Source: an uncultured Bacteroidales bacterium
GTDB lineage: Bacteria > Bacteroidota > Bacteroidia > Bacteroidales > P3
Reading direction: 5' to 3'
Length of the DNA stretch: 64,000 nt
Assembly (NCBI GenBank): GCA_905235855.1
Contig: CAJONE010000004.1
Coordinates: forward strand, 48,700 to 112,699
In this document: piece by piece, positions 1-64,000 of the stretch
Numbering within the stretch: the first letter of the stretch is position 1
Layout: each line of letters begins with the position of its first letter
Position numbers and translations under genes: made by a program
The notes under the pieces: model-generated
Database searches by the model: none
What the model was told of the DNA's origin: nothing
Seen by the model: only the letters and a program-made list of their open reading frames with translations

Positions 1-170
1 CGATCGGCAGGGACCTCGCGCTCACACAGCCCACGCACGGACACCGTGTCATCGAACGATTTTAGTGTTTTGACGGTGAATATCATCATCAGTCCCAGCA
101 CAAAGGCCGCGAGGATAATGCTTATCCCCATGATGTAGTTTTTTTTGAACGGTATTTGACTTCCTTTCAT
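1..170 (-). CDS. SIMPL-domain (DUF541-like) protein, truncated by the window edge
   Basis: Reverse complement from ATG at 170 reads MKGSQIPFKKNYIMGISIILAAFVLGLMMIFTVKTLKSFDDTVSVRGLCEREVPAD..., a TM anchor followed by the VSVRGLCEREVPAD motif. Partial, so absent from the ORF track. Confidence 0.7.
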   Translation of the reverse strand, partial: MKGSQIPFKKNYIMGISIILAAFVLGLMMIFTVKTLKSFDDTVSVRGLCEREVPAD

Positions 171-325
171 TGTAGTGATGTTTTTATTGTTTTTTATTAT
201 AACGGTACTCCTTGCAGTTTATTGCATTAAAATAATAAACGCCACGAAATAATAAAACGGTTGCCCACAGCGTTAGAATAAAGGTTATGTCAATTAACGA
301 ACACTTTATGCCATTTATTCATGCC

Positions 326-1075
326 ATGAAAAAGCGAACTTTCAGACAATCTGCTGTTTTCTCAACAGTTACAATTCTTGTGGTTGCATTCCTTTTTGCC
401 TCATGCATTGCCTACCGTCCGCAAGTGGTTGAGATGCCTCTGATTCACGAAAAAGGAGAGCTGCAAGTGAACGGCAGCATAGGGTTGAGTGTTCCATTTG
501 GCGACGGGTATATTGGAGCCACGGCATCTTACGGAGCCACTGAATGGCTGGCAGTGCAAGCCCATGCCAACTGGAACGGATCCGCCGGTGGTTACGGACA
601 AGTAGCAACCGGTGCTTTCAAATCATGGAAGAACGCTGTGTTAGAAGGCTACATCGGCTACGGCTATGGCGGAAACAACTGGAACGACAAGAACAACGGG
701 CGTATGTTCACCGCACGCTACCATTTGCCATTCGCACAAGCCGACTTCGGCTGGGCCGGACTCGCCAACGGCCACATAGACCTCGGTGTTGGAGTTAAAG
801 CCGGTTGCATGTTGCCAAACATAGTAAACACCAAGTCCGCCACCGAAAGCACTCCCGAAAGCGTTATGCGCTCAACCAGTCCGGTAGCATTGCTGGAGCC
901 ACAGCTGTTTTTCCGTGTGGGCGGAAAACGACTCAAATGGACACTGAACGTCGGTTACTGCCATCTTTGGGGCGACGGTTCCAACGGAGAGCCTTTTGCC
1001 AACACCCAAGCCATCTATATGCCATTCACCGTGAACACAGGCATTACATACGACTTTAACGTGACAAACAAATAG
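326..1075 (+). CDS. Putative outer-membrane beta-barrel lipoprotein
   Basis: MKKRTFRQSAVFSTVTILVVAFLFASC lipoprotein-like signal, then Gly/aromatic-rich alternating strands. The ORF could also start at 287. Confidence 0.55.
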   Translation: MKKRTFRQSAVFSTVTILVVAFLFASCIAYRPQVVEMPLIHEKGELQVNGSIGLSVPFGDGYIGATASYGATEWLAVQAHANWNGSAGGYGQVATGAFKSWKNAVLEGYIGYGYGGNNWNDKNNGRMFTARYHLPFAQADFGWAGLANGHIDLGVGVKAGCMLPNIVNTKSATESTPESVMRSTSPVALLEPQLFFRVGGKRLKWTLNVGYCHLWGDGSNGEPFANTQAIYMPFTVNTGITYDFNVTNK

Positions 1076-1147
1076 CAGGCCTTTCGGTTGTTGTGTCATA
1101 TACAGACTGCCTGCTCATATCGACCTGTAATTTTAACCATATTTCAC

Positions 1148-2067
1148 ATGAAACCTGGAGTCATCGTGTTGGCATTGCTGCTGATGACCGCCGGCGGCAC
1201 ATCGGCGCAAGAGACATATACATACACTTCACACGGCACACAAGAGATGAAACTCGACATCTACAGGCCCGCCAAACCACGTCCCGACCACGCCACTGTG
1301 GTTTACGTTTTTGGCGGCGGATTTGTGCTGGGAGCCCGCAACGACAGCACAGCAACTCGATGCTGCCGACTGCTTGCCGAGCAGGGGTTCACAGCCGTCT
1401 CAATCGACTACCGCCTGTGGCTACGGCGTATGAGCAGAGACAGCATCAAATGGACAAAAGTGCTTACCTATTTCGACAGTGCCATACGCGTTGCGACCGA
1501 GGACTGCTGCGCAGCACTGCGCTATCTGATCGACAACAGCGACCGGCTTGCAATTAATTCTGACAAAATAATACTTACTGGCAACAGTGCTGGAGCCGTG
1601 ACAGTGCTACAGACCGACTACTGCCGTGCCAATTCGCGTGCCGAAGCCTCTGTATTGCCCAAGGGCTGGAAACCGGCAGCCGTGATACCCTACGCCGGCG
1701 CGGTGTATGAGACACACGGCAAACTGAAGTACGCAACACCACCAGCACCCACATGTTTTTTTCATGGCACCGAGGACAAAATTGTGTTTTATCGCACTTT
1801 CCACCTCTGCAAACACCGACTGGCAGGAGCCTCATGGCTTGTGAAACTTTCAAGAAAAACCGCTACCCGCATTGGATTATGCGCTTCAAAGGCCGCGGCC
1901 ACGAGGTGGCTGGCTATCTGCCCGACACAATGCAAGAGTTCGAAGCGTTTGTCGACGCAGCCCTGGCAGGACGCGTAACTTATTATGACGCGACCTGCGA
2001 AGACGAAGCTCTAAAGCCCAACAAATGGACCAAGATGAACATAATCCAACTTTATACCGGCAAATAA
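1148..2067 (+). pseudogene. Alpha/beta hydrolase (esterase/lipase-like) interrupted by a -1 frameshift near 1841-1847
   Basis: Frame 2 has a signal peptide, GGGF oxyanion motif, GNSAGA and HGTEDKIV; after AGASWLV the homologous C-terminus ETFKKNRYPHWIMRFKGRGHEVAGYLP continues in frame 1 (ORF 1753..2067). Confidence 0.7.
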
Positions 2068-2071
2068 CCAC

Positions 2072-3226
2072 ATGGAAGCAAACCACAACATAAACAAACT
2101 TGCGGGGCTCACCATCAAACTTGCCGCAGGTGTGGCGATAGTGGCCTTTTGCTGGTTTTTCAGAACGGTTTTGCTTTATCTGGTATTGGCTTTTGTCGTA
2201 TCGCTCATCGGAATGCCCATTATGCGACTCCTCCGCAGAGTACGGTACAAACGTCTCTACATACCCGAATGGGTTGCCGCCATACTTACGATAGTCATAA
2301 TAATTGGTTTTGTGATGCTCACTTTCACACGCATTGTGCCCATGTTTGTCGACATCGTGCGCGATGCGACAGCACTCAATATAACTAATTTATCGAGCAG
2401 CGAACTTATAGACAACCTGAACCAATGGATGAAAGATGTATTCCCCTCGTTAGGCGACAATTTCGACGTGACAGCAGTTGCTTCGCAAAAGCTGAAAGAT
2501 TTGGTAAGTGTCAGCGGTGTCAGCGGCTTTGTGGGATCGGTAGCATCGGCAGTATCGACTGCCTTCGTTGGTTTTTTTGCAGTAATATTCATTTCGTTTT
2601 TCTTTATCAAGGACGACCGTCTGTTCGACCGTATCGTATGCGCGCTTGTTTCCGATAAAAACGAGGCATCAGTCGTAGAGATGCTTGAGGATGTCAAGAG
2701 GCTGCTTTCGCGCTATTTTCTTGGGCTGGTGATCGAAATGGTAGGCATCGCACTGATTGACTGGCTCGGACTGTGGCTTATCGCCCGGCTCGATTTTGGC
2801 TATGCCGTAGGAATAGCATTCTTTGCCGGGGTTATGAACATCATACCCTACGTTGGACCACTCATTGGTGAGGTGGTGGGAGTGCTACTCGGCGTAATCT
2901 TGAAACTTGGAATGGGAGCCGGACTTGACGTGAACGTTTGGATTTTCGCCCTCATCATATTGGCCGTCATGCTTTTCGCCCAATTCATCGACAACACACT
3001 GATGCAACCGCTAATCTACTCAACCAGCATTAAGGCGCACCCCCTTGAGATATTCCTCGTGCTACTGATGGCTGGCCACATTGGCGGAATGTTCGGAATG
3101 CTAATGGCCATTCCTGCCTATACAGTGCTGCGCCTTGTGGCCGTCAGGTTCTTCTACAATTTCAAACCGATACAGCGTCTCGTGCCACAAAGAGACGAAA
3201 AAGACAACACAAACAACAAAACATAA
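2072..3226 (+). CDS. AI-2E family transporter (UPF0118-like membrane protein)
   Basis: 384 aa, multiple TM helices, conserved GVMNIIPYVGPLIGEV and LVLLMAGHIGGMFGMLMAIPAY segments. Confidence 0.9.
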   Translation: MEANHNINKLAGLTIKLAAGVAIVAFCWFFRTVLLYLVLAFVVSLIGMPIMRLLRRVRYKRLYIPEWVAAILTIVIIIGFVMLTFTRIVPMFVDIVRDATALNITNLSSSELIDNLNQWMKDVFPSLGDNFDVTAVASQKLKDLVSVSGVSGFVGSVASAVSTAFVGFFAVIFISFFFIKDDRLFDRIVCALVSDKNEASVVEMLEDVKRLLSRYFLGLVIEMVGIALIDWLGLWLIARLDFGYAVGIAFFAGVMNIIPYVGPLIGEVVGVLLGVILKLGMGAGLDVNVWIFALIILAVMLFAQFIDNTLMQPLIYSTSIKAHPLEIFLVLLMAGHIGGMFGMLMAIPAYTVLRLVAVRFFYNFKPIQRLVPQRDEKDNTNNKT

Positions 3227-3236
3227 AAAACATATA

Positions 3237-3686
3237 ATGCACATGAAATGTTTAGCCATCCGGCAACCTTGGGCAATGCTTGTAGCCTGCGGCATCAAAG
3301 ATGTCGAGAACCGAAATGCAATGATACCGCCGTGCAAACGATTCCTGATAGCAGCGAGCGTCACACGAGACGCCAAAGACCTTAGAGATTGTTTCGACAG
3401 CCACGGATACAATCTCATAACAAACTACATTAAAAAGGGTATCCTGCCGCCCTATGAGCAGTGGCCCACAGGAGCAATCATAGGATGGGTAGACATAGAC
3501 CGTGTGACCCATGACTATGTTGACTCGCCATGGGCTGCCAACGACGGTATAATGTATGTGCTTAAAAACGCACACTTGTTCGACACACCAATCTACGGGA
3601 AAAATAAAGCCACCCCGTTTTTCTACAACGTGGAAGGGATTGACGAAAACCACCTTCCACCGTCGCACGTAGTCAAACTGAGATAA
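3237..3686 (+). CDS. ASCH-domain protein
   Basis: MHMKCLAIRQPWAMLVACGIKDVENRN: IRQPWA and KDVENR motifs. Start taken at the internal ATG of ORF 3135..3686. Confidence 0.8.
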   Translation: MHMKCLAIRQPWAMLVACGIKDVENRNAMIPPCKRFLIAASVTRDAKDLRDCFDSHGYNLITNYIKKGILPPYEQWPTGAIIGWVDIDRVTHDYVDSPWAANDGIMYVLKNAHLFDTPIYGKNKATPFFYNVEGIDENHLPPSHVVKLR

Positions 3687-3713
3687 TTCACCAATAGTCC
3701 AAAAAATCCACAC

Positions 3714-4985
3714 TTGAAAGCTCAAGACATCAAAACACGGCAAAAGGTCGAGATTATGGCTCCTGTTGGGTCGTACGAGTCGCTTATGGCGGCTGTTCAG
3801 GCTGGTGCCGACTCGGTTTATTTCGGCGTGGGCAAACTCAACATGCGCTCGCGCTCGGCTAACAACTTCACCCTCGACGATATGCAACGGTTGGCCGACA
3901 TAGCACACTCGCACAGCGTAAGGTCGTATCTAACCGTAAACACAATCATCTACGACGACGAGATTGACGAAATGCACGCCATAATCGACAAGGCACGTGA
4001 AGTGGGAATAAGCGCAATCATAGCATCCGACTTTGCAGTGATGGAATACGCCCGCACAACCGGTATAGAAATCCATGCCTCGACGCAGTGCAACATATCC
4101 AATCTCGAGGCTGTGCGCTACTATTCACGCTTTGCCGATGTGGTGGTGACCGCCCGCGAGCTTTCCCTCCGCCAGGTGGCGGACATCACAAAAGCCATAT
4201 CCGAACAGGACATACGCGGCCCCAAAGGCGACTTGGTGCAGGTGGAGGTCTTTGCTCACGGGGCTCTCTGTATGTCGGTGTCAGGCAAATGCTACCTGAG
4301 CCTCGACAACTGCAACTATTCGGCCAATCGCGGTGCCTGCCTCCAACTATGCCGCAGGCAATATCTGGTCAAAGACCTCGAATCAGACATCGAACTAGTT
4401 GTAGACAACAAATATATCATGTCGCCCAAAGACCTCTGCACCATAGGTTTCCTCGACAAGATAGTGAAAGCCGGGGTTCGTGTCTTGAAGATAGAAGGCC
4501 GGGGTCGGAGTGCCGACTATGTGCAAACGGTTGTCACCTGCTACCGAGAGGCACTACAGGCCATCGAGTCGAACCGCTATACCCCGCAACTGATAGAAGA
4601 GCTCACCGAAAGGCTACGCACCGTATTCAACCGCGGCTTTTGGGACGGATACTACTTGGGGCGCAAATTGGGCGAATGGGCTAATCGATACGGCTCGCAG
4701 GCCACGGAAAAAAAAGTGTTTCTCGGTCCTGTGACCAACTGGTTCAACCGTATAGGCGTTGCCGAGGCACGACTACAGACCGCCGAGACACTATCCGTTG
4801 GTGATGAAATAATGGCGACAGGTCAAACCACAGGCGTTTATCGCGGCACCGTAAACGAACTGCGTCTCGACAAAGGCAATGTAACTACCGTAAGGCAGGG
4901 AGACGTTTTCAGTTTCAAGACAGATACACCTATCCACCGTGGCGACAAACTGTATAAGGTGGTCAAGATTGTCGACGAGTTCTGA
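3714..4985 (+). CDS. U32 family peptidase / tRNA hydroxylation-type protein
   Basis: EIMAPVGSYESLMAAVQAGADSVYFGV and FAHGALCMSVSGKCYLS...NRGACLQLCRR are U32 signatures. TTG start or internal ATG at 3756. Confidence 0.9.
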   Translation: MKAQDIKTRQKVEIMAPVGSYESLMAAVQAGADSVYFGVGKLNMRSRSANNFTLDDMQRLADIAHSHSVRSYLTVNTIIYDDEIDEMHAIIDKAREVGISAIIASDFAVMEYARTTGIEIHASTQCNISNLEAVRYYSRFADVVVTARELSLRQVADITKAISEQDIRGPKGDLVQVEVFAHGALCMSVSGKCYLSLDNCNYSANRGACLQLCRRQYLVKDLESDIELVVDNKYIMSPKDLCTIGFLDKIVKAGVRVLKIEGRGRSADYVQTVVTCYREALQAIESNRYTPQLIEELTERLRTVFNRGFWDGYYLGRKLGEWANRYGSQATEKKVFLGPVTNWFNRIGVAEARLQTAETLSVGDEIMATGQTTGVYRGTVNELRLDKGNVTTVRQGDVFSFKTDTPIHRGDKLYKVVKIVDEF

Positions 4986-5025
4986 TCACATCCAAAAAGC
5001 AAACCCACTACACCCACTTCTCCAA

Positions 5026-5922
5026 ATGATTTTTATCCCCCAACACCAATACTCCGACATTATATTCGCTTTCCGAGCTGACTGCGCAAAATATCTGACC
5101 ACCGAGGACACATACCTGTCAAACGGCTGGACAATATGGCAAATACAAGACGGCGAAATCGAATACAGCATAGCAGGCGAGTTGAGGCACGGTTACGCTC
5201 AACACATACTGATTTTCGCGCCGCAGGACAAAATCCGTGTCCACAGCTTCACCAACAAACTGCAACTCGCGGTTCTCTGCATACCCCAATTGCTAATGAA
5301 CAGCGCTATGCGTACCGACACCTACAAGGAAAAACTGCTCATACTTCCTTTTATTCTGAAGCAACGAGATGGAATCGATATGCACCACGCCGAACTGAAC
5401 GAGAAAACCCGCAATGAAATAGACTACTTGTTTGGCATGATAATAGACCGAGTACCGCCTGCCGCCTCCTTGTCCTCTGTCGAGATTGTCATCCCCCTTA
5501 TCGAGGCACTGATTCTTATGATAATCGAAAACCTCGGCGTACCACACAACGCCATCCGTCCGGAGTCGCATATGGAGAAGATGGCCACAGATTTTATGGT
5601 GTCGCTTCAGGGCAATTATATCGAGCACCAGGATGTGGCGTTCTACGCGGCTCAATCGTGCGTTTCGGTCAAGTATTTCACCGCCGTTATCAAAAGCCTC
5701 ACCTCCGCCACTCCCGTCGAGTGGATAAGCCGTATGCTCACCACGCGTGCACGCGAACTGCTCTGGCTTACGGACAGAACGGTGAACGACATATCCGACG
5801 AACTGAGATTCTCATCGCCATCCGTTTTTATCCGTTTTTTTCACCGACGTACAGGCTTCACCCCGAAACAGTACAAATCACTGCTACAAAAAAAACACAC
5901 CCACCCCAAAAAATCAGATTAA
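5026..5922 (+). CDS. AraC family transcriptional regulator
   Basis: C-terminal double HTH: LTSATPVEWISRMLTTRARELLWLTDRTVNDISDELRFSSPSVFIRFFHRRTGFTPKQYK. Start set at ATG 5026. Confidence 0.88.
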   Translation: MIFIPQHQYSDIIFAFRADCAKYLTTEDTYLSNGWTIWQIQDGEIEYSIAGELRHGYAQHILIFAPQDKIRVHSFTNKLQLAVLCIPQLLMNSAMRTDTYKEKLLILPFILKQRDGIDMHHAELNEKTRNEIDYLFGMIIDRVPPAASLSSVEIVIPLIEALILMIIENLGVPHNAIRPESHMEKMATDFMVSLQGNYIEHQDVAFYAAQSCVSVKYFTAVIKSLTSATPVEWISRMLTTRARELLWLTDRTVNDISDELRFSSPSVFIRFFHRRTGFTPKQYKSLLQKKHTHPKKSD

Positions 5923-5962
5923 ACAAAAGGCCAACAAGTAAAACATTCAAAATCCAACCATT

Positions 5963-8089
5963 ATGACAAAAATAAGATTATCGACAGCAATAATCAGCTT
6001 ATGCATTCCGCTGCTAACACTGGCCGACGAGGGGATGTGGATTCCGATGCTACTCGGGCGCAACGAAGCCGATATGCAACGAGCCGGCATGCGCATCAGC
6101 GCGAAAGACATCTACGATATCAATAACGCCTGTCTAAAAGATGCCGTGGTGCTCTTCGGTGGCGGCTGCACGGGAGAGTATGTCTCCAGCCAGGGGCTGC
6201 TGCTTACCAACCACCACTGTGGCTATTCGTTCATAGTACGCCACAGCACTGTTGCCAACGACTACCTTACCCACGGCTTTTGGGCGGAGCGTCTCGAGCA
6301 GGAGATACCGTGTCCTGGCTTGAGCGTCACACGGTTGGTAAGAATGGAGGACGTAACCTCACAAGTGCTTGAAGGAGTGAGCGAAAAAGACGATGAGCAA
6401 ACACGCGAATCAAAGATTGAAGAGAATACGGACAGAGTGATAAAGCAGGCCATAAGCGGCACCCACTATAAGGCAGTCATAAAACCATTCTACTATGGAA
6501 ACCAATACTTTATGTATGTCAATGAAGTATTTACCGATGTGAGGCTTGTTGGGGCGCCGCCATCAAACATAGGCAAGTTCGGAGGTGACACCGACAACTG
6601 GATGTGGCCACGTCACACCGGCGACTTCTCGATGTTTCGTGTCTATGCAGACAAAGACGGCAAACCAGCTGATTTTTCCAAAGACAATATACCATACCGC
6701 CCGCTGAAGCATCTCACCATCTCGCTCAAAGGGGTTGACGAAGGCGACTTTACCTTTGTCTTTGGCTATCCAGGCACAACGAAACGCTACGTGACACACG
6801 ACGAGGTTGATCTGGCAGCCAATGCCGAGAACCCCGTTCGCATAGCAATGCGCGATATAAGACTAAAACACTATAAAAAAGCAATGGAGCAGTCACCCAA
6901 GCAGCGCCTGCGCTATGCCTCAAAAGTAGCGTCTATTGCCAACGGCTGGAAAAAATGGCAGGGCGAAAGCCTCGGAATATCACGACTGAAAGGCGTGGAA
7001 CAGAAAAAAGAGCAGGAAAAGGCGTTTCGCGACTGGGCAAAAAACAATCCTCAATATGCCAAAGTGCTTGACGAGCTGGAACACAGCTACCGTAACCTTA
7101 AGCCTGTCGAATTAGAATGGGTCTACTTCAATGAGGCCTTGATGGCATCGGACTTTATGGTACGCACACATCTGCTGTGGCAAATACAAAACACCACCGA
7201 TTCAGTGAAGGCACAAGAACTCGCCGACAGACTGATTAAGTCGAACGAATCTTACTTTGACGACTTCGAGGAACGCAAAGCCGTGGACAAAGCCATATTT
7301 GTGGAAACCTTCATTGAAATGTGGAAAGCAGGCTACGCCAAATTCTTTACAAAGGGCACTACAACACCAGAAGTGCGCAACGAGCTGAACAAAATATACG
7401 ACAAATCGATTGTCAACAACCGCGAGAAAATCGAGAAACTACTGCGCGAGATAAACCCCAACAAACATAAAACAATCGGAAACGACCCAGCCGTCAATTT
7501 GTTTGCAAGGGGTTACAACTATACCTACAGCAGTGAAAAAAAGGACAAATACTACGAGGCCAAAGAAAACATCAACCGCCTAATGCGCGAATATGTAAAA
7601 GGACAGATGGAGATGTATCCCGACAGCAACTTTTTCCCTGACGCAAACCTGACCCTACGAGTCACCTATGGACATGTGCAGGGCTTCGAACCGACCGATG
7701 GGGTATACTACAAACCCTACTCCACCCTCGACGGAATAATTGAGAAAGAAAATCCCGATATCTACGACTATGTGGTCGAGCCACGACTGAAAGAACTGTG
7801 GCGCACCAAGGACTACGGACGCTACGCTAACGCCAAAGGCGAGATGCCCGTGGGATTCATAGCCACCAACCACACCACCGGCGGCAACTCGGGTAGCCCT
7901 GTACTCAACGCCGACGGGCAACTGGTGGGCATAAACTTTGACCGCTGCTGGGAGGGCACGATGAGCGACCTGCTGTTCGACCCTAACTATTGCCGCAACA
8001 TTTCACTCGACATCCGCTACTGTCTGTTCATTATCGACAAATTTGCTGGTGCACGCCATTTGGTGGACGAGATGAGCATTGCAGATTGA
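5963..8089 (+). CDS. S46 family dipeptidyl-peptidase, DPP11-like
   Basis: 708 aa, signal peptide, LLLTNHHCGYSF (His), GNSGSPVLN (Ser), and NFDRCWEGTMSD with Arg at the P1-specificity position. Confidence 0.9.
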   Translation: MTKIRLSTAIISLCIPLLTLADEGMWIPMLLGRNEADMQRAGMRISAKDIYDINNACLKDAVVLFGGGCTGEYVSSQGLLLTNHHCGYSFIVRHSTVANDYLTHGFWAERLEQEIPCPGLSVTRLVRMEDVTSQVLEGVSEKDDEQTRESKIEENTDRVIKQAISGTHYKAVIKPFYYGNQYFMYVNEVFTDVRLVGAPPSNIGKFGGDTDNWMWPRHTGDFSMFRVYADKDGKPADFSKDNIPYRPLKHLTISLKGVDEGDFTFVFGYPGTTKRYVTHDEVDLAANAENPVRIAMRDIRLKHYKKAMEQSPKQRLRYASKVASIANGWKKWQGESLGISRLKGVEQKKEQEKAFRDWAKNNPQYAKVLDELEHSYRNLKPVELEWVYFNEALMASDFMVRTHLLWQIQNTTDSVKAQELADRLIKSNESYFDDFEERKAVDKAIFVETFIEMWKAGYAKFFTKGTTTPEVRNELNKIYDKSIVNNREKIEKLLREINPNKHKTIGNDPAVNLFARGYNYTYSSEKKDKYYEAKENINRLMREYVKGQMEMYPDSNFFPDANLTLRVTYGHVQGFEPTDGVYYKPYSTLDGIIEKENPDIYDYVVEPRLKELWRTKDYGRYANAKGEMPVGFIATNHTTGGNSGSPVLNADGQLVGINFDRCWEGTMSDLLFDPNYCRNISLDIRYCLFIIDKFAGARHLVDEMSIAD

Positions 8090-8144
8090 AGCGGACGATT
8101 TAGTGCAGTTTTATCAAACTGATCCCGAACATTTCCCACAAAAC

Positions 8145-8178
8145 AAAGCACGGCTACAATTGCGGCCGTGCTTTATTT
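8145..8178 (+). terminator. Rho-independent terminator after the S46 peptidase gene
   Basis: Perfect 10-bp stem AAAGCACGGC / GCCGTGCTTT followed by ATTT. Confidence 0.7.
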
Positions 8179-8200
8179 GCGTTGAGCGGCAAGGGGACTG

Positions 8201-8827
8201 TTACGCCTTGCTGAAATCGCTGCTGGGGTGTTTGCACACGGGGCAGATGAAATTCGCGGGCAGTTGGTCGCCCTCGTATACATAGCCACAAACGTCGCAA
8301 ACCCAATGATGCTTAGCCGAAGAGCTGTCGGCCGGTGACACGGCGGCATCTGGCTTCGGTTTGATGTGCTGCTGGTAATAGGCGTAGGTGACGCTTGGAG
8401 AATCACTGAGTACCTGCGCATCCATCACACGGGCTATGAACATGGTGTGGGAGCCGAGATCGATAGACTTGGTCACAACGCACTGAAAGCAGGCGTTGAT
8501 AAACTTGGGTAGACAGAGAAGACCGTTGGCTGTACGGAGTTCTTGCTGACAATGCGCAAACTTATCGATTGTTCGTCCACTTTGGAAGCCGAAATGTTCG
8601 AAAGGTTTCATCGTGGCCTCTTCGCACAAAGGACAAAGGTTGAATTTGGCCGTGCGGATAATCATGTCGTGGGTCAGGTTCTGCTTATTTACACAGATCA
8701 TTAATTGCAATGGGTCACTGGTTAGCTGCTGTGCAACGTTGATTATACAGGCGTTGTCCCTGTCGCCGTGTCGGGCGATGAGCACATAAAGGCCATAGCT
8801 GATTTTGTGTAATGCGGGTGTATCCAT
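8201..8827 (-). CDS. Flavin reductase-like domain fused to a C-terminal rubredoxin domain
   Basis: N-terminal FMN-binding split-barrel pattern; C-terminal WVCDVCGYVYEGDQLPANFICPVCKHPSSDF (CxxC...CPxC rubredoxin). Confidence 0.88.
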   Translation of the reverse strand: MDTPALHKISYGLYVLIARHGDRDNACIINVAQQLTSDPLQLMICVNKQNLTHDMIIRTAKFNLCPLCEEATMKPFEHFGFQSGRTIDKFAHCQQELRTANGLLCLPKFINACFQCVVTKSIDLGSHTMFIARVMDAQVLSDSPSVTYAYYQQHIKPKPDAAVSPADSSSAKHHWVCDVCGYVYEGDQLPANFICPVCKHPSSDFSKA

Positions 8828-8849
8828 TTTGAGGTGTTGAAAAGCCGAA

Positions 8850-9329
8850 TCAAAGTTTCAAAGGAATATCGTTGCCATCAAGACGAGCGGATACAAGGTC
8901 GTCACCCCGATAGACAAGCTTTAACGAGAAGAACGGTCTCGCATCGTCCATTATAAGCCGCAAAAATATGCGGTCGCCAGTCCATAACTGCAAATCGAAG
9001 ACTTGCTGCTTGTCAATCCATTGCAGGTCGCCCTCATTGCAGTCGGAAAGGTTGCCGATCCATTGGTCGGACGTAAAGAGATGCATATATTCGCACGGCC
9101 AAATGTCCGATATGAAAGTCACGATTCCACGGTAGCGCCAGCTGATGATTTCAAGGCCGGTCTCCTCTCGCACCTCGCGTAGCATACACTCGTCGGGACT
9201 CTCGTTTTCCTCACACTTGCCGCCCACGCCAATCCATTTGCCCTGCGAGGCATCATGAGCTTTTTTAATGCGGTGCAGCATAAGATATTGCCCGTCACGT
9301 TCGATATAGCATAGCGTTGTCTGTTTCAT
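8850..9329 (-). CDS. NUDIX hydrolase (8-oxo-dGTP diphosphatase-like)
   Basis: Nudix box GGKCEENESPDECMLREVREETGLEI. Confidence 0.9.
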   Translation of the reverse strand: MKQTTLCYIERDGQYLMLHRIKKAHDASQGKWIGVGGKCEENESPDECMLREVREETGLEIISWRYRGIVTFISDIWPCEYMHLFTSDQWIGNLSDCNEGDLQWIDKQQVFDLQLWTGDRIFLRLIMDDARPFFSLKLVYRGDDLVSARLDGNDIPLKL

Positions 9330-10774
9330 TTCAGTACGGTGAACTTGGCCGTGTGGCCGTCGATAGTGCAGAAATAGATACCTGCCGGATAGTCTGACAC
9401 ATCTATTGCAATGTCGCCTCCAATCAACTGCTCGCGCAATGTCTGCCCCGTAGCCGAGCGAATACAGACCTTTGAAGCCTGTCCGCTGGGCAGGGCGGAT
9501 ATATGGATTGTTGATGTTGCGGGATTAGGATAAATCTTGAACGGCGTATTTATACCGCTGAACGGGTAATCTATATTTTCGGGGTCACGTTCCGGGGCTG
9601 GCTGTATGCCGACAATTGCCACATGCATTGAGGTAAAACGGTAGTTGAAGACAAACAACTGGTTGTTGTAGAGGTCGAACCATCCGTCGCCTCCGCTACC
9701 CCAGCCCCAGTTGACGTGGACAAAGCCGTCGGTCTCGTCGTAACCGTCTATAACAAAGGCATGGCCGGCATCCACCCCTGTGCTGGTGTTGTCGTAGCCA
9801 CAATATAAAACGGGCCTGCCGGCACGGATTTCATTACTTATGATGTCTATCCATTCATCGTCGCCGTATTCCGCACGATACAAGTACCGTACAGTTGTGT
9901 CGTATTTGAAATGATTTACCAGTGCTCTTCGGCAAAAACTTCCTACATTCGACATCCCGACGCCGCTACTGCCCGAAGTGTATTGCATCCATACGCTGAC
10001 ACCCGCATGGTAACAAAGTGTGGCGGTGGCCTCTACCATACCGGTGGGACTGTAGAAGTATAGCATGTCGGGCATACTGTCGAAATTATAGTTAACTTCG
10101 CTAAAATCCATGGTTATACGGTCCATACATGCTCCACACATGTAAGATGTCGAACCTTGACCCTGTGCCGGATGTTTCCAATAGCGCAGTATTTGCGACA
10201 AAGCAGTGGCCACACAGCCTACCGGTGCGGTATTGCCGTCGATTACGGGGCAGTATTTGTTGTAAGGCCAACTTTGATTCCATGTGGTTGTGAGCAGGTA
10301 GTCTGGCTCGTCCTTGGCGGGTGAACCCTTATAGTCTGGCGACAATAATTCGCCCCACTGCTTAACAACCGCCTCTGATGCAGTGAGGCTATTGTTTTGC
10401 CCATAGGCTATCTCGTCGCCCCGCATCACAAGCCAACTGTCAAATGCTGGCGAATAGCCGCTGCCGTTGCACCCTGTCAGTGAGTTCTTTCGCGAATAGG
10501 CCAGAATCGGGCTTACACAATTGTCGCCAGCAACAACCACAAAACCTTGATTCTCCAATCCGTCCGCATCCATCATAGAGAAAAGGTATATGACTGGTAT
10601 GTGCAAGTTCTCGTTGTCAATGGTTCTTGCCAAAACCGGAATTCCCTTGATGTTATGGATACATGCAAAACGCATCGCCACCGTCCGGGCCTCGACACTG
10701 TCTACGATTCTCGCCCATGCAGTGCCTATCGATAGGCCTATCAGAACAAATAAAACAAAACTACGCTTTTGCAT
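9326..10774 (-). CDS. C10 family (streptopain-like) peptidase with T9SS type A sorting domain
   Basis: Signal peptide from MQKRSF; APVGCVATALSQILRYWKHP (Cys) and AGHAFVIDGYDE (His); C-terminus FKIYPNPATSTIHISAL...YPAGIYFCTIDGHTAKFTVLK. Confidence 0.9.
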   Translation of the reverse strand: MQKRSFVLFVLIGLSIGTAWARIVDSVEARTVAMRFACIHNIKGIPVLARTIDNENLHIPVIYLFSMMDADGLENQGFVVVAGDNCVSPILAYSRKNSLTGCNGSGYSPAFDSWLVMRGDEIAYGQNNSLTASEAVVKQWGELLSPDYKGSPAKDEPDYLLTTTWNQSWPYNKYCPVIDGNTAPVGCVATALSQILRYWKHPAQGQGSTSYMCGACMDRITMDFSEVNYNFDSMPDMLYFYSPTGMVEATATLCYHAGVSVWMQYTSGSSGVGMSNVGSFCRRALVNHFKYDTTVRYLYRAEYGDDEWIDIISNEIRAGRPVLYCGYDNTSTGVDAGHAFVIDGYDETDGFVHVNWGWGSGGDGWFDLYNNQLFVFNYRFTSMHVAIVGIQPAPERDPENIDYPFSGINTPFKIYPNPATSTIHISALPSGQASKVCIRSATGQTLREQLIGGDIAIDVSDYPAGIYFCTIDGHTAKFTVLK

Positions 10775-13700
10775 CTTTATGCAGTTTTTTATTGGCATAC
10801 CATATATAAACGGTTGGCACCACAAAAATATTGAGCAAAGTGGATGTAAAAAGTCCACCGAGTACAACAATTGCCATTGGAGCTTGAATTTCATTGCCAG
10901 CTTTCGATGCCGACAGTATCATGGGTATAAGCGACAACGCCGTGGTCAAGGCGGTCATTATAATGGGGTTAAGCCTGTCGAGCGACCCTTGCCGCACAAC
11001 TTTCACAACGTCCGTCAGCGAATGCAAACCATCGCACGCCAACTGCTGGTACTTGGCTATCAACAATATTCCGTTTCGGGTTGCGATGCCAAAAAGTGTT
11101 ATGAACCCTATTATGGCAGGTATGCTCATAAGGTTTGACGTAAGTTTTACGGCCACGACTCCGCCTATAAGTGCCAGTGGCAAGTTGAGAAGCACAATCA
11201 ACGAGAGTGTGAAGTTGCGAAACTCGGTGTAGAGCAACAGGTAAATGACAGCCAGGCACAGCACAAACACCAGTGCCAGAGTGCGCGAGGCGGTTTTGGC
11301 AGTCTCAAACTGACCTCCATACTCGACACGATAGCCTTCCGGCAGCGTCACCTGTTTGTCTATCGCCCTTTTTATGTCGTCGACAACACTCATAGCATCG
11401 CGTCCGCTCACGTTGGCCGATACAACTAGTTTGCGCTGCACATTCTCGCGCGAGATGCTATTCGGTCCCCCGCACGACACCACGTCGCACACCTCGGACA
11501 GCGGCACTGCCACCATGGAGGACGCTGTGCCGGAAACAATCAAGGCATCTCTCACATCGTCGATTGTAGGGCAGTCGCTTGCACTGTTGAGTTTTACCAC
11601 AAGATCGTAAGCGCGCGTTCCCTCATGGATTTCGCACAGTTTTTCGCCTCCAAAAGCAAGTTCGACAAAATGGTTGAACTCTTCAACAGTTATGCCGTAT
11701 TGGGCCAATTTGTCACGGTCGGGACGCAACTGCAATTGTGGAACCTCTGTCTGCTGTTCGACGTTGACATCAACCAATCCCTCGATATCAACTGTGGCGG
11801 CCTTTATGCGGTTGCCAAGCATATAGAGCTGGCCGAGGTCGTTGCCAAACAACTTGATGGCAATAGCTGCTTGTGTGCCGCTGACCATGTGCTCAATACG
11901 ATGACCGAGTGGCTGCCCGATACTCACCGCTATGCCCGGCACGACAGCCAAACGCTCACGCACATCTTCCATAAAAGCTTCTTTCGAACGGTGCCGCAGC
12001 TCGAAATTGACATCTATCTCGGCTCCGTTGGTGGCCTGCGAGTGCTCGTCGAGCTCGCCGCGTCCAGTACGCCGCGACGTAGAGGTGATTTCAGGAATAT
12101 CGAGCAGTTGCCGCTCAATAAGGTTGCCTATGGCGTTGCTCTCCTCAAGCGAAATGCCTGGCTTTGCAACCGCTGCTATAGTGAGCGACCCTTCGTTGAA
12201 TTCCGGCAGAAATCCCCGCCCCATTGTAAACAATAGCGCCACCGAAACCACAAGCAGGACGCCCGTGGTTGAGACCACAACGGTTTTGTGTCGCAAAGCG
12301 GTGTCAAGCATACGGCTGTAGACAGAGCTCATCCTGCGGCTGATCCAACTCTCTCGGTCGTTTCTCGAAAGATATCGGTCGGACGATAGAAGCATTTTGC
12401 ACAGCAGCGGCGTTATGGTCATTGCCACCACAAGCGACATGAATAATGCAGTAAGATAGGCCACTCCGAGCGGTTTAAGCATACGCCCCTCCAGCCCCGT
12501 TAAGAAAAACAGAGGTACAAAAGTTATCATTATGATAAACGTCGCGTGAATGATCGAACTGCGGATTTCGGACGATCCTCTGAACACAACGTCGTAAGAC
12601 GACAGACGTTCGTTTTCAGGCAGACTGTGGTTTTGCCGCAATCGCTTATAGACATTCTCCACGTCGATTATCGCATCGTCGACGAGCGACCCTATCGCAA
12701 TACACATACCACCCAATGTCATCGTGTTTATTTCAAGCCCCATGAGGTGTATGCTCAGAATCGTTGCAAGCAACGAAATCGGTATAGCCACAATAGAGAT
12801 GAGCGTTGTGCGGATACTGCCGAGAAACAGAAAAAGAACTACAACCACAAACACAGCTCCCTCAATCAGAGATCGTCCCACATTGCCCACCGACGACGAA
12901 ATGAAGTCGGCCTGCCGGAATATGTGAGTGTTCATCTTAACGTCTGGCGGAAAACTTTTCTCAATGTTGGCAAGGTTGCGTTCAATGGCCTCGGTCACCT
13001 TCAGCGTGTTGATGTTCGGCTGTTTCGATACAGACAGTATGATAGCTGGCGAAGCGTTTGCCGAGGCATAGCCCTGCTTTATGGCGTTGCCCACCCTCAC
13101 CTCGGCCACGTCGTATAGTCTTACTCCATCTTTGACGAGACTTTTGCCAAGTTCCTCCGTATCGAATGTGCGCACCATTCCACGCAGCGAGTATTCGTTG
13201 CCATAGTCGCGCACAACTCCGCCAGTGGAATTGTTTCCCAGCGACTTGCCCACCTCCTCAACCTCACCCATAGTCACTCCGTATGCAGCCATACGTGCAG
13301 GATCGGCCACTATCTGATATTGCTTGTATTCTCCGCCGATAATCGTCACCTGCGACACTCCGCCGGTTGCCAATATCGCCGGTTTTACAACCCATTCGGC
13401 CAAGGTCCGGAGATCCTGCATTGTCGTGTGTACACTATCGGACGATGAACTCTGAATACTGTCGTGCTTTTGCTGTAGACTGACAAACAGAATTTCACCC
13501 ATCACACTGCTTTGGGGAGCCATAATAGGTGTCACGTCGGGCGGCAGCTGGCCTCCGAGGGTGGTGAGTTTCTCACTCACAATCTGGCGTGCCTTGAACT
13601 GGTCCATACCCCAGTCGAACTCAACAAATACAAACGAGCTTCCCTGCATTGAAGTGGAACGCACACGACGCACGTTTGTGGCTCCATTTACAGCGGTCTC

Positions 13701-13907
13701 TATGGGGAATGTGACCATTCGCTCCACCTCCTCCGGCGCCATCCCGTGTGCATCGGTCATCACGACAACGGTCGGTGCCGTAAGGTCGGGAAACACGTCA
13801 ATGTCGGTGTTTCTCCCTGCCCAAATGCCGGCCACAATGAGCAGCACCGCCGCCAGAAGTATGAAAAGCTTGTTGTCTAAACTGAATTTTATAATTTTGT
13901 TTAACAT
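10761..13907 (-). CDS. Efflux RND transporter permease, HME type (CusA/CzcA-like)
   Basis: About 1048 aa from MLNKIIKFSLDNKLF; DIDVFPDLTAPTVVVMTDAHGMAPEEVERMVTFPIE and GSLVDDAIIDVENVYKRL motifs. Confidence 0.92.
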   Translation of the reverse strand: MLNKIIKFSLDNKLFILLAAVLLIVAGIWAGRNTDIDVFPDLTAPTVVVMTDAHGMAPEEVERMVTFPIETAVNGATNVRRVRSTSMQGSSFVFVEFDWGMDQFKARQIVSEKLTTLGGQLPPDVTPIMAPQSSVMGEILFVSLQQKHDSIQSSSSDSVHTTMQDLRTLAEWVVKPAILATGGVSQVTIIGGEYKQYQIVADPARMAAYGVTMGEVEEVGKSLGNNSTGGVVRDYGNEYSLRGMVRTFDTEELGKSLVKDGVRLYDVAEVRVGNAIKQGYASANASPAIILSVSKQPNINTLKVTEAIERNLANIEKSFPPDVKMNTHIFRQADFISSSVGNVGRSLIEGAVFVVVVLFLFLGSIRTTLISIVAIPISLLATILSIHLMGLEINTMTLGGMCIAIGSLVDDAIIDVENVYKRLRQNHSLPENERLSSYDVVFRGSSEIRSSIIHATFIIMITFVPLFFLTGLEGRMLKPLGVAYLTALFMSLVVAMTITPLLCKMLLSSDRYLSRNDRESWISRRMSSVYSRMLDTALRHKTVVVSTTGVLLVVSVALLFTMGRGFLPEFNEGSLTIAAVAKPGISLEESNAIGNLIERQLLDIPEITSTSRRTGRGELDEHSQATNGAEIDVNFELRHRSKEAFMEDVRERLAVVPGIAVSIGQPLGHRIEHMVSGTQAAIAIKLFGNDLGQLYMLGNRIKAATVDIEGLVDVNVEQQTEVPQLQLRPDRDKLAQYGITVEEFNHFVELAFGGEKLCEIHEGTRAYDLVVKLNSASDCPTIDDVRDALIVSGTASSMVAVPLSEVCDVVSCGGPNSISRENVQRKLVVSANVSGRDAMSVVDDIKRAIDKQVTLPEGYRVEYGGQFETAKTASRTLALVFVLCLAVIYLLLYTEFRNFTLSLIVLLNLPLALIGGVVAVKLTSNLMSIPAIIGFITLFGIATRNGILLIAKYQQLACDGLHSLTDVVKVVRQGSLDRLNPIIMTALTTALSLIPMILSASKAGNEIQAPMAIVVLGGLFTSTLLNIFVVPTVYIWYANKKLHKDAKA

Positions 13908-13986
13908 CCTGTCTGGTGATTGAAAATTTAAAAAAGTTGTTGTGACAAGTACACGCAACGCGCCTGAACTTTCAGGTACTCTGGCT

Positions 13987-15210
13987 TCAATGCACATGTC
14001 CGGCGTGAGGGTCAAGGGCGGCAGCTCCTTGCGCCAGCTTAACCCAATAAGCACCCTTAGTCACCACAGTTTCGCCTGGATTCAGCCCCGATGTCACAAC
14101 CGTACGTCGTCCGTCGCTTCCGCCAATGCACACAAAACGCTTCTCATAGATATCGGTTGCAACCTGTACAAAGACAAACATGTTACCCATTTCCTCGACC
14201 AAGCCACTGTTGTCTATTACGATGGCTTCTTGCATTTCCTCGGTAATAATGTATATCCTGACAAAATTCCCCGCTATCAAAGATTCTCTGTTTCTTACAC
14301 GGAAAGTGACTGGAATCAGCGCGTTGCCAGCATCTGTAGATTTGCCATAGCTCACGAAACTTCCGTTCAATTCCTCCAGCGAATAGACGCAACCATCGGG
14401 CATCTCCACATTGGCTCCTTTAATATACCTCAGACTTGTATAGTAGCGCGGCGAAAGCTCGGCGCGCAGATACAAGTCTTTGTTTTGCGAAATTGTCACC
14501 ACTGCTTGCCCTGACTCTACATAGCCGCCGTTTTGCACATTGATGTTTTTCACATATCCACTCATCGGTGCGGTGACAACAGATCCAACTGGTGAAAAAT
14601 TTCTTTTCAGGTTGTCGTAAGCGATTTTGGTCCTTTCGTAGGCGGCACGACTTTTTTCCAAATCCGCCTGCGACACGATGCCGCGCTCTGACAGGTCTCT
14701 CTTTCGTTCATATTCGGATTTTGCAACGTTATAGTCCGACTCGGCTTCCTGATATAGTACCGACATATTTCCATCGGCCAAGCCGCTGCTTTCAATGCTA
14801 AACAGGCGTTGGCCTTTTTTCACCAACGCACCCTCCACAACGTCGCTGCCAGCGAAACGCACAACTCCCGATGCCCGGCTGACAACAACTTGTTCGTCGC
14901 CCGAAGAAGATACAACCTGCGCACTGGCTTTAATCACACATCCAAACTTTTCGGATTTCACTTCGCCCACGGAAAAATCAACAGCATCTCTCTGCTCTTG
15001 GGTGAATTTCACGCAGTTGGCTGGAATATTATGATGATGTTCATGTTCATCGTGGTTATGCTCCTCATCGTGAGCGTGGCTATGGTTTGCCCCGTGCTCG
15101 TGTTCATGGTTGTGTTCATGGTCGTGGTGATGATGGCAACCTGTCGCCACACCAAGTGCCAACGAAACCATAAATACTAAAAATATTTGTCTTCTGTATT
15201 TTGTTTTCAT
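13987..15210 (-). CDS. RND periplasmic adaptor lipoprotein with His-rich N-terminus (CusB/CzcB-like)
   Basis: Lipobox VATGC followed by HHHHDHEHNHEHEHGANHSHAHDEEHNHDEHEHHH; adaptor hairpin/lipoyl fold (VVRFAGSDVVEGALVKKGQRLFSIES). Confidence 0.9.
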   Translation of the reverse strand: MKTKYRRQIFLVFMVSLALGVATGCHHHHDHEHNHEHEHGANHSHAHDEEHNHDEHEHHHNIPANCVKFTQEQRDAVDFSVGEVKSEKFGCVIKASAQVVSSSGDEQVVVSRASGVVRFAGSDVVEGALVKKGQRLFSIESSGLADGNMSVLYQEAESDYNVAKSEYERKRDLSERGIVSQADLEKSRAAYERTKIAYDNLKRNFSPVGSVVTAPMSGYVKNINVQNGGYVESGQAVVTISQNKDLYLRAELSPRYYTSLRYIKGANVEMPDGCVYSLEELNGSFVSYGKSTDAGNALIPVTFRVRNRESLIAGNFVRIYIITEEMQEAIVIDNSGLVEEMGNMFVFVQVATDIYEKRFVCIGGSDGRRTVVTSGLNPGETVVTKGAYWVKLAQGAAALDPHAGHVH

Positions 15211-15273
15211 ATAAACCGTTGTCTGTTGTTTAATGCCACGCGAAACATCATCGTTTCGCAGACACTCTAAACG

Positions 15274-15295
15274 TGCAACACCTGCAGGTGTTGCA
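15274..15295. promoter_or_regulatory. 22-bp perfect palindrome upstream of the cusB-like gene
   Basis: TGCAACACCTGCAGGTGTTGCA read directly; a second inverted repeat GCGAAAC-ATCATC-GTTTCGC lies at 15240-15259. Confidence 0.6.
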
Positions 15296-15359
15296 TACCT
15301 TTACCCTGTTGTTTCCGACAGCGGGACAACCGCCTCGAACAGAGATACCCAAAAAGTGA

Positions 15360-15785
15360 TTAGTGATTGGTGAAAAAAGGCGGTCCACGCAACTCGATAG
15401 ACGAAATTGAGTGAAGACACCTAATGACAGAAGAACCAGCGCCGTAAAGCATGCGGACTTTTCCATCAGGAGTCATCGCGCTGAGCCCGTCGACAGCCTC
15501 AAAAGCAAAATCAGCGGTGCAAATCGCCGCCGTCAATATACAGCACAGGAGTTTCTCGTCCTTGCTGCTTATCACCAGTTGCGAAAGCAAATCCTGAAGC
15601 CTACAGCAACCATCGTGACGTTCGTGTTCGTGATGGTCACACTGGCAACCCAACTCATTCTCAAAAACAATGCCGTCGCGAGCGTCGTCGTGGTCATGGT
15701 GTGGCACAACGGAGTGCAGCACAATAATGAAGCATGCCACCGCCATCATTATCTTGCTGCCAATATGTGTGTTTACACCAGACAT
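15360..15785 (-). CDS. His/Cys-rich membrane-associated hypothetical protein, metal-system associated
   Basis: 141 aa, N-terminal hydrophobic segment followed by HSVVPHHDHDD...CQCDHHEHERHDGCC; located upstream of the His-rich RND genes. Confidence 0.55.
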   Translation of the reverse strand: MSGVNTHIGSKIMMAVACFIIVLHSVVPHHDHDDARDGIVFENELGCQCDHHEHERHDGCCRLQDLLSQLVISSKDEKLLCCILTAAICTADFAFEAVDGLSAMTPDGKVRMLYGAGSSVIRCLHSISSIELRGPPFFTNH

Positions 15786-15840
15786 TGATTTGCACTTTTT
15801 CGTGTTGCAAAATTACGAAGTTTTCGCAAACTGATGCAAG

Positions 15841-15880
15841 AAAAAAGATTCACCCCACTGGTATACAGCAGGGTGAATCC
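15841..15880 (-). terminator. Rho-independent terminator of tnaA
   Basis: 9-bp stem GATTCACCC/GGGTGAATC with six T on the minus-strand 3' side, just downstream of the tnaA stop. Confidence 0.8.
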
Positions 15881-15898
15881 AACAATAAGGAAATAATG

Positions 15899-17275
15899 TT
15901 ATCCGAGACGTTTGAACTGGCAAGTGAAGTGGCGCATCAGCTCGGCCTCCCAGGTGATTTCCAGTCCGCGCTTTATAGTGTCGCGGCGGTCGTATACATT
16001 CTTCAGTGCAGCCGCTATCACATCCATGTGATTGTTTGTATATACACGACGAGGTATGCACAGGCGCACGAAGTCGTTGCCGCCAAAGCGGTTCTCGCGG
16101 GTCACCGGGTCACGGTCGGCCAACACATATCCAATCTCGCAAGCTCTGATACCAGCTTCGAGATAGAGTTCGCATGTGAGAGTCTGAGCCGGGAACTCTT
16201 CTTTCGGAATGTTGGTCAAAACCTTGTCGGCATCGACAAAGATAGCGTGACCACCGGCGGGACGCTGGTAGGGTATGCCGTATTCGTCAAGCTTGGCGGC
16301 AAGGTACTGCACCTGCTTAACGCGTGTCTCGACCATTTCGAACTCAATGTTCTCTTTCAAGCCGACAGCCAGAGCGTCCATATCGCGTCCGTTCATGCCA
16401 CCATAGGTGAGGAAACCCTCAAACGGTATGCAGAAAAGTTTCGCGCCCTCGTACCACTCTTTCTTGCGAGTTGCAATGAAACCGCCCATATTCACGAGCC
16501 CGTCTTTTTTGGCACTCATGGTCATCGAGTCGGCATAACTGAACATTTCGAGGCATATCTCGCGTAGCGTCTTGTTCTCGTATCCCTTTTCGCGTGTTTT
16601 GATGAAATAGGCGTTCTCGATAAAGCGAGCACTGTCGATGTTGACCGGCACTCCGTATTTGTGACACAGCTCACAGGTCTCGCGTATATTCTCCATCGAA
16701 ACGGGCTGGCCGCCTACCGTGTTGTTGGTCACGGTGAGAACCATAAACGGGACTTTACCCTTGTTCTCCTGCAACACCTTTTCAAGTTTCTCCAGACTCA
16801 CGTTGCCCTTAAACGGCACTTCAAGCTGGGTGTCGTAGGCCTCTGGCACAGTAACGTCTATCGCGAAAGCCTTGCGACTTTCAATATGCCCCTTGGTTGT
16901 GTCGAAATGGGCGTTGCCGGGCACAACCATTCCGGGCTTCACAAGATAGGAAAACAACACGTTTTCGGCCGCACGCCCCTGATGGGTGGGAATCACATAC
17001 TCAAACCCCGTGAGTTCTGTGATGGTGTCTTTCATGTGGTAGAACGAGCGGGCACCCCCATAACTCTCGTCGCCCATCATCATAGCACTCCACTGGCGGT
17101 CACTCATCGCACCCGTACCCGAGTCGGTCAGCAGGTCGATATACACATAATCGCTCTTCAACATAAAAATGTTCTGATGAGCCTCTTCGAGCCATTTCTC
17201 GCGCTGCTCGCGCGTTGACTTTTTGATGGGTTCAACCATCTTGATTTTCCATGATTCTGCAAATGGTAGTTCCAT
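15899..17275 (-). CDS. tnaA: Tryptophanase
   Basis: 458 aa; PTHQGRAAENVLFSYL, DSARFIENAYFIK, MSAKKDGLVNMGG; AGIRACEIG has Ile where tyrosine phenol-lyase carries its substrate-binding Arg. Confidence 0.92.
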   Translation of the reverse strand: MELPFAESWKIKMVEPIKKSTREQREKWLEEAHQNIFMLKSDYVYIDLLTDSGTGAMSDRQWSAMMMGDESYGGARSFYHMKDTITELTGFEYVIPTHQGRAAENVLFSYLVKPGMVVPGNAHFDTTKGHIESRKAFAIDVTVPEAYDTQLEVPFKGNVSLEKLEKVLQENKGKVPFMVLTVTNNTVGGQPVSMENIRETCELCHKYGVPVNIDSARFIENAYFIKTREKGYENKTLREICLEMFSYADSMTMSAKKDGLVNMGGFIATRKKEWYEGAKLFCIPFEGFLTYGGMNGRDMDALAVGLKENIEFEMVETRVKQVQYLAAKLDEYGIPYQRPAGGHAIFVDADKVLTNIPKEEFPAQTLTCELYLEAGIRACEIGYVLADRDPVTRENRFGGNDFVRLCIPRRVYTNNHMDVIAAALKNVYDRRDTIKRGLEITWEAELMRHFTCQFKRLG

Positions 17276-17327
17276 AGTTTTATTTTTTTATGAAAATTAG
17301 TTAATGAAAGACAAAACATTACAGTCC

Positions 17328-17359
17328 CCATAGCAACTATAGGCAATATAGGGCTATGG
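17328..17359 (-). promoter_or_regulatory. Nested hairpin in the tnaA 5' leader
   Basis: CCATAGC aa CTATA ggcaa TATAG g GCTATGG, about 50-85 nt upstream of the tnaA ATG; a TATATTTG promoter-like element lies at 17464-17471 on the minus strand. Confidence 0.5.
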
Positions 17360-17617
17360 CGAGAGAGGAAACTAAAAAACAAAAACATCCCTTTTCTTGA
17401 TATTTTGGAAAAGGTGTGACAGCGAAACAAATAGACGATATTCCGATTTGCAATTCACGTCTGCAAATATACAAAACCTTTTCCACACTTATAACCTCTG
17501 ATGCAAAAACCGATTCCGTGTGGGCTCCACAACCATGTGAATCACCGCCACAGATGCGAGATTATAGGTCATCGACCGCCAAAAAAAACAAATTTCCACA
17601 ATCATGAATTAATTTGT

Positions 17618-17625
17618 TATCTTTG
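17618..17625 (+). promoter_or_regulatory. Bacteroidota -7 promoter element upstream of sodB
   Basis: TATCTTTG fits TAnnTTTG, about 40 nt upstream of the sodB ATG. Confidence 0.55.
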
Positions 17626-17665
17626 CAGTTAAAATATCGTATATCAACCAAAACACCGTGACATT

Positions 17666-18259
17666 ATGTATGACCTCCATCCCACCAACGGACAATTTGC
17701 AATGCCGACACTACCATTTGCAGCCGACGCTCTTGGTGTCATCAGTGCCAAGACAATTGAATTTCATTATGGCAAACATCTTAAAGCATACGTCGACAAC
17801 CTCAACAAGCTGATAACTGGCAGCGAACTTGCGGGGAAGCCGCTTAGCGAAGTTGTGAGCCACGCCGAGGGCGGTTTGTTCAATAACGCAGGACAGGTGT
17901 TGAACCACTCTATGTATTTCGACCAATTCGGTACCGAAAACCACGATTGCTGCGGCGAGATAGCCGATATGATTATACGCGATTTCGGCAGTTTCGACAC
18001 CTTTAAACGTGAATTCGAGCAGAAAGGCACCTCACTTTTCGGTTCAGGATGGGTGTGGTTGAGTAAAGACTCAGACGGAAAACTAACCATCACACAAGAA
18101 CCGAATGCCTGGAACCCGATACGGCGAGGACTACAGCCGCTTTTGACTTTCGACGTGTGGGAACACGCCTACTACCTTGACTACCAAAACCGCCGCGCTG
18201 ACTACATAGCAGCCCTGTGGAGTATCGTCGACTGGAAGGCTGTGAACGCGAGATTATAG
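17666..18259 (+). CDS. sodB: Superoxide dismutase, Fe/Mn family
   Basis: 197 aa; [45 protein letters not shown]. Confidence 0.95.
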
Positions 18260-18289
18260 GTCACCGGTCTCACAACAAACATTGCGACG

Positions 18290-19657
18290 ATGGCAAAAGC
18301 TAAACGGTATTTCTTCTGCCACGAGTGCGGCTACCAAAGCAGCTCGTGGTTGGGGCGCTGCCCAGAATGCGGCAAATGGAACACGTTCGATGAAGAGGTG
18401 GTCGAGCGGAAACAGACAAACAGCAGCCAGTCTGCAACGCACGGCGGGTCGCACTCGGAACCCGTACTAATCGAACAAGTAAAATACGACGAAACGGAAC
18501 GGATGCAGACCCACTGCGGCGAGTTTGACCGAGTGCTGGGCGGTGGCATAGTGCCTGGAAGCCTGCTGTTGTTGGGCGGAGAACCCGGCATCGGAAAGTC
18601 GACCCTACTGCTTCAGACAGCTCTGGCCATGAAAGGCAGGCGACTGCTATACGTGAGCGGCGAAGAGAGCGAGCAGCAGATTAAGATGCGAGCGGACCGG
18701 ATAGGGAAGCCGCAGAGCGAGATGTATGTAGTCTCAGAAACCTCGACACAACGCATATTTGAACACATCGAAGCGGTAAAACCAGAACTGCTTGTCGTTG
18801 ACTCAATACAGACGGTCTGTTCAGACGATATAGACTCGTCGGCGGGGAGCATATCGCAGATACGAGAGTGTACAACCGTTTTTCAGCGATACGCAAAAAT
18901 GACTGGCGTACCCGTGCTGCTGATAGGCCATATCACCAAAGACGGCACACTGGCGGGGCCTAAAGTGATGGAACACATTGTGGATGCAGTTCTACAGTTT
19001 GAGGGCGACCGTAACTACGGCTTCCGCATTCTTCGTGCCTTGAAAAACCGCTTTGGCTCTACCGCTGAACTTGGAATCTTCGAGATGTTGAGTTGTGGCC
19101 TGCGCGAGGTGCCCAACCCATCGGAAATTCTCCTTTCGCAACGAGACGAGACGTTGAGCGGCTCGGCCGTGTCGGCGACCCTCGAAGGGGTGCGACCAAT
19201 ATTTATCGAAGTGCAGTCCCTTGTGTCGAGCGCGGTCTACGGCACACCGCAGCGCAACGCCAATGGATTCGACTTGCGCAGGCTTTCGATGTTGCTCGCG
19301 GTGCTTGAAAAGCGGTGTGGCTTCAAACTGGGTGCGAAAGACGTCTTTCTAAACATCGCCGGCGGTTTGCGAGTGAGCGACCCCGCCATCGACCTCGCCG
19401 TCGCCTGCTCGATACTGTCGAGCAACGTGGATATACCCATCCCACCCACCGTATGCATGGCGGCCGAGATGGGTCTCAACGGAGAGATACGCCCTGTAAC
19501 GCGGTTGGAACAGCGCATAGCAGAAGCCGCGCGTCTCGGTTTCGAGAAAATATTTGTCTCTCGCTATAACACCAAAGGACTTGAAAAACACAAATACTCG
19601 ATAAATATTGTTGAGCTGGCTGTAATCGAAGAGGCCTTCCGCAGCCTGTTCGCATAG
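18290..19657 (+). CDS. radA: DNA repair protein RadA
   Basis: N-terminal zinc finger (FFCHECGYQSSSWLGRCPECGKWNT), Walker A GGEPGIGKSTLLLQ, KNRFGST motif. Confidence 0.95.
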   Translation: MAKAKRYFFCHECGYQSSSWLGRCPECGKWNTFDEEVVERKQTNSSQSATHGGSHSEPVLIEQVKYDETERMQTHCGEFDRVLGGGIVPGSLLLLGGEPGIGKSTLLLQTALAMKGRRLLYVSGEESEQQIKMRADRIGKPQSEMYVVSETSTQRIFEHIEAVKPELLVVDSIQTVCSDDIDSSAGSISQIRECTTVFQRYAKMTGVPVLLIGHITKDGTLAGPKVMEHIVDAVLQFEGDRNYGFRILRALKNRFGSTAELGIFEMLSCGLREVPNPSEILLSQRDETLSGSAVSATLEGVRPIFIEVQSLVSSAVYGTPQRNANGFDLRRLSMLLAVLEKRCGFKLGAKDVFLNIAGGLRVSDPAIDLAVACSILSSNVDIPIPPTVCMAAEMGLNGEIRPVTRLEQRIAEAARLGFEKIFVSRYNTKGLEKHKYSINIVELAVIEEAFRSLFA

Positions 19658-19888
19658 TCTGGCGACGGCGACCTGCATCAGACCACTGTGTTGCAAATTA
19701 GCAATTGCATTTGTATTACCTATTGTTACACTTACAAGTTGAATTTAAGCCTCCATATATTCTTGGAACTTATGTCTCCTTGCCCGAAAATTTTCGTAAA
19801 TTTGCAGGCTGATATTGGAGGCGTTTCACGACGATTGAAATCGTGAGAGGCTAACCAATCAAATATCAAACATCAAATCTATAGCAGC

Positions 19889-21889
<2,001 letters not shown>

Positions 21890-21923
21890 CTTTTCGCCAT
21901 TCAGTCACACCAAACCAAATAGA

Positions 21924-21955
21924 AGAGCCGCCCCAGACGGGACGGCTCTCGTTTA
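21924..21955 (+). terminator. Rho-independent terminator after hutU
   Basis: AGAGCCG...CGGCTCT stem followed by CGTTTAT. Confidence 0.65.
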
Positions 21956-22206
21956 TGTGCTTGCCGAATGACAAATCTTATGATGTAATGGACAAAACCA
22001 ATGACGAACTTGTCGCGACGCTTGCGCTTCATTCCTTGTGGTTGCGCAGCATTCGCTTCATCTGTGAGAAATGCCGGTAACTGCCGTCAAAACGCCATTG
22101 CTGGTATCTTATACCCCCATCACTTCCGGTTCGGCTATTCCTTGTGCGTATAATGCATCGTTTTCGCTCTAAAGTGTTCGGGCAACTGTCGATGACCGCA
22201 AACCAA

Positions 22207-25200
22207 TTAAAATGGATAACCTATGCTGAAATTGAGGCGCAGTCCGTCGAGGGCCGGAATATTGTAGTAGGATGTAATAGGCCGTGTGAAGTCGGGTGTG
22301 CCATTCTTGTTATACTTGAATGTTTGGTAAGGCGCGTGGATGCCCACCCCAAAATCCAGACGAACAACAAGTCCGTCGATGTCGAGACGTAATCCGGCAC
22401 CAGTACCCAAGGCTATCTGTTTCGCGATATTACGATTTTCGATGATGCCGTCCTCCAGTTCCTCGGTCAAACCCATGGTTTCCACAAAAGAGGCGTATTC
22501 ATCATCGCCAAGAAGGGATGAAGCCTTATGCCAGTTCCACACGTTGCCGGCATCGACAAAAACAGCACCATAAAGCTTCCAAACAATCGGGAAACGCAGT
22601 TCAAAATTGGCTTCGAGCTTGATGTCTCCACCATGGAAAAAACTTTGATTGTACTTGGGGCTATAGAAGTTTCCGGGTCCGTAGCCGTATGGTGCCGATG
22701 CACGCAGACTGTTCGGCCCACCCACATAGAAAGCTTCCGAAAGCGGAGCGGATGTCGAATTGCCAAGCGGTATGTTGGCTCCGGCATACAACCGCGTCGC
22801 AATGCATATTTTTTCGGTCAGATTATACTTGTTCCACAGTTCAGCAGTCACCCTCACAAACTGGTTGAATGGCACCTTGCCTATAATCGGTTTGTCCTTC
22901 TCTTCCCATCCGTGCCCCGATAGACTATAGACAGCGTTGATAAGGTTGCCTGCCTCCTTGATTTCAAAGTCAAACATCGTATTCACCCTGCGCTTGGTCC
23001 GATAGTCGTTATAGGTTGCACCATAACCGACCGAGGGGACAAACTCGCCGCCCGCAAGCACTCTGAGTAGTTCGACGCGGTCGGTTGCACTGTTAAGCAG
23101 GTCTGCCGACTCGACATTAACTTTCACCACCGAAAGCGAGAAAGGAGTAAATACATGTGTGAAATAGCGCGACTGACGGATGAAATACGAGAATCCACCT
23201 GAGAACTTATGGACTCCGTATCCGCCCGCAATGTTCTCGTATTTGTAACCCATACTGTAGCGGGTATCGCCGTCGGGGTTGTTGTCGCCAACCCAGTGCA
23301 GATATGGGAACACAAGTGCCGCATCGACACCGAACTTGTAGGTGTCTGCCGACCGCCGACCACCGACTGCTGACCGCCAATAATAGGCTCCGTGGCCCTT
23401 AACTATAAACCGTTCGCCGTGTCCCATGAGGTTTCCTATCGAATGAGTAAGAGTGAGATTGGGGCCAATACTGTTGTTCGACCGATAGACCACATCCGCG
23501 TCAGCCAAAAGGTTGTATGTCCGCTGACCATCGCCCTTTTCACGCCACTCTTTGTTAGCCCTGACGCCTATACCCGAAACACCCAGTTCGCCCTCAAGGA
23601 CATTGTCGTAGTCGCGCTTGGAGTAAATTCGTAAAAGCACGTTGCCCGATTTGGTCAATTTGTAGTCGGCCGATATCAGGCTGAGTAATCCGTTGGCCTT
23701 GTTGACCTCGGGGTTGTCAGAGATGGTTGAGCCGAGAGTGACGCGTAGTTTGTCGTTGAAAAGGGATTTGCTGATGGCAATGTTCATATCGTTGGTTTTG
23801 CCAGACGCGTGCATAGTTTGTCCGCTGCTGATATCCACATCGACCAACTTGCCCATTTTAGAGTTAGCCATAGCAGCATTGATACGGCTATTGACAATGC
23901 TTGACAGGGCATAGCCATCCCGTTGTGCTGCCACGTTACTTCCGCCCATGTACATCCCGGTGGCAAGCAATACGGCGGCTATGCCCTCGCGCGTTTCTTC
24001 ATTCATCGAAGTAAGTTCGCGTGTGACGGTCTCGTCGTTTGGAGCCTCGAGGAAAAAACCGAGGGCGCCAAGGCCTAACGAGTCTATTATGCCATTCACA
24101 CGAACTCCTGTGTTGAATACCACGCGGCGCGTCTCATCACCCTCCGACTGCACATCAGCTTTCACCTGCTGCGATGCCGACACGCTCACTTTCGCTTTAC
24201 CCAGGGGACCGTTGAAAGCGACATGACTCCCCGAATCCACATTGAATGGCATAATGGGGTAAAGCTTGGGTGAATAGCGTATCAAGCCATCGTCTACATG
24301 TACTTTTCCTGCCAAGTTCAACTCCCCGTCAGCGGTAGTATAGTGCACCTGAACCGTGCCGTGCGGTTTGACCTGAGCCAGGTTCTTCTTGTCAATTGGA
24401 TAGGTGATATCTGTTGAGGGCAATATTGTTACATCCACATCGGCAACGATACTGTCGATTGGACCCGTTGCCTGTCCGCGGATATCGGTTACCAGATTGC
24501 CATATACAGGGATTTGGCCTCCCTGCTCTAATTTCGCCGGCGAAAAATTATCTGCGGCCACAGCCACATCCAGCATCATCGTGCCCAGATTCAGTCCACC
24601 GTTCAAAGCGAGCCATGAACTGTCGGCACTATAGATGCGCACATCATTTAGTTTTACATTGTTATGTTCCATAACAATAGGCTTTTCCCCTAAATTAAGT
24701 TTTACATTGTATGGCTTGTATGTGGCACTTACGTTAATTGGCAACACTTCGGCCGAGATATCCAGTTGAGTCGGCCATCCGTCCGCTGCCCCCTTTGCCC
24801 TGACAACACCCTGCAAGTCGATGTCGCCTATTTGTAGAAGACTATTCAGCAAAGCAACGGGGATATCGTCTGACCGAACGTCAGCCCGAAGAGCGTTCTC
24901 GTACATATCCGACGGCGAAATAAAGAAGTCTGCCCTACGGTTTCCGATTCGGGTTTGGCCGTATATGAGACTGTCCAAAGTAAGGTATCCTGACCCGTTC
25001 ACCTTACGTCCAACCCTTGCCAAATCGAGTTTCAGTGTCGCATCAGTGCGGATTCCCCTCACACTCATCACACCATCGTCGACAGTGGTAGCCGCCGAGA
25101 GTGAAGCGGTTGTTCTGCCCTCTGACATAGAAAGCCTCAGCGATGCCGTAGCCGGCGGCAGGCGTAACCCAGCGCTGTCGTCAGAATGGCCGATGTGCGG

Positions 25201-27036
25201 AGTTGATATATCCAAAACCATGTCGGATTGAATGGAATCGGATTTTAACGACAGTGCCATCTCATTCAGATCCAAGCCATTCTGTTCAACAACAGCCTGA
25301 AGTGGGCTTCCACGTGTCAGCCGTATTGCCGCCTGCATACCAGGGATGGCCCGACGGAGCGTGTCAAGCATCGTAAGATCCTTCAGTGTGGTTATAGAGC
25401 CGACAAACACAGTATCCGCAACAAGCTTCATAAGCGGCTGAGATGCATCAATCAACCGAAGCAGATGCATCGGGGCTTGCACTAAAGCATCAAGCCCTTT
25501 TGTGGCCAATTGCAGCGTAGTGGCAGTGTCGGTGGCAATGTCAATATCCAAACGGTCTATATTGTAATCCTGCCCTTCCACATGAGCAAACACATTGGTC
25601 ATCTGCGTGTGGTAGTCCACACACATTCGTTTAGGTGTCAAAAATTCCGAAACGCGAAACTGATGGCTTGTCTCTGCACGGACATAAGGTTCGCCACCCG
25701 CCATTACTGCGACCGGCACGTTCATGTTTCCCGAGACGATCCTGTTTGCAAACTTTGCCTCGAGTGTCATTCCAGATAAATTAAACTGGTTATAGACCGC
25801 ACCAGCAAGATGCATTGCAATATTGCATTTCATGGTGTTCGAAGCTGGATTCAACCCCTGGCCTTGTGCATGGATAACACCAACCAGTTCGGCATTGGCG
25901 TTGTCGCCAATAAATGGTCGAGCATCAACCTGCTCAATGTCAAGCATCACATCATAAATTTCGTCGTCGATGTCATAGAATCCTTTCAGGAAAGCCAAAC
26001 TGCCGCGAAAATCGGCGTGAGCTACCACATCCACACGCATCGTTTCCAGGTTGAGCATTACAGACGACAGGTCGACCCTTGCCCCTATTGAATCTGAACG
26101 GGCGTGCAGTCCGTTTGAACTAATCAGATTGGTATTCAGGTCCACCAATGCACTGCCGCAGATTGTGTCGAACGAAAGATGAAGCGTTTCGAGTGTGAGC
26201 GATAAATCACTGGCATTCAGACCACGTGCGTCGTAGCGGTTGCCTCCCACATCAGCAAGCACATTCGTATTCAAACCGCCGACATGCACGTCTAATCCCA
26301 GCGGATTGAGTACGAAACGCACATTGCGCAATTCGGCATCCGGCACATCGAAGGCCATCAAAGATGAGGTGGTGTCTGTCGAGTCGGGAGGCGTGTCGCG
26401 CAGGCCGATACCCACATACGCATCCGACAATTTCAAACCGTGCAACGGAAAGGAACCTTGTGCGATGTTGAGCCCGGGACTCGTCACAACCATACACCGC
26501 AAAACAGCATCAATTCCTACAGACTCTATCAGACGGTCGGTGTGGACGGTGGTTTGCGCTAACATCAACTCGTCGACTATGATGGTACGCGCTAAAAAGT
26601 CGGCGGCGGGGATACCGTTTGCCGGTTTCGCAACATTGCCCCGCAAACGCAGCGACCGAACGTAAACAAGCGTGTCACGGCCGCGATGCCCGATAAAGAG
26701 GCTGTCGATTTCAATATGCAGCGGCAGGTCAGCCTCGCCCTTGTATGCGTGATAGAGAAGCCACGGCGACTGGTGGAACGGGGAAAGATAGAGTTTGCCA
26801 AGATCCACATCCATGTCGGTTCGCTTATTGATTTCGGTCACGCATTTTCGCAATACAGCCATGCGGGCTTTAGGTGTCACCAATATAACCGTCACGACAA
26901 CCGCTAACAACAGAATCAACCCCATAATAGCACCAAGAACAATGCATGGCACCTTCCAAAGTAAGCTCTTTCTGCTTTTCGACTGGTGGATAGTGGCCGG
27001 CGACTGCTGACCGATGTCCGTGCCTCTTTTCCTCAA
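22207..27036 (-). CDS. TamB/AsmA-like translocation/assembly module protein fused to a C-terminal Omp85 (TamA/TamL/BamA-type) beta-barrel
   Basis: 1609 aa: N-terminal TM anchor, long beta-repeat region and TamB C-domain-like block, then from about 23550 downward a barrel ending FYVGGPNSLRA...GDIKLEANFELRFPIVWKLYGAVFVDAGNVWNW...IALGTGAGLRLDIDGLVVRLDFGV...LRLNFSIGYPF. Confidence 0.85.
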   Translation of the reverse strand: MRKRGTDIGQQSPATIHQSKSRKSLLWKVPCIVLGAIMGLILLLAVVVTVILVTPKARMAVLRKCVTEINKRTDMDVDLGKLYLSPFHQSPWLLYHAYKGEADLPLHIEIDSLFIGHRGRDTLVYVRSLRLRGNVAKPANGIPAADFLARTIIVDELMLAQTTVHTDRLIESVGIDAVLRCMVVTSPGLNIAQGSFPLHGLKLSDAYVGIGLRDTPPDSTDTTSSLMAFDVPDAELRNVRFVLNPLGLDVHVGGLNTNVLADVGGNRYDARGLNASDLSLTLETLHLSFDTICGSALVDLNTNLISSNGLHARSDSIGARVDLSSVMLNLETMRVDVVAHADFRGSLAFLKGFYDIDDEIYDVMLDIEQVDARPFIGDNANAELVGVIHAQGQGLNPASNTMKCNIAMHLAGAVYNQFNLSGMTLEAKFANRIVSGNMNVPVAVMAGGEPYVRAETSHQFRVSEFLTPKRMCVDYHTQMTNVFAHVEGQDYNIDRLDIDIATDTATTLQLATKGLDALVQAPMHLLRLIDASQPLMKLVADTVFVGSITTLKDLTMLDTLRRAIPGMQAAIRLTRGSPLQAVVEQNGLDLNEMALSLKSDSIQSDMVLDISTPHIGHSDDSAGLRLPPATASLRLSMSEGRTTASLSAATTVDDGVMSVRGIRTDATLKLDLARVGRKVNGSGYLTLDSLIYGQTRIGNRRADFFISPSDMYENALRADVRSDDIPVALLNSLLQIGDIDLQGVVRAKGAADGWPTQLDISAEVLPINVSATYKPYNVKLNLGEKPIVMEHNNVKLNDVRIYSADSSWLALNGGLNLGTMMLDVAVAADNFSPAKLEQGGQIPVYGNLVTDIRGQATGPIDSIVADVDVTILPSTDITYPIDKKNLAQVKPHGTVQVHYTTADGELNLAGKVHVDDGLIRYSPKLYPIMPFNVDSGSHVAFNGPLGKAKVSVSASQQVKADVQSEGDETRRVVFNTGVRVNGIIDSLGLGALGFFLEAPNDETVTRELTSMNEETREGIAAVLLATGMYMGGSNVAAQRDGYALSSIVNSRINAAMANSKMGKLVDVDISSGQTMHASGKTNDMNIAISKSLFNDKLRVTLGSTISDNPEVNKANGLLSLISADYKLTKSGNVLLRIYSKRDYDNVLEGELGVSGIGVRANKEWREKGDGQRTYNLLADADVVYRSNNSIGPNLTLTHSIGNLMGHGERFIVKGHGAYYWRSAVGGRRSADTYKFGVDAALVFPYLHWVGDNNPDGDTRYSMGYKYENIAGGYGVHKFSGGFSYFIRQSRYFTHVFTPFSLSVVKVNVESADLLNSATDRVELLRVLAGGEFVPSVGYGATYNDYRTKRRVNTMFDFEIKEAGNLINAVYSLSGHGWEEKDKPIIGKVPFNQFVRVTAELWNKYNLTEKICIATRLYAGANIPLGNSTSAPLSEAFYVGGPNSLRASAPYGYGPGNFYSPKYNQSFFHGGDIKLEANFELRFPIVWKLYGAVFVDAGNVWNWHKASSLLGDDEYASFVETMGLTEELEDGIIENRNIAKQIALGTGAGLRLDIDGLVVRLDFGVGIHAPYQTFKYNKNGTPDFTRPITSYYNIPALDGLRLNFSIGYPF

Positions 27037-27080
27037 CTTCTATCTCTATTGTTGCATATAAAAAATGGTGACACAAAAAT

Positions 27081-28424
27081 TCAAAAACCAAACCCACCCA
27101 ATGCAGTGTAGAGGTTTATGAGAGCCTGAATGGCCTCATATCGGTTTTCAACCTGTCCGAGTTGTGCCGAAAGTAAGGACTCCTGTGCAGTTAGAACCTC
27201 CAGATACGTGTTTGTGCCGTTCATCATAAGTTCCGACGTGGCATCGTAGGCATTCTGAAGCGAATTGACACGGCTATCGATAAATTCGGCCTTCTTCATG
27301 GCGGTTTGACACTCATGGAGATACCTATACACTTCAGAGCCTGCGTCCAAAAGGGTCTGCTCAAATTCCAGTCGCGCCTTCTCTTGGTCGGCTTTTGCAT
27401 TTTTCAGTTGCTCTCTCAACCTTCCGCCTGCGAAAAGAGGCTGCACGAGCGAGGCCACAGCCTGCCCAATCAAATCAATCGGACTGGCGGCCACGCCGAA
27501 AAGCCCATCGATGGTCAGCGTTGGGTAAAAAGCCTGACGGGCCTGCTGAACACCATAATACGCAATTTCCATATTCCGTTCGGCCATTCGCACATCGGGA
27601 CGTGCGTCGAGTAGACTCACAGGCAAGCCCAAACGGAATTCTTCCGGCATTTGGAACGTACCGAAAGGTGCACGCTCTACATGGTGCGGCGGCTCGGCAA
27701 TCAAGTTACAGAGAATAGCCTCCTCGGTGAGTATGCTGTTGCGCAAATCGAGGATATCAGACTTCACCTGCGACAGTGAGGCCTCCATCTGGTAGACAGC
27801 CGGACTCTGAACAATGCCTGCTTCATACAGTGCGCGAGTCAATTCGAGCGACTCTTCCCACAGCCTTTCTGTCTGCTCGGCCACCTCCAACTGTCGGTCC
27901 AACATCACCAAAGTGTAATAGAGGCCAGCCACAGTCGCCGAAAGGCTTACCTGCACAGCCTGCTTGTAGTCTTGTGCATAGGCAACCTGCGATTTTGCTT
28001 TCCTGATTTGAGCGGTGGTCTGTCCGAAAATTCCTAACTGCCAACTGGCGGTGACAGGTATCTGTGCGGCAAAAGTACCAGTACCTTTGTATGTATAAGA
28101 GGCCTGCGGCGTAAAATAAAATGTAGGTGCATAGCCCAATTTGGCGGCTTTAACGCTGTTTTGCGCCTGCTCGACAGTTAGCTTGGCCACACGCATATCG
28201 GTGTTGTTGGCCACAGCCGTCTCCACCAGTCGCTGCAGCAGTGGGTCGGGGAAAAGTGTGCGCCAATTCACCGCCCCCATCGAAACAGTATCCTGCGTGT
28301 TCCCCACATCGCCCATCACATCAGCTCTGACAGTGTCGTCGGACGAATACTTACGATAGATGTTGCAACTGGAAAACATCAGTAAGAACGCCAAAGTCAC
28401 CGTATATGTATATCTGATTTTCAT
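27081..28424 (-). CDS. Efflux outer-membrane factor (TolC/OprM-like lipoprotein)
   Basis: 447 aa, lipobox FSSC, WRTLFPDPLLQRLVETAVANNTDMRVAKLTVEQAQ, LLDARPDVRMAERNMEIAYYGVQQARQAFYPTLTIDG. Confidence 0.92.
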   Translation of the reverse strand: MKIRYTYTVTLAFLLMFSSCNIYRKYSSDDTVRADVMGDVGNTQDTVSMGAVNWRTLFPDPLLQRLVETAVANNTDMRVAKLTVEQAQNSVKAAKLGYAPTFYFTPQASYTYKGTGTFAAQIPVTASWQLGIFGQTTAQIRKAKSQVAYAQDYKQAVQVSLSATVAGLYYTLVMLDRQLEVAEQTERLWEESLELTRALYEAGIVQSPAVYQMEASLSQVKSDILDLRNSILTEEAILCNLIAEPPHHVERAPFGTFQMPEEFRLGLPVSLLDARPDVRMAERNMEIAYYGVQQARQAFYPTLTIDGLFGVAASPIDLIGQAVASLVQPLFAGGRLREQLKNAKADQEKARLEFEQTLLDAGSEVYRYLHECQTAMKKAEFIDSRVNSLQNAYDATSELMMNGTNTYLEVLTAQESLLSAQLGQVENRYEAIQALINLYTALGGFGF

Positions 28425-28491
28425 GATTCCTTGTTTAATGTGTCGAATTTTGCAATGATTTCCTACTTTCAGACATCTAATTCACATCCTC

Positions 28492-31400
28492 CTATTCTTC
28501 ACCGACTTCACCGGGGGTCAGCTTTTCATGCAGCTTCTGGAAGAATATGTAGAAAGCCGGCGTAACAAAAAGAATGGCTATGATGCCGACGATCATGCCG
28601 CCCACAACCGTCAAAGCCAGCGACTTGTTGCCAACCGCACCAGCGCCGCCGGCGACAATCAGCGGTATCATTCCGATTACCATAGTGGCGACTGTCATCA
28701 AGATAGGACGCAAGCGATCCTTGCATGCTCCGACGGCAGCATCGAAAATAGGCATGCCCTCTTTACGTTTCTGGATAGCAAACTCGGTGATGAGGATTGC
28801 TGTTTTGGCCACCAGACCCATCAGCATAATAACACCTGTCTGCACGTATATATTGGCTCCGACACCCATCAGCGTTTGTAGCGGACGGATAGTCAGATAG
28901 GCCCCAAACAGTCCGAACGGGATAGAGAAAAGAACCGCAAACGGGATGAAAAGCGAGTTGTAGAGACAGGCGAGAATGAGGTAGATAATCAGAATGGCGA
29001 TACCATAGATTAGTATAGTTTCGTTCGAACCCGCGCTGGCGGCCTCCTCACGAGCCATACCACCGTACTCGTAGCCGTAGTCGGACGGGAAAACCTCGCC
29101 CATCACCTCGTCTACAACAGTACGAACGTGAGCCGACGTGTAGCCAGGAGCGGGCATAAGAACCATGTTGTAGCAGGGGAAAAGGTTGAACCGGCGTTCC
29201 TGCGACGACCCCAGCCCCTCTTTCAACGAAACAAACTCCGAGACCGGTGCCATTCCACCTGCAGTGGGGACAAAAATCTGATTGAGCGCACTTTCGTCCA
29301 TACGGTATTCCTTATCGGCCTGCATGAGCACTTGATACACCTTGCCATATTGAATGTAGTTGCCAATATAGCTGCCTGCGATATTGGTGCCGATGGTGGC
29401 GAGAACCGCCTTTGGAGAAACTCCCTTACGCTTGCATGCGGCCGCATCGATTTCGAGACGGAACTTGGGGTAATCCTGAGAATAGGAAGGGACGGCAGCC
29501 GCAATTTCGGGGCGGGCCTGCATTTTGTCAGTAAACTCGGTACACATGTCCACGAAAATTTGATGGTCACCCGTACCGGAACGGTCCTGCAGATTCAACT
29601 CCATCATCGACCCTGTGCCATAACCGGGTATCTGGGGCATCTGGAAAGGAGTGACACTCGCCTCGGGCATATTCTGCATTGCCCACATGTATATATCTCC
29701 CTGAAGTCCGGCTATGCTGTAGAACGAGCGTTCTTTCCAGTTATTCAACCGAACCATCAAGGTGCCGTAGTTCGTGCCGGCACCGCCGTTCATCATCGAG
29801 TAGCCAGTGATGCCACCCACTAATTCGGCTTCGTCGATAGTGCGCACATAATCCTCCAGTTTCTTGACTGCTGCCTCCGTCTCGTTGAGATATGTGCCGG
29901 ACGCCATTGTCACATCAACGATAAGGAAGCCTTGGTCCTCCTGCGGCACAAGGTCTTTCTGCGCACTCGTCATCAACCATGCCATACCTCCAGTGAAAAT
30001 GACCAACAGTATCCATGCGAAAGCTGGTTTCTTCATGAACTTGGTTACGTCGCCCATATATTTTTTTTCCACGGCGCTATATGCCGCGTTGTATCCCAGC
30101 CGAACATAGTGGCTCAAACTTTTCCTTTCCGCTTCGCCATCTTTTTTCGGTTTGAAGAGCAGGGCACACAGAGCGGGACAGATAGTCAGTGCGCATATTG
30201 CCGACAGTGCAACCGAAGCAGCCATAATGACACCGAACTGCTTGAAGAAAGTGCCCGACGTGCCCGACATGAATGTCACAGGAATAAACACCGCCATAAA
30301 AACCAAAGCAGTTGATATACAGGCGGCTGTGACCTCGCCCAAAGCATCGTTCACAGCTCTCTTCGTGTTTTTGTACCCCGCCTCCAGTTTAGCCATAACG
30401 GCTTCGACTACCACTATAGCGTCGTCCACCACCGTTCCGATAGCCAATACCAAAGCAAAAAGCGTCAGCAGGTTGAGCGAAAAACCCACCGCTTTGGCAA
30501 TGGCAAACGTACCCACAAGCGAAACGATGATAGAAACCGACGGCACTATGGTGGCCTTGAAGTCCTGAAGGAAAAGATAAACAATCAGAATCACCAGTAT
30601 GATGGCGATTATAAGTGTCTCAACCACATTGTGCATCGAGGCGTTCAGAAAGTCGTCGGAGGTCTCCAATTGCTTGAACTCCAAACCCGCTGGCAGACTT
30701 TTCGAGAGATTTTCGATTGTTTTGTTTATTTCGGCGTTCACCTTGGTGGCGTTGGCTCCGGGTGCTTGGTTGATTATGAACAACACACCCGGATGCCCAT
30801 CCACATCCGTGCGAAAATCGTATGACTTGGTACCCAGCTCCACTTTTGCCACATCGCACAACCGCAGCACATTCCCGTCGGGTGTGGCACGCACAACGAT
30901 GTTCTCGAACTCGTTCATATCGTCGAGCAGCCCGTTGTACTCGATATCAATCTTGTTGATGCTGCTTTCAAAACTGCCCACTGGCGAAACAAGGTTCTGT
31001 TCGCTCAAAGAGGCTGCAATCTCTTCGGGTGTGACACCGTACATGCCCATTACATCGGGCTTTAGCCATATTCGCACACCGTATTTGTCGCCCAACAGAG
31101 TGGTTCGGCCTACGCCAGTTACACGGCTGATGGCAGGCAGTACATTGATGTCAAGATAGTTTGAAATAAATTTTTGGTCAAATCTGTCGTCAGTGCTTTC
31201 CAGGCTCAGAATCTGCAAAATGGAGTTCACGCTCTTTGCCACAGTGACACCTTGGGTGGTCACCTCGGCGGGCAGAAGGCCCAAAGCACTGTTCACGCGG
31301 TTCTGCACATTGGTGGTTGCCTGGTCGGCATCAGTACCTTGTTTGAAATAGACAGAGATCTCGGCACTGCCGTTCGCATTGGCGGTGGAACTCATGTAGA

Positions 31401-31647
31401 GCATGTCTTCAACACCGTTTACCTGTTCTTCGATGGGCATGATGACCGACTTCATCACCGCGTTGGCATCGGCTCCGCCGTAGTATGCCGAGATGGTGAC
31501 CATGGGTGGAGCTATGTTGGGATACTGTTCTATTGGAAGGGTGAAAATGCTCAGCAGTCCTACCACAAGAAGAATCACACCGAGAGCGAATGCCGCCACC
31601 CAGTGTTTCACGAAAAACTTGGTTTTCTTCACTTTCTCTTCCATCAT
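28492..31647 (-). CDS. Efflux RND permease, HAE1 type (AcrB/MexB-like)
   Basis: 1051 aa; TLPIEQYPNIAPPMVTISAYYGGADANAV, VLAIGTVVDDAIVVVEAVMAKLE, MGLVAKTAILITEFA. Confidence 0.95.
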   Translation of the reverse strand: MMEEKVKKTKFFVKHWVAAFALGVILLVVGLLSIFTLPIEQYPNIAPPMVTISAYYGGADANAVMKSVIMPIEEQVNGVEDMLYMSSTANANGSAEISVYFKQGTDADQATTNVQNRVNSALGLLPAEVTTQGVTVAKSVNSILQILSLESTDDRFDQKFISNYLDINVLPAISRVTGVGRTTLLGDKYGVRIWLKPDVMGMYGVTPEEIAASLSEQNLVSPVGSFESSINKIDIEYNGLLDDMNEFENIVVRATPDGNVLRLCDVAKVELGTKSYDFRTDVDGHPGVLFIINQAPGANATKVNAEINKTIENLSKSLPAGLEFKQLETSDDFLNASMHNVVETLIIAIILVILIVYLFLQDFKATIVPSVSIIVSLVGTFAIAKAVGFSLNLLTLFALVLAIGTVVDDAIVVVEAVMAKLEAGYKNTKRAVNDALGEVTAACISTALVFMAVFIPVTFMSGTSGTFFKQFGVIMAASVALSAICALTICPALCALLFKPKKDGEAERKSLSHYVRLGYNAAYSAVEKKYMGDVTKFMKKPAFAWILLVIFTGGMAWLMTSAQKDLVPQEDQGFLIVDVTMASGTYLNETEAAVKKLEDYVRTIDEAELVGGITGYSMMNGGAGTNYGTLMVRLNNWKERSFYSIAGLQGDIYMWAMQNMPEASVTPFQMPQIPGYGTGSMMELNLQDRSGTGDHQIFVDMCTEFTDKMQARPEIAAAVPSYSQDYPKFRLEIDAAACKRKGVSPKAVLATIGTNIAGSYIGNYIQYGKVYQVLMQADKEYRMDESALNQIFVPTAGGMAPVSEFVSLKEGLGSSQERRFNLFPCYNMVLMPAPGYTSAHVRTVVDEVMGEVFPSDYGYEYGGMAREEAASAGSNETILIYGIAILIIYLILACLYNSLFIPFAVLFSIPFGLFGAYLTIRPLQTLMGVGANIYVQTGVIMLMGLVAKTAILITEFAIQKRKEGMPIFDAAVGACKDRLRPILMTVATMVIGMIPLIVAGGAGAVGNKSLALTVVGGMIVGIIAILFVTPAFYIFFQKLHEKLTPGEVGEE

Positions 31648-32777
31648 TACCTTATTTTCATGCCGTTAGAAAGTTTTCGCACTCCGTTAGTCACTATTTC
31701 GTCGCCAGGTTGAAGACCATCTATGATATAGTATTCCCTGCCGTCATTGGATGGGAATACATTACAGAGAACACCCTCGACGGTGCCGTCGGATTTGACA
31801 CGATAGAACATCATTTGGTCCTGAAGACGGACGGCGGCAGTCTGCGGCACGCAAAGCACACTGTCGGACGAGAGCGGAATAACCACACTGGCAGTCAATC
31901 CCGAACGCAGAATACCGTCAGGATTGGGGAACGAGCCGGTGCAGGTAACGGTACCGGTGCTTTGCTGCACGATAGCGTCCATCTTTGAGACCTTGCCTTC
32001 GTGCTCAAATACAGATCCGTCCTTGAGTTGAAGTTTCAATGTGGGTAAGGCATCGCCGACCAGTTTTCCGTCACTGCCCTGCATTCCCTTGTCCGTAACC
32101 TTGAGACTGTACTCTTTGGTGATTTCCAAAAGCTGGCTCTCGGAGATGGAAAACCTTGCGTCAACCACGTCGTTGTCGCTCACTTGGCAGAGCCAGTTGC
32201 CCGGGGTGGCGAGGTCGCCCACGTCGAAACCATTGTCGGCAATATATCCGTCAATGGGCGATGTGACCGTGCAATAGGCGAGGTTGGTTCTGGCTATGTT
32301 AAGCTGCGCTTCGGCCTGCAAGACGGCGGCTTTGGCTGCATTGTAGGCGTTGAGGCTGGTCTTGAGCACATAATCGCTGATTACCTTCTTGGAGTGTAGC
32401 CCCTGGTTTGACTCGTACTGCAGTTTTGTGGTCTCCATATGCGCTTTAGCGGCACTGAGGTTGGCCTCAGCCGACTGTACGCCGAGGCGGTATTCGGTAG
32501 GGTCGATGACAAAAAGGGTCTGCCCCTTGCGCACGCGCACGCCATTGGTGTAATTCTTGGCTCTGACGATGCCTTGCACTTGTGGATAAATTTTCACTTC
32601 GGAGGTGCCCTCGAGTGTCGCAGGGAACGTCATATTATAGACACGGGACTCGTGTTGCAGCATTTTTGTTTCAAATTTGGTTTGCGGCATTTCATCGCCA
32701 CCTCCCATATTTCCGCATGACTGGAGCAGTAAGATGGCAAGGGCGGCCAATGACAGAATTAGATTTTTTTTACTCAT
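31647..32777 (-). CDS. Efflux RND periplasmic adaptor (AcrA/MexA-like lipoprotein)
   Basis: 376 aa, lipobox LLLQSC, RVYNMTFPATLEGTSEVKIYPQVQGIV, VRKGQTLFVIDPTEY. Confidence 0.93.
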   Translation of the reverse strand: MSKKNLILSLAALAILLLQSCGNMGGGDEMPQTKFETKMLQHESRVYNMTFPATLEGTSEVKIYPQVQGIVRAKNYTNGVRVRKGQTLFVIDPTEYRLGVQSAEANLSAAKAHMETTKLQYESNQGLHSKKVISDYVLKTSLNAYNAAKAAVLQAEAQLNIARTNLAYCTVTSPIDGYIADNGFDVGDLATPGNWLCQVSDNDVVDARFSISESQLLEITKEYSLKVTDKGMQGSDGKLVGDALPTLKLQLKDGSVFEHEGKVSKMDAIVQQSTGTVTCTGSFPNPDGILRSGLTASVVIPLSSDSVLCVPQTAAVRLQDQMMFYRVKSDGTVEGVLCNVFPSNDGREYYIIDGLQPGDEIVTNGVRKLSNGMKIR

Positions 32778-32898
32778 ATTTTTATGTTTTTTACTCTACG
32801 TCTGTTTACAAGAAAATGACAACTTGACCGATTTGACATGCATCATCATAGGACAACTCTCATCATTTTTTCTTAATATATTGCCAAACAACGGTTTG

Positions 32899-32906
32899 CA
32901 AAGATA
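32899..32906 (-). promoter_or_regulatory. TATCTTTG -7 element upstream of the RND efflux operon
   Basis: CAAAGATA on + (TATCTTTG on -), about 120 nt upstream of the adaptor start. Confidence 0.45.
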
Positions 32907-33285
32907 GAAAAAATTTATTTGTTTCTGTCTACATTTATTGTGTTCTTTTTTTTGCGTCTATATTCATTTGATTATCAGGTTAATAAGAATAGTATTGTAT
33001 TCAACCTGACTGTCAACTCATACGGTTATTGCAGCTTTTTGTGTCTTTTATGCCCAACTTTGGATTGTATGGCAGAGCAAAAAATCTTCGTTGCCGCGAG
33101 TTTGATGCAGCTATGGGGGTGCATAATGCAGCAAGGGTGCAGCGGTGCGCGCTGCCACATACTACGAATACAGGCAGCAGATATGCATAACGGCCAACAA
33201 ACGGCTGAAAGACAATCGTTTTTTTTTGCAGTGGTTTGAACGGTATGAAATAGCCGAAGGCGTAGACAGACCGGAAAAGAGAGGA

Positions 33286-33444
33286 CTACGAATGGTTGGC
33301 GTACAACACTGCCAAAAGCACGAAGAGCAAGGCAAGAAAGATGTAAAACGCGATGCTGCAGCCCTTTGGGGGCAGGGGGCGGTCTTTGCGACGGAAAAGA
33401 TGTCCCCAGTCGATAGGGGTGGGTTGTTGGTCGTGGTCACTCAT
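33286..33444 (-). CDS. 52-aa single-TM small protein (not in the supplied ORF track)
   Basis: Reverse complement from ATG 33444: MSDHDQQPTPIDWGHLFRRKDRPLPPKGCSIAFYIFLALLFVLLAVLYANHS*. Start overlaps the 3' end of the DedA gene by 8 nt. Confidence 0.65.
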   Translation of the reverse strand: MSDHDQQPTPIDWGHLFRRKDRPLPPKGCSIAFYIFLALLFVLLAVLYANHS

Positions 33445-34222
33445 GGTGTTTGTTTTTCTGAATTAAGATTCTTGCAACAAACCAAATTAGGGCGACGGCA
33501 AGGAGCAACAATATGACGATAGAGAGCTGGTGGCTGTAGCGTTCGATAACCGACGGGTCGGCAGCCTTGAAAGCAAGATAACCGATGAGCGCAAGAACGC
33601 TGTTCCAAAGTCCAGCGCCAATAAAGGTGAAAAGCGAGAAATAGAACAAGTTCATCTTGGCCAGTCCGGCAGGGATGGATATAAGCTGCCGCACAACTGG
33701 TATAAGCCTGCCTATAAGGGTGGAGAGACTGCCGTGTCGATTAAAATATTGCTCGGCACGGTCGAGTTTTTCGCGGTTGAGGAGCAAGAGGTGTCCGAAA
33801 CGGCTGTCGACTATCTTGTAGACAATGGGGCGTCCGAGCCATCGCGACAGAAAATAGTTGATATAGGCACCAAAAAGTGCGCCCAATGTGCCTATGAGAA
33901 CAATAAGCCAAACCTTCATACCACTGCGGCTTTGGGGGTTGCAGGCCACATATACGGCGGGCGGTATGACCACTTCTGACGGAAAGGGGATGAAAGAGCT
34001 TTCGACTGTCATAAGCGTGGCGACCGCGACATAGTTCATATTAGTGTCGTACCAGCGCAAAGCATCGGCCACAAACCCCCGCGAGGAACTGTCGACAGAG
34101 TGGACGCTCTCGGCAATGCCATGTTCAACTGTCCAGGAGGATGTGTCGACATAATCAGACTGGCACACAGTTACATTTGCGATTACTGTTATACTGACGA
34201 GCAATATGGCAAACGACTTCAT
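33437..34222 (-). CDS. DedA family membrane protein with N-terminal signal/extension
   Basis: 261 aa; ESSFIPFPSEVVIPPA, GALFGAYINYFLSRWLGRP, GRLIPVVRQLISIPAGLAKM. Confidence 0.9.
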   Translation of the reverse strand: MKSFAILLVSITVIANVTVCQSDYVDTSSWTVEHGIAESVHSVDSSSRGFVADALRWYDTNMNYVAVATLMTVESSFIPFPSEVVIPPAVYVACNPQSRSGMKVWLIVLIGTLGALFGAYINYFLSRWLGRPIVYKIVDSRFGHLLLLNREKLDRAEQYFNRHGSLSTLIGRLIPVVRQLISIPAGLAKMNLFYFSLFTFIGAGLWNSVLALIGYLAFKAADPSVIERYSHQLSIVILLLLAVALIWFVARILIQKNKHHE

Positions 34223-34260
34223 TGGTTATTAGTGATTGGTTATTAGTGATTAGTGACTGT
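34221..34260. repeat. Dispersed short repeat family A (TTAGTGATTGGT-type)
   Basis: ATTGGTTATTAGTGATTGGTTATTAGTGATTAGTGACTG; related copies at 15356-15373 and 43519-43565. Confidence 0.7.
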
Positions 34261-35650
34261 CGAGCATGGAAACTATTTCGTGGTCGTCGGCAATTTCGGG
34301 ACAAAGCATAAGCAGGTCGTATGGGTGGAATTGGGGGTCGGAGGTGCAGGCTCGAATGGCGTTGAACAGAAAATTGCGGTTTCCGGTTTTGAAATAGCAG
34401 ACGGCAAGGCGGAGGTTGAAAGCTGTCAAAGCGGACGAGTCGATAGAGCCTTTGTCGAGTACGATTATCGCATCGGCATAGCGCGAGCATCGCATAAGGA
34501 AATCGGCATATGACAGGAAGCATCCGTCGTTGACCTCGTCGAGATGCAGGGCGCACTGGTAAAGACTGTCGGCCTTGTCGATATTGCCAGCTGTCTCGTG
34601 CATGGAGGCGAGCTGAAGCATGTATGAGGAGGAACGCGGATTGACGGAGAGGGCGCGCTCGGACATTTCTATGGCGGTGAATATGTCGCCTGCATCGGCG
34701 TAGCACTGCCCCAATATCTGCCAGGCATCACCAAAGTAGGGGTCTTCGTGAACGGTTTTGCGGAAATAGACGATGGCGGCAGAGCTGTTGCCACTCTCCA
34801 TGTATATCATTCCCATGGAATAGTATACCCACGATTTGTCGTCGACATATTCGAGAGCCTCGTGCAAAGCGGAGACGGCCTTGCCCGGATTGCCGGCCCG
34901 ACGGTAGGCATCGGCGAGACAGAAGTAGGCCTGCACATTGGTTTTGTCGATGACCACCGAATATTCGTAGGCATCAATAGCCTGCTGCCAATTTTCGAGT
35001 CCCATGTTGGCGCGTCCGTAGGCGATCCAAGCGGGAAAGGAGTATGGGTGACGCTGGGTCTGGATGCGGAAGAAAGACTCAGCCTCCTGGTTGCGCCCCT
35101 GGTCCTCGAATATGCATTGCAGGTTGAACATAGAGCGTTCCTCGTCGGGATTTTGTTCGATGGCCTTCTTGTAGTAGAGCATAGCTTTGTCGATGTGGTC
35201 CATCTTGTAGTACTCGTCGGCGATATTGCCATAGATGGTGCCGAGTTCCACCCCGTCGGCAGAGGCGAGCTGATAGTATTGTATTGCTTTTTGAGGCTGG
35301 TCGAGCAGGCCATAGACAATTCCCAACGCATATTGCGCATCGGTGTTGCCAGGTTCGGTGCGCAGGATTTCTTTCAACAGCGTCAGAGCACTGTTGGGTT
35401 TCCCCTGGTTGGTATACATGTGCGCACGGCGCAACTTGAATTCATTCGACTTGGGATATAGCCTGTCTGCATATCGCAGCGCATCCTGCACCGAATCGAT
35501 ATCGTTGGTTTCAAGATAGAAATCTATCACCGTTTCGAGGATGTCCATGTCGATATATTTCAGGGTTCCGTCCTTGCTGAGCTGCTCGTAGTTGAGGACG
35601 GCTTTGCGGGTTTCGCTGTCGAAATTCTTGAATCTGTCGAGTTCCATCAA
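34250..35650 (-). CDS. Tetratricopeptide repeat protein
   Basis: 466 aa with repeated TPR-like helical pairs (e.g. ALGIVYGLLDQPQKAIQYYQLA, IADEYYKMDHIDKAMLYYKKAIEQNP). Confidence 0.88.
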   Translation of the reverse strand: MMELDRFKNFDSETRKAVLNYEQLSKDGTLKYIDMDILETVIDFYLETNDIDSVQDALRYADRLYPKSNEFKLRRAHMYTNQGKPNSALTLLKEILRTEPGNTDAQYALGIVYGLLDQPQKAIQYYQLASADGVELGTIYGNIADEYYKMDHIDKAMLYYKKAIEQNPDEERSMFNLQCIFEDQGRNQEAESFFRIQTQRHPYSFPAWIAYGRANMGLENWQQAIDAYEYSVVIDKTNVQAYFCLADAYRRAGNPGKAVSALHEALEYVDDKSWVYYSMGMIYMESGNSSAAIVYFRKTVHEDPYFGDAWQILGQCYADAGDIFTAIEMSERALSVNPRSSSYMLQLASMHETAGNIDKADSLYQCALHLDEVNDGCFLSYADFLMRCSRYADAIIVLDKGSIDSSALTAFNLRLAVCYFKTGNRNFLFNAIRACTSDPQFHPYDLLMLCPEIADDHEIVSMLDSH

Positions 35651-35671
35651 GATTTAGTTTTTAATTGAAGG

Positions 35672-38600
35672 TCAGAATGAGAACCTTATGGTTAAGCCAC
35701 CCTTGGTGGTTGAGTTGGGGTAAGCGTTTGAGATAAAGGGGGTGTTGATGTTGGTCTGGAAGAAGAGGCGGAGGGTCAAGGTAGTAGAGAGGGCATACTC
35801 GGCCGAAAGCTCGGCCATCCAGACTTTACTGCCCGACGAAATCTGGCTTACGTTCTGGTTAATTTTTCGTATTTCGGTTTTGTTGCTATTGTATGTGAGG
35901 TTAAACTGAAGAACTATGTCGCTCTTGATGTCCTTGCGCAGACGCCCCATCTTAATGTGAAGCTCAACATCCTTAATACGGTAGCCGGCTCCGAGGGTGA
36001 TACCGTTGCGCGAGGTCTCGGTCAGCTGGTTGTTGGCAAAGCTGAGGGCGAGTGTGCGGTTGCGCTGCATTGAGAAATTAACCTGAAAACTGTTGACCAT
36101 ATTCAAGGCCACTTTGATGAGGGGGTTGAACTGCTCGGTAATCTGTATGCCTTCCATGCTTAGTGGTGAAACGTAGTCGCCGGTGGGGTTAAGCACCGTC
36201 TCGGAGCCATAGTCGTAGCCCGCAAGCCCTGAAATGGCAGCATCGGTATAGAAATTGCCAACGGTGTAGGTGGACATGTACTTGTGGGAGATGGTGATAT
36301 TCGAAAACCACTTCTTGAGGAACTCAATTTTTCCGAGACCAGAATAGGTGATGCTCCAGTTTGGGAGCGGCATTTTGAGGAAGGGTGAAAACCCGTGTTT
36401 CGAAACGTCTTTGCCCATATATGTGGCAAGGAAACTTGTGAGCAGCACGGTCTGCTGGTTCGGACTGTAGCCCGCTGGGAACCTCTCACCGGTAACTGAA
36501 TCAAGGACGTAGCCCGAGGCATACGGATCAGGGTTGGCGGCAGCAAGCCTTTCGGCAACAATACGCCGGTTCTGAAGGAACTCGTTATACAGCTGGTCGG
36601 GCTTGCGAAATGCTGTGGCAATGGCCCATGCGGTGGTGGTGTAGCTGCCGCTGAACATGGGAGAAAGCGGGCCTTTGACAACATCCTCGACTGTATTGTA
36701 TTTGTAGTAGTATTCCTCGCGGCGCGAATAGTTCTCGGTGGCGGTGATGTCGATTTTCATGTGTCGAATGGGTTCGAGCGACGCCTGAAGAGAGAATATG
36801 CGATTGCCCGTTATCCAATGCGGCTGGTTGAGAAGACTGTCGGAACTGAGGAGGTCGTTTTTCAGCAGTTCCTCGGCCACATTCTCGGTCTTTCCCAAAA
36901 CGAACAGACCCGGAGCGCCAAAATTGCGCGGGTCAACACCCACAATGGTGGCCGTGCCCATAAAGCCTGGGATATGTCCACCTCCCGATTGGCTGTACTG
37001 CACATTGAGCGAACGCAAACCGGTTACGAAACGAAGCCCGAAATAGCCCACCTGCCTCCACCGCTCGGCCACTTCGGCCTTGTGGAGAGAGTCGGCCAAC
37101 GCTTTCGACACAGAGTCGTTTTGATCCATTCCGCGCTTCTTGTCGAGCTTGTTTTTTTCAGCATCTTTGTCTTTGCCCTTCTTGTTGCCGTTTTTCTTTG
37201 GTTGGGGGGGAGCCTGAGCCTTCTTGATCAACTTGAACTTGTTGTAGAGAGTCTGCATATTGGCCGAGGCGGTGGCGGTAAAAGTGGAAGCGTTTTCGAT
37301 CACGCTGCCCATCGACTTGAGAGCCTCGGTGGTGCCCTGGTAGCTGTAGTTGGTCCGATAGGTCAACGGCAGGCGCAGAAAGTCGAGATAGGGCAGTTTG
37401 CCGATAGGGATATCATAGCTCACCTGAAGTGTGTGCTGGTAGTTCTGCATCGTTCCGCCATGCAGCATGGAACGCCATATTGAGTCGGATGCCGACCGAG
37501 TCTCGATACGGCCAATCGGCTCGTCGATACGGGCGTTGGCATTGGCGTCATACTGCAGTTTGAGGTTGGTGGATATATCGTACTGGAATCCATAGTCGCG
37601 CCGCCATGTGAACTGCTTGAAATAGGTGGGTTTCATGATAATCAGAGCCTCGCTCTTGTTACGCAGCACGGTTTCCTCGAAGTCGCGGTAGATTTCGGTC
37701 GAGAAGGAAAGGTTCTTGGGCTGGTAGATAAGGTTGAATTCCTTGAATATCTTGAAGTTCTTGTTGTTGAACGCCTTTACCTTGGCAAAGGGACGGAACT
37801 GCTTCGGCTGCTGGATGGAATAGTTGTAGCTGAAGCCGCCGCGATGCTGGTTTTTCTTGTAGTGTTCGATGTCGTCGTCCGAGCTGCGTTCTCCGCTGTA
37901 GGCATAGCTGAAACTGAAGTTCTCGAAATCATAGAAATGGGGTTTCAGTGCAGCTTTGCCCACACGCTCCTTGCGGATGTTGGTAAGTGTCAGATTAGTG
38001 GTCTGCTTGCGCTGCTGCGTAATCCGCCTTATAGAGTCGCGTTCGGCTTGAGACTGGTAGGTTTTTATGTCTTTTTTGAGGAGCACATCCTCGTCGAGCG
38101 GATTGTATTCAGGGCTTCCTATTTCCTTGGCCCAGTCAACGTAAAGCGGTATGTGCATACCCCATTTTTCGGGCAGCATGCGTCCGATCTCGAAATCGAA
38201 GGTAGCCTGAAAATTTAGCCGGTTGACGAGTTCGGGGTCGGTTAGTTTGTCCTCCAGATTGCCGAAGCCCGACGAGGTGTAGGCGCCATAAAGCGAAAGG
38301 TTGCCAACGTCGGCCAGATTTGTGCGAGCCAGTGCCATGGCCGACCAGCCTCCCTTGTTGTTGTAGTCGCTAAGTCTCAACTCGTTAATCCAGACTATAG
38401 CACTACGCGACACCATCTCGGCCTCGGTGCCCCCCTTGGGATTGCGAACACCAATCATAATAACCCTCACTTTGCCAAGATTTGGACGCCCCAAAACCGA
38501 ATATTTCTTTCCATCGATATATTCGCTGTAGAGCATAGTCGAACTGTAGAGATCCTCGCCACTGCGAATGCTGCGGTTACGGTTGGTCTTAATGTCGGTG

Positions 38601-41600
38601 AGAGCCTGCAGGTCAATCTCGATGTTGTTCTCGGTGGGCCATATCGCGTAAGGGTCGTCGGCAGAGGTGCCCCAATCGGTGAACTTGAGGGGCATCTCGT
38701 ATTCGTAGTAGTTCTTGGTATAGTCGCTCCCGAGTCTTACAAAGAGTACAAGGTCGCCGTCGTTCATCACATCGGCCGCAAACTTTTTTTCGGCATGGGC
38801 ATACATCTTCAGCTTGCCGTAGTAGCGCAGATCGTAGGAGGTGTTGCGGTAGATGGCGCGCGCGTCGCCCGAGGCGAGGTCGGTGATGTCAAGACTCACG
38901 GCCTGTTCGTTGAGTTGCGTGTATGAAGAGCTGGTACTGTACCATTCCTCGCGTTCAATTCCAGGGGGCAGCACATAGGGTACTGGCTCGCGGCTTCCGT
39001 TTTCCTCTATGTTTACCGTGCCGAGGTTGAGGCTTGTAGTCTCGCCGTAGCCAGTGGGGTAATCGCCTGGCTGGAGCAGATCTTCGGTATACTTGCGCCA
39101 GGTGCCGTAGACCAGTTCGAGAGTGGCGAACCTGAGTATTACAGGCTCCTCGAAGTCCTTCATAAACATACGCATAAAACGGATTGACTGATAGCCGTTA
39201 ATCTTGCCCACCTTGCGTTGCGGCTCGCGGATTGGAATACGAAACTGGTACCATTTGCAGCTTGTGGTGGTGCCATTGGGGAGTTCTATGTCGCGCGCTT
39301 CCTGAATGTCGACAATATAGTTTTCGCCAATGTTCATGTGGGCGGGATCGATTTCGACCACATACTCATAGTAGTTTTCGGCATCGCTCAAGGTGTTGTC
39401 GCGGTTTATATCCTCGACGTTAGGAAGACTTGTGGCTGCTGTTGAATAGCTTTCGGGGCTGTCCTGATCGACCGATGAGTTGCCCTCGGGATTATTGTAG
39501 AACTTATATCGGTCGTTGATTTTCACATCGTTGTCATCGTATTCAGAGGAACGATAGTAGCGGAAATCGTCGCCCGAAGGGTCGCTTGAGGCATTTGCGT
39601 AAGCCTGCGACGAAGTGCCAAACAGCTCTCCCACCCTACTCACATAGTCGGCAAAGAACGACTGCTCGTCATTGATGCCGTGAGTGCTTGAGAGACCGTC
39701 ATATCCAATATCCTGATACTTGCGCGAGGAACTTTCGTTGTCGAAGGCGTTGACTACAGGTTGAGCATTTGGCACTCGACCCCAGATAGTGGTATCGACC
39801 CCGACCACCTGGTCGCTGGTGGGCAAACCGTTCTCAAAAGACTTACGACCGTCGCGCAGAATGTCCTCACTTATGTCGCCGAGGTTGATATACAGTTTTC
39901 CGCCCGTATGGTCGGGTTTCTCGATAAAGGGATCCATCAGCCAAAATTCGATAGTCTGGATGTTTTGTGTTTCGAAATCGGTATAGTCGAGTTCACGCAT
40001 AATACCACCCCAACGCGATTTCGGATCCAAGAGTTTGCCCTCTGAGTTCATACCTGCACTGTATTGAGTGGCATCGGTCTCGTAGTTGTAGGGGCCCTTT
40101 TCCTCGGGATAGTAGGCCATATTGAGTTCATATACCGTTGTCACCTCTCCGGCGGCGAGCTCCTTGTTGGGAAACACCTCCTGCTCCGCAATGCGACGGG
40201 CGTAGGGCCGCGACCGGTCGTCGGGATCGATATTGCGGGGCGAGTTGCTGCTGTAAAAGATGTTGTCGATTCGGTACCACGCCAGACGGGCGCGGTTGAA
40301 GCCGTAGGCAAGGCCGCTGCCGAGTTCGGTTTCGCGAAACAGAGGGTTCTCCGAGCCTGCGTCCTGCGGCGTGCTGGCCAGATGCCAGTAGTTTATGCCT
40401 TTGAGGTCGATAGAGCTTTCGGCACCCTCGAAGTCGTCGACATACGACACCTTGCCGTCCTCACTGCCAGTATTGGTCATACCAGGTATGAAATGGGCAA
40501 ACTCGGCTGTAAGGGTGAGGTTCGACGGTGCCTTGGTGCTGATGCCGGGCAAAAAGTCAACGAGTTTTGTAATCCAGGGCATCTCGGTCTTCCAATTGAA
40601 ATCTATACCCCATATAGTGTTGCTCGTGGGTTCCTCGCCGAAGTTGTTCTTCTGTGTCAGCGGCTTCTCGTAAAGGTTCATAATGGTGGCACCGAGGTTC
40701 AGCTCGGGCTGGAACTCATAGTTGAGGTGGAGACCCAACATGCGCTTGGTCATCATCGAGAACGAGTTGTTCTCGCTCGACACACTTATGGGCGTGCCGC
40801 TGCTCAAGATACTCTCGTTCACAATGCGGACAGTACCCATGGTGTAGTCGACCGTATAGTCTACATTCTCAATAAGCGGCACTCCGCCGGCCGTCACGGT
40901 CACACTTCCCGGCGCAACACTGTAGCCCAACGATATTTCGCCGCTGACTTTCGAAGTGAAATAGCCCTCAATATAGAACTTGTTTTTGTCGGCATACTGC
41001 TGCGCAAGGGTGCGTGTCATGGTGTAGAGCGAGTCGTAGCAGTATCGGTCGGCATACTCGCCGTTGCCGAGCAACTCACGCATATCCTTGCCGAAAGGCT
41101 CTACCAGCGGGAAGAAAATGCGTCCAGTGGTTGATTGGATGATGCCGCCACGGAAAGCAGCCGAGTCAAACCAGTCCATCACTCCGTCGGCATAATAGTA
41201 TTGTTTTGACGCATCCATACGGTCGAGACCGAGAAGTTCAATGAGCGGCACGCCCTCCTTCGGACCATCGACAAAGAAGCCCGTGCCGACACCACCGTTG
41301 GTTCCTTCATAGATAACGTTGAGGCGGAAGTTATCACGGCTTATCTGCGTGCTTTTCAAGAAATAGACGTTTTTCATCATCAGCCGCCACTTAGGATCCT
41401 TGGTGTCAATAGCTGTTCCCTTAAGGAGTTTCACAACGAGCGTGTTCGGGTCGTTCACACCATCGGTGGTCATTTCGCCAACCTGATAGACTGTGGTGTC
41501 GCCGATAACCTGATACTGGAAAGCGACTGCCAAAATCTGATCGTTGCTGAGGGGCTGACTGAGCGATATGAAACCGAGATCCTCGTTGAGTGTGTACTCG

Positions 41601-42820
41601 CTGCTGTTAAGCAGTCGTGCGCTCTCGATTTTCTCATAGTCGGACGAGGCGGCAAAACCTAACCCCTGCATATAGTTCGACACGTTGTTCACACTTCTTA
41701 TGGCCGAAAGGTTGACAAGCTGCATCATGTTGTTGGCACTGTTTCGTGGCAACTGCGACTGCGGACGGTTAGGGTCGCTCCACTGTCCGCGACCTACCAC
41801 GCCAGGGGCATTGGGGTTTGACTCGCCCAAGTCAGTGATGGCCAAAAGGTTGCGGTTTTGTGTCACCGCAGCACCGATATTGGTTCTCCACACCTCCACA
41901 CGAAGTATTTTCACTGGCGAGTTTACAACCGGCAGCGTCTGTAGCGACTTGTTGTACTGCTCGTAAAAATATTGCGAAAGGAAATAGTGACGGTTTTCCT
42001 CATATTCGTCGGCACGTATTTCGAACTCGCGGCTGCTGGCGCCACCCTTCACCTGCATGTTCTCGGTACTGGTTTCCTTTTCGCTTGCCACAGCGTCTAT
42101 TGTCAGTTTTCCAAATTTGAGCTTGGTATGGAATCCGAATAGCTGCTGGCTGCCTTTGATAAGGGTTGTGTTGAGAGGAAACGATATGTCGGCGGCTTCG
42201 AACAGCTGTATGATATCATCCTCCTTGCCTTCGTATTTCAGTTTTATCTTGTTTTCGAAGTCGAAAGTTGCCTGAGTGTTCCAGTTAATGTCGAAATTTA
42301 TGAGGTCGCCAATCTTTGCGTTGAGGCTTATCTGTATGTTCTCGTCGAAATCGAAAGTGGTGACGCTGCGTTTGTTAGCGTCGAGCTGCGGATCCTTGCG
42401 GTAATTGTTGACTACCTGGAAAGTGAGTTCGGCGCTTCCGCTTGGTGTTATCTTGATTTCGGGCTTTCCCAAAAGGCTTTCAAGTTTTCGGCTGATTTCC
42501 TTGAAACCCGGTATCTTGCTCAAAAAACCGCCCGACGACTCCGGTGCTTCCACCGTCTTGTTCGCATCGTGCCAGTAGTTGCGCATCAGCTGATCCATCT
42601 GCCAGTCCTGATATTCGTCGAAAGTCATATACTTCCGACCGAGCACCACATCGCCGACTTTGCGGACCTGAACATAGTCGCCTGTCTCGGGGTCGTATTC
42701 TACGGTAGTGGTTATAGCAGGTGGCACGTATTCGGCACCCATCTGACGCCAAGACGCTGAAACGCTGTCGGTTTGAGCCGATAGCCTCATTGACATCGAC
42801 GCAAGCATAGCGAACAACAA
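35672..42820 (-). CDS. sprA: T9SS outer-membrane translocon protein SprA/Sov
   Basis: 2382-aa ORF with signal peptide; size and features such as KIKLKYEGKEDDIIQLFEAADISFPLNTTLIKGSQQLFGFHTKLKFGKL and SYVDDFEGAESSIDL typical of SprA. Confidence 0.93.
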   Translation of the reverse strand: MLFAMLASMSMRLSAQTDSVSASWRQMGAEYVPPAITTTVEYDPETGDYVQVRKVGDVVLGRKYMTFDEYQDWQMDQLMRNYWHDANKTVEAPESSGGFLSKIPGFKEISRKLESLLGKPEIKITPSGSAELTFQVVNNYRKDPQLDANKRSVTTFDFDENIQISLNAKIGDLINFDINWNTQATFDFENKIKLKYEGKEDDIIQLFEAADISFPLNTTLIKGSQQLFGFHTKLKFGKLTIDAVASEKETSTENMQVKGGASSREFEIRADEYEENRHYFLSQYFYEQYNKSLQTLPVVNSPVKILRVEVWRTNIGAAVTQNRNLLAITDLGESNPNAPGVVGRGQWSDPNRPQSQLPRNSANNMMQLVNLSAIRSVNNVSNYMQGLGFAASSDYEKIESARLLNSSEYTLNEDLGFISLSQPLSNDQILAVAFQYQVIGDTTVYQVGEMTTDGVNDPNTLVVKLLKGTAIDTKDPKWRLMMKNVYFLKSTQISRDNFRLNVIYEGTNGGVGTGFFVDGPKEGVPLIELLGLDRMDASKQYYYADGVMDWFDSAAFRGGIIQSTTGRIFFPLVEPFGKDMRELLGNGEYADRYCYDSLYTMTRTLAQQYADKNKFYIEGYFTSKVSGEISLGYSVAPGSVTVTAGGVPLIENVDYTVDYTMGTVRIVNESILSSGTPISVSSENNSFSMMTKRMLGLHLNYEFQPELNLGATIMNLYEKPLTQKNNFGEEPTSNTIWGIDFNWKTEMPWITKLVDFLPGISTKAPSNLTLTAEFAHFIPGMTNTGSEDGKVSYVDDFEGAESSIDLKGINYWHLASTPQDAGSENPLFRETELGSGLAYGFNRARLAWYRIDNIFYSSNSPRNIDPDDRSRPYARRIAEQEVFPNKELAAGEVTTVYELNMAYYPEEKGPYNYETDATQYSAGMNSEGKLLDPKSRWGGIMRELDYTDFETQNIQTIEFWLMDPFIEKPDHTGGKLYINLGDISEDILRDGRKSFENGLPTSDQVVGVDTTIWGRVPNAQPVVNAFDNESSSRKYQDIGYDGLSSTHGINDEQSFFADYVSRVGELFGTSSQAYANASSDPSGDDFRYYRSSEYDDNDVKINDRYKFYNNPEGNSSVDQDSPESYSTAATSLPNVEDINRDNTLSDAENYYEYVVEIDPAHMNIGENYIVDIQEARDIELPNGTTTSCKWYQFRIPIREPQRKVGKINGYQSIRFMRMFMKDFEEPVILRFATLELVYGTWRKYTEDLLQPGDYPTGYGETTSLNLGTVNIEENGSREPVPYVLPPGIEREEWYSTSSSYTQLNEQAVSLDITDLASGDARAIYRNTSYDLRYYGKLKMYAHAEKKFAADVMNDGDLVLFVRLGSDYTKNYYEYEMPLKFTDWGTSADDPYAIWPTENNIEIDLQALTDIKTNRNRSIRSGEDLYSSTMLYSEYIDGKKYSVLGRPNLGKVRVIMIGVRNPKGGTEAEMVSRSAIVWINELRLSDYNNKGGWSAMALARTNLADVGNLSLYGAYTSSGFGNLEDKLTDPELVNRLNFQATFDFEIGRMLPEKWGMHIPLYVDWAKEIGSPEYNPLDEDVLLKKDIKTYQSQAERDSIRRITQQRKQTTNLTLTNIRKERVGKAALKPHFYDFENFSFSYAYSGERSSDDDIEHYKKNQHRGGFSYNYSIQQPKQFRPFAKVKAFNNKNFKIFKEFNLIYQPKNLSFSTEIYRDFEETVLRNKSEALIIMKPTYFKQFTWRRDYGFQYDISTNLKLQYDANANARIDEPIGRIETRSASDSIWRSMLHGGTMQNYQHTLQVSYDIPIGKLPYLDFLRLPLTYRTNYSYQGTTEALKSMGSVIENASTFTATASANMQTLYNKFKLIKKAQAPPQPKKNGNKKGKDKDAEKNKLDKKRGMDQNDSVSKALADSLHKAEVAERWRQVGYFGLRFVTGLRSLNVQYSQSGGGHIPGFMGTATIVGVDPRNFGAPGLFVLGKTENVAEELLKNDLLSSDSLLNQPHWITGNRIFSLQASLEPIRHMKIDITATENYSRREEYYYKYNTVEDVVKGPLSPMFSGSYTTTAWAIATAFRKPDQLYNEFLQNRRIVAERLAAANPDPYASGYVLDSVTGERFPAGYSPNQQTVLLTSFLATYMGKDVSKHGFSPFLKMPLPNWSITYSGLGKIEFLKKWFSNITISHKYMSTYTVGNFYTDAAISGLAGYDYGSETVLNPTGDYVSPLSMEGIQITEQFNPLIKVALNMVNSFQVNFSMQRNRTLALSFANNQLTETSRNGITLGAGYRIKDVELHIKMGRLRKDIKSDIVLQFNLTYNSNKTEIRKINQNVSQISSGSKVWMAELSAEYALSTTLTLRLFFQTNINTPFISNAYPNSTTKGGLTIRFSF

Positions 42821-42914
42821 AAGCCGGATATGTAAGGTTCTGCGGATAGTGCTTCTCTTTGTAAATTATATGGTTGGCGGTCTCTGCTGACTTTCAAACA
42901 CTCACTATTGATTT

Positions 42915-43517
42915 CTAAAGCCGCTGCATAGCCAGCTTGATCATCTGCTCTACCGAGAGCGAGTTGTCGATATCGCGCAGCACCTTTTCGACCGCCGGCT
43001 TTGGGAAACCGAGCATTACAAGTGCGGCCTGGGCATCAGTCTTGTTCGGCTGGCCTGCGGCTGTTGGCTGTGGTTCTCCGGCTGCTGAATGCTGATTGGC
43101 AACCGCCGACAGCTGGCTGCCGACAACTTTGTCCTTCAGTTCGAGTATGATTCGCTGCGCAGTCTTTGCCCCTATGCCTTTGACACCCTGCACCACCTTG
43201 GTGTTCTGTGTTGAAATGGCTGCGGCCAGTTCTGAGACGGTAAGCGACGAGAGCATTATGCGGGCGGTGGCGGCTCCGACACCGTTGACCGAAAGCAACA
43301 GACGGAACATCTCACGTTCTTCGTCCGTGAAAAATCCGTAAAGCAGATGGGCATCCTCACGTATGACTTCATGCACCCAGAGTTTTGCTTCAGCCAGCCC
43401 TTTCACAGATGCGTAAGTGTTAAGGGTCACTTCAAGCATGTAACCAATGCCTCCACAGTCTATGACCACCTGTGTGGCAGTGGATGTCGCAATTCTGCCC
43501 GAAATATAATCGTACAT
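42915..43517 (-). CDS. ruvA: Holliday junction branch migration protein RuvA
   Basis: MYDYISGRIATSTATQVVIDCGGIGYMLEV...LLSVNGVGAATARIMLSSL...GVKGIGAKTAQRIILELKDKV; C-terminal UBA-like domain. Start at ATG 43517, excluding a repeat-derived extension. Confidence 0.93.
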   Translation of the reverse strand: MYDYISGRIATSTATQVVIDCGGIGYMLEVTLNTYASVKGLAEAKLWVHEVIREDAHLLYGFFTDEEREMFRLLLSVNGVGAATARIMLSSLTVSELAAAISTQNTKVVQGVKGIGAKTAQRIILELKDKVVGSQLSAVANQHSAAGEPQPTAAGQPNKTDAQAALVMLGFPKPAVEKVLRDIDNSLSVEQMIKLAMQRL

Positions 43518-43566
43518 AGTGATTGGTGATGTGTGATTGGTAATTAGTGATGTGTGATTGATGATA
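43517..43566. repeat. Dispersed short repeat family A copy upstream of ruvA
   Basis: AGTGATTGGTGATGTGTGATTGGTAATTAGTGATGTGTGATTGATGAT. Confidence 0.7.
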
Positions 43567-43579
43567 TCAAAATTCATTA

Positions 43580-44956
43580 TCATTTGTCAGAGTCTGAGCC
43601 CGCAGGCGACCACCCCCTCCCCTCTGCGGGCGAGCCTGCTTTCAGGCGGTAGTCGTGTTCATCGGGGTTCTCAAACAACGGATTTTCATCGATACAGTCA
43701 GACAACTCAACATTGCTGAGGCGCGACAGCCCCTTCAGCACACAATTCGAGAACGACACATCGAATGCCGTTGACGGATTTCGGTCGACCAGCACCTCAC
43801 TGTCCGAATAGTTTCCGTAAACTATGCAATTGTCGAACATCACAGGACCGAGTTGGCGCAATACAGACTGGCCATCAGAACTCTGATACCAGTTGTTCAG
43901 GACGAGCGCGGGCATTTTGCGGGCTGCGTATCGCCAATAGTCGACTATGGTGGAATTTGATACCGTAGCCCTGCCGCCGTATTGCAAGGCTACCGAGGTT
44001 GTACCACAGTCGGCCACCAACACGTTGTCGGCCTCCAGCCAGGCACCCTGAGCCACAATGCCAGCCGTAGCCTGATGCATAATGACAGTGTTCGAAAGTC
44101 GCAAGGTAGGGTTTTCGTTCACGTTGGTGTCGATAATTATACCTATCGTGCCGTTTTCGATTTTTGCGTGGTCTATCACGTTGTCTTTGCTTCCGGCACT
44201 GAGCCAAACGGCATTCCACTGGCCTGGGAGTCCACGATACCATTCGTCCTGCCGTATCGATGTGAAGAGCACTGGCTGTTCTTCGCTACCAAGAACTTTC
44301 AGCGTGCCGCAATTATAAACCCACAGCATCGCGTCGGGAGCAAAATAGAGCTCGTCGCCCGGCAGAAGGGTAAGCATTGTGGCCGAGTCGACCACTGCCT
44401 GCCCTATTATGACGTGAGGGAGCTGGTGGTTCCAGTTGTCGCAGTCGATAACCGAATAGCTCTGCCCCGACTTGGGGTTATGGTATACGGCATTCCTGCC
44501 ATAGGCCGTAAGAACTATTGAACGACGGGCAACTCCGCCCGTGTGTTCGTACTGCAGGTCGATGAAATCTTCGACAAGGAAAGGTTCGACTGCCGAATTG
44601 GGATTGACATTGACTCTCACGAATATGAAGCAACTGTCGCCTGCCGCAATTTCAAGTCCGCGCACCACCATCGAAGTGTCGCCGTCGATGTTGGCTCTGA
44701 AACGGCTTGTTTGGCCACCTCGGATGCCGACCGCAGAGAAGCGTATGGCGTATTTGCCACAGTTATAGACCTTCACCTGGCGCGTCGTCGAGCCCATAGT
44801 GGTGAAGACGGTGTCGAATGCGAGTGTATCGGTCGAAAAAGACAGTTTTATGTCACTGTCGGCCAACAGCTCGTTTTCCCTCACACACGACATACCGCCC
44901 ATAAATATCAGGGTAACGGCGAAAAAAAAGAATATGGCAAACAAAAGGCGTTTCAT
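43580..44956 (-). CDS. Lipoprotein with right-handed parallel beta-helix-like repeats
   Basis: 458 aa, lipobox MGGMSC, alternating beta segments (NVIDHAKIENGTIGIIID, TLRLSNTVIMHQATAGIVAQGAWLEADNVLVADC). Confidence 0.65.
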   Translation of the reverse strand: MKRLLFAIFFFFAVTLIFMGGMSCVRENELLADSDIKLSFSTDTLAFDTVFTTMGSTTRQVKVYNCGKYAIRFSAVGIRGGQTSRFRANIDGDTSMVVRGLEIAAGDSCFIFVRVNVNPNSAVEPFLVEDFIDLQYEHTGGVARRSIVLTAYGRNAVYHNPKSGQSYSVIDCDNWNHQLPHVIIGQAVVDSATMLTLLPGDELYFAPDAMLWVYNCGTLKVLGSEEQPVLFTSIRQDEWYRGLPGQWNAVWLSAGSKDNVIDHAKIENGTIGIIIDTNVNENPTLRLSNTVIMHQATAGIVAQGAWLEADNVLVADCGTTSVALQYGGRATVSNSTIVDYWRYAARKMPALVLNNWYQSSDGQSVLRQLGPVMFDNCIVYGNYSDSEVLVDRNPSTAFDVSFSNCVLKGLSRLSNVELSDCIDENPLFENPDEHDYRLKAGSPAEGRGWSPAGSDSDK

Positions 44957-45062
44957 CAGGTTGCAATCATCCTCACATACAGAGAGAGATACAACAGAAT
45001 AACGTCAAAGGCACACTCTTATTATATACAAGGTTTTGATTTTGGCTGATATCGCTGACCGC

Positions 45063-46298
45063 TTATCTGGTGTACAGATCAAACATGCGGTTGAGGGCAC
45101 GTTGGCAGACAGGGCAGAAGTGGGCATAGTAGTTCATCATGCAGTTGGTTACAGGGCGGTATAGGCCTTTAGACTGATAGCCGGCGCCCTCGTATACGCC
45201 AAGTGGTCCGCAATCTCGTTTGTCGAGACCCTTCGCCGGCTCGGTCGGGACGGGTGTACCCTCGGGCAACATATCTTTCCACTTGCTGTCGAAGTCTTTC
45301 AACGATGTGATATTGGGCTCAACAGGTTCGAACTCGCCCTTGTATATCTCCGTGTAACTGAGATTCTCGTCCACATACTCGTCGGCCAGGCCGCCGATTG
45401 AGTGACCAAGCTCGTGAGGGGTAACCATGTCGCTCATCCTATTGGTCGAACTGACGGCGTAGAAATTGTATATGCCGCCGCCACCGTATTTGTCGTTATT
45501 GACGATGATAAGTATATGGTCGAACGGAACACCATCGAGCAGGTCGTGAAGTTTGAAGAGATTGTCGGTCATCAGGTAGCGGTCGGCACCCAAAGTGCCA
45601 TAATGTGCACCCGCATCGCCGGCAATGCCCCAGATGTTAAAGTCGTCGGCACGGCTGGCAAACGGTTCCTCCGAGAGAATGATTTTCTTGAAACGCTCGA
45701 AGTCTTTCCTCAACTTGGAAGGGTCTTCATTGTCATACCCTTGGGCTACTATAGCAATGTCCACCTTCCAGTTCGAAGCTCCTCTATAGTGCAGTTTTCT
45801 GCCTTTGTGTGCTTTCAGCTTGTGCATTTTGTTCTGCGTCGGGTCGAAATGGAAGACTCCGGTGGTGCGGAACTCCTGGTCGTCACCCCTGTTTTCCATA
45901 ATTATATCAACCGCTTTTTTCGGCATCGGAAGCTGTACAACCTCCTCGTAGGTAACCATCTTGGTTTTGCCATCGTCGGTGCCGCAGTACTCGCTGAAAA
46001 GACTACCGTAGGTACGGCTATATATTATGCGACCACTCTCGCGGTCTTTGACAACTACACGGTAATCACCGTTGTTTATCGGATCTATAAGTTGAGTGAG
46101 CGAACCAGCCCAAAGCCCCGTCTTTGCCACATATCGTGCGAGGCGAACCGACTGCATCTGAGCGTTCCCCACCCGATAATAGTCGACTCGAAGCGTGCGG
46201 TTTTTGAACCACTTCGAAAAATCCGACTCCTGCGCGCAGGCAACACCCGCAAAACACAGCACGAGAAGTGTTACAACGATTTTTTTGCACGTAAACAT
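45063..46298 (-). CDS. M64 family metallopeptidase (IgA-peptidase-like)
   Basis: 411 aa, signal peptide, VAQGYDNEDPSKLRKDFERFKKIILSEEPF, zinc motif HELGHSIGGLADEYVD. Confidence 0.9.
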   Translation of the reverse strand: MFTCKKIVVTLLVLCFAGVACAQESDFSKWFKNRTLRVDYYRVGNAQMQSVRLARYVAKTGLWAGSLTQLIDPINNGDYRVVVKDRESGRIIYSRTYGSLFSEYCGTDDGKTKMVTYEEVVQLPMPKKAVDIIMENRGDDQEFRTTGVFHFDPTQNKMHKLKAHKGRKLHYRGASNWKVDIAIVAQGYDNEDPSKLRKDFERFKKIILSEEPFASRADDFNIWGIAGDAGAHYGTLGADRYLMTDNLFKLHDLLDGVPFDHILIIVNNDKYGGGGIYNFYAVSSTNRMSDMVTPHELGHSIGGLADEYVDENLSYTEIYKGEFEPVEPNITSLKDFDSKWKDMLPEGTPVPTEPAKGLDKRDCGPLGVYEGAGYQSKGLYRPVTNCMMNYYAHFCPVCQRALNRMFDLYTR

Positions 46299-46422
46299 AC
46301 CACTCTTTTTTGAATGTTAAACCTGTTTGCAAAATTACATTTATTTTCTCTCGACAAAAACCATATCTCTGTTATAAGTTGAACGGCGCAGTGTTAATAT
46401 GTTGCGTTTGCTTTATTTTTAG

Positions 46423-46430
46423 TACTTTTG
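46423..46430 (+). promoter_or_regulatory. TACTTTTG -7 element upstream of the Sua5/YciO gene
   Basis: Matches TAnnTTTG; TTG at 46402-46404 gives plausible -33 spacing. Confidence 0.4.
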
Positions 46431-46464
46431 CTTTCGATTTCGATCTTTCAACTGTTCATCAGTT

Positions 46465-47085
46465 ATGCTTATAAAGATATACGAAGAGAACCCCAATGTG
46501 CGCGAAGTGAGGCGCGTGGCCGACTGCTTACGCGAGGGCGGCATTGCCGTTCTGCCAACCGATTCGCTCTATGCATTTGTGTGCAGCATGCGACACAAGC
46601 AAAGCGTCGAGAAACTTGCTCGCCACAAGGGATTCACTCTGAAACAGGCAAAATTTTCCCTGCTGTGTGCTGACATATCGCAACTTTCAGAGTATGTGAG
46701 GCCTCTCGACAAGGAAACGTTCGCACTCCTAAAGCGCTCCCTGCCGGGTGCCTCTACCTTTATTTTGGACGCCAACAACAACGTAGGACGCAACTACCAG
46801 AATGCCAACAAGACAATCGGTATGCGTGTACCCGCAAATGCAATTTGCCACGCAATCATAGAAGAAATGGGCGAACCACTTATAGGCACCTCCGTAAGGA
46901 TCGCCGATGCCGACTACGACGAGGAATACCTCACCGACCCCGAACTTATACACGAAATGTTTGCCGACCTTGCCGACATCGTCGTCGACGGCGGCTTCGG
47001 CGACACCGTCCCGTCGACAGTCGTCAACTGTTCAGGGGGCAACATGGAAATAATCAGGCAAGGCAAGGGTGAATTGAACTTATAA
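46465..47085 (+). CDS. L-threonylcarbamoyladenylate synthase family protein (Sua5/YciO/YrdC)
   Basis: 206 aa; LREGGIAVLPTDSLYAFVC, RHKGFTLKQAKFSLLC, LPGASTFILDAN, GMRVPANAICHAIIEEMGEPLIGTSV. Confidence 0.9.
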   Translation: MLIKIYEENPNVREVRRVADCLREGGIAVLPTDSLYAFVCSMRHKQSVEKLARHKGFTLKQAKFSLLCADISQLSEYVRPLDKETFALLKRSLPGASTFILDANNNVGRNYQNANKTIGMRVPANAICHAIIEEMGEPLIGTSVRIADADYDEEYLTDPELIHEMFADLADIVVDGGFGDTVPSTVVNCSGGNMEIIRQGKGELNL

Positions 47086-47116
47086 TATAGGCGGCAGTTA
47101 GCCAACCGATAAACCC

Positions 47117-47569
47117 ATGAAAATATTTATAGGAAACACCAAACACCGGGGGTGGCGAGGAATTGCCGCACAGTCAGTGGTGCTAACATTGGCTGTGATG
47201 ATTGCGACGTATATAATGCCCGGGGTCGAAATCATCAATATGTGGGCAGCTTTGCTTACGGGTATTGTTATCGCATTGCTCAACCGTTTCGTGCGGCCTG
47301 TGCTTGTTTTCCTGACGCTGCCGTTCACAGCACTGACATTCGGCCTTTTCCTTCTATTCATCAACGCTGTCATAGTTCTGCTGGCCGACGCAATTGTGAG
47401 CGGGTTTTACGTCGATGGCTTTGTGACAGCTCTTTTGTTCGGTTTGCTTCTCACCTTGCTCAACTTTCTGCTCGATCTGCCAAACCGCATCAAGACTCAA
47501 TCCGACAACTCCGACTATTCTGATTATTCAAATTACTCCGACAAATCCGACAATCAAAATACCTTATAG
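47117..47569 (+). CDS. Phage holin family-like (PF04020-type) small membrane protein
   Basis: Four TM segments, ALLNRFVRPVLVFLTLPFTALTFGLFLLFINAVIVLLADAIVSGF; repeat-derived Asp/Ser/Tyr-rich C-terminal tail. Confidence 0.8.
   Translation: MKIFIGNTKHRGWRGIAAQSVVLTLAVMIATYIMPGVEIINMWAALLTGIVIALLNRFVRPVLVFLTLPFTALTFGLFLLFINAVIVLLADAIVSGFYVDGFVTALLFGLLLTLLNFLLDLPNRIKTQSDNSDYSDYSNYSDKSDNQNTL
47498..47560. repeat. Dispersed short repeat family C (TCCGACTATTCTGATTATTCA-type)
   Basis: TCCGACAACTCCGACTATTCTGATTATTCAAATTACTCCGACAAATCCGACAATCA; related copy at 59340-59380 (CCAATTATTCAGATTATTCAGACCTCTCCGATCACTCA). Confidence 0.65.
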
Positions 47570-47572
47570 CAA

Positions 47573-48445
47573 ATGATTACCATAACTACAATTGCGGAAC
47601 TCGACTCCGCTATCAACGAAACCAAAAAGAACAACAAAAGCATCGGCCTCGTGCCCACGATGGGTGCTCTGCACGAGGGACACCTGTCACTCGTCAACCG
47701 TGCACGAAAAGAGAACGACGTTGTGGTGGTGAGTGTCTTTGTGAACCCCATACAGTTTAACAACAAGGAGGATCTTGAGAAATATCCCCGCACATTAGAA
47801 AAAGACTTGGCAATGCTCGAGGCTGCCGGGACAGACATAGCCTTTACACCCTCGGTCGAAGAAATGTATCCCGAACCCGTCACCACGGTCTACCATTTTG
47901 GGGCGATAGAGCAAGTGATGGAGGGTCCGCGGCGTCCGGGACATTTCTCGGGCGTGGCGGTGGTGGTAAGGCGGCTGTTCGAACTCACAAAGCCTGACCG
48001 CTCTTATTTTGGCGAAAAAGACTTCCAGCAGATAGCCGTCATCCGCGAACTGCTTCGCCAAATGAACTCTAATATCGAGATGGTACCGTGTCCCATCGTG
48101 CGTGCCAACGACGGCCTGGCACTGAGCAGCCGCAACATGCGTCTCTCTCCCGAAGCTCGCAATATAGCCCCCGCTATTTACGCCACGCTTATGCAGGCCG
48201 TCGAAATGTCGCAATATGAGGATGTCGACGACCTGAAGCTATGGGTACTCGACACCCTCGCCTCTTTCCATGAAGTTAACAGCCTGCCGGAGGGTCTGCG
48301 TTTTGAACCCGAATACTTCGAAATCGTCGACGACACGACGCTGCAACCAATCGACAACTGGGACGAGGCATCCGGCTCGGTGGGGTGCATAGCCGTATGG
48401 CTCGACGGGGTACGCCTTATCGATATGGTGCGTTTCAGAGGCTGA
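47573..48445 (+). CDS. panC: Pantothenate synthetase
   Basis: 290 aa; GLVPTMGALHEGHLSLV, FVNPIQFNNKEDLEKYPRT, YFGEKDFQQIAVIREL, GLALSSRNMRLS. Confidence 0.95.
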   Translation: MITITTIAELDSAINETKKNNKSIGLVPTMGALHEGHLSLVNRARKENDVVVVSVFVNPIQFNNKEDLEKYPRTLEKDLAMLEAAGTDIAFTPSVEEMYPEPVTTVYHFGAIEQVMEGPRRPGHFSGVAVVVRRLFELTKPDRSYFGEKDFQQIAVIRELLRQMNSNIEMVPCPIVRANDGLALSSRNMRLSPEARNIAPAIYATLMQAVEMSQYEDVDDLKLWVLDTLASFHEVNSLPEGLRFEPEYFEIVDDTTLQPIDNWDEASGSVGCIAVWLDGVRLIDMVRFRG

Positions 48446-48448
48446 CAC

Positions 48449-48623
48449 ATCCTCCATAGCATTATCTCAACAGAAGCCTACCCTCGCCTCTTGCCACCTG
48501 TATGATCACGGCGAGGGCAAGTTTGTGTTGCCCGGCGGCTCGCTTGAACTGGGCATGTATCTCTACACACTCATTACCGACGACGAAATTATAGACACAA
48601 AGAAACTGATGCTGTCAAAATAA
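48449..48623 (+). pseudogene. Orphan C-terminal fragment of a T9SS/tail-fibre-type surface protein
   Basis: Short frame ends ...LYDHGEGKFVLPGGSLELGMYLYTLITDDEIIDTKKLMLSK*, a typical sorting-domain tail, with no N-terminal gene upstream. Confidence 0.6.
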
Positions 48624-48634
48624 AAATTGAGTTT

Positions 48635-49543
48635 ATGAAAAAATTATCTTTATCACAGCATTGTTTGCTTACATGTACACCCTGCGGACACAAGACCCTG
48701 AAACGGGACTATACAGGTCATATTTCGTTACAGACACCACGGTCTGGAAATGCTACGAGTCAGATACTGATGATGCTATGTGGGTTTATTATCAATTTAT
48801 TACGGGAGACACCATTGTGGATGATACATTAAATTTCAAAAAATCATATCGAGTCTTTGATTCTTATATCCACCAAAACGACGGTACCTGAGGCAACTGG
48901 GACGAAGAAAGCCTGCATGGTGTCGTTCGGGAGGACAGACACACAGGACGACTGTGGATAAAATTCAATAACTATTGGTCGCATGAGCCGTGGGACGGCT
49001 GGAAATAATTGCGGACCTGTCTCTTTCTGTCGGAGATCGTTTTGACCTATACAGAATAAGTGAAGTAACGGTGGATTTCTCTGGACACAAGATAATAAAA
49101 TTTGGAGGCAAAACTATTCTTGTGGAAGGTGTTGGTCCTTTCTTTTACTATATGCGTCCCCTGCCCTATACGCGCCTTATGTTTACATTACCTGTGTGTG
49201 GCATAATGATTCTTTATACTCCTCACAATCATGGTATGAAGAGTACCTATACAACCCCAATCGCGGATTTTACGTCGAAGGATGCAACCTAATGAAATTG
49301 ATGTGTACCATAGACATAGATATAGACCAAGGAATTGAATTAAAATTACACCCCAATCCATGCACTGAATATTTGTCTATTGAGTGCAAAGAACCGATTA
49401 CGATAATAGATTCCCGCGGACGTGAAGTAATAACGGTAAACACTGTCGATAAAATTATAGACACAAGAAATTTACAGAGGGGGTCTATTTTATCAGGATA
49501 GAACTTAAAAACCGAGCAATAACAAGAAAGTTTGTTAAATTAT
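48635..49543 (+). pseudogene. Degraded secreted protein with T9SS type A sorting domain
   Basis: Fragments in alternating frames: (M)KKIIFITALFAYMYTLRTQDPETG...HQNDGT*GNWDEESLHG; EIIADLSLSVGDRFDLYRISEV; WHNDSLYSSQSWYEEYLYNPNRG...LKLHPNPCTEYLSIECKEPITIIDSRGREV; GVYFIRIELKNRAITRKFVKL*. Confidence 0.75.
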
Positions 49544-49558
49544 AGGGAATCAAAAGCT

Positions 49559-49774
49559 ATGAAAGAACACAAATCAACCACCATATCGTGTATATCGGCA
49601 ATATCGTATATCGCATTTGTGTTTCTTGCATACAATGTCTCGTGGCAATCAAATCTAAGCGCTGATGGACACATCAGCAATGACGGGATTTTCTCGCCAC
49701 GGGGAGACTTGCGGATTCCGCTTGTCTTCGTGAATTATGGTGAGACGTTCGACTCCGAATATATCGAGAGCTGA
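49559..49774 (+). pseudogene. Truncated secreted-protein N-terminus
   Basis: MKEHKSTTISCISAISYIAFVFLAYN... then SNDGIFSPRGDLRIPLVFVNYGETFDSEYIES*; signal peptide and mature start, then stop with no downstream continuation recognised. Confidence 0.45.
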
Positions 49775-50189
49775 CCGTCAACGTCTCATTGGCCCAGTTG
49801 GACAATCAAGCCCAGCGGCAGGCTTGAGATAAGATGACCCATAAAGGTATATCCCACTGCACCTCTTTCGACAAAAACAATAATGTTTTTTAACTTTGCA
49901 AATCCATACCGCAGCCGACAACATCGGCTGTAGCACTCGCCGAATATTGATTTACACCAAGATGGAAATCCTCCCACAAAGGAGCGATGATTAAGAAGAG
50001 GACAAAAAGAATAGACTGCGCATGTTGATGTATGGAGACCTGCACGCCTGAATTGAAGTATATGACAATAGTAACTGTATATTCATTTATAAACCCTTAG
50101 CTAACAACAAAAGAAAATTATATTTATTGACAAAACGACGTAGCGTTTCGCCGTGATTGGTGTGCCCGGAATCTGCAAATTTCATTAAG

Positions 50190-50254
50190 CATACAACCAA
50201 CAACACTCGACGGAATGCTTGCGGCTGGCCGCAAGCTTATGTGTTGGTTGTATG
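50190..50254 (+). promoter_or_regulatory. Nested stem-loop in the leader of the HTH gene
   Basis: Outer perfect 13-bp stem CATACAACCAACA (50190-50202)/TGTTGGTTGTATG (50242-50254); inner perfect 9-bp stem GCTTGCGGC (50217-50225)/GCCGCAAGC (50228-50236). Confidence 0.7.
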
Positions 50255-50261
50255 GTATTGC

Positions 50262-50302
50262 AGAACCACGGGCACTGACATCCGAAGCTCGCGGTTTTTA
50301 TT
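50262..50302 (+). terminator. Terminator-like hairpin immediately upstream of the HTH start codon
   Basis: AACCACGGGC...GCTCGCGGTT stem (one mismatch, one G:U) followed by a T-run (TTTTTATTT), then ATG at 50309. Confidence 0.55.
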
Positions 50303-50308
50303 TGTGCC

Positions 50309-50593
50309 ATGCCAGCAAAGAAAGACGTACATATCGGCCAGGAGATAAAACGCGTTATGCGCGAACGCGGAATGAGCGTCACGCAGTTCGCCAGACTGAT
50401 TTGCTGCCACCGCAAAAACGTCTATGACATCTTTCGCCGCAAGTCCATCGACATCGATCACCTTATCCGCATCTCCGAGGTTCTCGACTACGACTTTATT
50501 CTCAACTGCTACTACGACCAATCCCTAACAGAACAGCGGTTTACGCTTATCCTTCGCAACGGCTCGGAACCCATCTTGGAAAGTCAAGAATAA
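50309..50593 (+). CDS. XRE/HTH-domain transcriptional regulator
   Basis: 94 aa; IGQEIKRVMRERGMSVTQFARLICCHRKNVYDIFRRKSIDIDHLIRISEVLDYDF helix-turn-helix. Confidence 0.82.
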   Translation: MPAKKDVHIGQEIKRVMRERGMSVTQFARLICCHRKNVYDIFRRKSIDIDHLIRISEVLDYDFILNCYYDQSLTEQRFTLILRNGSEPILESQE

Positions 50594-50594
50594 A

Positions 50595-50610
50595 GTGACA
50601 AAACTGTCAC
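50595..50610. promoter_or_regulatory. Operator-like inverted repeat
   Basis: GTGACA-AAAC-TGTCAC just after the HTH stop; TACCTTTG -7 element at 50655-50662 upstream of the next gene. Confidence 0.45.
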
Positions 50611-50732
50611 CATTTCTGTTACAGGCATACAGTATAACAACCAAAAAGAGTGAATACCTTTGCAAATCAAAAATCAATCAAAGGCAAACCGCCGAGGCCA
50701 CAGGAGGCGGAATAACTATTAAACTTTTTATT

Positions 50733-51392
50733 ATGGGTTGTATTTCAACTTTCTATGACGATCCCGTCTCATCAAGCACAAAAAAAGTATCTAAACCTGA
50801 GGAGATTAATGCACGGCACTATTTCGCACCTGTAGGCGGCTGCATCGGCAGATTCACAGCACACAAGGTGACCGATGAGGAGTATGATGCACTCGTCCGC
50901 GAAAAGGCGAACAAATATAACAGCATGCAACATGCACTCGACAAACTCGGCATCGACGAGTCTATGGTGAAAGAGGTTAAGCCTCTGTACCTCGAGGGTT
51001 TCTGCTTCGGCGACGGAATCGACGAAAACCGCGGCAAGGATCTTGTATGGAGAAGTTCTGAATACGAAGTGACCTGGATTTTCTGCGGCGACAACCAAAT
51101 CTATTTCTGGTCATGCCGTTTCAAGATGTTCGCCGACACCAAGAAGGAGGTTGCCGAGGAATACTTCTACAAAGACATCACCAATATCAACTCGTCGTCC
51201 GAATCGTCCGAAGGATATTATTGGAAAGGCAATTGCCTAAAAGGTCAGCATGTGCGTGCCGACCGCGTGACATCGACATTCTGCCTCAGTGCCATGGGCG
51301 ATAAGCGCTACTGCGCCATGACCACCAGCGACGAAGTGGAACGCGCCATCCAGGGCATCAAGTCAAAGCTGCGCGAAAAAAAGAACTCCTAA
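50733..51392 (+). CDS. Hypothetical cytosolic protein, possibly PH-like C-terminal half
   Basis: ATG 50733 MGCISTFYDD...; segment SEYEVTWIFCGDNQIYFWSCRFKMFADTKKEVAEEYFYKDITNI resembles bacterial PH-like strands. Weak family call. Confidence 0.5.
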   Translation: MGCISTFYDDPVSSSTKKVSKPEEINARHYFAPVGGCIGRFTAHKVTDEEYDALVREKANKYNSMQHALDKLGIDESMVKEVKPLYLEGFCFGDGIDENRGKDLVWRSSEYEVTWIFCGDNQIYFWSCRFKMFADTKKEVAEEYFYKDITNINSSSESSEGYYWKGNCLKGQHVRADRVTSTFCLSAMGDKRYCAMTTSDEVERAIQGIKSKLREKKNS

Positions 51393-51417
51393 TCTTTTGA
51401 AACAGAAATCCAATCAG

Positions 51418-51455
51418 ACAAACTCCTGTCTTCGCACAAGGCAGGAGTTTGTTTC
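51418..51455 (+). terminator. 15-bp stem terminator-like hairpin between two cluster genes
   Basis: ACAAACTCCTGTCTT (51418-51432) cgcac AAGGCAGGAGTTTGT (51438-51452) followed by TT. Confidence 0.65.
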
Positions 51456-51468
51456 AGATGAAGAGTAT

Positions 51469-51852
51469 GTGCGGTGGTATGTACTCCAGCGTGAACTAAC
51501 GCGGCCTCGATATGCTCTGCTACAGTTTGCTTTGTGGCTCGCCGCATTTGCGGCTTGCGTAGCTGCGTTGATTATAGTGGGCAAGCACATCGGCATGGGC
51601 GGCTGGGAATGGCCGACGGCAATAGTGCTAGGGTTCATTGCCTTCGCCCGCTCTTTAATCATAGCAGCCGTAAAAGTCTACCAACGCTATACGCCCGACA
51701 GCATTCGCCGGAACTGTATCCTCGCCCCCACCTGTTCTGAATACTGTATCCTCGCAGTTAAGAAATATGGTGCAATCCGTGGTTGCCAGAAAACCCTACA
51801 CCGCCTTCTGCACACATGCATCGGCGACGACTACCGCGAAGACTGGCCATAA
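51469..51852 (+). CDS. Membrane protein with C-terminal YidD-like domain
   Basis: Two TM segments, then VYQRYTPDSIRRNCILAPTCSEYCILAVKKYGAIRGCQKTLHRLLHTC (YidD PTCSEYxxxAxxxxGxxxG pattern). ORF opens at TTG 51397; GTG 51469 lies after the hairpin. Confidence 0.7.
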   Translation: MRWYVLQRELTRPRYALLQFALWLAAFAACVAALIIVGKHIGMGGWEWPTAIVLGFIAFARSLIIAAVKVYQRYTPDSIRRNCILAPTCSEYCILAVKKYGAIRGCQKTLHRLLHTCIGDDYREDWP

Positions 51853-51896
51853 AGCACTGTCCAACACATTCATTCATACAATCAAACATCACCAAT

Positions 51897-53009
51897 ATGG
51901 GACTTTTCAACAACCGCAACCAAAACGAAGACGCCTACGTGGGCGGCAAAAAACACTGGGTTGACGTAATCAAGAATTCCGGCGACGAGGATATGCTCGT
52001 ATGGCGGCAACCCGAGGAGGACTTCAACACCAACTCCACCCTCATCGTCATGCCCGGCGAGGAGGCCATGTTTGTGAACGGAGGCCGCATAGAGCAGGTG
52101 TTCACCAGCGGCACCTATAAACTCTCAACCCAAAACTACCCCGTTATCAGCCGCCTGAGGAATTATTTCAGCGGTGGCGTATCGGTGTTCAACTGCGTGG
52201 TGTTCTTCGTCCGCACAGCCTACAGCAAGGAGATAAGCTGGGGCACACAGCGTCCGATACAGTATTTCGACGACACATACCAGGAGATGCAAATCAAGGG
52301 CTACGGAGCTTACAAGGTGAAAGTGAACGACCCTACGGTGTTTCTGGAACGCATGATAGGCAGCAATATCCAGTTCAAGGATGCCGACGACTTGAACGAA
52401 TTCTTTGGAAGCCAATTCTTCCAATATGTCTCCGACGCGATAACCAATTGCCTCGACAATCTCAAGGCATCGCTCAACCAACCTATATACAAGGTGGTGA
52501 GCGGCCACCGCGCAGAGATTGCATCGACCATCGAGCCGGTTCTGGCTCCGATATTGGCACAGAACGGGCTGAAACTTGAAAACTTCTCGGTGGCGCACCT
52601 CAAAGTCGAGGCAGCCGACCCGGAAATGGAGAAACTCATACGCCAAAGAATGGCCATGGATCTTATGCAAGGGGCACAAGTCAATTCCGCATGGCAGGCA
52701 CAGAAACAGGTGGACATCATGACCAACCTCTCCGAAAACCCTGGTGGCGGCGGAATGGCAGCCGCAGGCATGGGTGTAGGCATGGGCATCGGTGCCATGA
52801 GTATGATGGGCAACATCATGGGCGGCATGATGCAAGGAGGTCTGATGGGGCAACCGCAACAGACACAACCACAACCTCAACAGCCAGCCACTCCGGCAGC
52901 CGACGACCCGATGGCAAAACTGCAAAAACTGAAACAGATGCTCGATATGGGACTTATCTCCCAACAGGATTTCGACACCAAGAAACAGGAAATCCTCAGT
53001 AGCCTTTAA
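51897..53009 (+). CDS. SPFH-domain protein with Gly/Met-rich linker and C-terminal SHOCT-like motif
   Basis: MGLFNNRNQNEDAYVGGKKHWVDVIKNSGDEDMLVWRQPEEDFNTNSTLIVMPGEEAMFVNGG...; tail MAKLQKLKQMLDMGLISQQDFDTKKQEILSSL. Confidence 0.85.
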   Translation: MGLFNNRNQNEDAYVGGKKHWVDVIKNSGDEDMLVWRQPEEDFNTNSTLIVMPGEEAMFVNGGRIEQVFTSGTYKLSTQNYPVISRLRNYFSGGVSVFNCVVFFVRTAYSKEISWGTQRPIQYFDDTYQEMQIKGYGAYKVKVNDPTVFLERMIGSNIQFKDADDLNEFFGSQFFQYVSDAITNCLDNLKASLNQPIYKVVSGHRAEIASTIEPVLAPILAQNGLKLENFSVAHLKVEAADPEMEKLIRQRMAMDLMQGAQVNSAWQAQKQVDIMTNLSENPGGGGMAAAGMGVGMGIGAMSMMGNIMGGMMQGGLMGQPQQTQPQPQQPATPAADDPMAKLQKLKQMLDMGLISQQDFDTKKQEILSSL

Positions 53010-53027
53010 CCTTTTAATCTATAAGCC

Positions 53028-53843
53028 ATGCACAGAAACATTATCTGGTTCATCCTCGACGCATTGCTCCTAATTGCGTTCAACGTATGTTTCTTTCTTC
53101 TTACCGCCAAAGCCGAGCAATTGCCCACTTCAGTTTGGGTTTGCTATGCGTTCATCCATGTCTCTTATATACTGTTGCTTTGCACCCCGTTTTTTGTTCG
53201 AAAGGGAAACAGGGCTGTTGCAGACTATCGCCGTCCGCTGTATCTTGGCACGTGGACCTATTTTGTGGTGGCGTTCATAGTGAATGCAGCGTTCATACTT
53301 GTATCGCTCAACAGCGTACTCATACAACTTTTCGAACAGCTTCAGCTTTCGCCACGCGAAGGATTCACTGCCTGGCTGGTTCACCGCTTGGTCAATTCCG
53401 AGGGTCTCACCGCAGCATGGCTCCTGAAACTCCTTGGATCGCCTGTCAGTGCCACCGCTGCATGGATAGTGAATGTCATTCTTTTCGCCGCCGCAGGGGT
53501 CTATCTGCTGGTCAATATGCTGGTCAACGAGGATACCGCCGAGCAGCAGGAGCGTCACGAAGAAGAAGCACGCTTCGTTGACAACTTGGCTCCAAGACTT
53601 AAAGTTCTTGTTGATAACGCCAAAAGCAAAGCTTGTGAAACCGAACTGGAGAAAGTTTATTATGCATTGAAAAGCAGTCCGCTGCGCACATGTGCCGAAG
53701 CCAAAGGCATCGAGGCAGAGATAATGCTGCTCGTAGGCGAACTCGAGGAAAACTCCGCAGAGCCAGGGACGATTGCATTGTGCGAAACCATACTGCGTAC
53801 AATCCAAAAACGCAATCGCATAGTGAAAGATAAAATCCAATAA
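53028..53843 (+). CDS. Multi-TM hypothetical protein with C-terminal cytosolic helical domain
   Basis: 271 aa, about four hydrophobic helices then a charged helical tail; co-directional, 18 nt after the SPFH gene. Confidence 0.7.
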   Translation: MHRNIIWFILDALLLIAFNVCFFLLTAKAEQLPTSVWVCYAFIHVSYILLLCTPFFVRKGNRAVADYRRPLYLGTWTYFVVAFIVNAAFILVSLNSVLIQLFEQLQLSPREGFTAWLVHRLVNSEGLTAAWLLKLLGSPVSATAAWIVNVILFAAAGVYLLVNMLVNEDTAEQQERHEEEARFVDNLAPRLKVLVDNAKSKACETELEKVYYALKSSPLRTCAEAKGIEAEIMLLVGELEENSAEPGTIALCETILRTIQKRNRIVKDKIQ

Positions 53844-53871
53844 TTCTCATAAAATTTATAATCAAATCACA

Positions 53872-54438
53872 ATGACATCAGTCAATCTTTGTCCCAATTG
53901 CGACTTCTCGTTGGCACCGGACAATAAAGTGTGTCCGAAATGCAATCAGACTGTGGTCGTCAACTCGTCCATTTTGGCCACTATGCCAACCATGCAAGTC
54001 GGCAAATATGCCAAAAGCTACAGCAAGATGCTTGCCGCCGACCCCGACAATCAGGAACTCAACGGCTACGCTGCCATGTGCTACCTTCGACTGAGACTCT
54101 ACGACCGTGCAATGCCTCTTTTTGAAAAGGCAATCGACGAGAACTTCGAATCGTCCGAACCTTATTTTATGGCCGCTATATGCCTGCTTCGTGGCAAAAA
54201 GCCCTTCGTGGCGCGACGTGCCGACATAAACAAGGCTCTGGAATACCTGAATGCCGCCAACCAGCTCGATGAAAAGCCCATTTACCATCTCTTGCTTGGC
54301 TATATCAAGCAGGACTACTTCGACCGTAAATACTTGAACATCGAGCCCACGACACAAGAAGAATACGACCGCGCCGAGGCTCTGGGACTCAGCGAGGACG
54401 ACGAGAAGACGCTCGAAACGTTGCTTGCACAACAGTGA
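53872..54438 (+). CDS. Zinc-ribbon plus TPR protein
   Basis: CPNCDFSLAPDNKVCPKCNQ zinc ribbon, then AAMCYLRLRLYDRAMPLFEKAIDENFESSEPYFMAAICLLR TPR-like helices. Confidence 0.78.
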   Translation: MTSVNLCPNCDFSLAPDNKVCPKCNQTVVVNSSILATMPTMQVGKYAKSYSKMLAADPDNQELNGYAAMCYLRLRLYDRAMPLFEKAIDENFESSEPYFMAAICLLRGKKPFVARRADINKALEYLNAANQLDEKPIYHLLLGYIKQDYFDRKYLNIEPTTQEEYDRAEALGLSEDDEKTLETLLAQQ

Positions 54439-54456
54439 GTGACCACCGCAATGGGA

Positions 54457-55161
54457 CTACTTCTCGCCTGTGAGCTGATGGAATCTGGTTGTCAGTTCTT
54501 CTGCCGTGACATTTGACATCAAGTGATCCGAGACTATCTTGCCATGATTGATGATGACTGCTCGATTGCACATGGCCGTCACCTCCTGCATAATATGCGT
54601 CGACAGCAACACCACCTTCTCCTTGCTCACATTGCGAATCACCTCATGGATTTCCTCGAGTTGGTTGGGATCGAGACCCGTGGTGGGTTCGTCAAGTATA
54701 AGGATTTTAGGGTCGTGGATTAGTGCCTGTGCTATGCCCACGCGCTGGCGATAGCCCTTTGAGAGCTGCGAAATCTTCTTGTCTGCCTCTGGTGTAAGTC
54801 CAAGCTCCACCACCAGTTCCTCTATACGCCGAGCGGGATGTTTCACCCCCTGTATGCCAGCCGCGAAGAGGAGAAACTCACGCACATACATATCCACATA
54901 CAACGGGTTGTGCTCGGGCAGGTATCCTATGCTGCGGCGCACACCCATCGCGTCATCCTCAATAGAATGCCCGCAAACTATGGCCGTCCCCGATGTGGGA
55001 GGGATATAGCAGGTGATTATCTTCATCAGCGTCGACTTCCCCGCACCGTTTGGACCGAGGAGGCCGACAGTCTCACCCTTCCCGATTGTGAGCGTCACGT
55101 CGTCAAGTGCGCGTTGCTGGCCGTAAAGTTTTGTTATATGTTGAATGCTGAGCATAGGCAA
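54457..55161 (-). CDS. gldA: ABC transporter ATP-binding protein, GldA-like
   Basis: Walker A GPNGAGKSTLMK, signature LSKGYRQRVGIAQALIHDPKILILDEPTTGLDPNQ, GYLPEHNPLYVDMYVREFL. Confidence 0.85.
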   Translation of the reverse strand: MPMLSIQHITKLYGQQRALDDVTLTIGKGETVGLLGPNGAGKSTLMKIITCYIPPTSGTAIVCGHSIEDDAMGVRRSIGYLPEHNPLYVDMYVREFLLFAAGIQGVKHPARRIEELVVELGLTPEADKKISQLSKGYRQRVGIAQALIHDPKILILDEPTTGLDPNQLEEIHEVIRNVSKEKVVLLSTHIMQEVTAMCNRAVIINHGKIVSDHLMSNVTAEELTTRFHQLTGEK

Positions 55162-55247
55162 AACCTATTGAAAATTGATAACTGAAAAATAGAACTGTTA
55201 CGCGACGCCAATATGGAGGCTAAACCACTCAAGCATGTTGCGCCACA

Positions 55248-56528
55248 CTACTGACCCGACTTGATTTTGCGTGCCTGTTGTAGGCTTATGCGCGTGCCAT
55301 TGAGAAAGGCAACAAGAAGGGCATCCTTGAAACCCTTCGAGCGGATTTGCACCAGTAGTTCGGCGGCATCACCGATATCGGCAAATCTGCCCGTAATGTA
55401 GTAGTAGTACTGACCCTGCTGGTAGCGGTCGAAATCGTCGACACCGCGCAGGTCGGGGTCGCCTTTTTCGAGCGGGCGGCTGAGTGTCATAAACTGCACA
55501 CGATATGTCACTTGGTCTGCCGCAGGAACAGCGGGGATCTTCTTCTCAACGCTGTAGGGTTTGCCCTCATCGGGATTGTCGGTGGCTACATTTTTTTTCG
55601 GAGACTGGACTTCACTTGTGGTGCGATTGCTATCAGACGTTCCCTTACCGCCAGATTCTGATACCGCAGCCGGAACGGTTTGGATTGTATCGGTGGCGAC
55701 ATCGCCTACAGACCGCTGGCCACCCAGTGCAATCGTAAGCTCGGGCAAAGGCTCTCCTTCTTCGGAGGCTTTGTAGAGCGCAAAAGCACGAAGGATACAT
55801 TCCGCTATGGTATTTTGTCCCTCGACCGACATCATGTAGGCCTCCTCGGTAGGGTTGGATATGAACCCTATCTCCGTAAGGACAGACGGCATCGTGGTTT
55901 TGTACAGTACCATAAACTCGGCCTGTTTCACTCCCCGGTCTATGGTCGAGATCCGTTTCTTGTACTGGTTCTGTATATGCTGTGCAAATGTGAGGCTTTT
56001 GTCGCGATAGGCGTTTTGGTACATAGCAAACAGAACGTAACTCTCGGGCGAATTGGGGTCGAAACCTTGATAGTCGGTATTGTTTTTATAGTCGTCTTCG
56101 AGCAGTATGTCGGCGTTTTCCTTCTTGGCAATCTCCATGTTGGCCTTGCTTTGGGAGAGGCCCGCCACAAAAGTCTCGACACCGGTTGGTCCTGCGGTTG
56201 GATGCGAGTTGGCGTGGATGGAGATGAAAAGGTCTGCCTTGGCACGGTTCGCGATACGCGCCCGCTCCGAAAGGTCGATATCAACATCGGTAGTGCGAGT
56301 AAAAATCACGCTGACATCCTCATAGTTGTCGGTTATCAGCTTGCCAACTTTCTTGGCAACGGATAGCACAAGGTCCTTCTCGTCGACATGCTTGCCTCTC
56401 GCACCCGGTTTGTTGCCCCCGTGGCCGGGATCGATGACTACTGTTCTGACTTTCCCGATTTCCCTCTTCTGTGACCAAAGAGGCAATGCGACAAACATTG
56501 CAACAACAATTATAAAAAAGCGTTTCAT
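55248..56528 (-). CDS. N-acetylmuramoyl-L-alanine amidase with SPOR-like C-terminus
   Basis: VVIDPGHGGNKPGARGKHVDEKDLVLSVAKKVG, FISIHANSHP, PSVLTEIGFISNPTEE; C-terminal YRVQFMTLSRPLE...YYYITGRFADIGDAAELLVQIRSKGFKDALLVAF. Confidence 0.92.
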   Translation of the reverse strand: MKRFFIIVVAMFVALPLWSQKREIGKVRTVVIDPGHGGNKPGARGKHVDEKDLVLSVAKKVGKLITDNYEDVSVIFTRTTDVDIDLSERARIANRAKADLFISIHANSHPTAGPTGVETFVAGLSQSKANMEIAKKENADILLEDDYKNNTDYQGFDPNSPESYVLFAMYQNAYRDKSLTFAQHIQNQYKKRISTIDRGVKQAEFMVLYKTTMPSVLTEIGFISNPTEEAYMMSVEGQNTIAECILRAFALYKASEEGEPLPELTIALGGQRSVGDVATDTIQTVPAAVSESGGKGTSDSNRTTSEVQSPKKNVATDNPDEGKPYSVEKKIPAVPAADQVTYRVQFMTLSRPLEKGDPDLRGVDDFDRYQQGQYYYYITGRFADIGDAAELLVQIRSKGFKDALLVAFLNGTRISLQQARKIKSGQ

Positions 56529-56631
56529 TTTTTTGACTTGTTTGTTACTTGAGAGACACTATTGTTAACTTATAATCAAGTGCTTTCAGTTTTTCGGAAA
56601 TCAAATTCGAGTATGTTTGCAATAATAGTTT

Positions 56632-56659
56632 TATCTTTGCATACCAATGTGCAAAGATA
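56632..56659. promoter_or_regulatory. Inverted pair of TATCTTTG elements between the amidase and lptD genes
   Basis: TATCTTTGCATACCAATGTGCAAAGATA: TATCTTTG on + (56632-56639) and on - (56652-56659). Confidence 0.55.
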
Positions 56660-56707
56660 CGCTGAAAATCTGTATAAAAGGTTTTGACGAGGGAATTTTT
56701 TTATATA

Positions 56708-59329
56708 TTGTCTGTTAATAAGTGGATCGCTGTCGCCAGCCACCGAACCGCCGTCACGAAGCCGCCGGTATGGATACTCGCGTTTTTTTTGTTCTTGGTT
56801 TCGTCCGCCTATGCGCAAAATACGACCATCAGCCCGCAGCCCGCAGCCGACACGAGTGCGTTCGAGCTGCCAGTCTCGCCCAACGCCATGGAGGACATTC
56901 TGAAATACAAGGCCCGCGACTCGGTAGCTTTCAACCTCGACAACCGCCGCGCCTTCATCTACAACGAGGGCGAAGTTTACTACCAAGACATGCAGCTCAA
57001 AGCCGATGCCATGGATGTGGACTTCAACTCAAACCAAATCCATGCTTCAGGAGTGGAGGACTCAAATGGACACTCGACTGGCAAACCCTATTTCAAGCAG
57101 GGCGACGCAGAATACAGTGCCGACACAATCGCTTTCAACTACAACACGAAGAAAGGTATCATACACGGTGTCATAACCCAGGAGGGCGAAGGTTTCCTTC
57201 ACGGCAAGAAAATCAAGAAAGTCAACGACTCGGTTATGTTCCTCAGCAAAGGACAATACACCACATGCAACTATGCCCACCCACATTATGCTATAAACTT
57301 CACCAAGTCGAAACTGATAATGAACGACAAGATAGTGACCGGACCCGCCTACCTTTCGATAGAGGACGTGCCGACACCTATCGCCTTGCCTTTTGCCTTT
57401 TTCCCGATTACGCACGACAGGGCATCGGGATTCCTGATGCCCTCCTACGGCTGGATGAACAACCAGGGCTACTACTTGAAAGACATAGGCTGGTATTTCG
57501 CCATAAACGACCGTATCGACCTCGCACTGACTGGCGACATCTACACGAACCTAAGCTGGGCCGCCGAAGCCAAGTCGAACTACTACAAGCGCTACAAATA
57601 CAAGGGCAATATTGACATTCGCTACGGCATCACTCGCGAGGGAATACGCGGCGACAGCACGTCGTACAACAAATACAGCGACTTCAAAATCAGTTGGCGA
57701 CACGACCAGGATCCCAAAGCGAACCCGAACAGCCGCTTTTCGGCCGACGTAAACCTACAAAGCCGCAACTACAGCCGCAACACCACCAACCGCAACGACT
57801 ACTTCAATTCGACCACGACATCGTCCATAAGCTATTCAACCAAACTGGGGTCATACTTCAACCTGGCACTGGCAGCACGCGAATCCTACAACGCCCAAAC
57901 GGGGTTGATGAACATCAAGCTCCCTTCTGTCTCGCTAAGCTCGGTCACATTCTATCCCTTCAGACGCAAAGCACCTACGGGCAGCTACAAGTGGTGGGAA
58001 AACATACAGATTTCATATCAGCTGAACGCTGAAAACAATCTTTCCGAACAGGACTCGATGCTTTTCAAGAAGAGCGTTTTCGCGAAAATGCAATACGGCA
58101 TCCATCAGTCGGTACCTGTCTCGCTTTCGGTAAAGGTGTTCAAATACTTCAATTGGACCAATTCCATATCATACAACGAGCGATGGCATTTCTCGACAAT
58201 CCGCAAGAATATCGATCCCGCGACCGATCTTTTGGCTATCGACACCGTATGGGGTTTCCGCACGAACCGCGACATCTCTTTCTCAACGTCACTCTCGACA
58301 CGCATTTATGGCATGTTCAACTTCAAACGCGGTTGGATTAAAGCCCTGCGCCACGTCATCAACCCGTCACTGTCGTTCAACTACCGTCCGAACTTCGGAT
58401 CGTCAAAACTGGGCTGGTGGAAGGAATACACCGATCAGACAGGCTACGTCCACCGCTACTCAATTTTTGAGCAGTCTCTCTTCGGCGGACCCGCCGACGG
58501 ACGCTCCGGCCAAATCCGCCTCAACATAGGCAACAATCTCGAAATGAAAGTTGGCAAGTGGAACAGTGACGAAGAGCCGAAGAAAGTGACCCTGCTCGAA
58601 AACCTCAACCTCGCCATAAGCTACGACATAGCCCGCGACTCTCTGAACTGGAGCGACTTCACCGTAACTGGACGTACTACACTTTTCAAAACACTCGTGC
58701 TCAACTATTCCGGCTCATTCTGCCCCTACGTGATTGACTCACTCGGAAACAAGCACAACCAATTCCTCATCAAAACTGAGCATCGCCTTTTCCGAACTGA
58801 TAACTCCACCTGGAGCGCACAACTCTCTTGGAGCTTCAACCCAAATACTTTCAAGAAAAAGAAATCTGGCGAAAAAACCGAAAACAAGGGCTACGCGGTA
58901 CGCCCTACGCTACTGTCGCCCTATAACGACAATCCCGCACTTTTCGTCGGTCAGTATGTCGATTTCTCTGTGCCATGGAACTTCTCCATAAGCTACACAT
59001 TCAGCTATGTCTCGCGCTATATAGCCGCGCAGTACAACCTTTCGCACGAGGTGGTTCAATCGCTCTCGGTATCAGGAAACTTCAACATCACCAAAAACTG
59101 GAAGATTTCGTTCTCGACCGGATACGATTTCGTAAACAAGGGACTGTCATACACCTCGATCGACATCTACCGCGACCTGCACTGCTGGGAGATGCGCTTC
59201 AACTGGACCCCATTCGGCTACTATAAGGGCTGGAATTTCATAATCAACATCAAAGCGCCAAGCCTGCGCGACGTGAAATACGAAAAGAAAAAGAACTATC
59301 AGGAAAGCCATGGCTACTACAGCTATTAG
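56708..59329 (+). CDS. lptD: LPS-assembly protein LptD (OstA-like)
   Basis: About 870 aa; signal peptide WILAFFLFLVSSAYAQ; FIYNEGEVYYQDMQLKADAMDVDFNSNQIHASG (OstA region) and a long barrel with GYDFVNKGLSYTSIDIYRDLHCWEMRFNWTPFGYYKGWNFIINIKAPSLRDVKYEKKKNYQE. Non-ATG (TTG) start. Confidence 0.9.
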   Translation: MSVNKWIAVASHRTAVTKPPVWILAFFLFLVSSAYAQNTTISPQPAADTSAFELPVSPNAMEDILKYKARDSVAFNLDNRRAFIYNEGEVYYQDMQLKADAMDVDFNSNQIHASGVEDSNGHSTGKPYFKQGDAEYSADTIAFNYNTKKGIIHGVITQEGEGFLHGKKIKKVNDSVMFLSKGQYTTCNYAHPHYAINFTKSKLIMNDKIVTGPAYLSIEDVPTPIALPFAFFPITHDRASGFLMPSYGWMNNQGYYLKDIGWYFAINDRIDLALTGDIYTNLSWAAEAKSNYYKRYKYKGNIDIRYGITREGIRGDSTSYNKYSDFKISWRHDQDPKANPNSRFSADVNLQSRNYSRNTTNRNDYFNSTTTSSISYSTKLGSYFNLALAARESYNAQTGLMNIKLPSVSLSSVTFYPFRRKAPTGSYKWWENIQISYQLNAENNLSEQDSMLFKKSVFAKMQYGIHQSVPVSLSVKVFKYFNWTNSISYNERWHFSTIRKNIDPATDLLAIDTVWGFRTNRDISFSTSLSTRIYGMFNFKRGWIKALRHVINPSLSFNYRPNFGSSKLGWWKEYTDQTGYVHRYSIFEQSLFGGPADGRSGQIRLNIGNNLEMKVGKWNSDEEPKKVTLLENLNLAISYDIARDSLNWSDFTVTGRTTLFKTLVLNYSGSFCPYVIDSLGNKHNQFLIKTEHRLFRTDNSTWSAQLSWSFNPNTFKKKKSGEKTENKGYAVRPTLLSPYNDNPALFVGQYVDFSVPWNFSISYTFSYVSRYIAAQYNLSHEVVQSLSVSGNFNITKNWKISFSTGYDFVNKGLSYTSIDIYRDLHCWEMRFNWTPFGYYKGWNFIINIKAPSLRDVKYEKKKNYQESHGYYSY

Positions 59330-59410
59330 CCACCACCCACTCCAATTATTCAGATTATTCAGACCTCTCCGATCACTCACAACCACCCAACGTCTCATTT
59401 TTTTACCGTC

Positions 59411-59716
59411 ATGAAACTGTATTACACCATTTCAGAAGTCGCCGACCAGCTCGGTGTCACCCAGTCGCTGTTGCGGTTTTGGGAAAGCGAGTTCCCCGAT
59501 CTGCACCCCACAAAAAACACACGCGGCGTTCGCATGTATAGGCAGGAGGACATCGACCTGCTGAAGCGCATAAAACACCTCACCAAGGATTGCGGTTTCA
59601 CACTCGACGGTGCACGAGAACAACTGCGCACACCTATGGCCAGCGACGATATGCAGCTAATCGACACACTCAAAGATTTACGTGCCTTCCTCACTGACCT
59701 GAAATCGCAACTCTGA
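59411..59716 (+). CDS. MerR family transcriptional regulator
   Basis: 101 aa; KLYYTISEVADQLGVTQSLLRFWESEFPDLHPTKNTRGVRMYRQEDIDLLKRIKHL. Confidence 0.92.
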   Translation: MKLYYTISEVADQLGVTQSLLRFWESEFPDLHPTKNTRGVRMYRQEDIDLLKRIKHLTKDCGFTLDGAREQLRTPMASDDMQLIDTLKDLRAFLTDLKSQL

Positions 59717-59723
59717 CAAGCGC

Positions 59724-60896
59724 TTACCGCTGCCTGTTGTACTTGGCCGTGCCGAACCGGTATCCGAAGTTGAATGTCAGCCCATGCATTACGTAATCAT
59801 GCGCCGCGAAAAGAAAGGCGGGGGAATAGGCCAGTTGCCACACAAAGGATCGATAATCAACACCTATTCCGGCCTTTAAATAACCGACATAAGGAACGAC
59901 CGACCCAGCCGCAAAGGTTATATACGGGGAACACCGATTTCGGTGTTTCATGTAGATGTCACTCTGCAGATAGAAACAGGACAAGGGATAGGCATAGTAA
60001 CTCTTGTTTGTTGGGTCTGCATCGTGGTAATTGTCGACATATAGCAGAGCTCCCAAGCCAGCGCCAAAAAAGTATCGGCCCTTCACAAGAACTCCCAAAG
60101 AGAGTGTTGTTGACGGCATGGGTATGGGCATGGCACTGATTCCTACATATCCGATACCTTGGAAATGCGTTTCATTTCTTGGCACCGTTCCCTGGGTGTT
60201 TGTTTTTCTGGTTAATCGGATCCCATCTGTCCCGGAACTGGTCTGCAGACTTTCCGACACCGTTGTGTGCGTTTTGTATTCTTTCACATCAAAACGATAT
60301 CCAGCATCAAAATACAATCCGTGAGACAGAGGCTTTTGGGGCTGAGGAACACTTGAACTGTACTTCACATACATTGGCGTGTAACCTATTTGCAAGGCTA
60401 ATCCCTTATACTCGACACCAACACCAAGCTTGGAATAGCCTACGGTCATCAAACTTCTTATGAAAGATGTTCCAACCGAAACTGAAACATAGGGTCTCCA
60501 GGACTGTCTTTTTGTGAGATAAATGTCACTCTGTATATAGAGTAACGGCATCACCGAAGCAATAGTCCAATCCTTTCGATTGCCGGATCCAACCACGCCG
60601 TACTGTTCAGAAAGCAACATGTAGCCGGGCTTCATATAGGGGACAAAACATGTTAAAACACCGGCCCCCAGTCCAAGATACGCTCGGTCTTTGATATTCA
60701 CACCAGGTGACAGCAACACGTATGGCGACACATTCGGATCGCTTGGGGTAGAATGCATTCCCACATCTGCCAGAATCTGGATACGAGTGCTCTTGTTTCG
60801 GGTTTCTACCGGGTTCCCGGTGTTTTCTTGTGCCTTTGCCGACATGTGTACAATCACAATACCCAGGACTATGATGCAGATTTTTTTTGAAATCAT
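59724..60896 (-). CDS. Outer-membrane protein with two internally duplicated small-barrel domains
   Basis: 390 aa, signal peptide; halves align: YIQSDIYLTKRQSWRPYVSVSVGTSF..GYSKLGVGVEYKGLALQIGYTPMY..HGLYFDAGYRFDVKEY versus YLQSDIYMKHRNRCSPYITFAAGSVVPYVGYLKAGIGVDYRSFVWQLAYSPAFL..HGLTFNFGYRFGTAKY. Confidence 0.7.
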   Translation of the reverse strand: MISKKICIIVLGIVIVHMSAKAQENTGNPVETRNKSTRIQILADVGMHSTPSDPNVSPYVLLSPGVNIKDRAYLGLGAGVLTCFVPYMKPGYMLLSEQYGVVGSGNRKDWTIASVMPLLYIQSDIYLTKRQSWRPYVSVSVGTSFIRSLMTVGYSKLGVGVEYKGLALQIGYTPMYVKYSSSVPQPQKPLSHGLYFDAGYRFDVKEYKTHTTVSESLQTSSGTDGIRLTRKTNTQGTVPRNETHFQGIGYVGISAMPIPMPSTTLSLGVLVKGRYFFGAGLGALLYVDNYHDADPTNKSYYAYPLSCFYLQSDIYMKHRNRCSPYITFAAGSVVPYVGYLKAGIGVDYRSFVWQLAYSPAFLFAAHDYVMHGLTFNFGYRFGTAKYNRQR

Positions 60897-60906
60897 TTTT
60901 TGTTGG

Positions 60907-62876
60907 TTATTTTTTATTTACTACTCGTTCTGAATAAATTTTTCCATCAGTGGTTTCTACTTGATAAATGTAGGATCCCGAGGCAAAGCGCGACATATCC
61001 ATCTTGTACTCACGAGCCAATATGGAATTGTCTGAAAAGACGCAGCATCCGGCCTCATCAAAAACTTTTAGTTTCGAAATATTGTAACCTGCCGGTAGTA
61101 CAACTGTCACTGTTCCATAGGTTGGATTGGGGTAAATCTTCATTTTTTTCTATCAAATATTGCATTACTTTGAATACTGCAATCTCCCACATAATCAAAC
61201 CCTTCACACAGTGAGTTGTCCTTACTCCCTGAACAAAGTGAAAGCCAATAAGAATGTTCTAACGATCGTCCATAGCTGTTTTTTAACCGAATAATACAAT
61301 TGTTCAATGTGCCAATATTTGTACCGTCCCATACACACGGATGGTCATCTGTTATCAAACCCGCGCTTTGATATAAATGTCCACCATTGACATCAAAAGC
61401 CATAAATTCCCATGAATCAGCATTGTGTGTGTGAATGCAGAGCGATTGGCCTGGTTGCAGAATAGTAGGCCACTCTACAACACTTATTGCCATTGTATCT
61501 TGTAGTTTCTGGTTTACTCTAATTGCAGTTTCCGAACCGATTAGGGCATGAAAGCCTGGCTTTAACGTCACATCGTTTCCCGCCTCGACTACATAATTGA
61601 CACTATTGTTCACTGTTAGTGTATCACCATTTGCAGGAAGTTGGATTGAGATCCGTGCAACCTCTCTATGATTACGGGAAACTGTTGAATAATTTACCGC
61701 AGAGATACTATTCTCTGTATATGTTGGAGATATCCCTGTTATTGCCTTTTGGTTATGGCAATAACTCTCGTCTCCTTCATGTATGTTGCCAAGATAAAAA
61801 TAATCATTGCTACTTCCTTTGTGCCCAAAATTCACATGAAAAAGGCAGTAGTCTGTCGATTGGTAGCCGTCAATAATAAAATAGTGCCCATTTGTAATAA
61901 TCGATTTGTCTCCATAATAAAGCACAGGCCTGTTATTGTCAATTTCTGACTTAATCAAGTTCTCCCATGACAAGGACGTCTCCCAATCATCCCTATAGTG
62001 TACTTTGACACTTTTATATGCAAATTCATCATTAAAAGCATCTTTAATATTTCCAACCAATGCTCCCGACCCAAGACATGTGTATATTGTACTGCAAGCA
62101 TCACCACAGTCACTTAGAAGACTTGCTATATCGTAACCCGCTTGAGTTTGGCCATCGCCTAACCTTATCGGCATTCCCATCCAATTATAAGTTCGATATG
62201 ATGAAGATTTGGGCCACTGCCAATACCACATTATCTGCCCCATTGCGACGGCTGCGCATCCTGCTGGTGCATTGTCACAATCATTGCACATCAGATTGAT
62301 ACAATATTGATTGTAGGAAGGAGTACAACCACCATCATTGTTCTTTGTTTGACCCCATGACAATTGCAACCCGTTTGCATTACTAACCAGTTTATATCCC
62401 GGATTGTATCTGGGTGTAATATTCCCTGAACAGCCCTATATGCTGTTCCATTTATCTATGAAATCCTGTCGATTATCCCCGCTTCTTATCAAAGTTAATA
62501 TCTGCATTTTATACCAATCAATTAGATACAGAAATGCTTCTGGAACACTTATGCTGTCGGCACCGGTATCAGCATATCCGTGAGCCAAAATAGGAACGCA
62601 CGACTTCGAAGCAGAGACAAGAGACCACAACCCATCTGAAAAACTTACGTTATACATACAAACAGTATCTCCCACCTTTTCCGTTCTAACTTCTGCCACC
62701 ACTGGCGTTACTCTATCTCGCACCTGCATATAATTAACGGCTGCGCGAATTGCTTCTTCCTGTGTCACAAAATTAGAATGTTCCGTAAAGGTTTGGCCAT
62801 AGATTCTCGATATAACACATATCATGCATAACGCGACCACCACTACGAAAACAGGTTTAAAATCCTTACTTTCCAT
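60907..62876 (-). pseudogene. C10 family peptidase with T9SS sorting domain, disrupted by one in-frame stop and one A-run frameshift
   Basis: Pro-domain ORF 62436..62906 and catalytic ORF 61140..62369 share a frame separated by TAG at 62436-62438; sorting domain MKIYPNPTYGTVTVVLPAG... (60907..61143) is shifted at the A7 run at 61143-61149. Confidence 0.8.
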
Positions 62877-63318
62877 TAGGTTCCATATAAATTGTATTAT
62901 TATCAATAACGAATAGCGAGAAAGAAACGTTGCCTCCTGAATATATCGTATAATCTATACCCAGTATACCGGAAAGGAATATGGAGTCACCAATTCTGTG
63001 TTCAAAAAGAGAATCAACAGTAGCATCACCAATCCAAATGCAGTTAACATTACCTAACAAGATGCCGTGACATCCCCGATAGTCAAAATGGATAGGAATC
63101 AATCCTTTTAACAGAATTGTGTCGCCATTTCTCAACTCCCTATTGTTATACATACGGTTAAATGCCGTCACATCTATATGTTTCCCCTGGGCATCGGTAA
63201 TTGTCATGGGCGATCTGCGTGCTGCAAAATGATAATCTTTCCAATGGTTATCTATTTCACAACCAACTGTCATAAAACATACCAATACAATTATCATCAA
63301 TCTTAATTGATGTTCCAT
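62866..63318 (-). CDS. Hypothetical lipoprotein
   Basis: 150 aa; LMIIVLVCFMTVGCEIDN lipobox; no family recognised. Confidence 0.55.
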   Translation of the reverse strand: MEHQLRLMIIVLVCFMTVGCEIDNHWKDYHFAARRSPMTITDAQGKHIDVTAFNRMYNNRELRNGDTILLKGLIPIHFDYRGCHGILLGNVNCIWIGDATVDSLFEHRIGDSIFLSGILGIDYTIYSGGNVSFSLFVIDNNTIYMEPNGK

Positions 63319-63321
63319 ACT

Positions 63322-63420
63322 TTCTTATTTTTAAGTTTCGCAATCTGTTTCTGCAGTTCTATCACATGTAGGGGCAGCTCCTCCACCTTCTGCCTCAACC
63401 GCGCGTTCATCTCGCGAAGT
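63322..63420 (-). pseudogene. Coiled-coil C-terminal remnant of a surface/tail-fibre-type protein
   Basis: Minus frame MNARLRQKVEELPLHVIELQKQIAKLKNKKVWNIN* with no intact upstream gene. Confidence 0.4.
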
Positions 63421-63814
63421 GGGCTTCTTCCCCAAAAACATAAGCCCGTTTCGCAACTACGGGTTCAAATGGTATTTCCGACCATCTATGGTACAAAAAC
63501 TTGTTACGCCCACGCCATAAACAACTTTAACAGAATCAAAAAAAAAACAGGTTTATTCAGATCCGGCTTGCTTGTGAACAGTATGGCTCCGTCCTTCAGA
63601 CGACTCTCGTATATAACGGAATCCACAGGCGAGCAAAAAGGATCGTTTTTAAAAAGCAATGATATCTCGTGGATTTCGCTGTCGTTTAGCACAGTGCCAT
63701 CGCACACATCCAGATAAAAAAGGTAGAAACAAAAAAGTAATGCAAATTATGCATAATTCTTTCTTCAATATCTTTTTTATTTGAAGTCTCATTTCAGAGT
63801 GTTTTTTCATAGCA

Positions 63815-63930
63815 TTAGTGTTTTACGATTTTACGAACAGATTGGTTATTATTTGATATAAGTAGAACGAAATAAGTGCCTGCCGATAGCCCCGAAAGGT
63901 CTATTGTAGACTCAACTACCAAGTGCAACA
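63815..63930 (-). pseudogene. T9SS type A sorting-domain fragment
   Basis: Minus frame LVVESTIDLSGLSAGTYFVLLISNNNQSVRKIVKH*; upstream in-frame region not recognisably coding. Confidence 0.6.
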
Positions 63931-64000
63931 CAGTTGTGCAAATATAGCATAAATTTAAGTTTGGGGGTATCGAAGTTCAAAAGTTTTCTCGGTCGGAGGT

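Follow-up and report, generated by a model that had tools for sequence, protein, structure and literature searches.

In the cryo-EM structures of TamAB from E. coli reported in 2026, strand β1 of TamA pairs with the last strand of TamB to form a hybrid barrel, and lipid is bound in the TamB cavity; E. coli TamA requires its POTRA2 domain (PMC12800296). How TamB passes its cargo to the outer membrane is an open question, as is whether the hybrid barrel represents a working or a transient state. Flavobacterium johnsoniae possesses a further operon, tamB2-tamL2 (Fjoh_1899-Fjoh_1900), which is non-essential and whose function is unknown (PMC12045153). Here we describe a gene of an uncultured Bacteroidales bacterium in which TamB2 and TamL2, normally two proteins, are joined in a single polypeptide, a real, conserved and apparently undescribed variant of TAM. 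No description of a TamB-Omp85 fusion was found in the open-access literature we searched, which included articles on the evolution of TAM, on TamL and on the diversity of Omp85 (the search did not extend to subscription papers or preprints); in this literature the fusion is not a documented norm of the clade, though a number of rumen Bacteroidales have conserved it.

The gene lies in a stretch of 64,000 nucleotides, hereafter the window (Table 1). A reading made from sequence alone had proposed one uninterrupted 1609-aa frame that joins a TamB-like region, with an N-terminal transmembrane anchor, to an Omp85 barrel. The frame held: it runs on the minus strand from 27036 to 22207 without internal stops, although translation may truly begin some 20 codons after the TTG, as homologues align only from residue ~18–25. 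The claim that the gene follows an AcrAB-TolC-like operon on the same strand held as well; the gap to the preceding TolC-like gene was measured as 44 bp, and the AcrB-like and AcrA-like genes lie upstream of the latter. Elsewhere in the window we observed a heavy-metal RND efflux operon and the type IX secretion translocon SprA, after which comes a RuvA-like gene (assigned by eye only).

Table 1. Features of the window, with positions counted from its first nucleotide.
Feature	Position	Strand	Evidence or remark
TamB2-TamL2 single-chain fusion gene	22207..27036	minus	1609 aa, TTG start
N-terminal membrane helix, predicted inner-membrane signal anchor (residues ~30-55)	26872..26949	minus	hydropathy, AlphaFold helix
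TamB-type beta-groove (residues ~56-999)	24040..26871	minus	AlphaFold strands, hhalign to TamB2
TamB C-terminal block (residues ~1000-1165), last TamB strand EGELGVSGIGVRANKEW at its end	23542..24039	minus	hhalign, model strand
Junction turn (residues ~1166-1172), length differs among homologues	23521..23541	minus	model and alignment
TamL2-type Omp85 barrel (residues ~1173-1609), C-terminal NFSIGYPF	22210..23520	minus	NF052279, hhalign, model
AcrA-AcrB-TolC-like RND efflux operon, directly upstream of the fusion	27081..32777	minus	probably co-acquired or independently acquired horizontally
TolC-like gene	27081..28424	minus	
AcrB-like gene	28492..31647	minus	
AcrA-like gene	31647..32777	minus	
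Heavy-metal RND efflux operon	9326-15210		CusA/CzcA type (TIGR00914) with periplasmic adaptor
SprA, type IX secretion translocon	35672-42820		TIGR04189, 2384 bits

The Pfam TamB model PF04357 gave no match to the fusion protein, although it matched the TamB1 and TamB2 controls. Because this model was not reached, the identity of the TamB half rests on profile-profile comparison and on the tree: in hhalign, residues 795–1165 match TamB2 proteins at 99.9% (E=4.9e-33) and residues 18–857 at 99.6%. On this basis, and not by way of PF04357, the TamB assignment of the sequence-only reading is supported. Two features expected of TamB, an N-terminal signal anchor and a long β-taco groove (AsmA-like), are both present as model predictions: the protein contains a strongly hydrophobic segment (residues 24–62, hydropathy up to 3.03), and the AlphaFold model of residues 18–857 (pLDDT 84) shows a helix at model residues 5–36 followed almost entirely by long strands. 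The proposed transmembrane anchor thus held as a prediction. A Foldseek search with the groove model retrieved LptD and apoB, with chains of TamAB, including its TamB (9xdc_B, E=5e-3), among the weak matches.

The C-terminus matches the Omp85 family PF01103 above the cut-off (2.6e-17), and residues 1172–1609 align with positions 334–747 (of 747) of NF052279, the NCBIfam model for TamL of Bacteroidota, with 311 bits; the curated cut-off of this model (400 bits, full length) is not reached. The hhalign match of the barrel region to TamL2 is at 100% (E=4.8e-71), and the TamB2 and TamL2 profile matches meet at residue ~1165. The barrel, which is among the most conserved regions of the fusion, retains the Omp85 landmarks GGPNSLRA and GAVFVDAGNVW and many invariant columns. 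The C-terminal profile found no match among the sequences of solved structures, and a Foldseek search with the C-terminal model identified BamA, TamA and LptD (prob 1.00 for BamA/TamA). This AlphaFold model (residues 795–1609) is of medium confidence (pLDDT 65, pTM 0.47); it places the last TamB strand at model residues 357–371 and, after a 7-residue gap, the first barrel strand at 379–391, followed by ~15 further strands according to our own count. A 16-strand Omp85 barrel with its signature is therefore predicted, the strand count being only as good as the model.

Of the earlier proposal that POTRA domains are absent, with the TamB groove in their place, the absence held. A profile of TamL N-termini gave E-values of 0.5 or worse in each fusion tested (L043, L066 and L089 were left out of this test), as against 1e-73 to 1e-101 in the TamL controls, and Pfam POTRA models, which detect the domain in TamL1 and TamL2, found none in the window fusion. 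The possibility that a POTRA is concealed between the TamB and barrel regions was ruled out by the same profile with its positive controls. The lipoprotein cysteine, invariant in six out of six TamL2 proteins, is gone in the fusion, where TamB sequence precedes the barrel. The linker at the junction varies in length across homologues, and both its flanks are conserved (0.77–0.82 identity).

Phylogenetic analysis revealed that the parents of the fusion were TamB2 and TamL2, not the canonical TamB and TamL, and that the fusion event happened once. In the barrel tree the fusions form one clade (100/100) within TamL2 (100/99; 100/100 with G145, G057 and G059), apart from TamL1, and in the TamB tree they also form one clade (100/100), nested with TamB2 (100/81 and 100/100) and apart from TamB1. 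The clade is set on a long stem branch. We assigned the names TamB2 and TamL2 from the operon linkage seen in the genomes retrieved, and the trees do not include the sequences of F. johnsoniae. In other Bacteroidales families the unfused tamB2 and tamL2 are neighbours on the same strand, as has been described for F. johnsoniae, and often overlap or nearly do so (L091–L095); adjacent or overlapping pairs were seen in G057, G059, G051, G038 and G047. The bin G145, which is perhaps mixed, contains an unfused TamB2-TamL2 pair (L148, on contig G145:C53) besides a fusion.

Among 85,462 species genomes scanned we identified 54 fusion loci, of which 46 encode the complete fusion in one frame (~1520–1704 aa), six are truncated by contig ends and two (L067 and L087) are split in frame. 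The 46 complete homologues share the same architecture, come from independent assemblies and show 53–71% identity; a misassembly, raised as a concern by the sequence-only reading, is excluded by these dozens of single-frame copies. According to their record titles, the homologues derive mainly from metagenome-assembled genomes of Bacteroidales and Paludibacteraceae that live in the rumen or elsewhere in the gut of ruminants. A sample of 393 genomes contained five carriers, and high-quality carriers, among them G264, G449, G381 and G408, occur in four Bacteroidales families. The architecture is confined and patchy, since no other barrel match in a frame >913 aa was detected in a sample of 396 genomes from the phylum. 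All parts of the fusion are under purifying selection, with dN/dS of ~0.05–0.33 in the groove, the TamB C-terminal block and the barrel for most measurable pairs, and lower values for the closest pair. One genome (G154) encodes two different TamB-TamL fusions, of 1612 and 1537 aa (L049 and L129).

A separate TamL is encoded in 43 of the 46 carrier genomes, and of the 34 carriers searched for canonical TamB nearly all possess it, which argues that the fusion is an extra or accessory system. As to a separate tamL or bamA in the window genome, BamA was found, and BamA and the fusion are the only Omp85 proteins we could detect; a separate TamL was not found in this draft assembly. The start of a canonical TamB sits at the end of contig C95, which means that this genome cannot be said to lack the canonical pair. 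Loss of canonical TAM from this genome is thus unsupported; the failure to find TamL may reflect a gap in the draft, and it is likely that the draft assembly hides the rest of the canonical TAM.

The fusion is present in only two of 120 genomes of the genus, and it is likely that the window genome acquired it horizontally, as it did the AcrAB-TolC operon (in the same event or independently), between the native genes RadA and SprA. RadA, 2.5 kb from the fusion, shares 74–89% identity with the complete copies of genus mates versus 62% with the rumen genome G144, and SprA on the opposite side is 66–90% identical to genus mates versus 44% to G144. For the genes of the block, identity to G144 is 89% (AcrB), 82.5% (TolC), 83% (AcrA) and 71% (fusion, L037); the window AcrB is 74% identical to that of G173 and was not found in nine genus mates (E≤1e-200). 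G014 and G009 have a colinear SprA neighbourhood from which the efflux-fusion block is missing. The block may be composite, because G144 carries the operon and the fusion on separate contigs. In one lineage pair TamB1 and TamL1 are only 22% and 26% identical, whereas the fusions of the same genome pairs are 60–71% identical, which makes simple vertical inheritance of the fusion unlikely. The other copy in the genus (G034) groups with the L043 lineage and not with that of the window, and may indicate two gains within the genus, but contamination of its 4.4-kb contig is not excluded. Only ~9 of the 54 loci have an RND operon close to the fusion, with AcrB there only ~54% identical, and the operon was rejected as an obligate partner. 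The initial reading is thereby refined with respect to the parents of the fusion, its usual coexistence with canonical TamL and TamB, and the apparently horizontal arrival of both the fusion and the neighbouring efflux operon.

Other genes were observed in the vicinity of the fusion. At five loci (L050, L060, L069, L071 and L083; ORFs of 1504–1533 aa) there are apparent AcrB-TolC fusions, in which an AcrB-type frame continues into TolC-like lipoprotein sequence (e.g. SCGVFNKYQP); these are separate genes in the window. A conserved gene for a ~280-aa protein is located upstream of the fusion at 19 loci (e.g. L083, L050 and L066), directly adjoining it in most, and is absent at the window; its product begins with a signal peptide-like sequence and weakly matches OMP barrels. 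A ~450-aa protein that by eye resembles a monovalent cation/proton antiporter is encoded near the fusion at 14 loci, including L047, L048, L060, L061 and L070.

Based on these results we propose, with a probability of roughly 0.6, that the fusion is a single-chain TamB2-TamL2 TAM that acts as a lipid bridge from the inner to the outer membrane. The data establish the structure of the gene, its conservation and ancestry, the loss of the POTRAs, purifying selection and coexistence with canonical TAM, but topology, strand pairing in the hairpin, lack of cleavage, and transport of lipid or OMPs are all inferred, and there is no experiment on any member; hence the covalent link between the membranes and the transport role suggested earlier are still inference. 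In the proposed scenario, an overlapping tamB2-tamL2 operon would have fused once, with loss of the TamB2 C-terminal tail and of the TamL2 lipoprotein signal and POTRAs. The N-terminal helix would serve as the inner-membrane anchor and the β-taco groove would cross the periplasm. The last TamB strand would turn directly into β1 of the outer-membrane barrel, an Omp85 barrel of 16 strands, both the C-terminal end of TamB and the start of β1 being on the periplasmic face, as inferred from the reported TamAB contacts. The reversible contact between TamB and barrel would thereby become a covalent hairpin, and POTRA docking would no longer be required for recruitment of TamB. This hairpin was read from strand order alone, in the C-terminal model described above, whose coordinates were not inspected. 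The likeliest job of such a protein would be that of a stand-alone bridge moving phospholipid (or another envelope lipid) from the inner to the outer membrane, supplementing the canonical pair; lipid is the likelier cargo, given that the fusion has lost the POTRAs, which handle substrates, and that the β1 edge by which substrates are recognised would be taken up. According to a bolder reading, for which we consider the odds slightly less than even, the fusion has locked TAM in the hybrid-barrel state, with β1 permanently paired to the last TamB strand, as a POTRA-free lipid bridge that spreads horizontally among gut and rumen Bacteroidales.

Several points speak against the bridge model. A chain anchored in the inner membrane must still reach BAM, and cutting of the fusion into two proteins is not excluded. 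The function of the fusion may have drifted, as PF04357 is unmatched and the stem branch is long, and a POTRA-less barrel may work differently, given that TamA of E. coli needs POTRA2.

The alternative that survives best, and which remains possible, is a single-chain factor for OMP assembly or secretion, whose barrel would insert or export specific surface proteins through its lateral gate, while the groove would act as a chaperone attached to it and lipid transport would be of minor importance. It is supported by the Omp85 landmarks kept in the barrel, by the insertion of some autotransporters by TamA (PMC11014939, PMC12800296) and by the OMP-like gene frequently found upstream (19 loci). On the other hand, all POTRAs, normally the substrate handlers, are lost, the site of β-signal recognition would be blocked if the last TamB strand occupies β1, and no substrate gene consistently adjoins the fusion, the OMP-like gene being absent at the window. 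It is unlikely that the fusion is a polyprotein, translated as one chain whose TamB2-like and barrel parts are separated by cleavage in the periplasm and then work as an ordinary two-part TAM. The junction linker does vary in length and cleavage would be invisible from sequence, but the freed barrel would lack a lipid anchor or POTRAs for re-binding TamB, the junction flanks are conserved, and the gap between strands in the window protein is only ~7 residues. Even less credible is a structural tether, i.e. a degenerate barrel with an inactive gate that merely anchors the groove at the outer membrane: loss of the POTRAs and dispensability of unfused TamB2/TamL2 in F. johnsoniae (PMC12045153) would agree with it, but the conservation and low dN/dS of the barrel exceed the needs of an inert anchor. 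Finally, an assembly chimera, bin contamination or pseudogene, to which the draft status of the window genome (133 contigs), the rarity of the gene in the genus and the short contig of the G034 copy might point, is all but excluded by the complete homologues, the high-quality carriers, the genus-typical RadA and SprA on both sides on the same contig, and purifying selection; for the gene family as a whole it is refuted.

Our preferred reading, the single-chain lipid bridge, can be compared with four known systems. The TamB2-TamL2 operon (PMC12045153) has the same order of parts, both halves of the fusion nest within its clades, and its overlapping genes offer an obvious route to fusion; it encodes, however, two proteins, with TamL2 a lipoprotein bearing POTRAs, whereas the fusion is one chain without lipid anchor or POTRA. 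The fusion may provide a handle on this pair of unknown function. TamAB of Proteobacteria (PDB 9xdc/9xdd; PMC12800296) shares with the fusion an anchored β-taco groove and C-terminal TamB strands beside β1 of the barrel, but is non-covalent, alternates between hybrid and non-hybrid states and contains three POTRAs, of which POTRA2 cannot be deleted without lethality in the reported assay. A conserved covalent version without POTRAs argues that the contact between β1 and TamB is the productive one, and supplies a system of a single gene in which to ask whether TAM transports lipid, inserts proteins or does both. The WD40-, patatin- and noNterm-Omp85 proteins (PMC4104836) resemble the fusion in that their Omp85 barrels follow a non-POTRA N-terminus or none at all; the sections of this survey that we searched contain no N-terminus of the TamB type. 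The elongated MlaD of Veillonella parvula (PMC10665443) is likewise a single polypeptide proposed to bridge both membranes for phospholipid traffic, but it is built from an MCE domain, a helical stalk and an unrelated C-terminal outer-membrane barrel, and this barrel form is reported to be absent from Bacteroidetes (PMC10665443). After long MlaD, the TamB2-TamL2 fusion may be the second case of a single polypeptide that bridges both membranes of a diderm cell.
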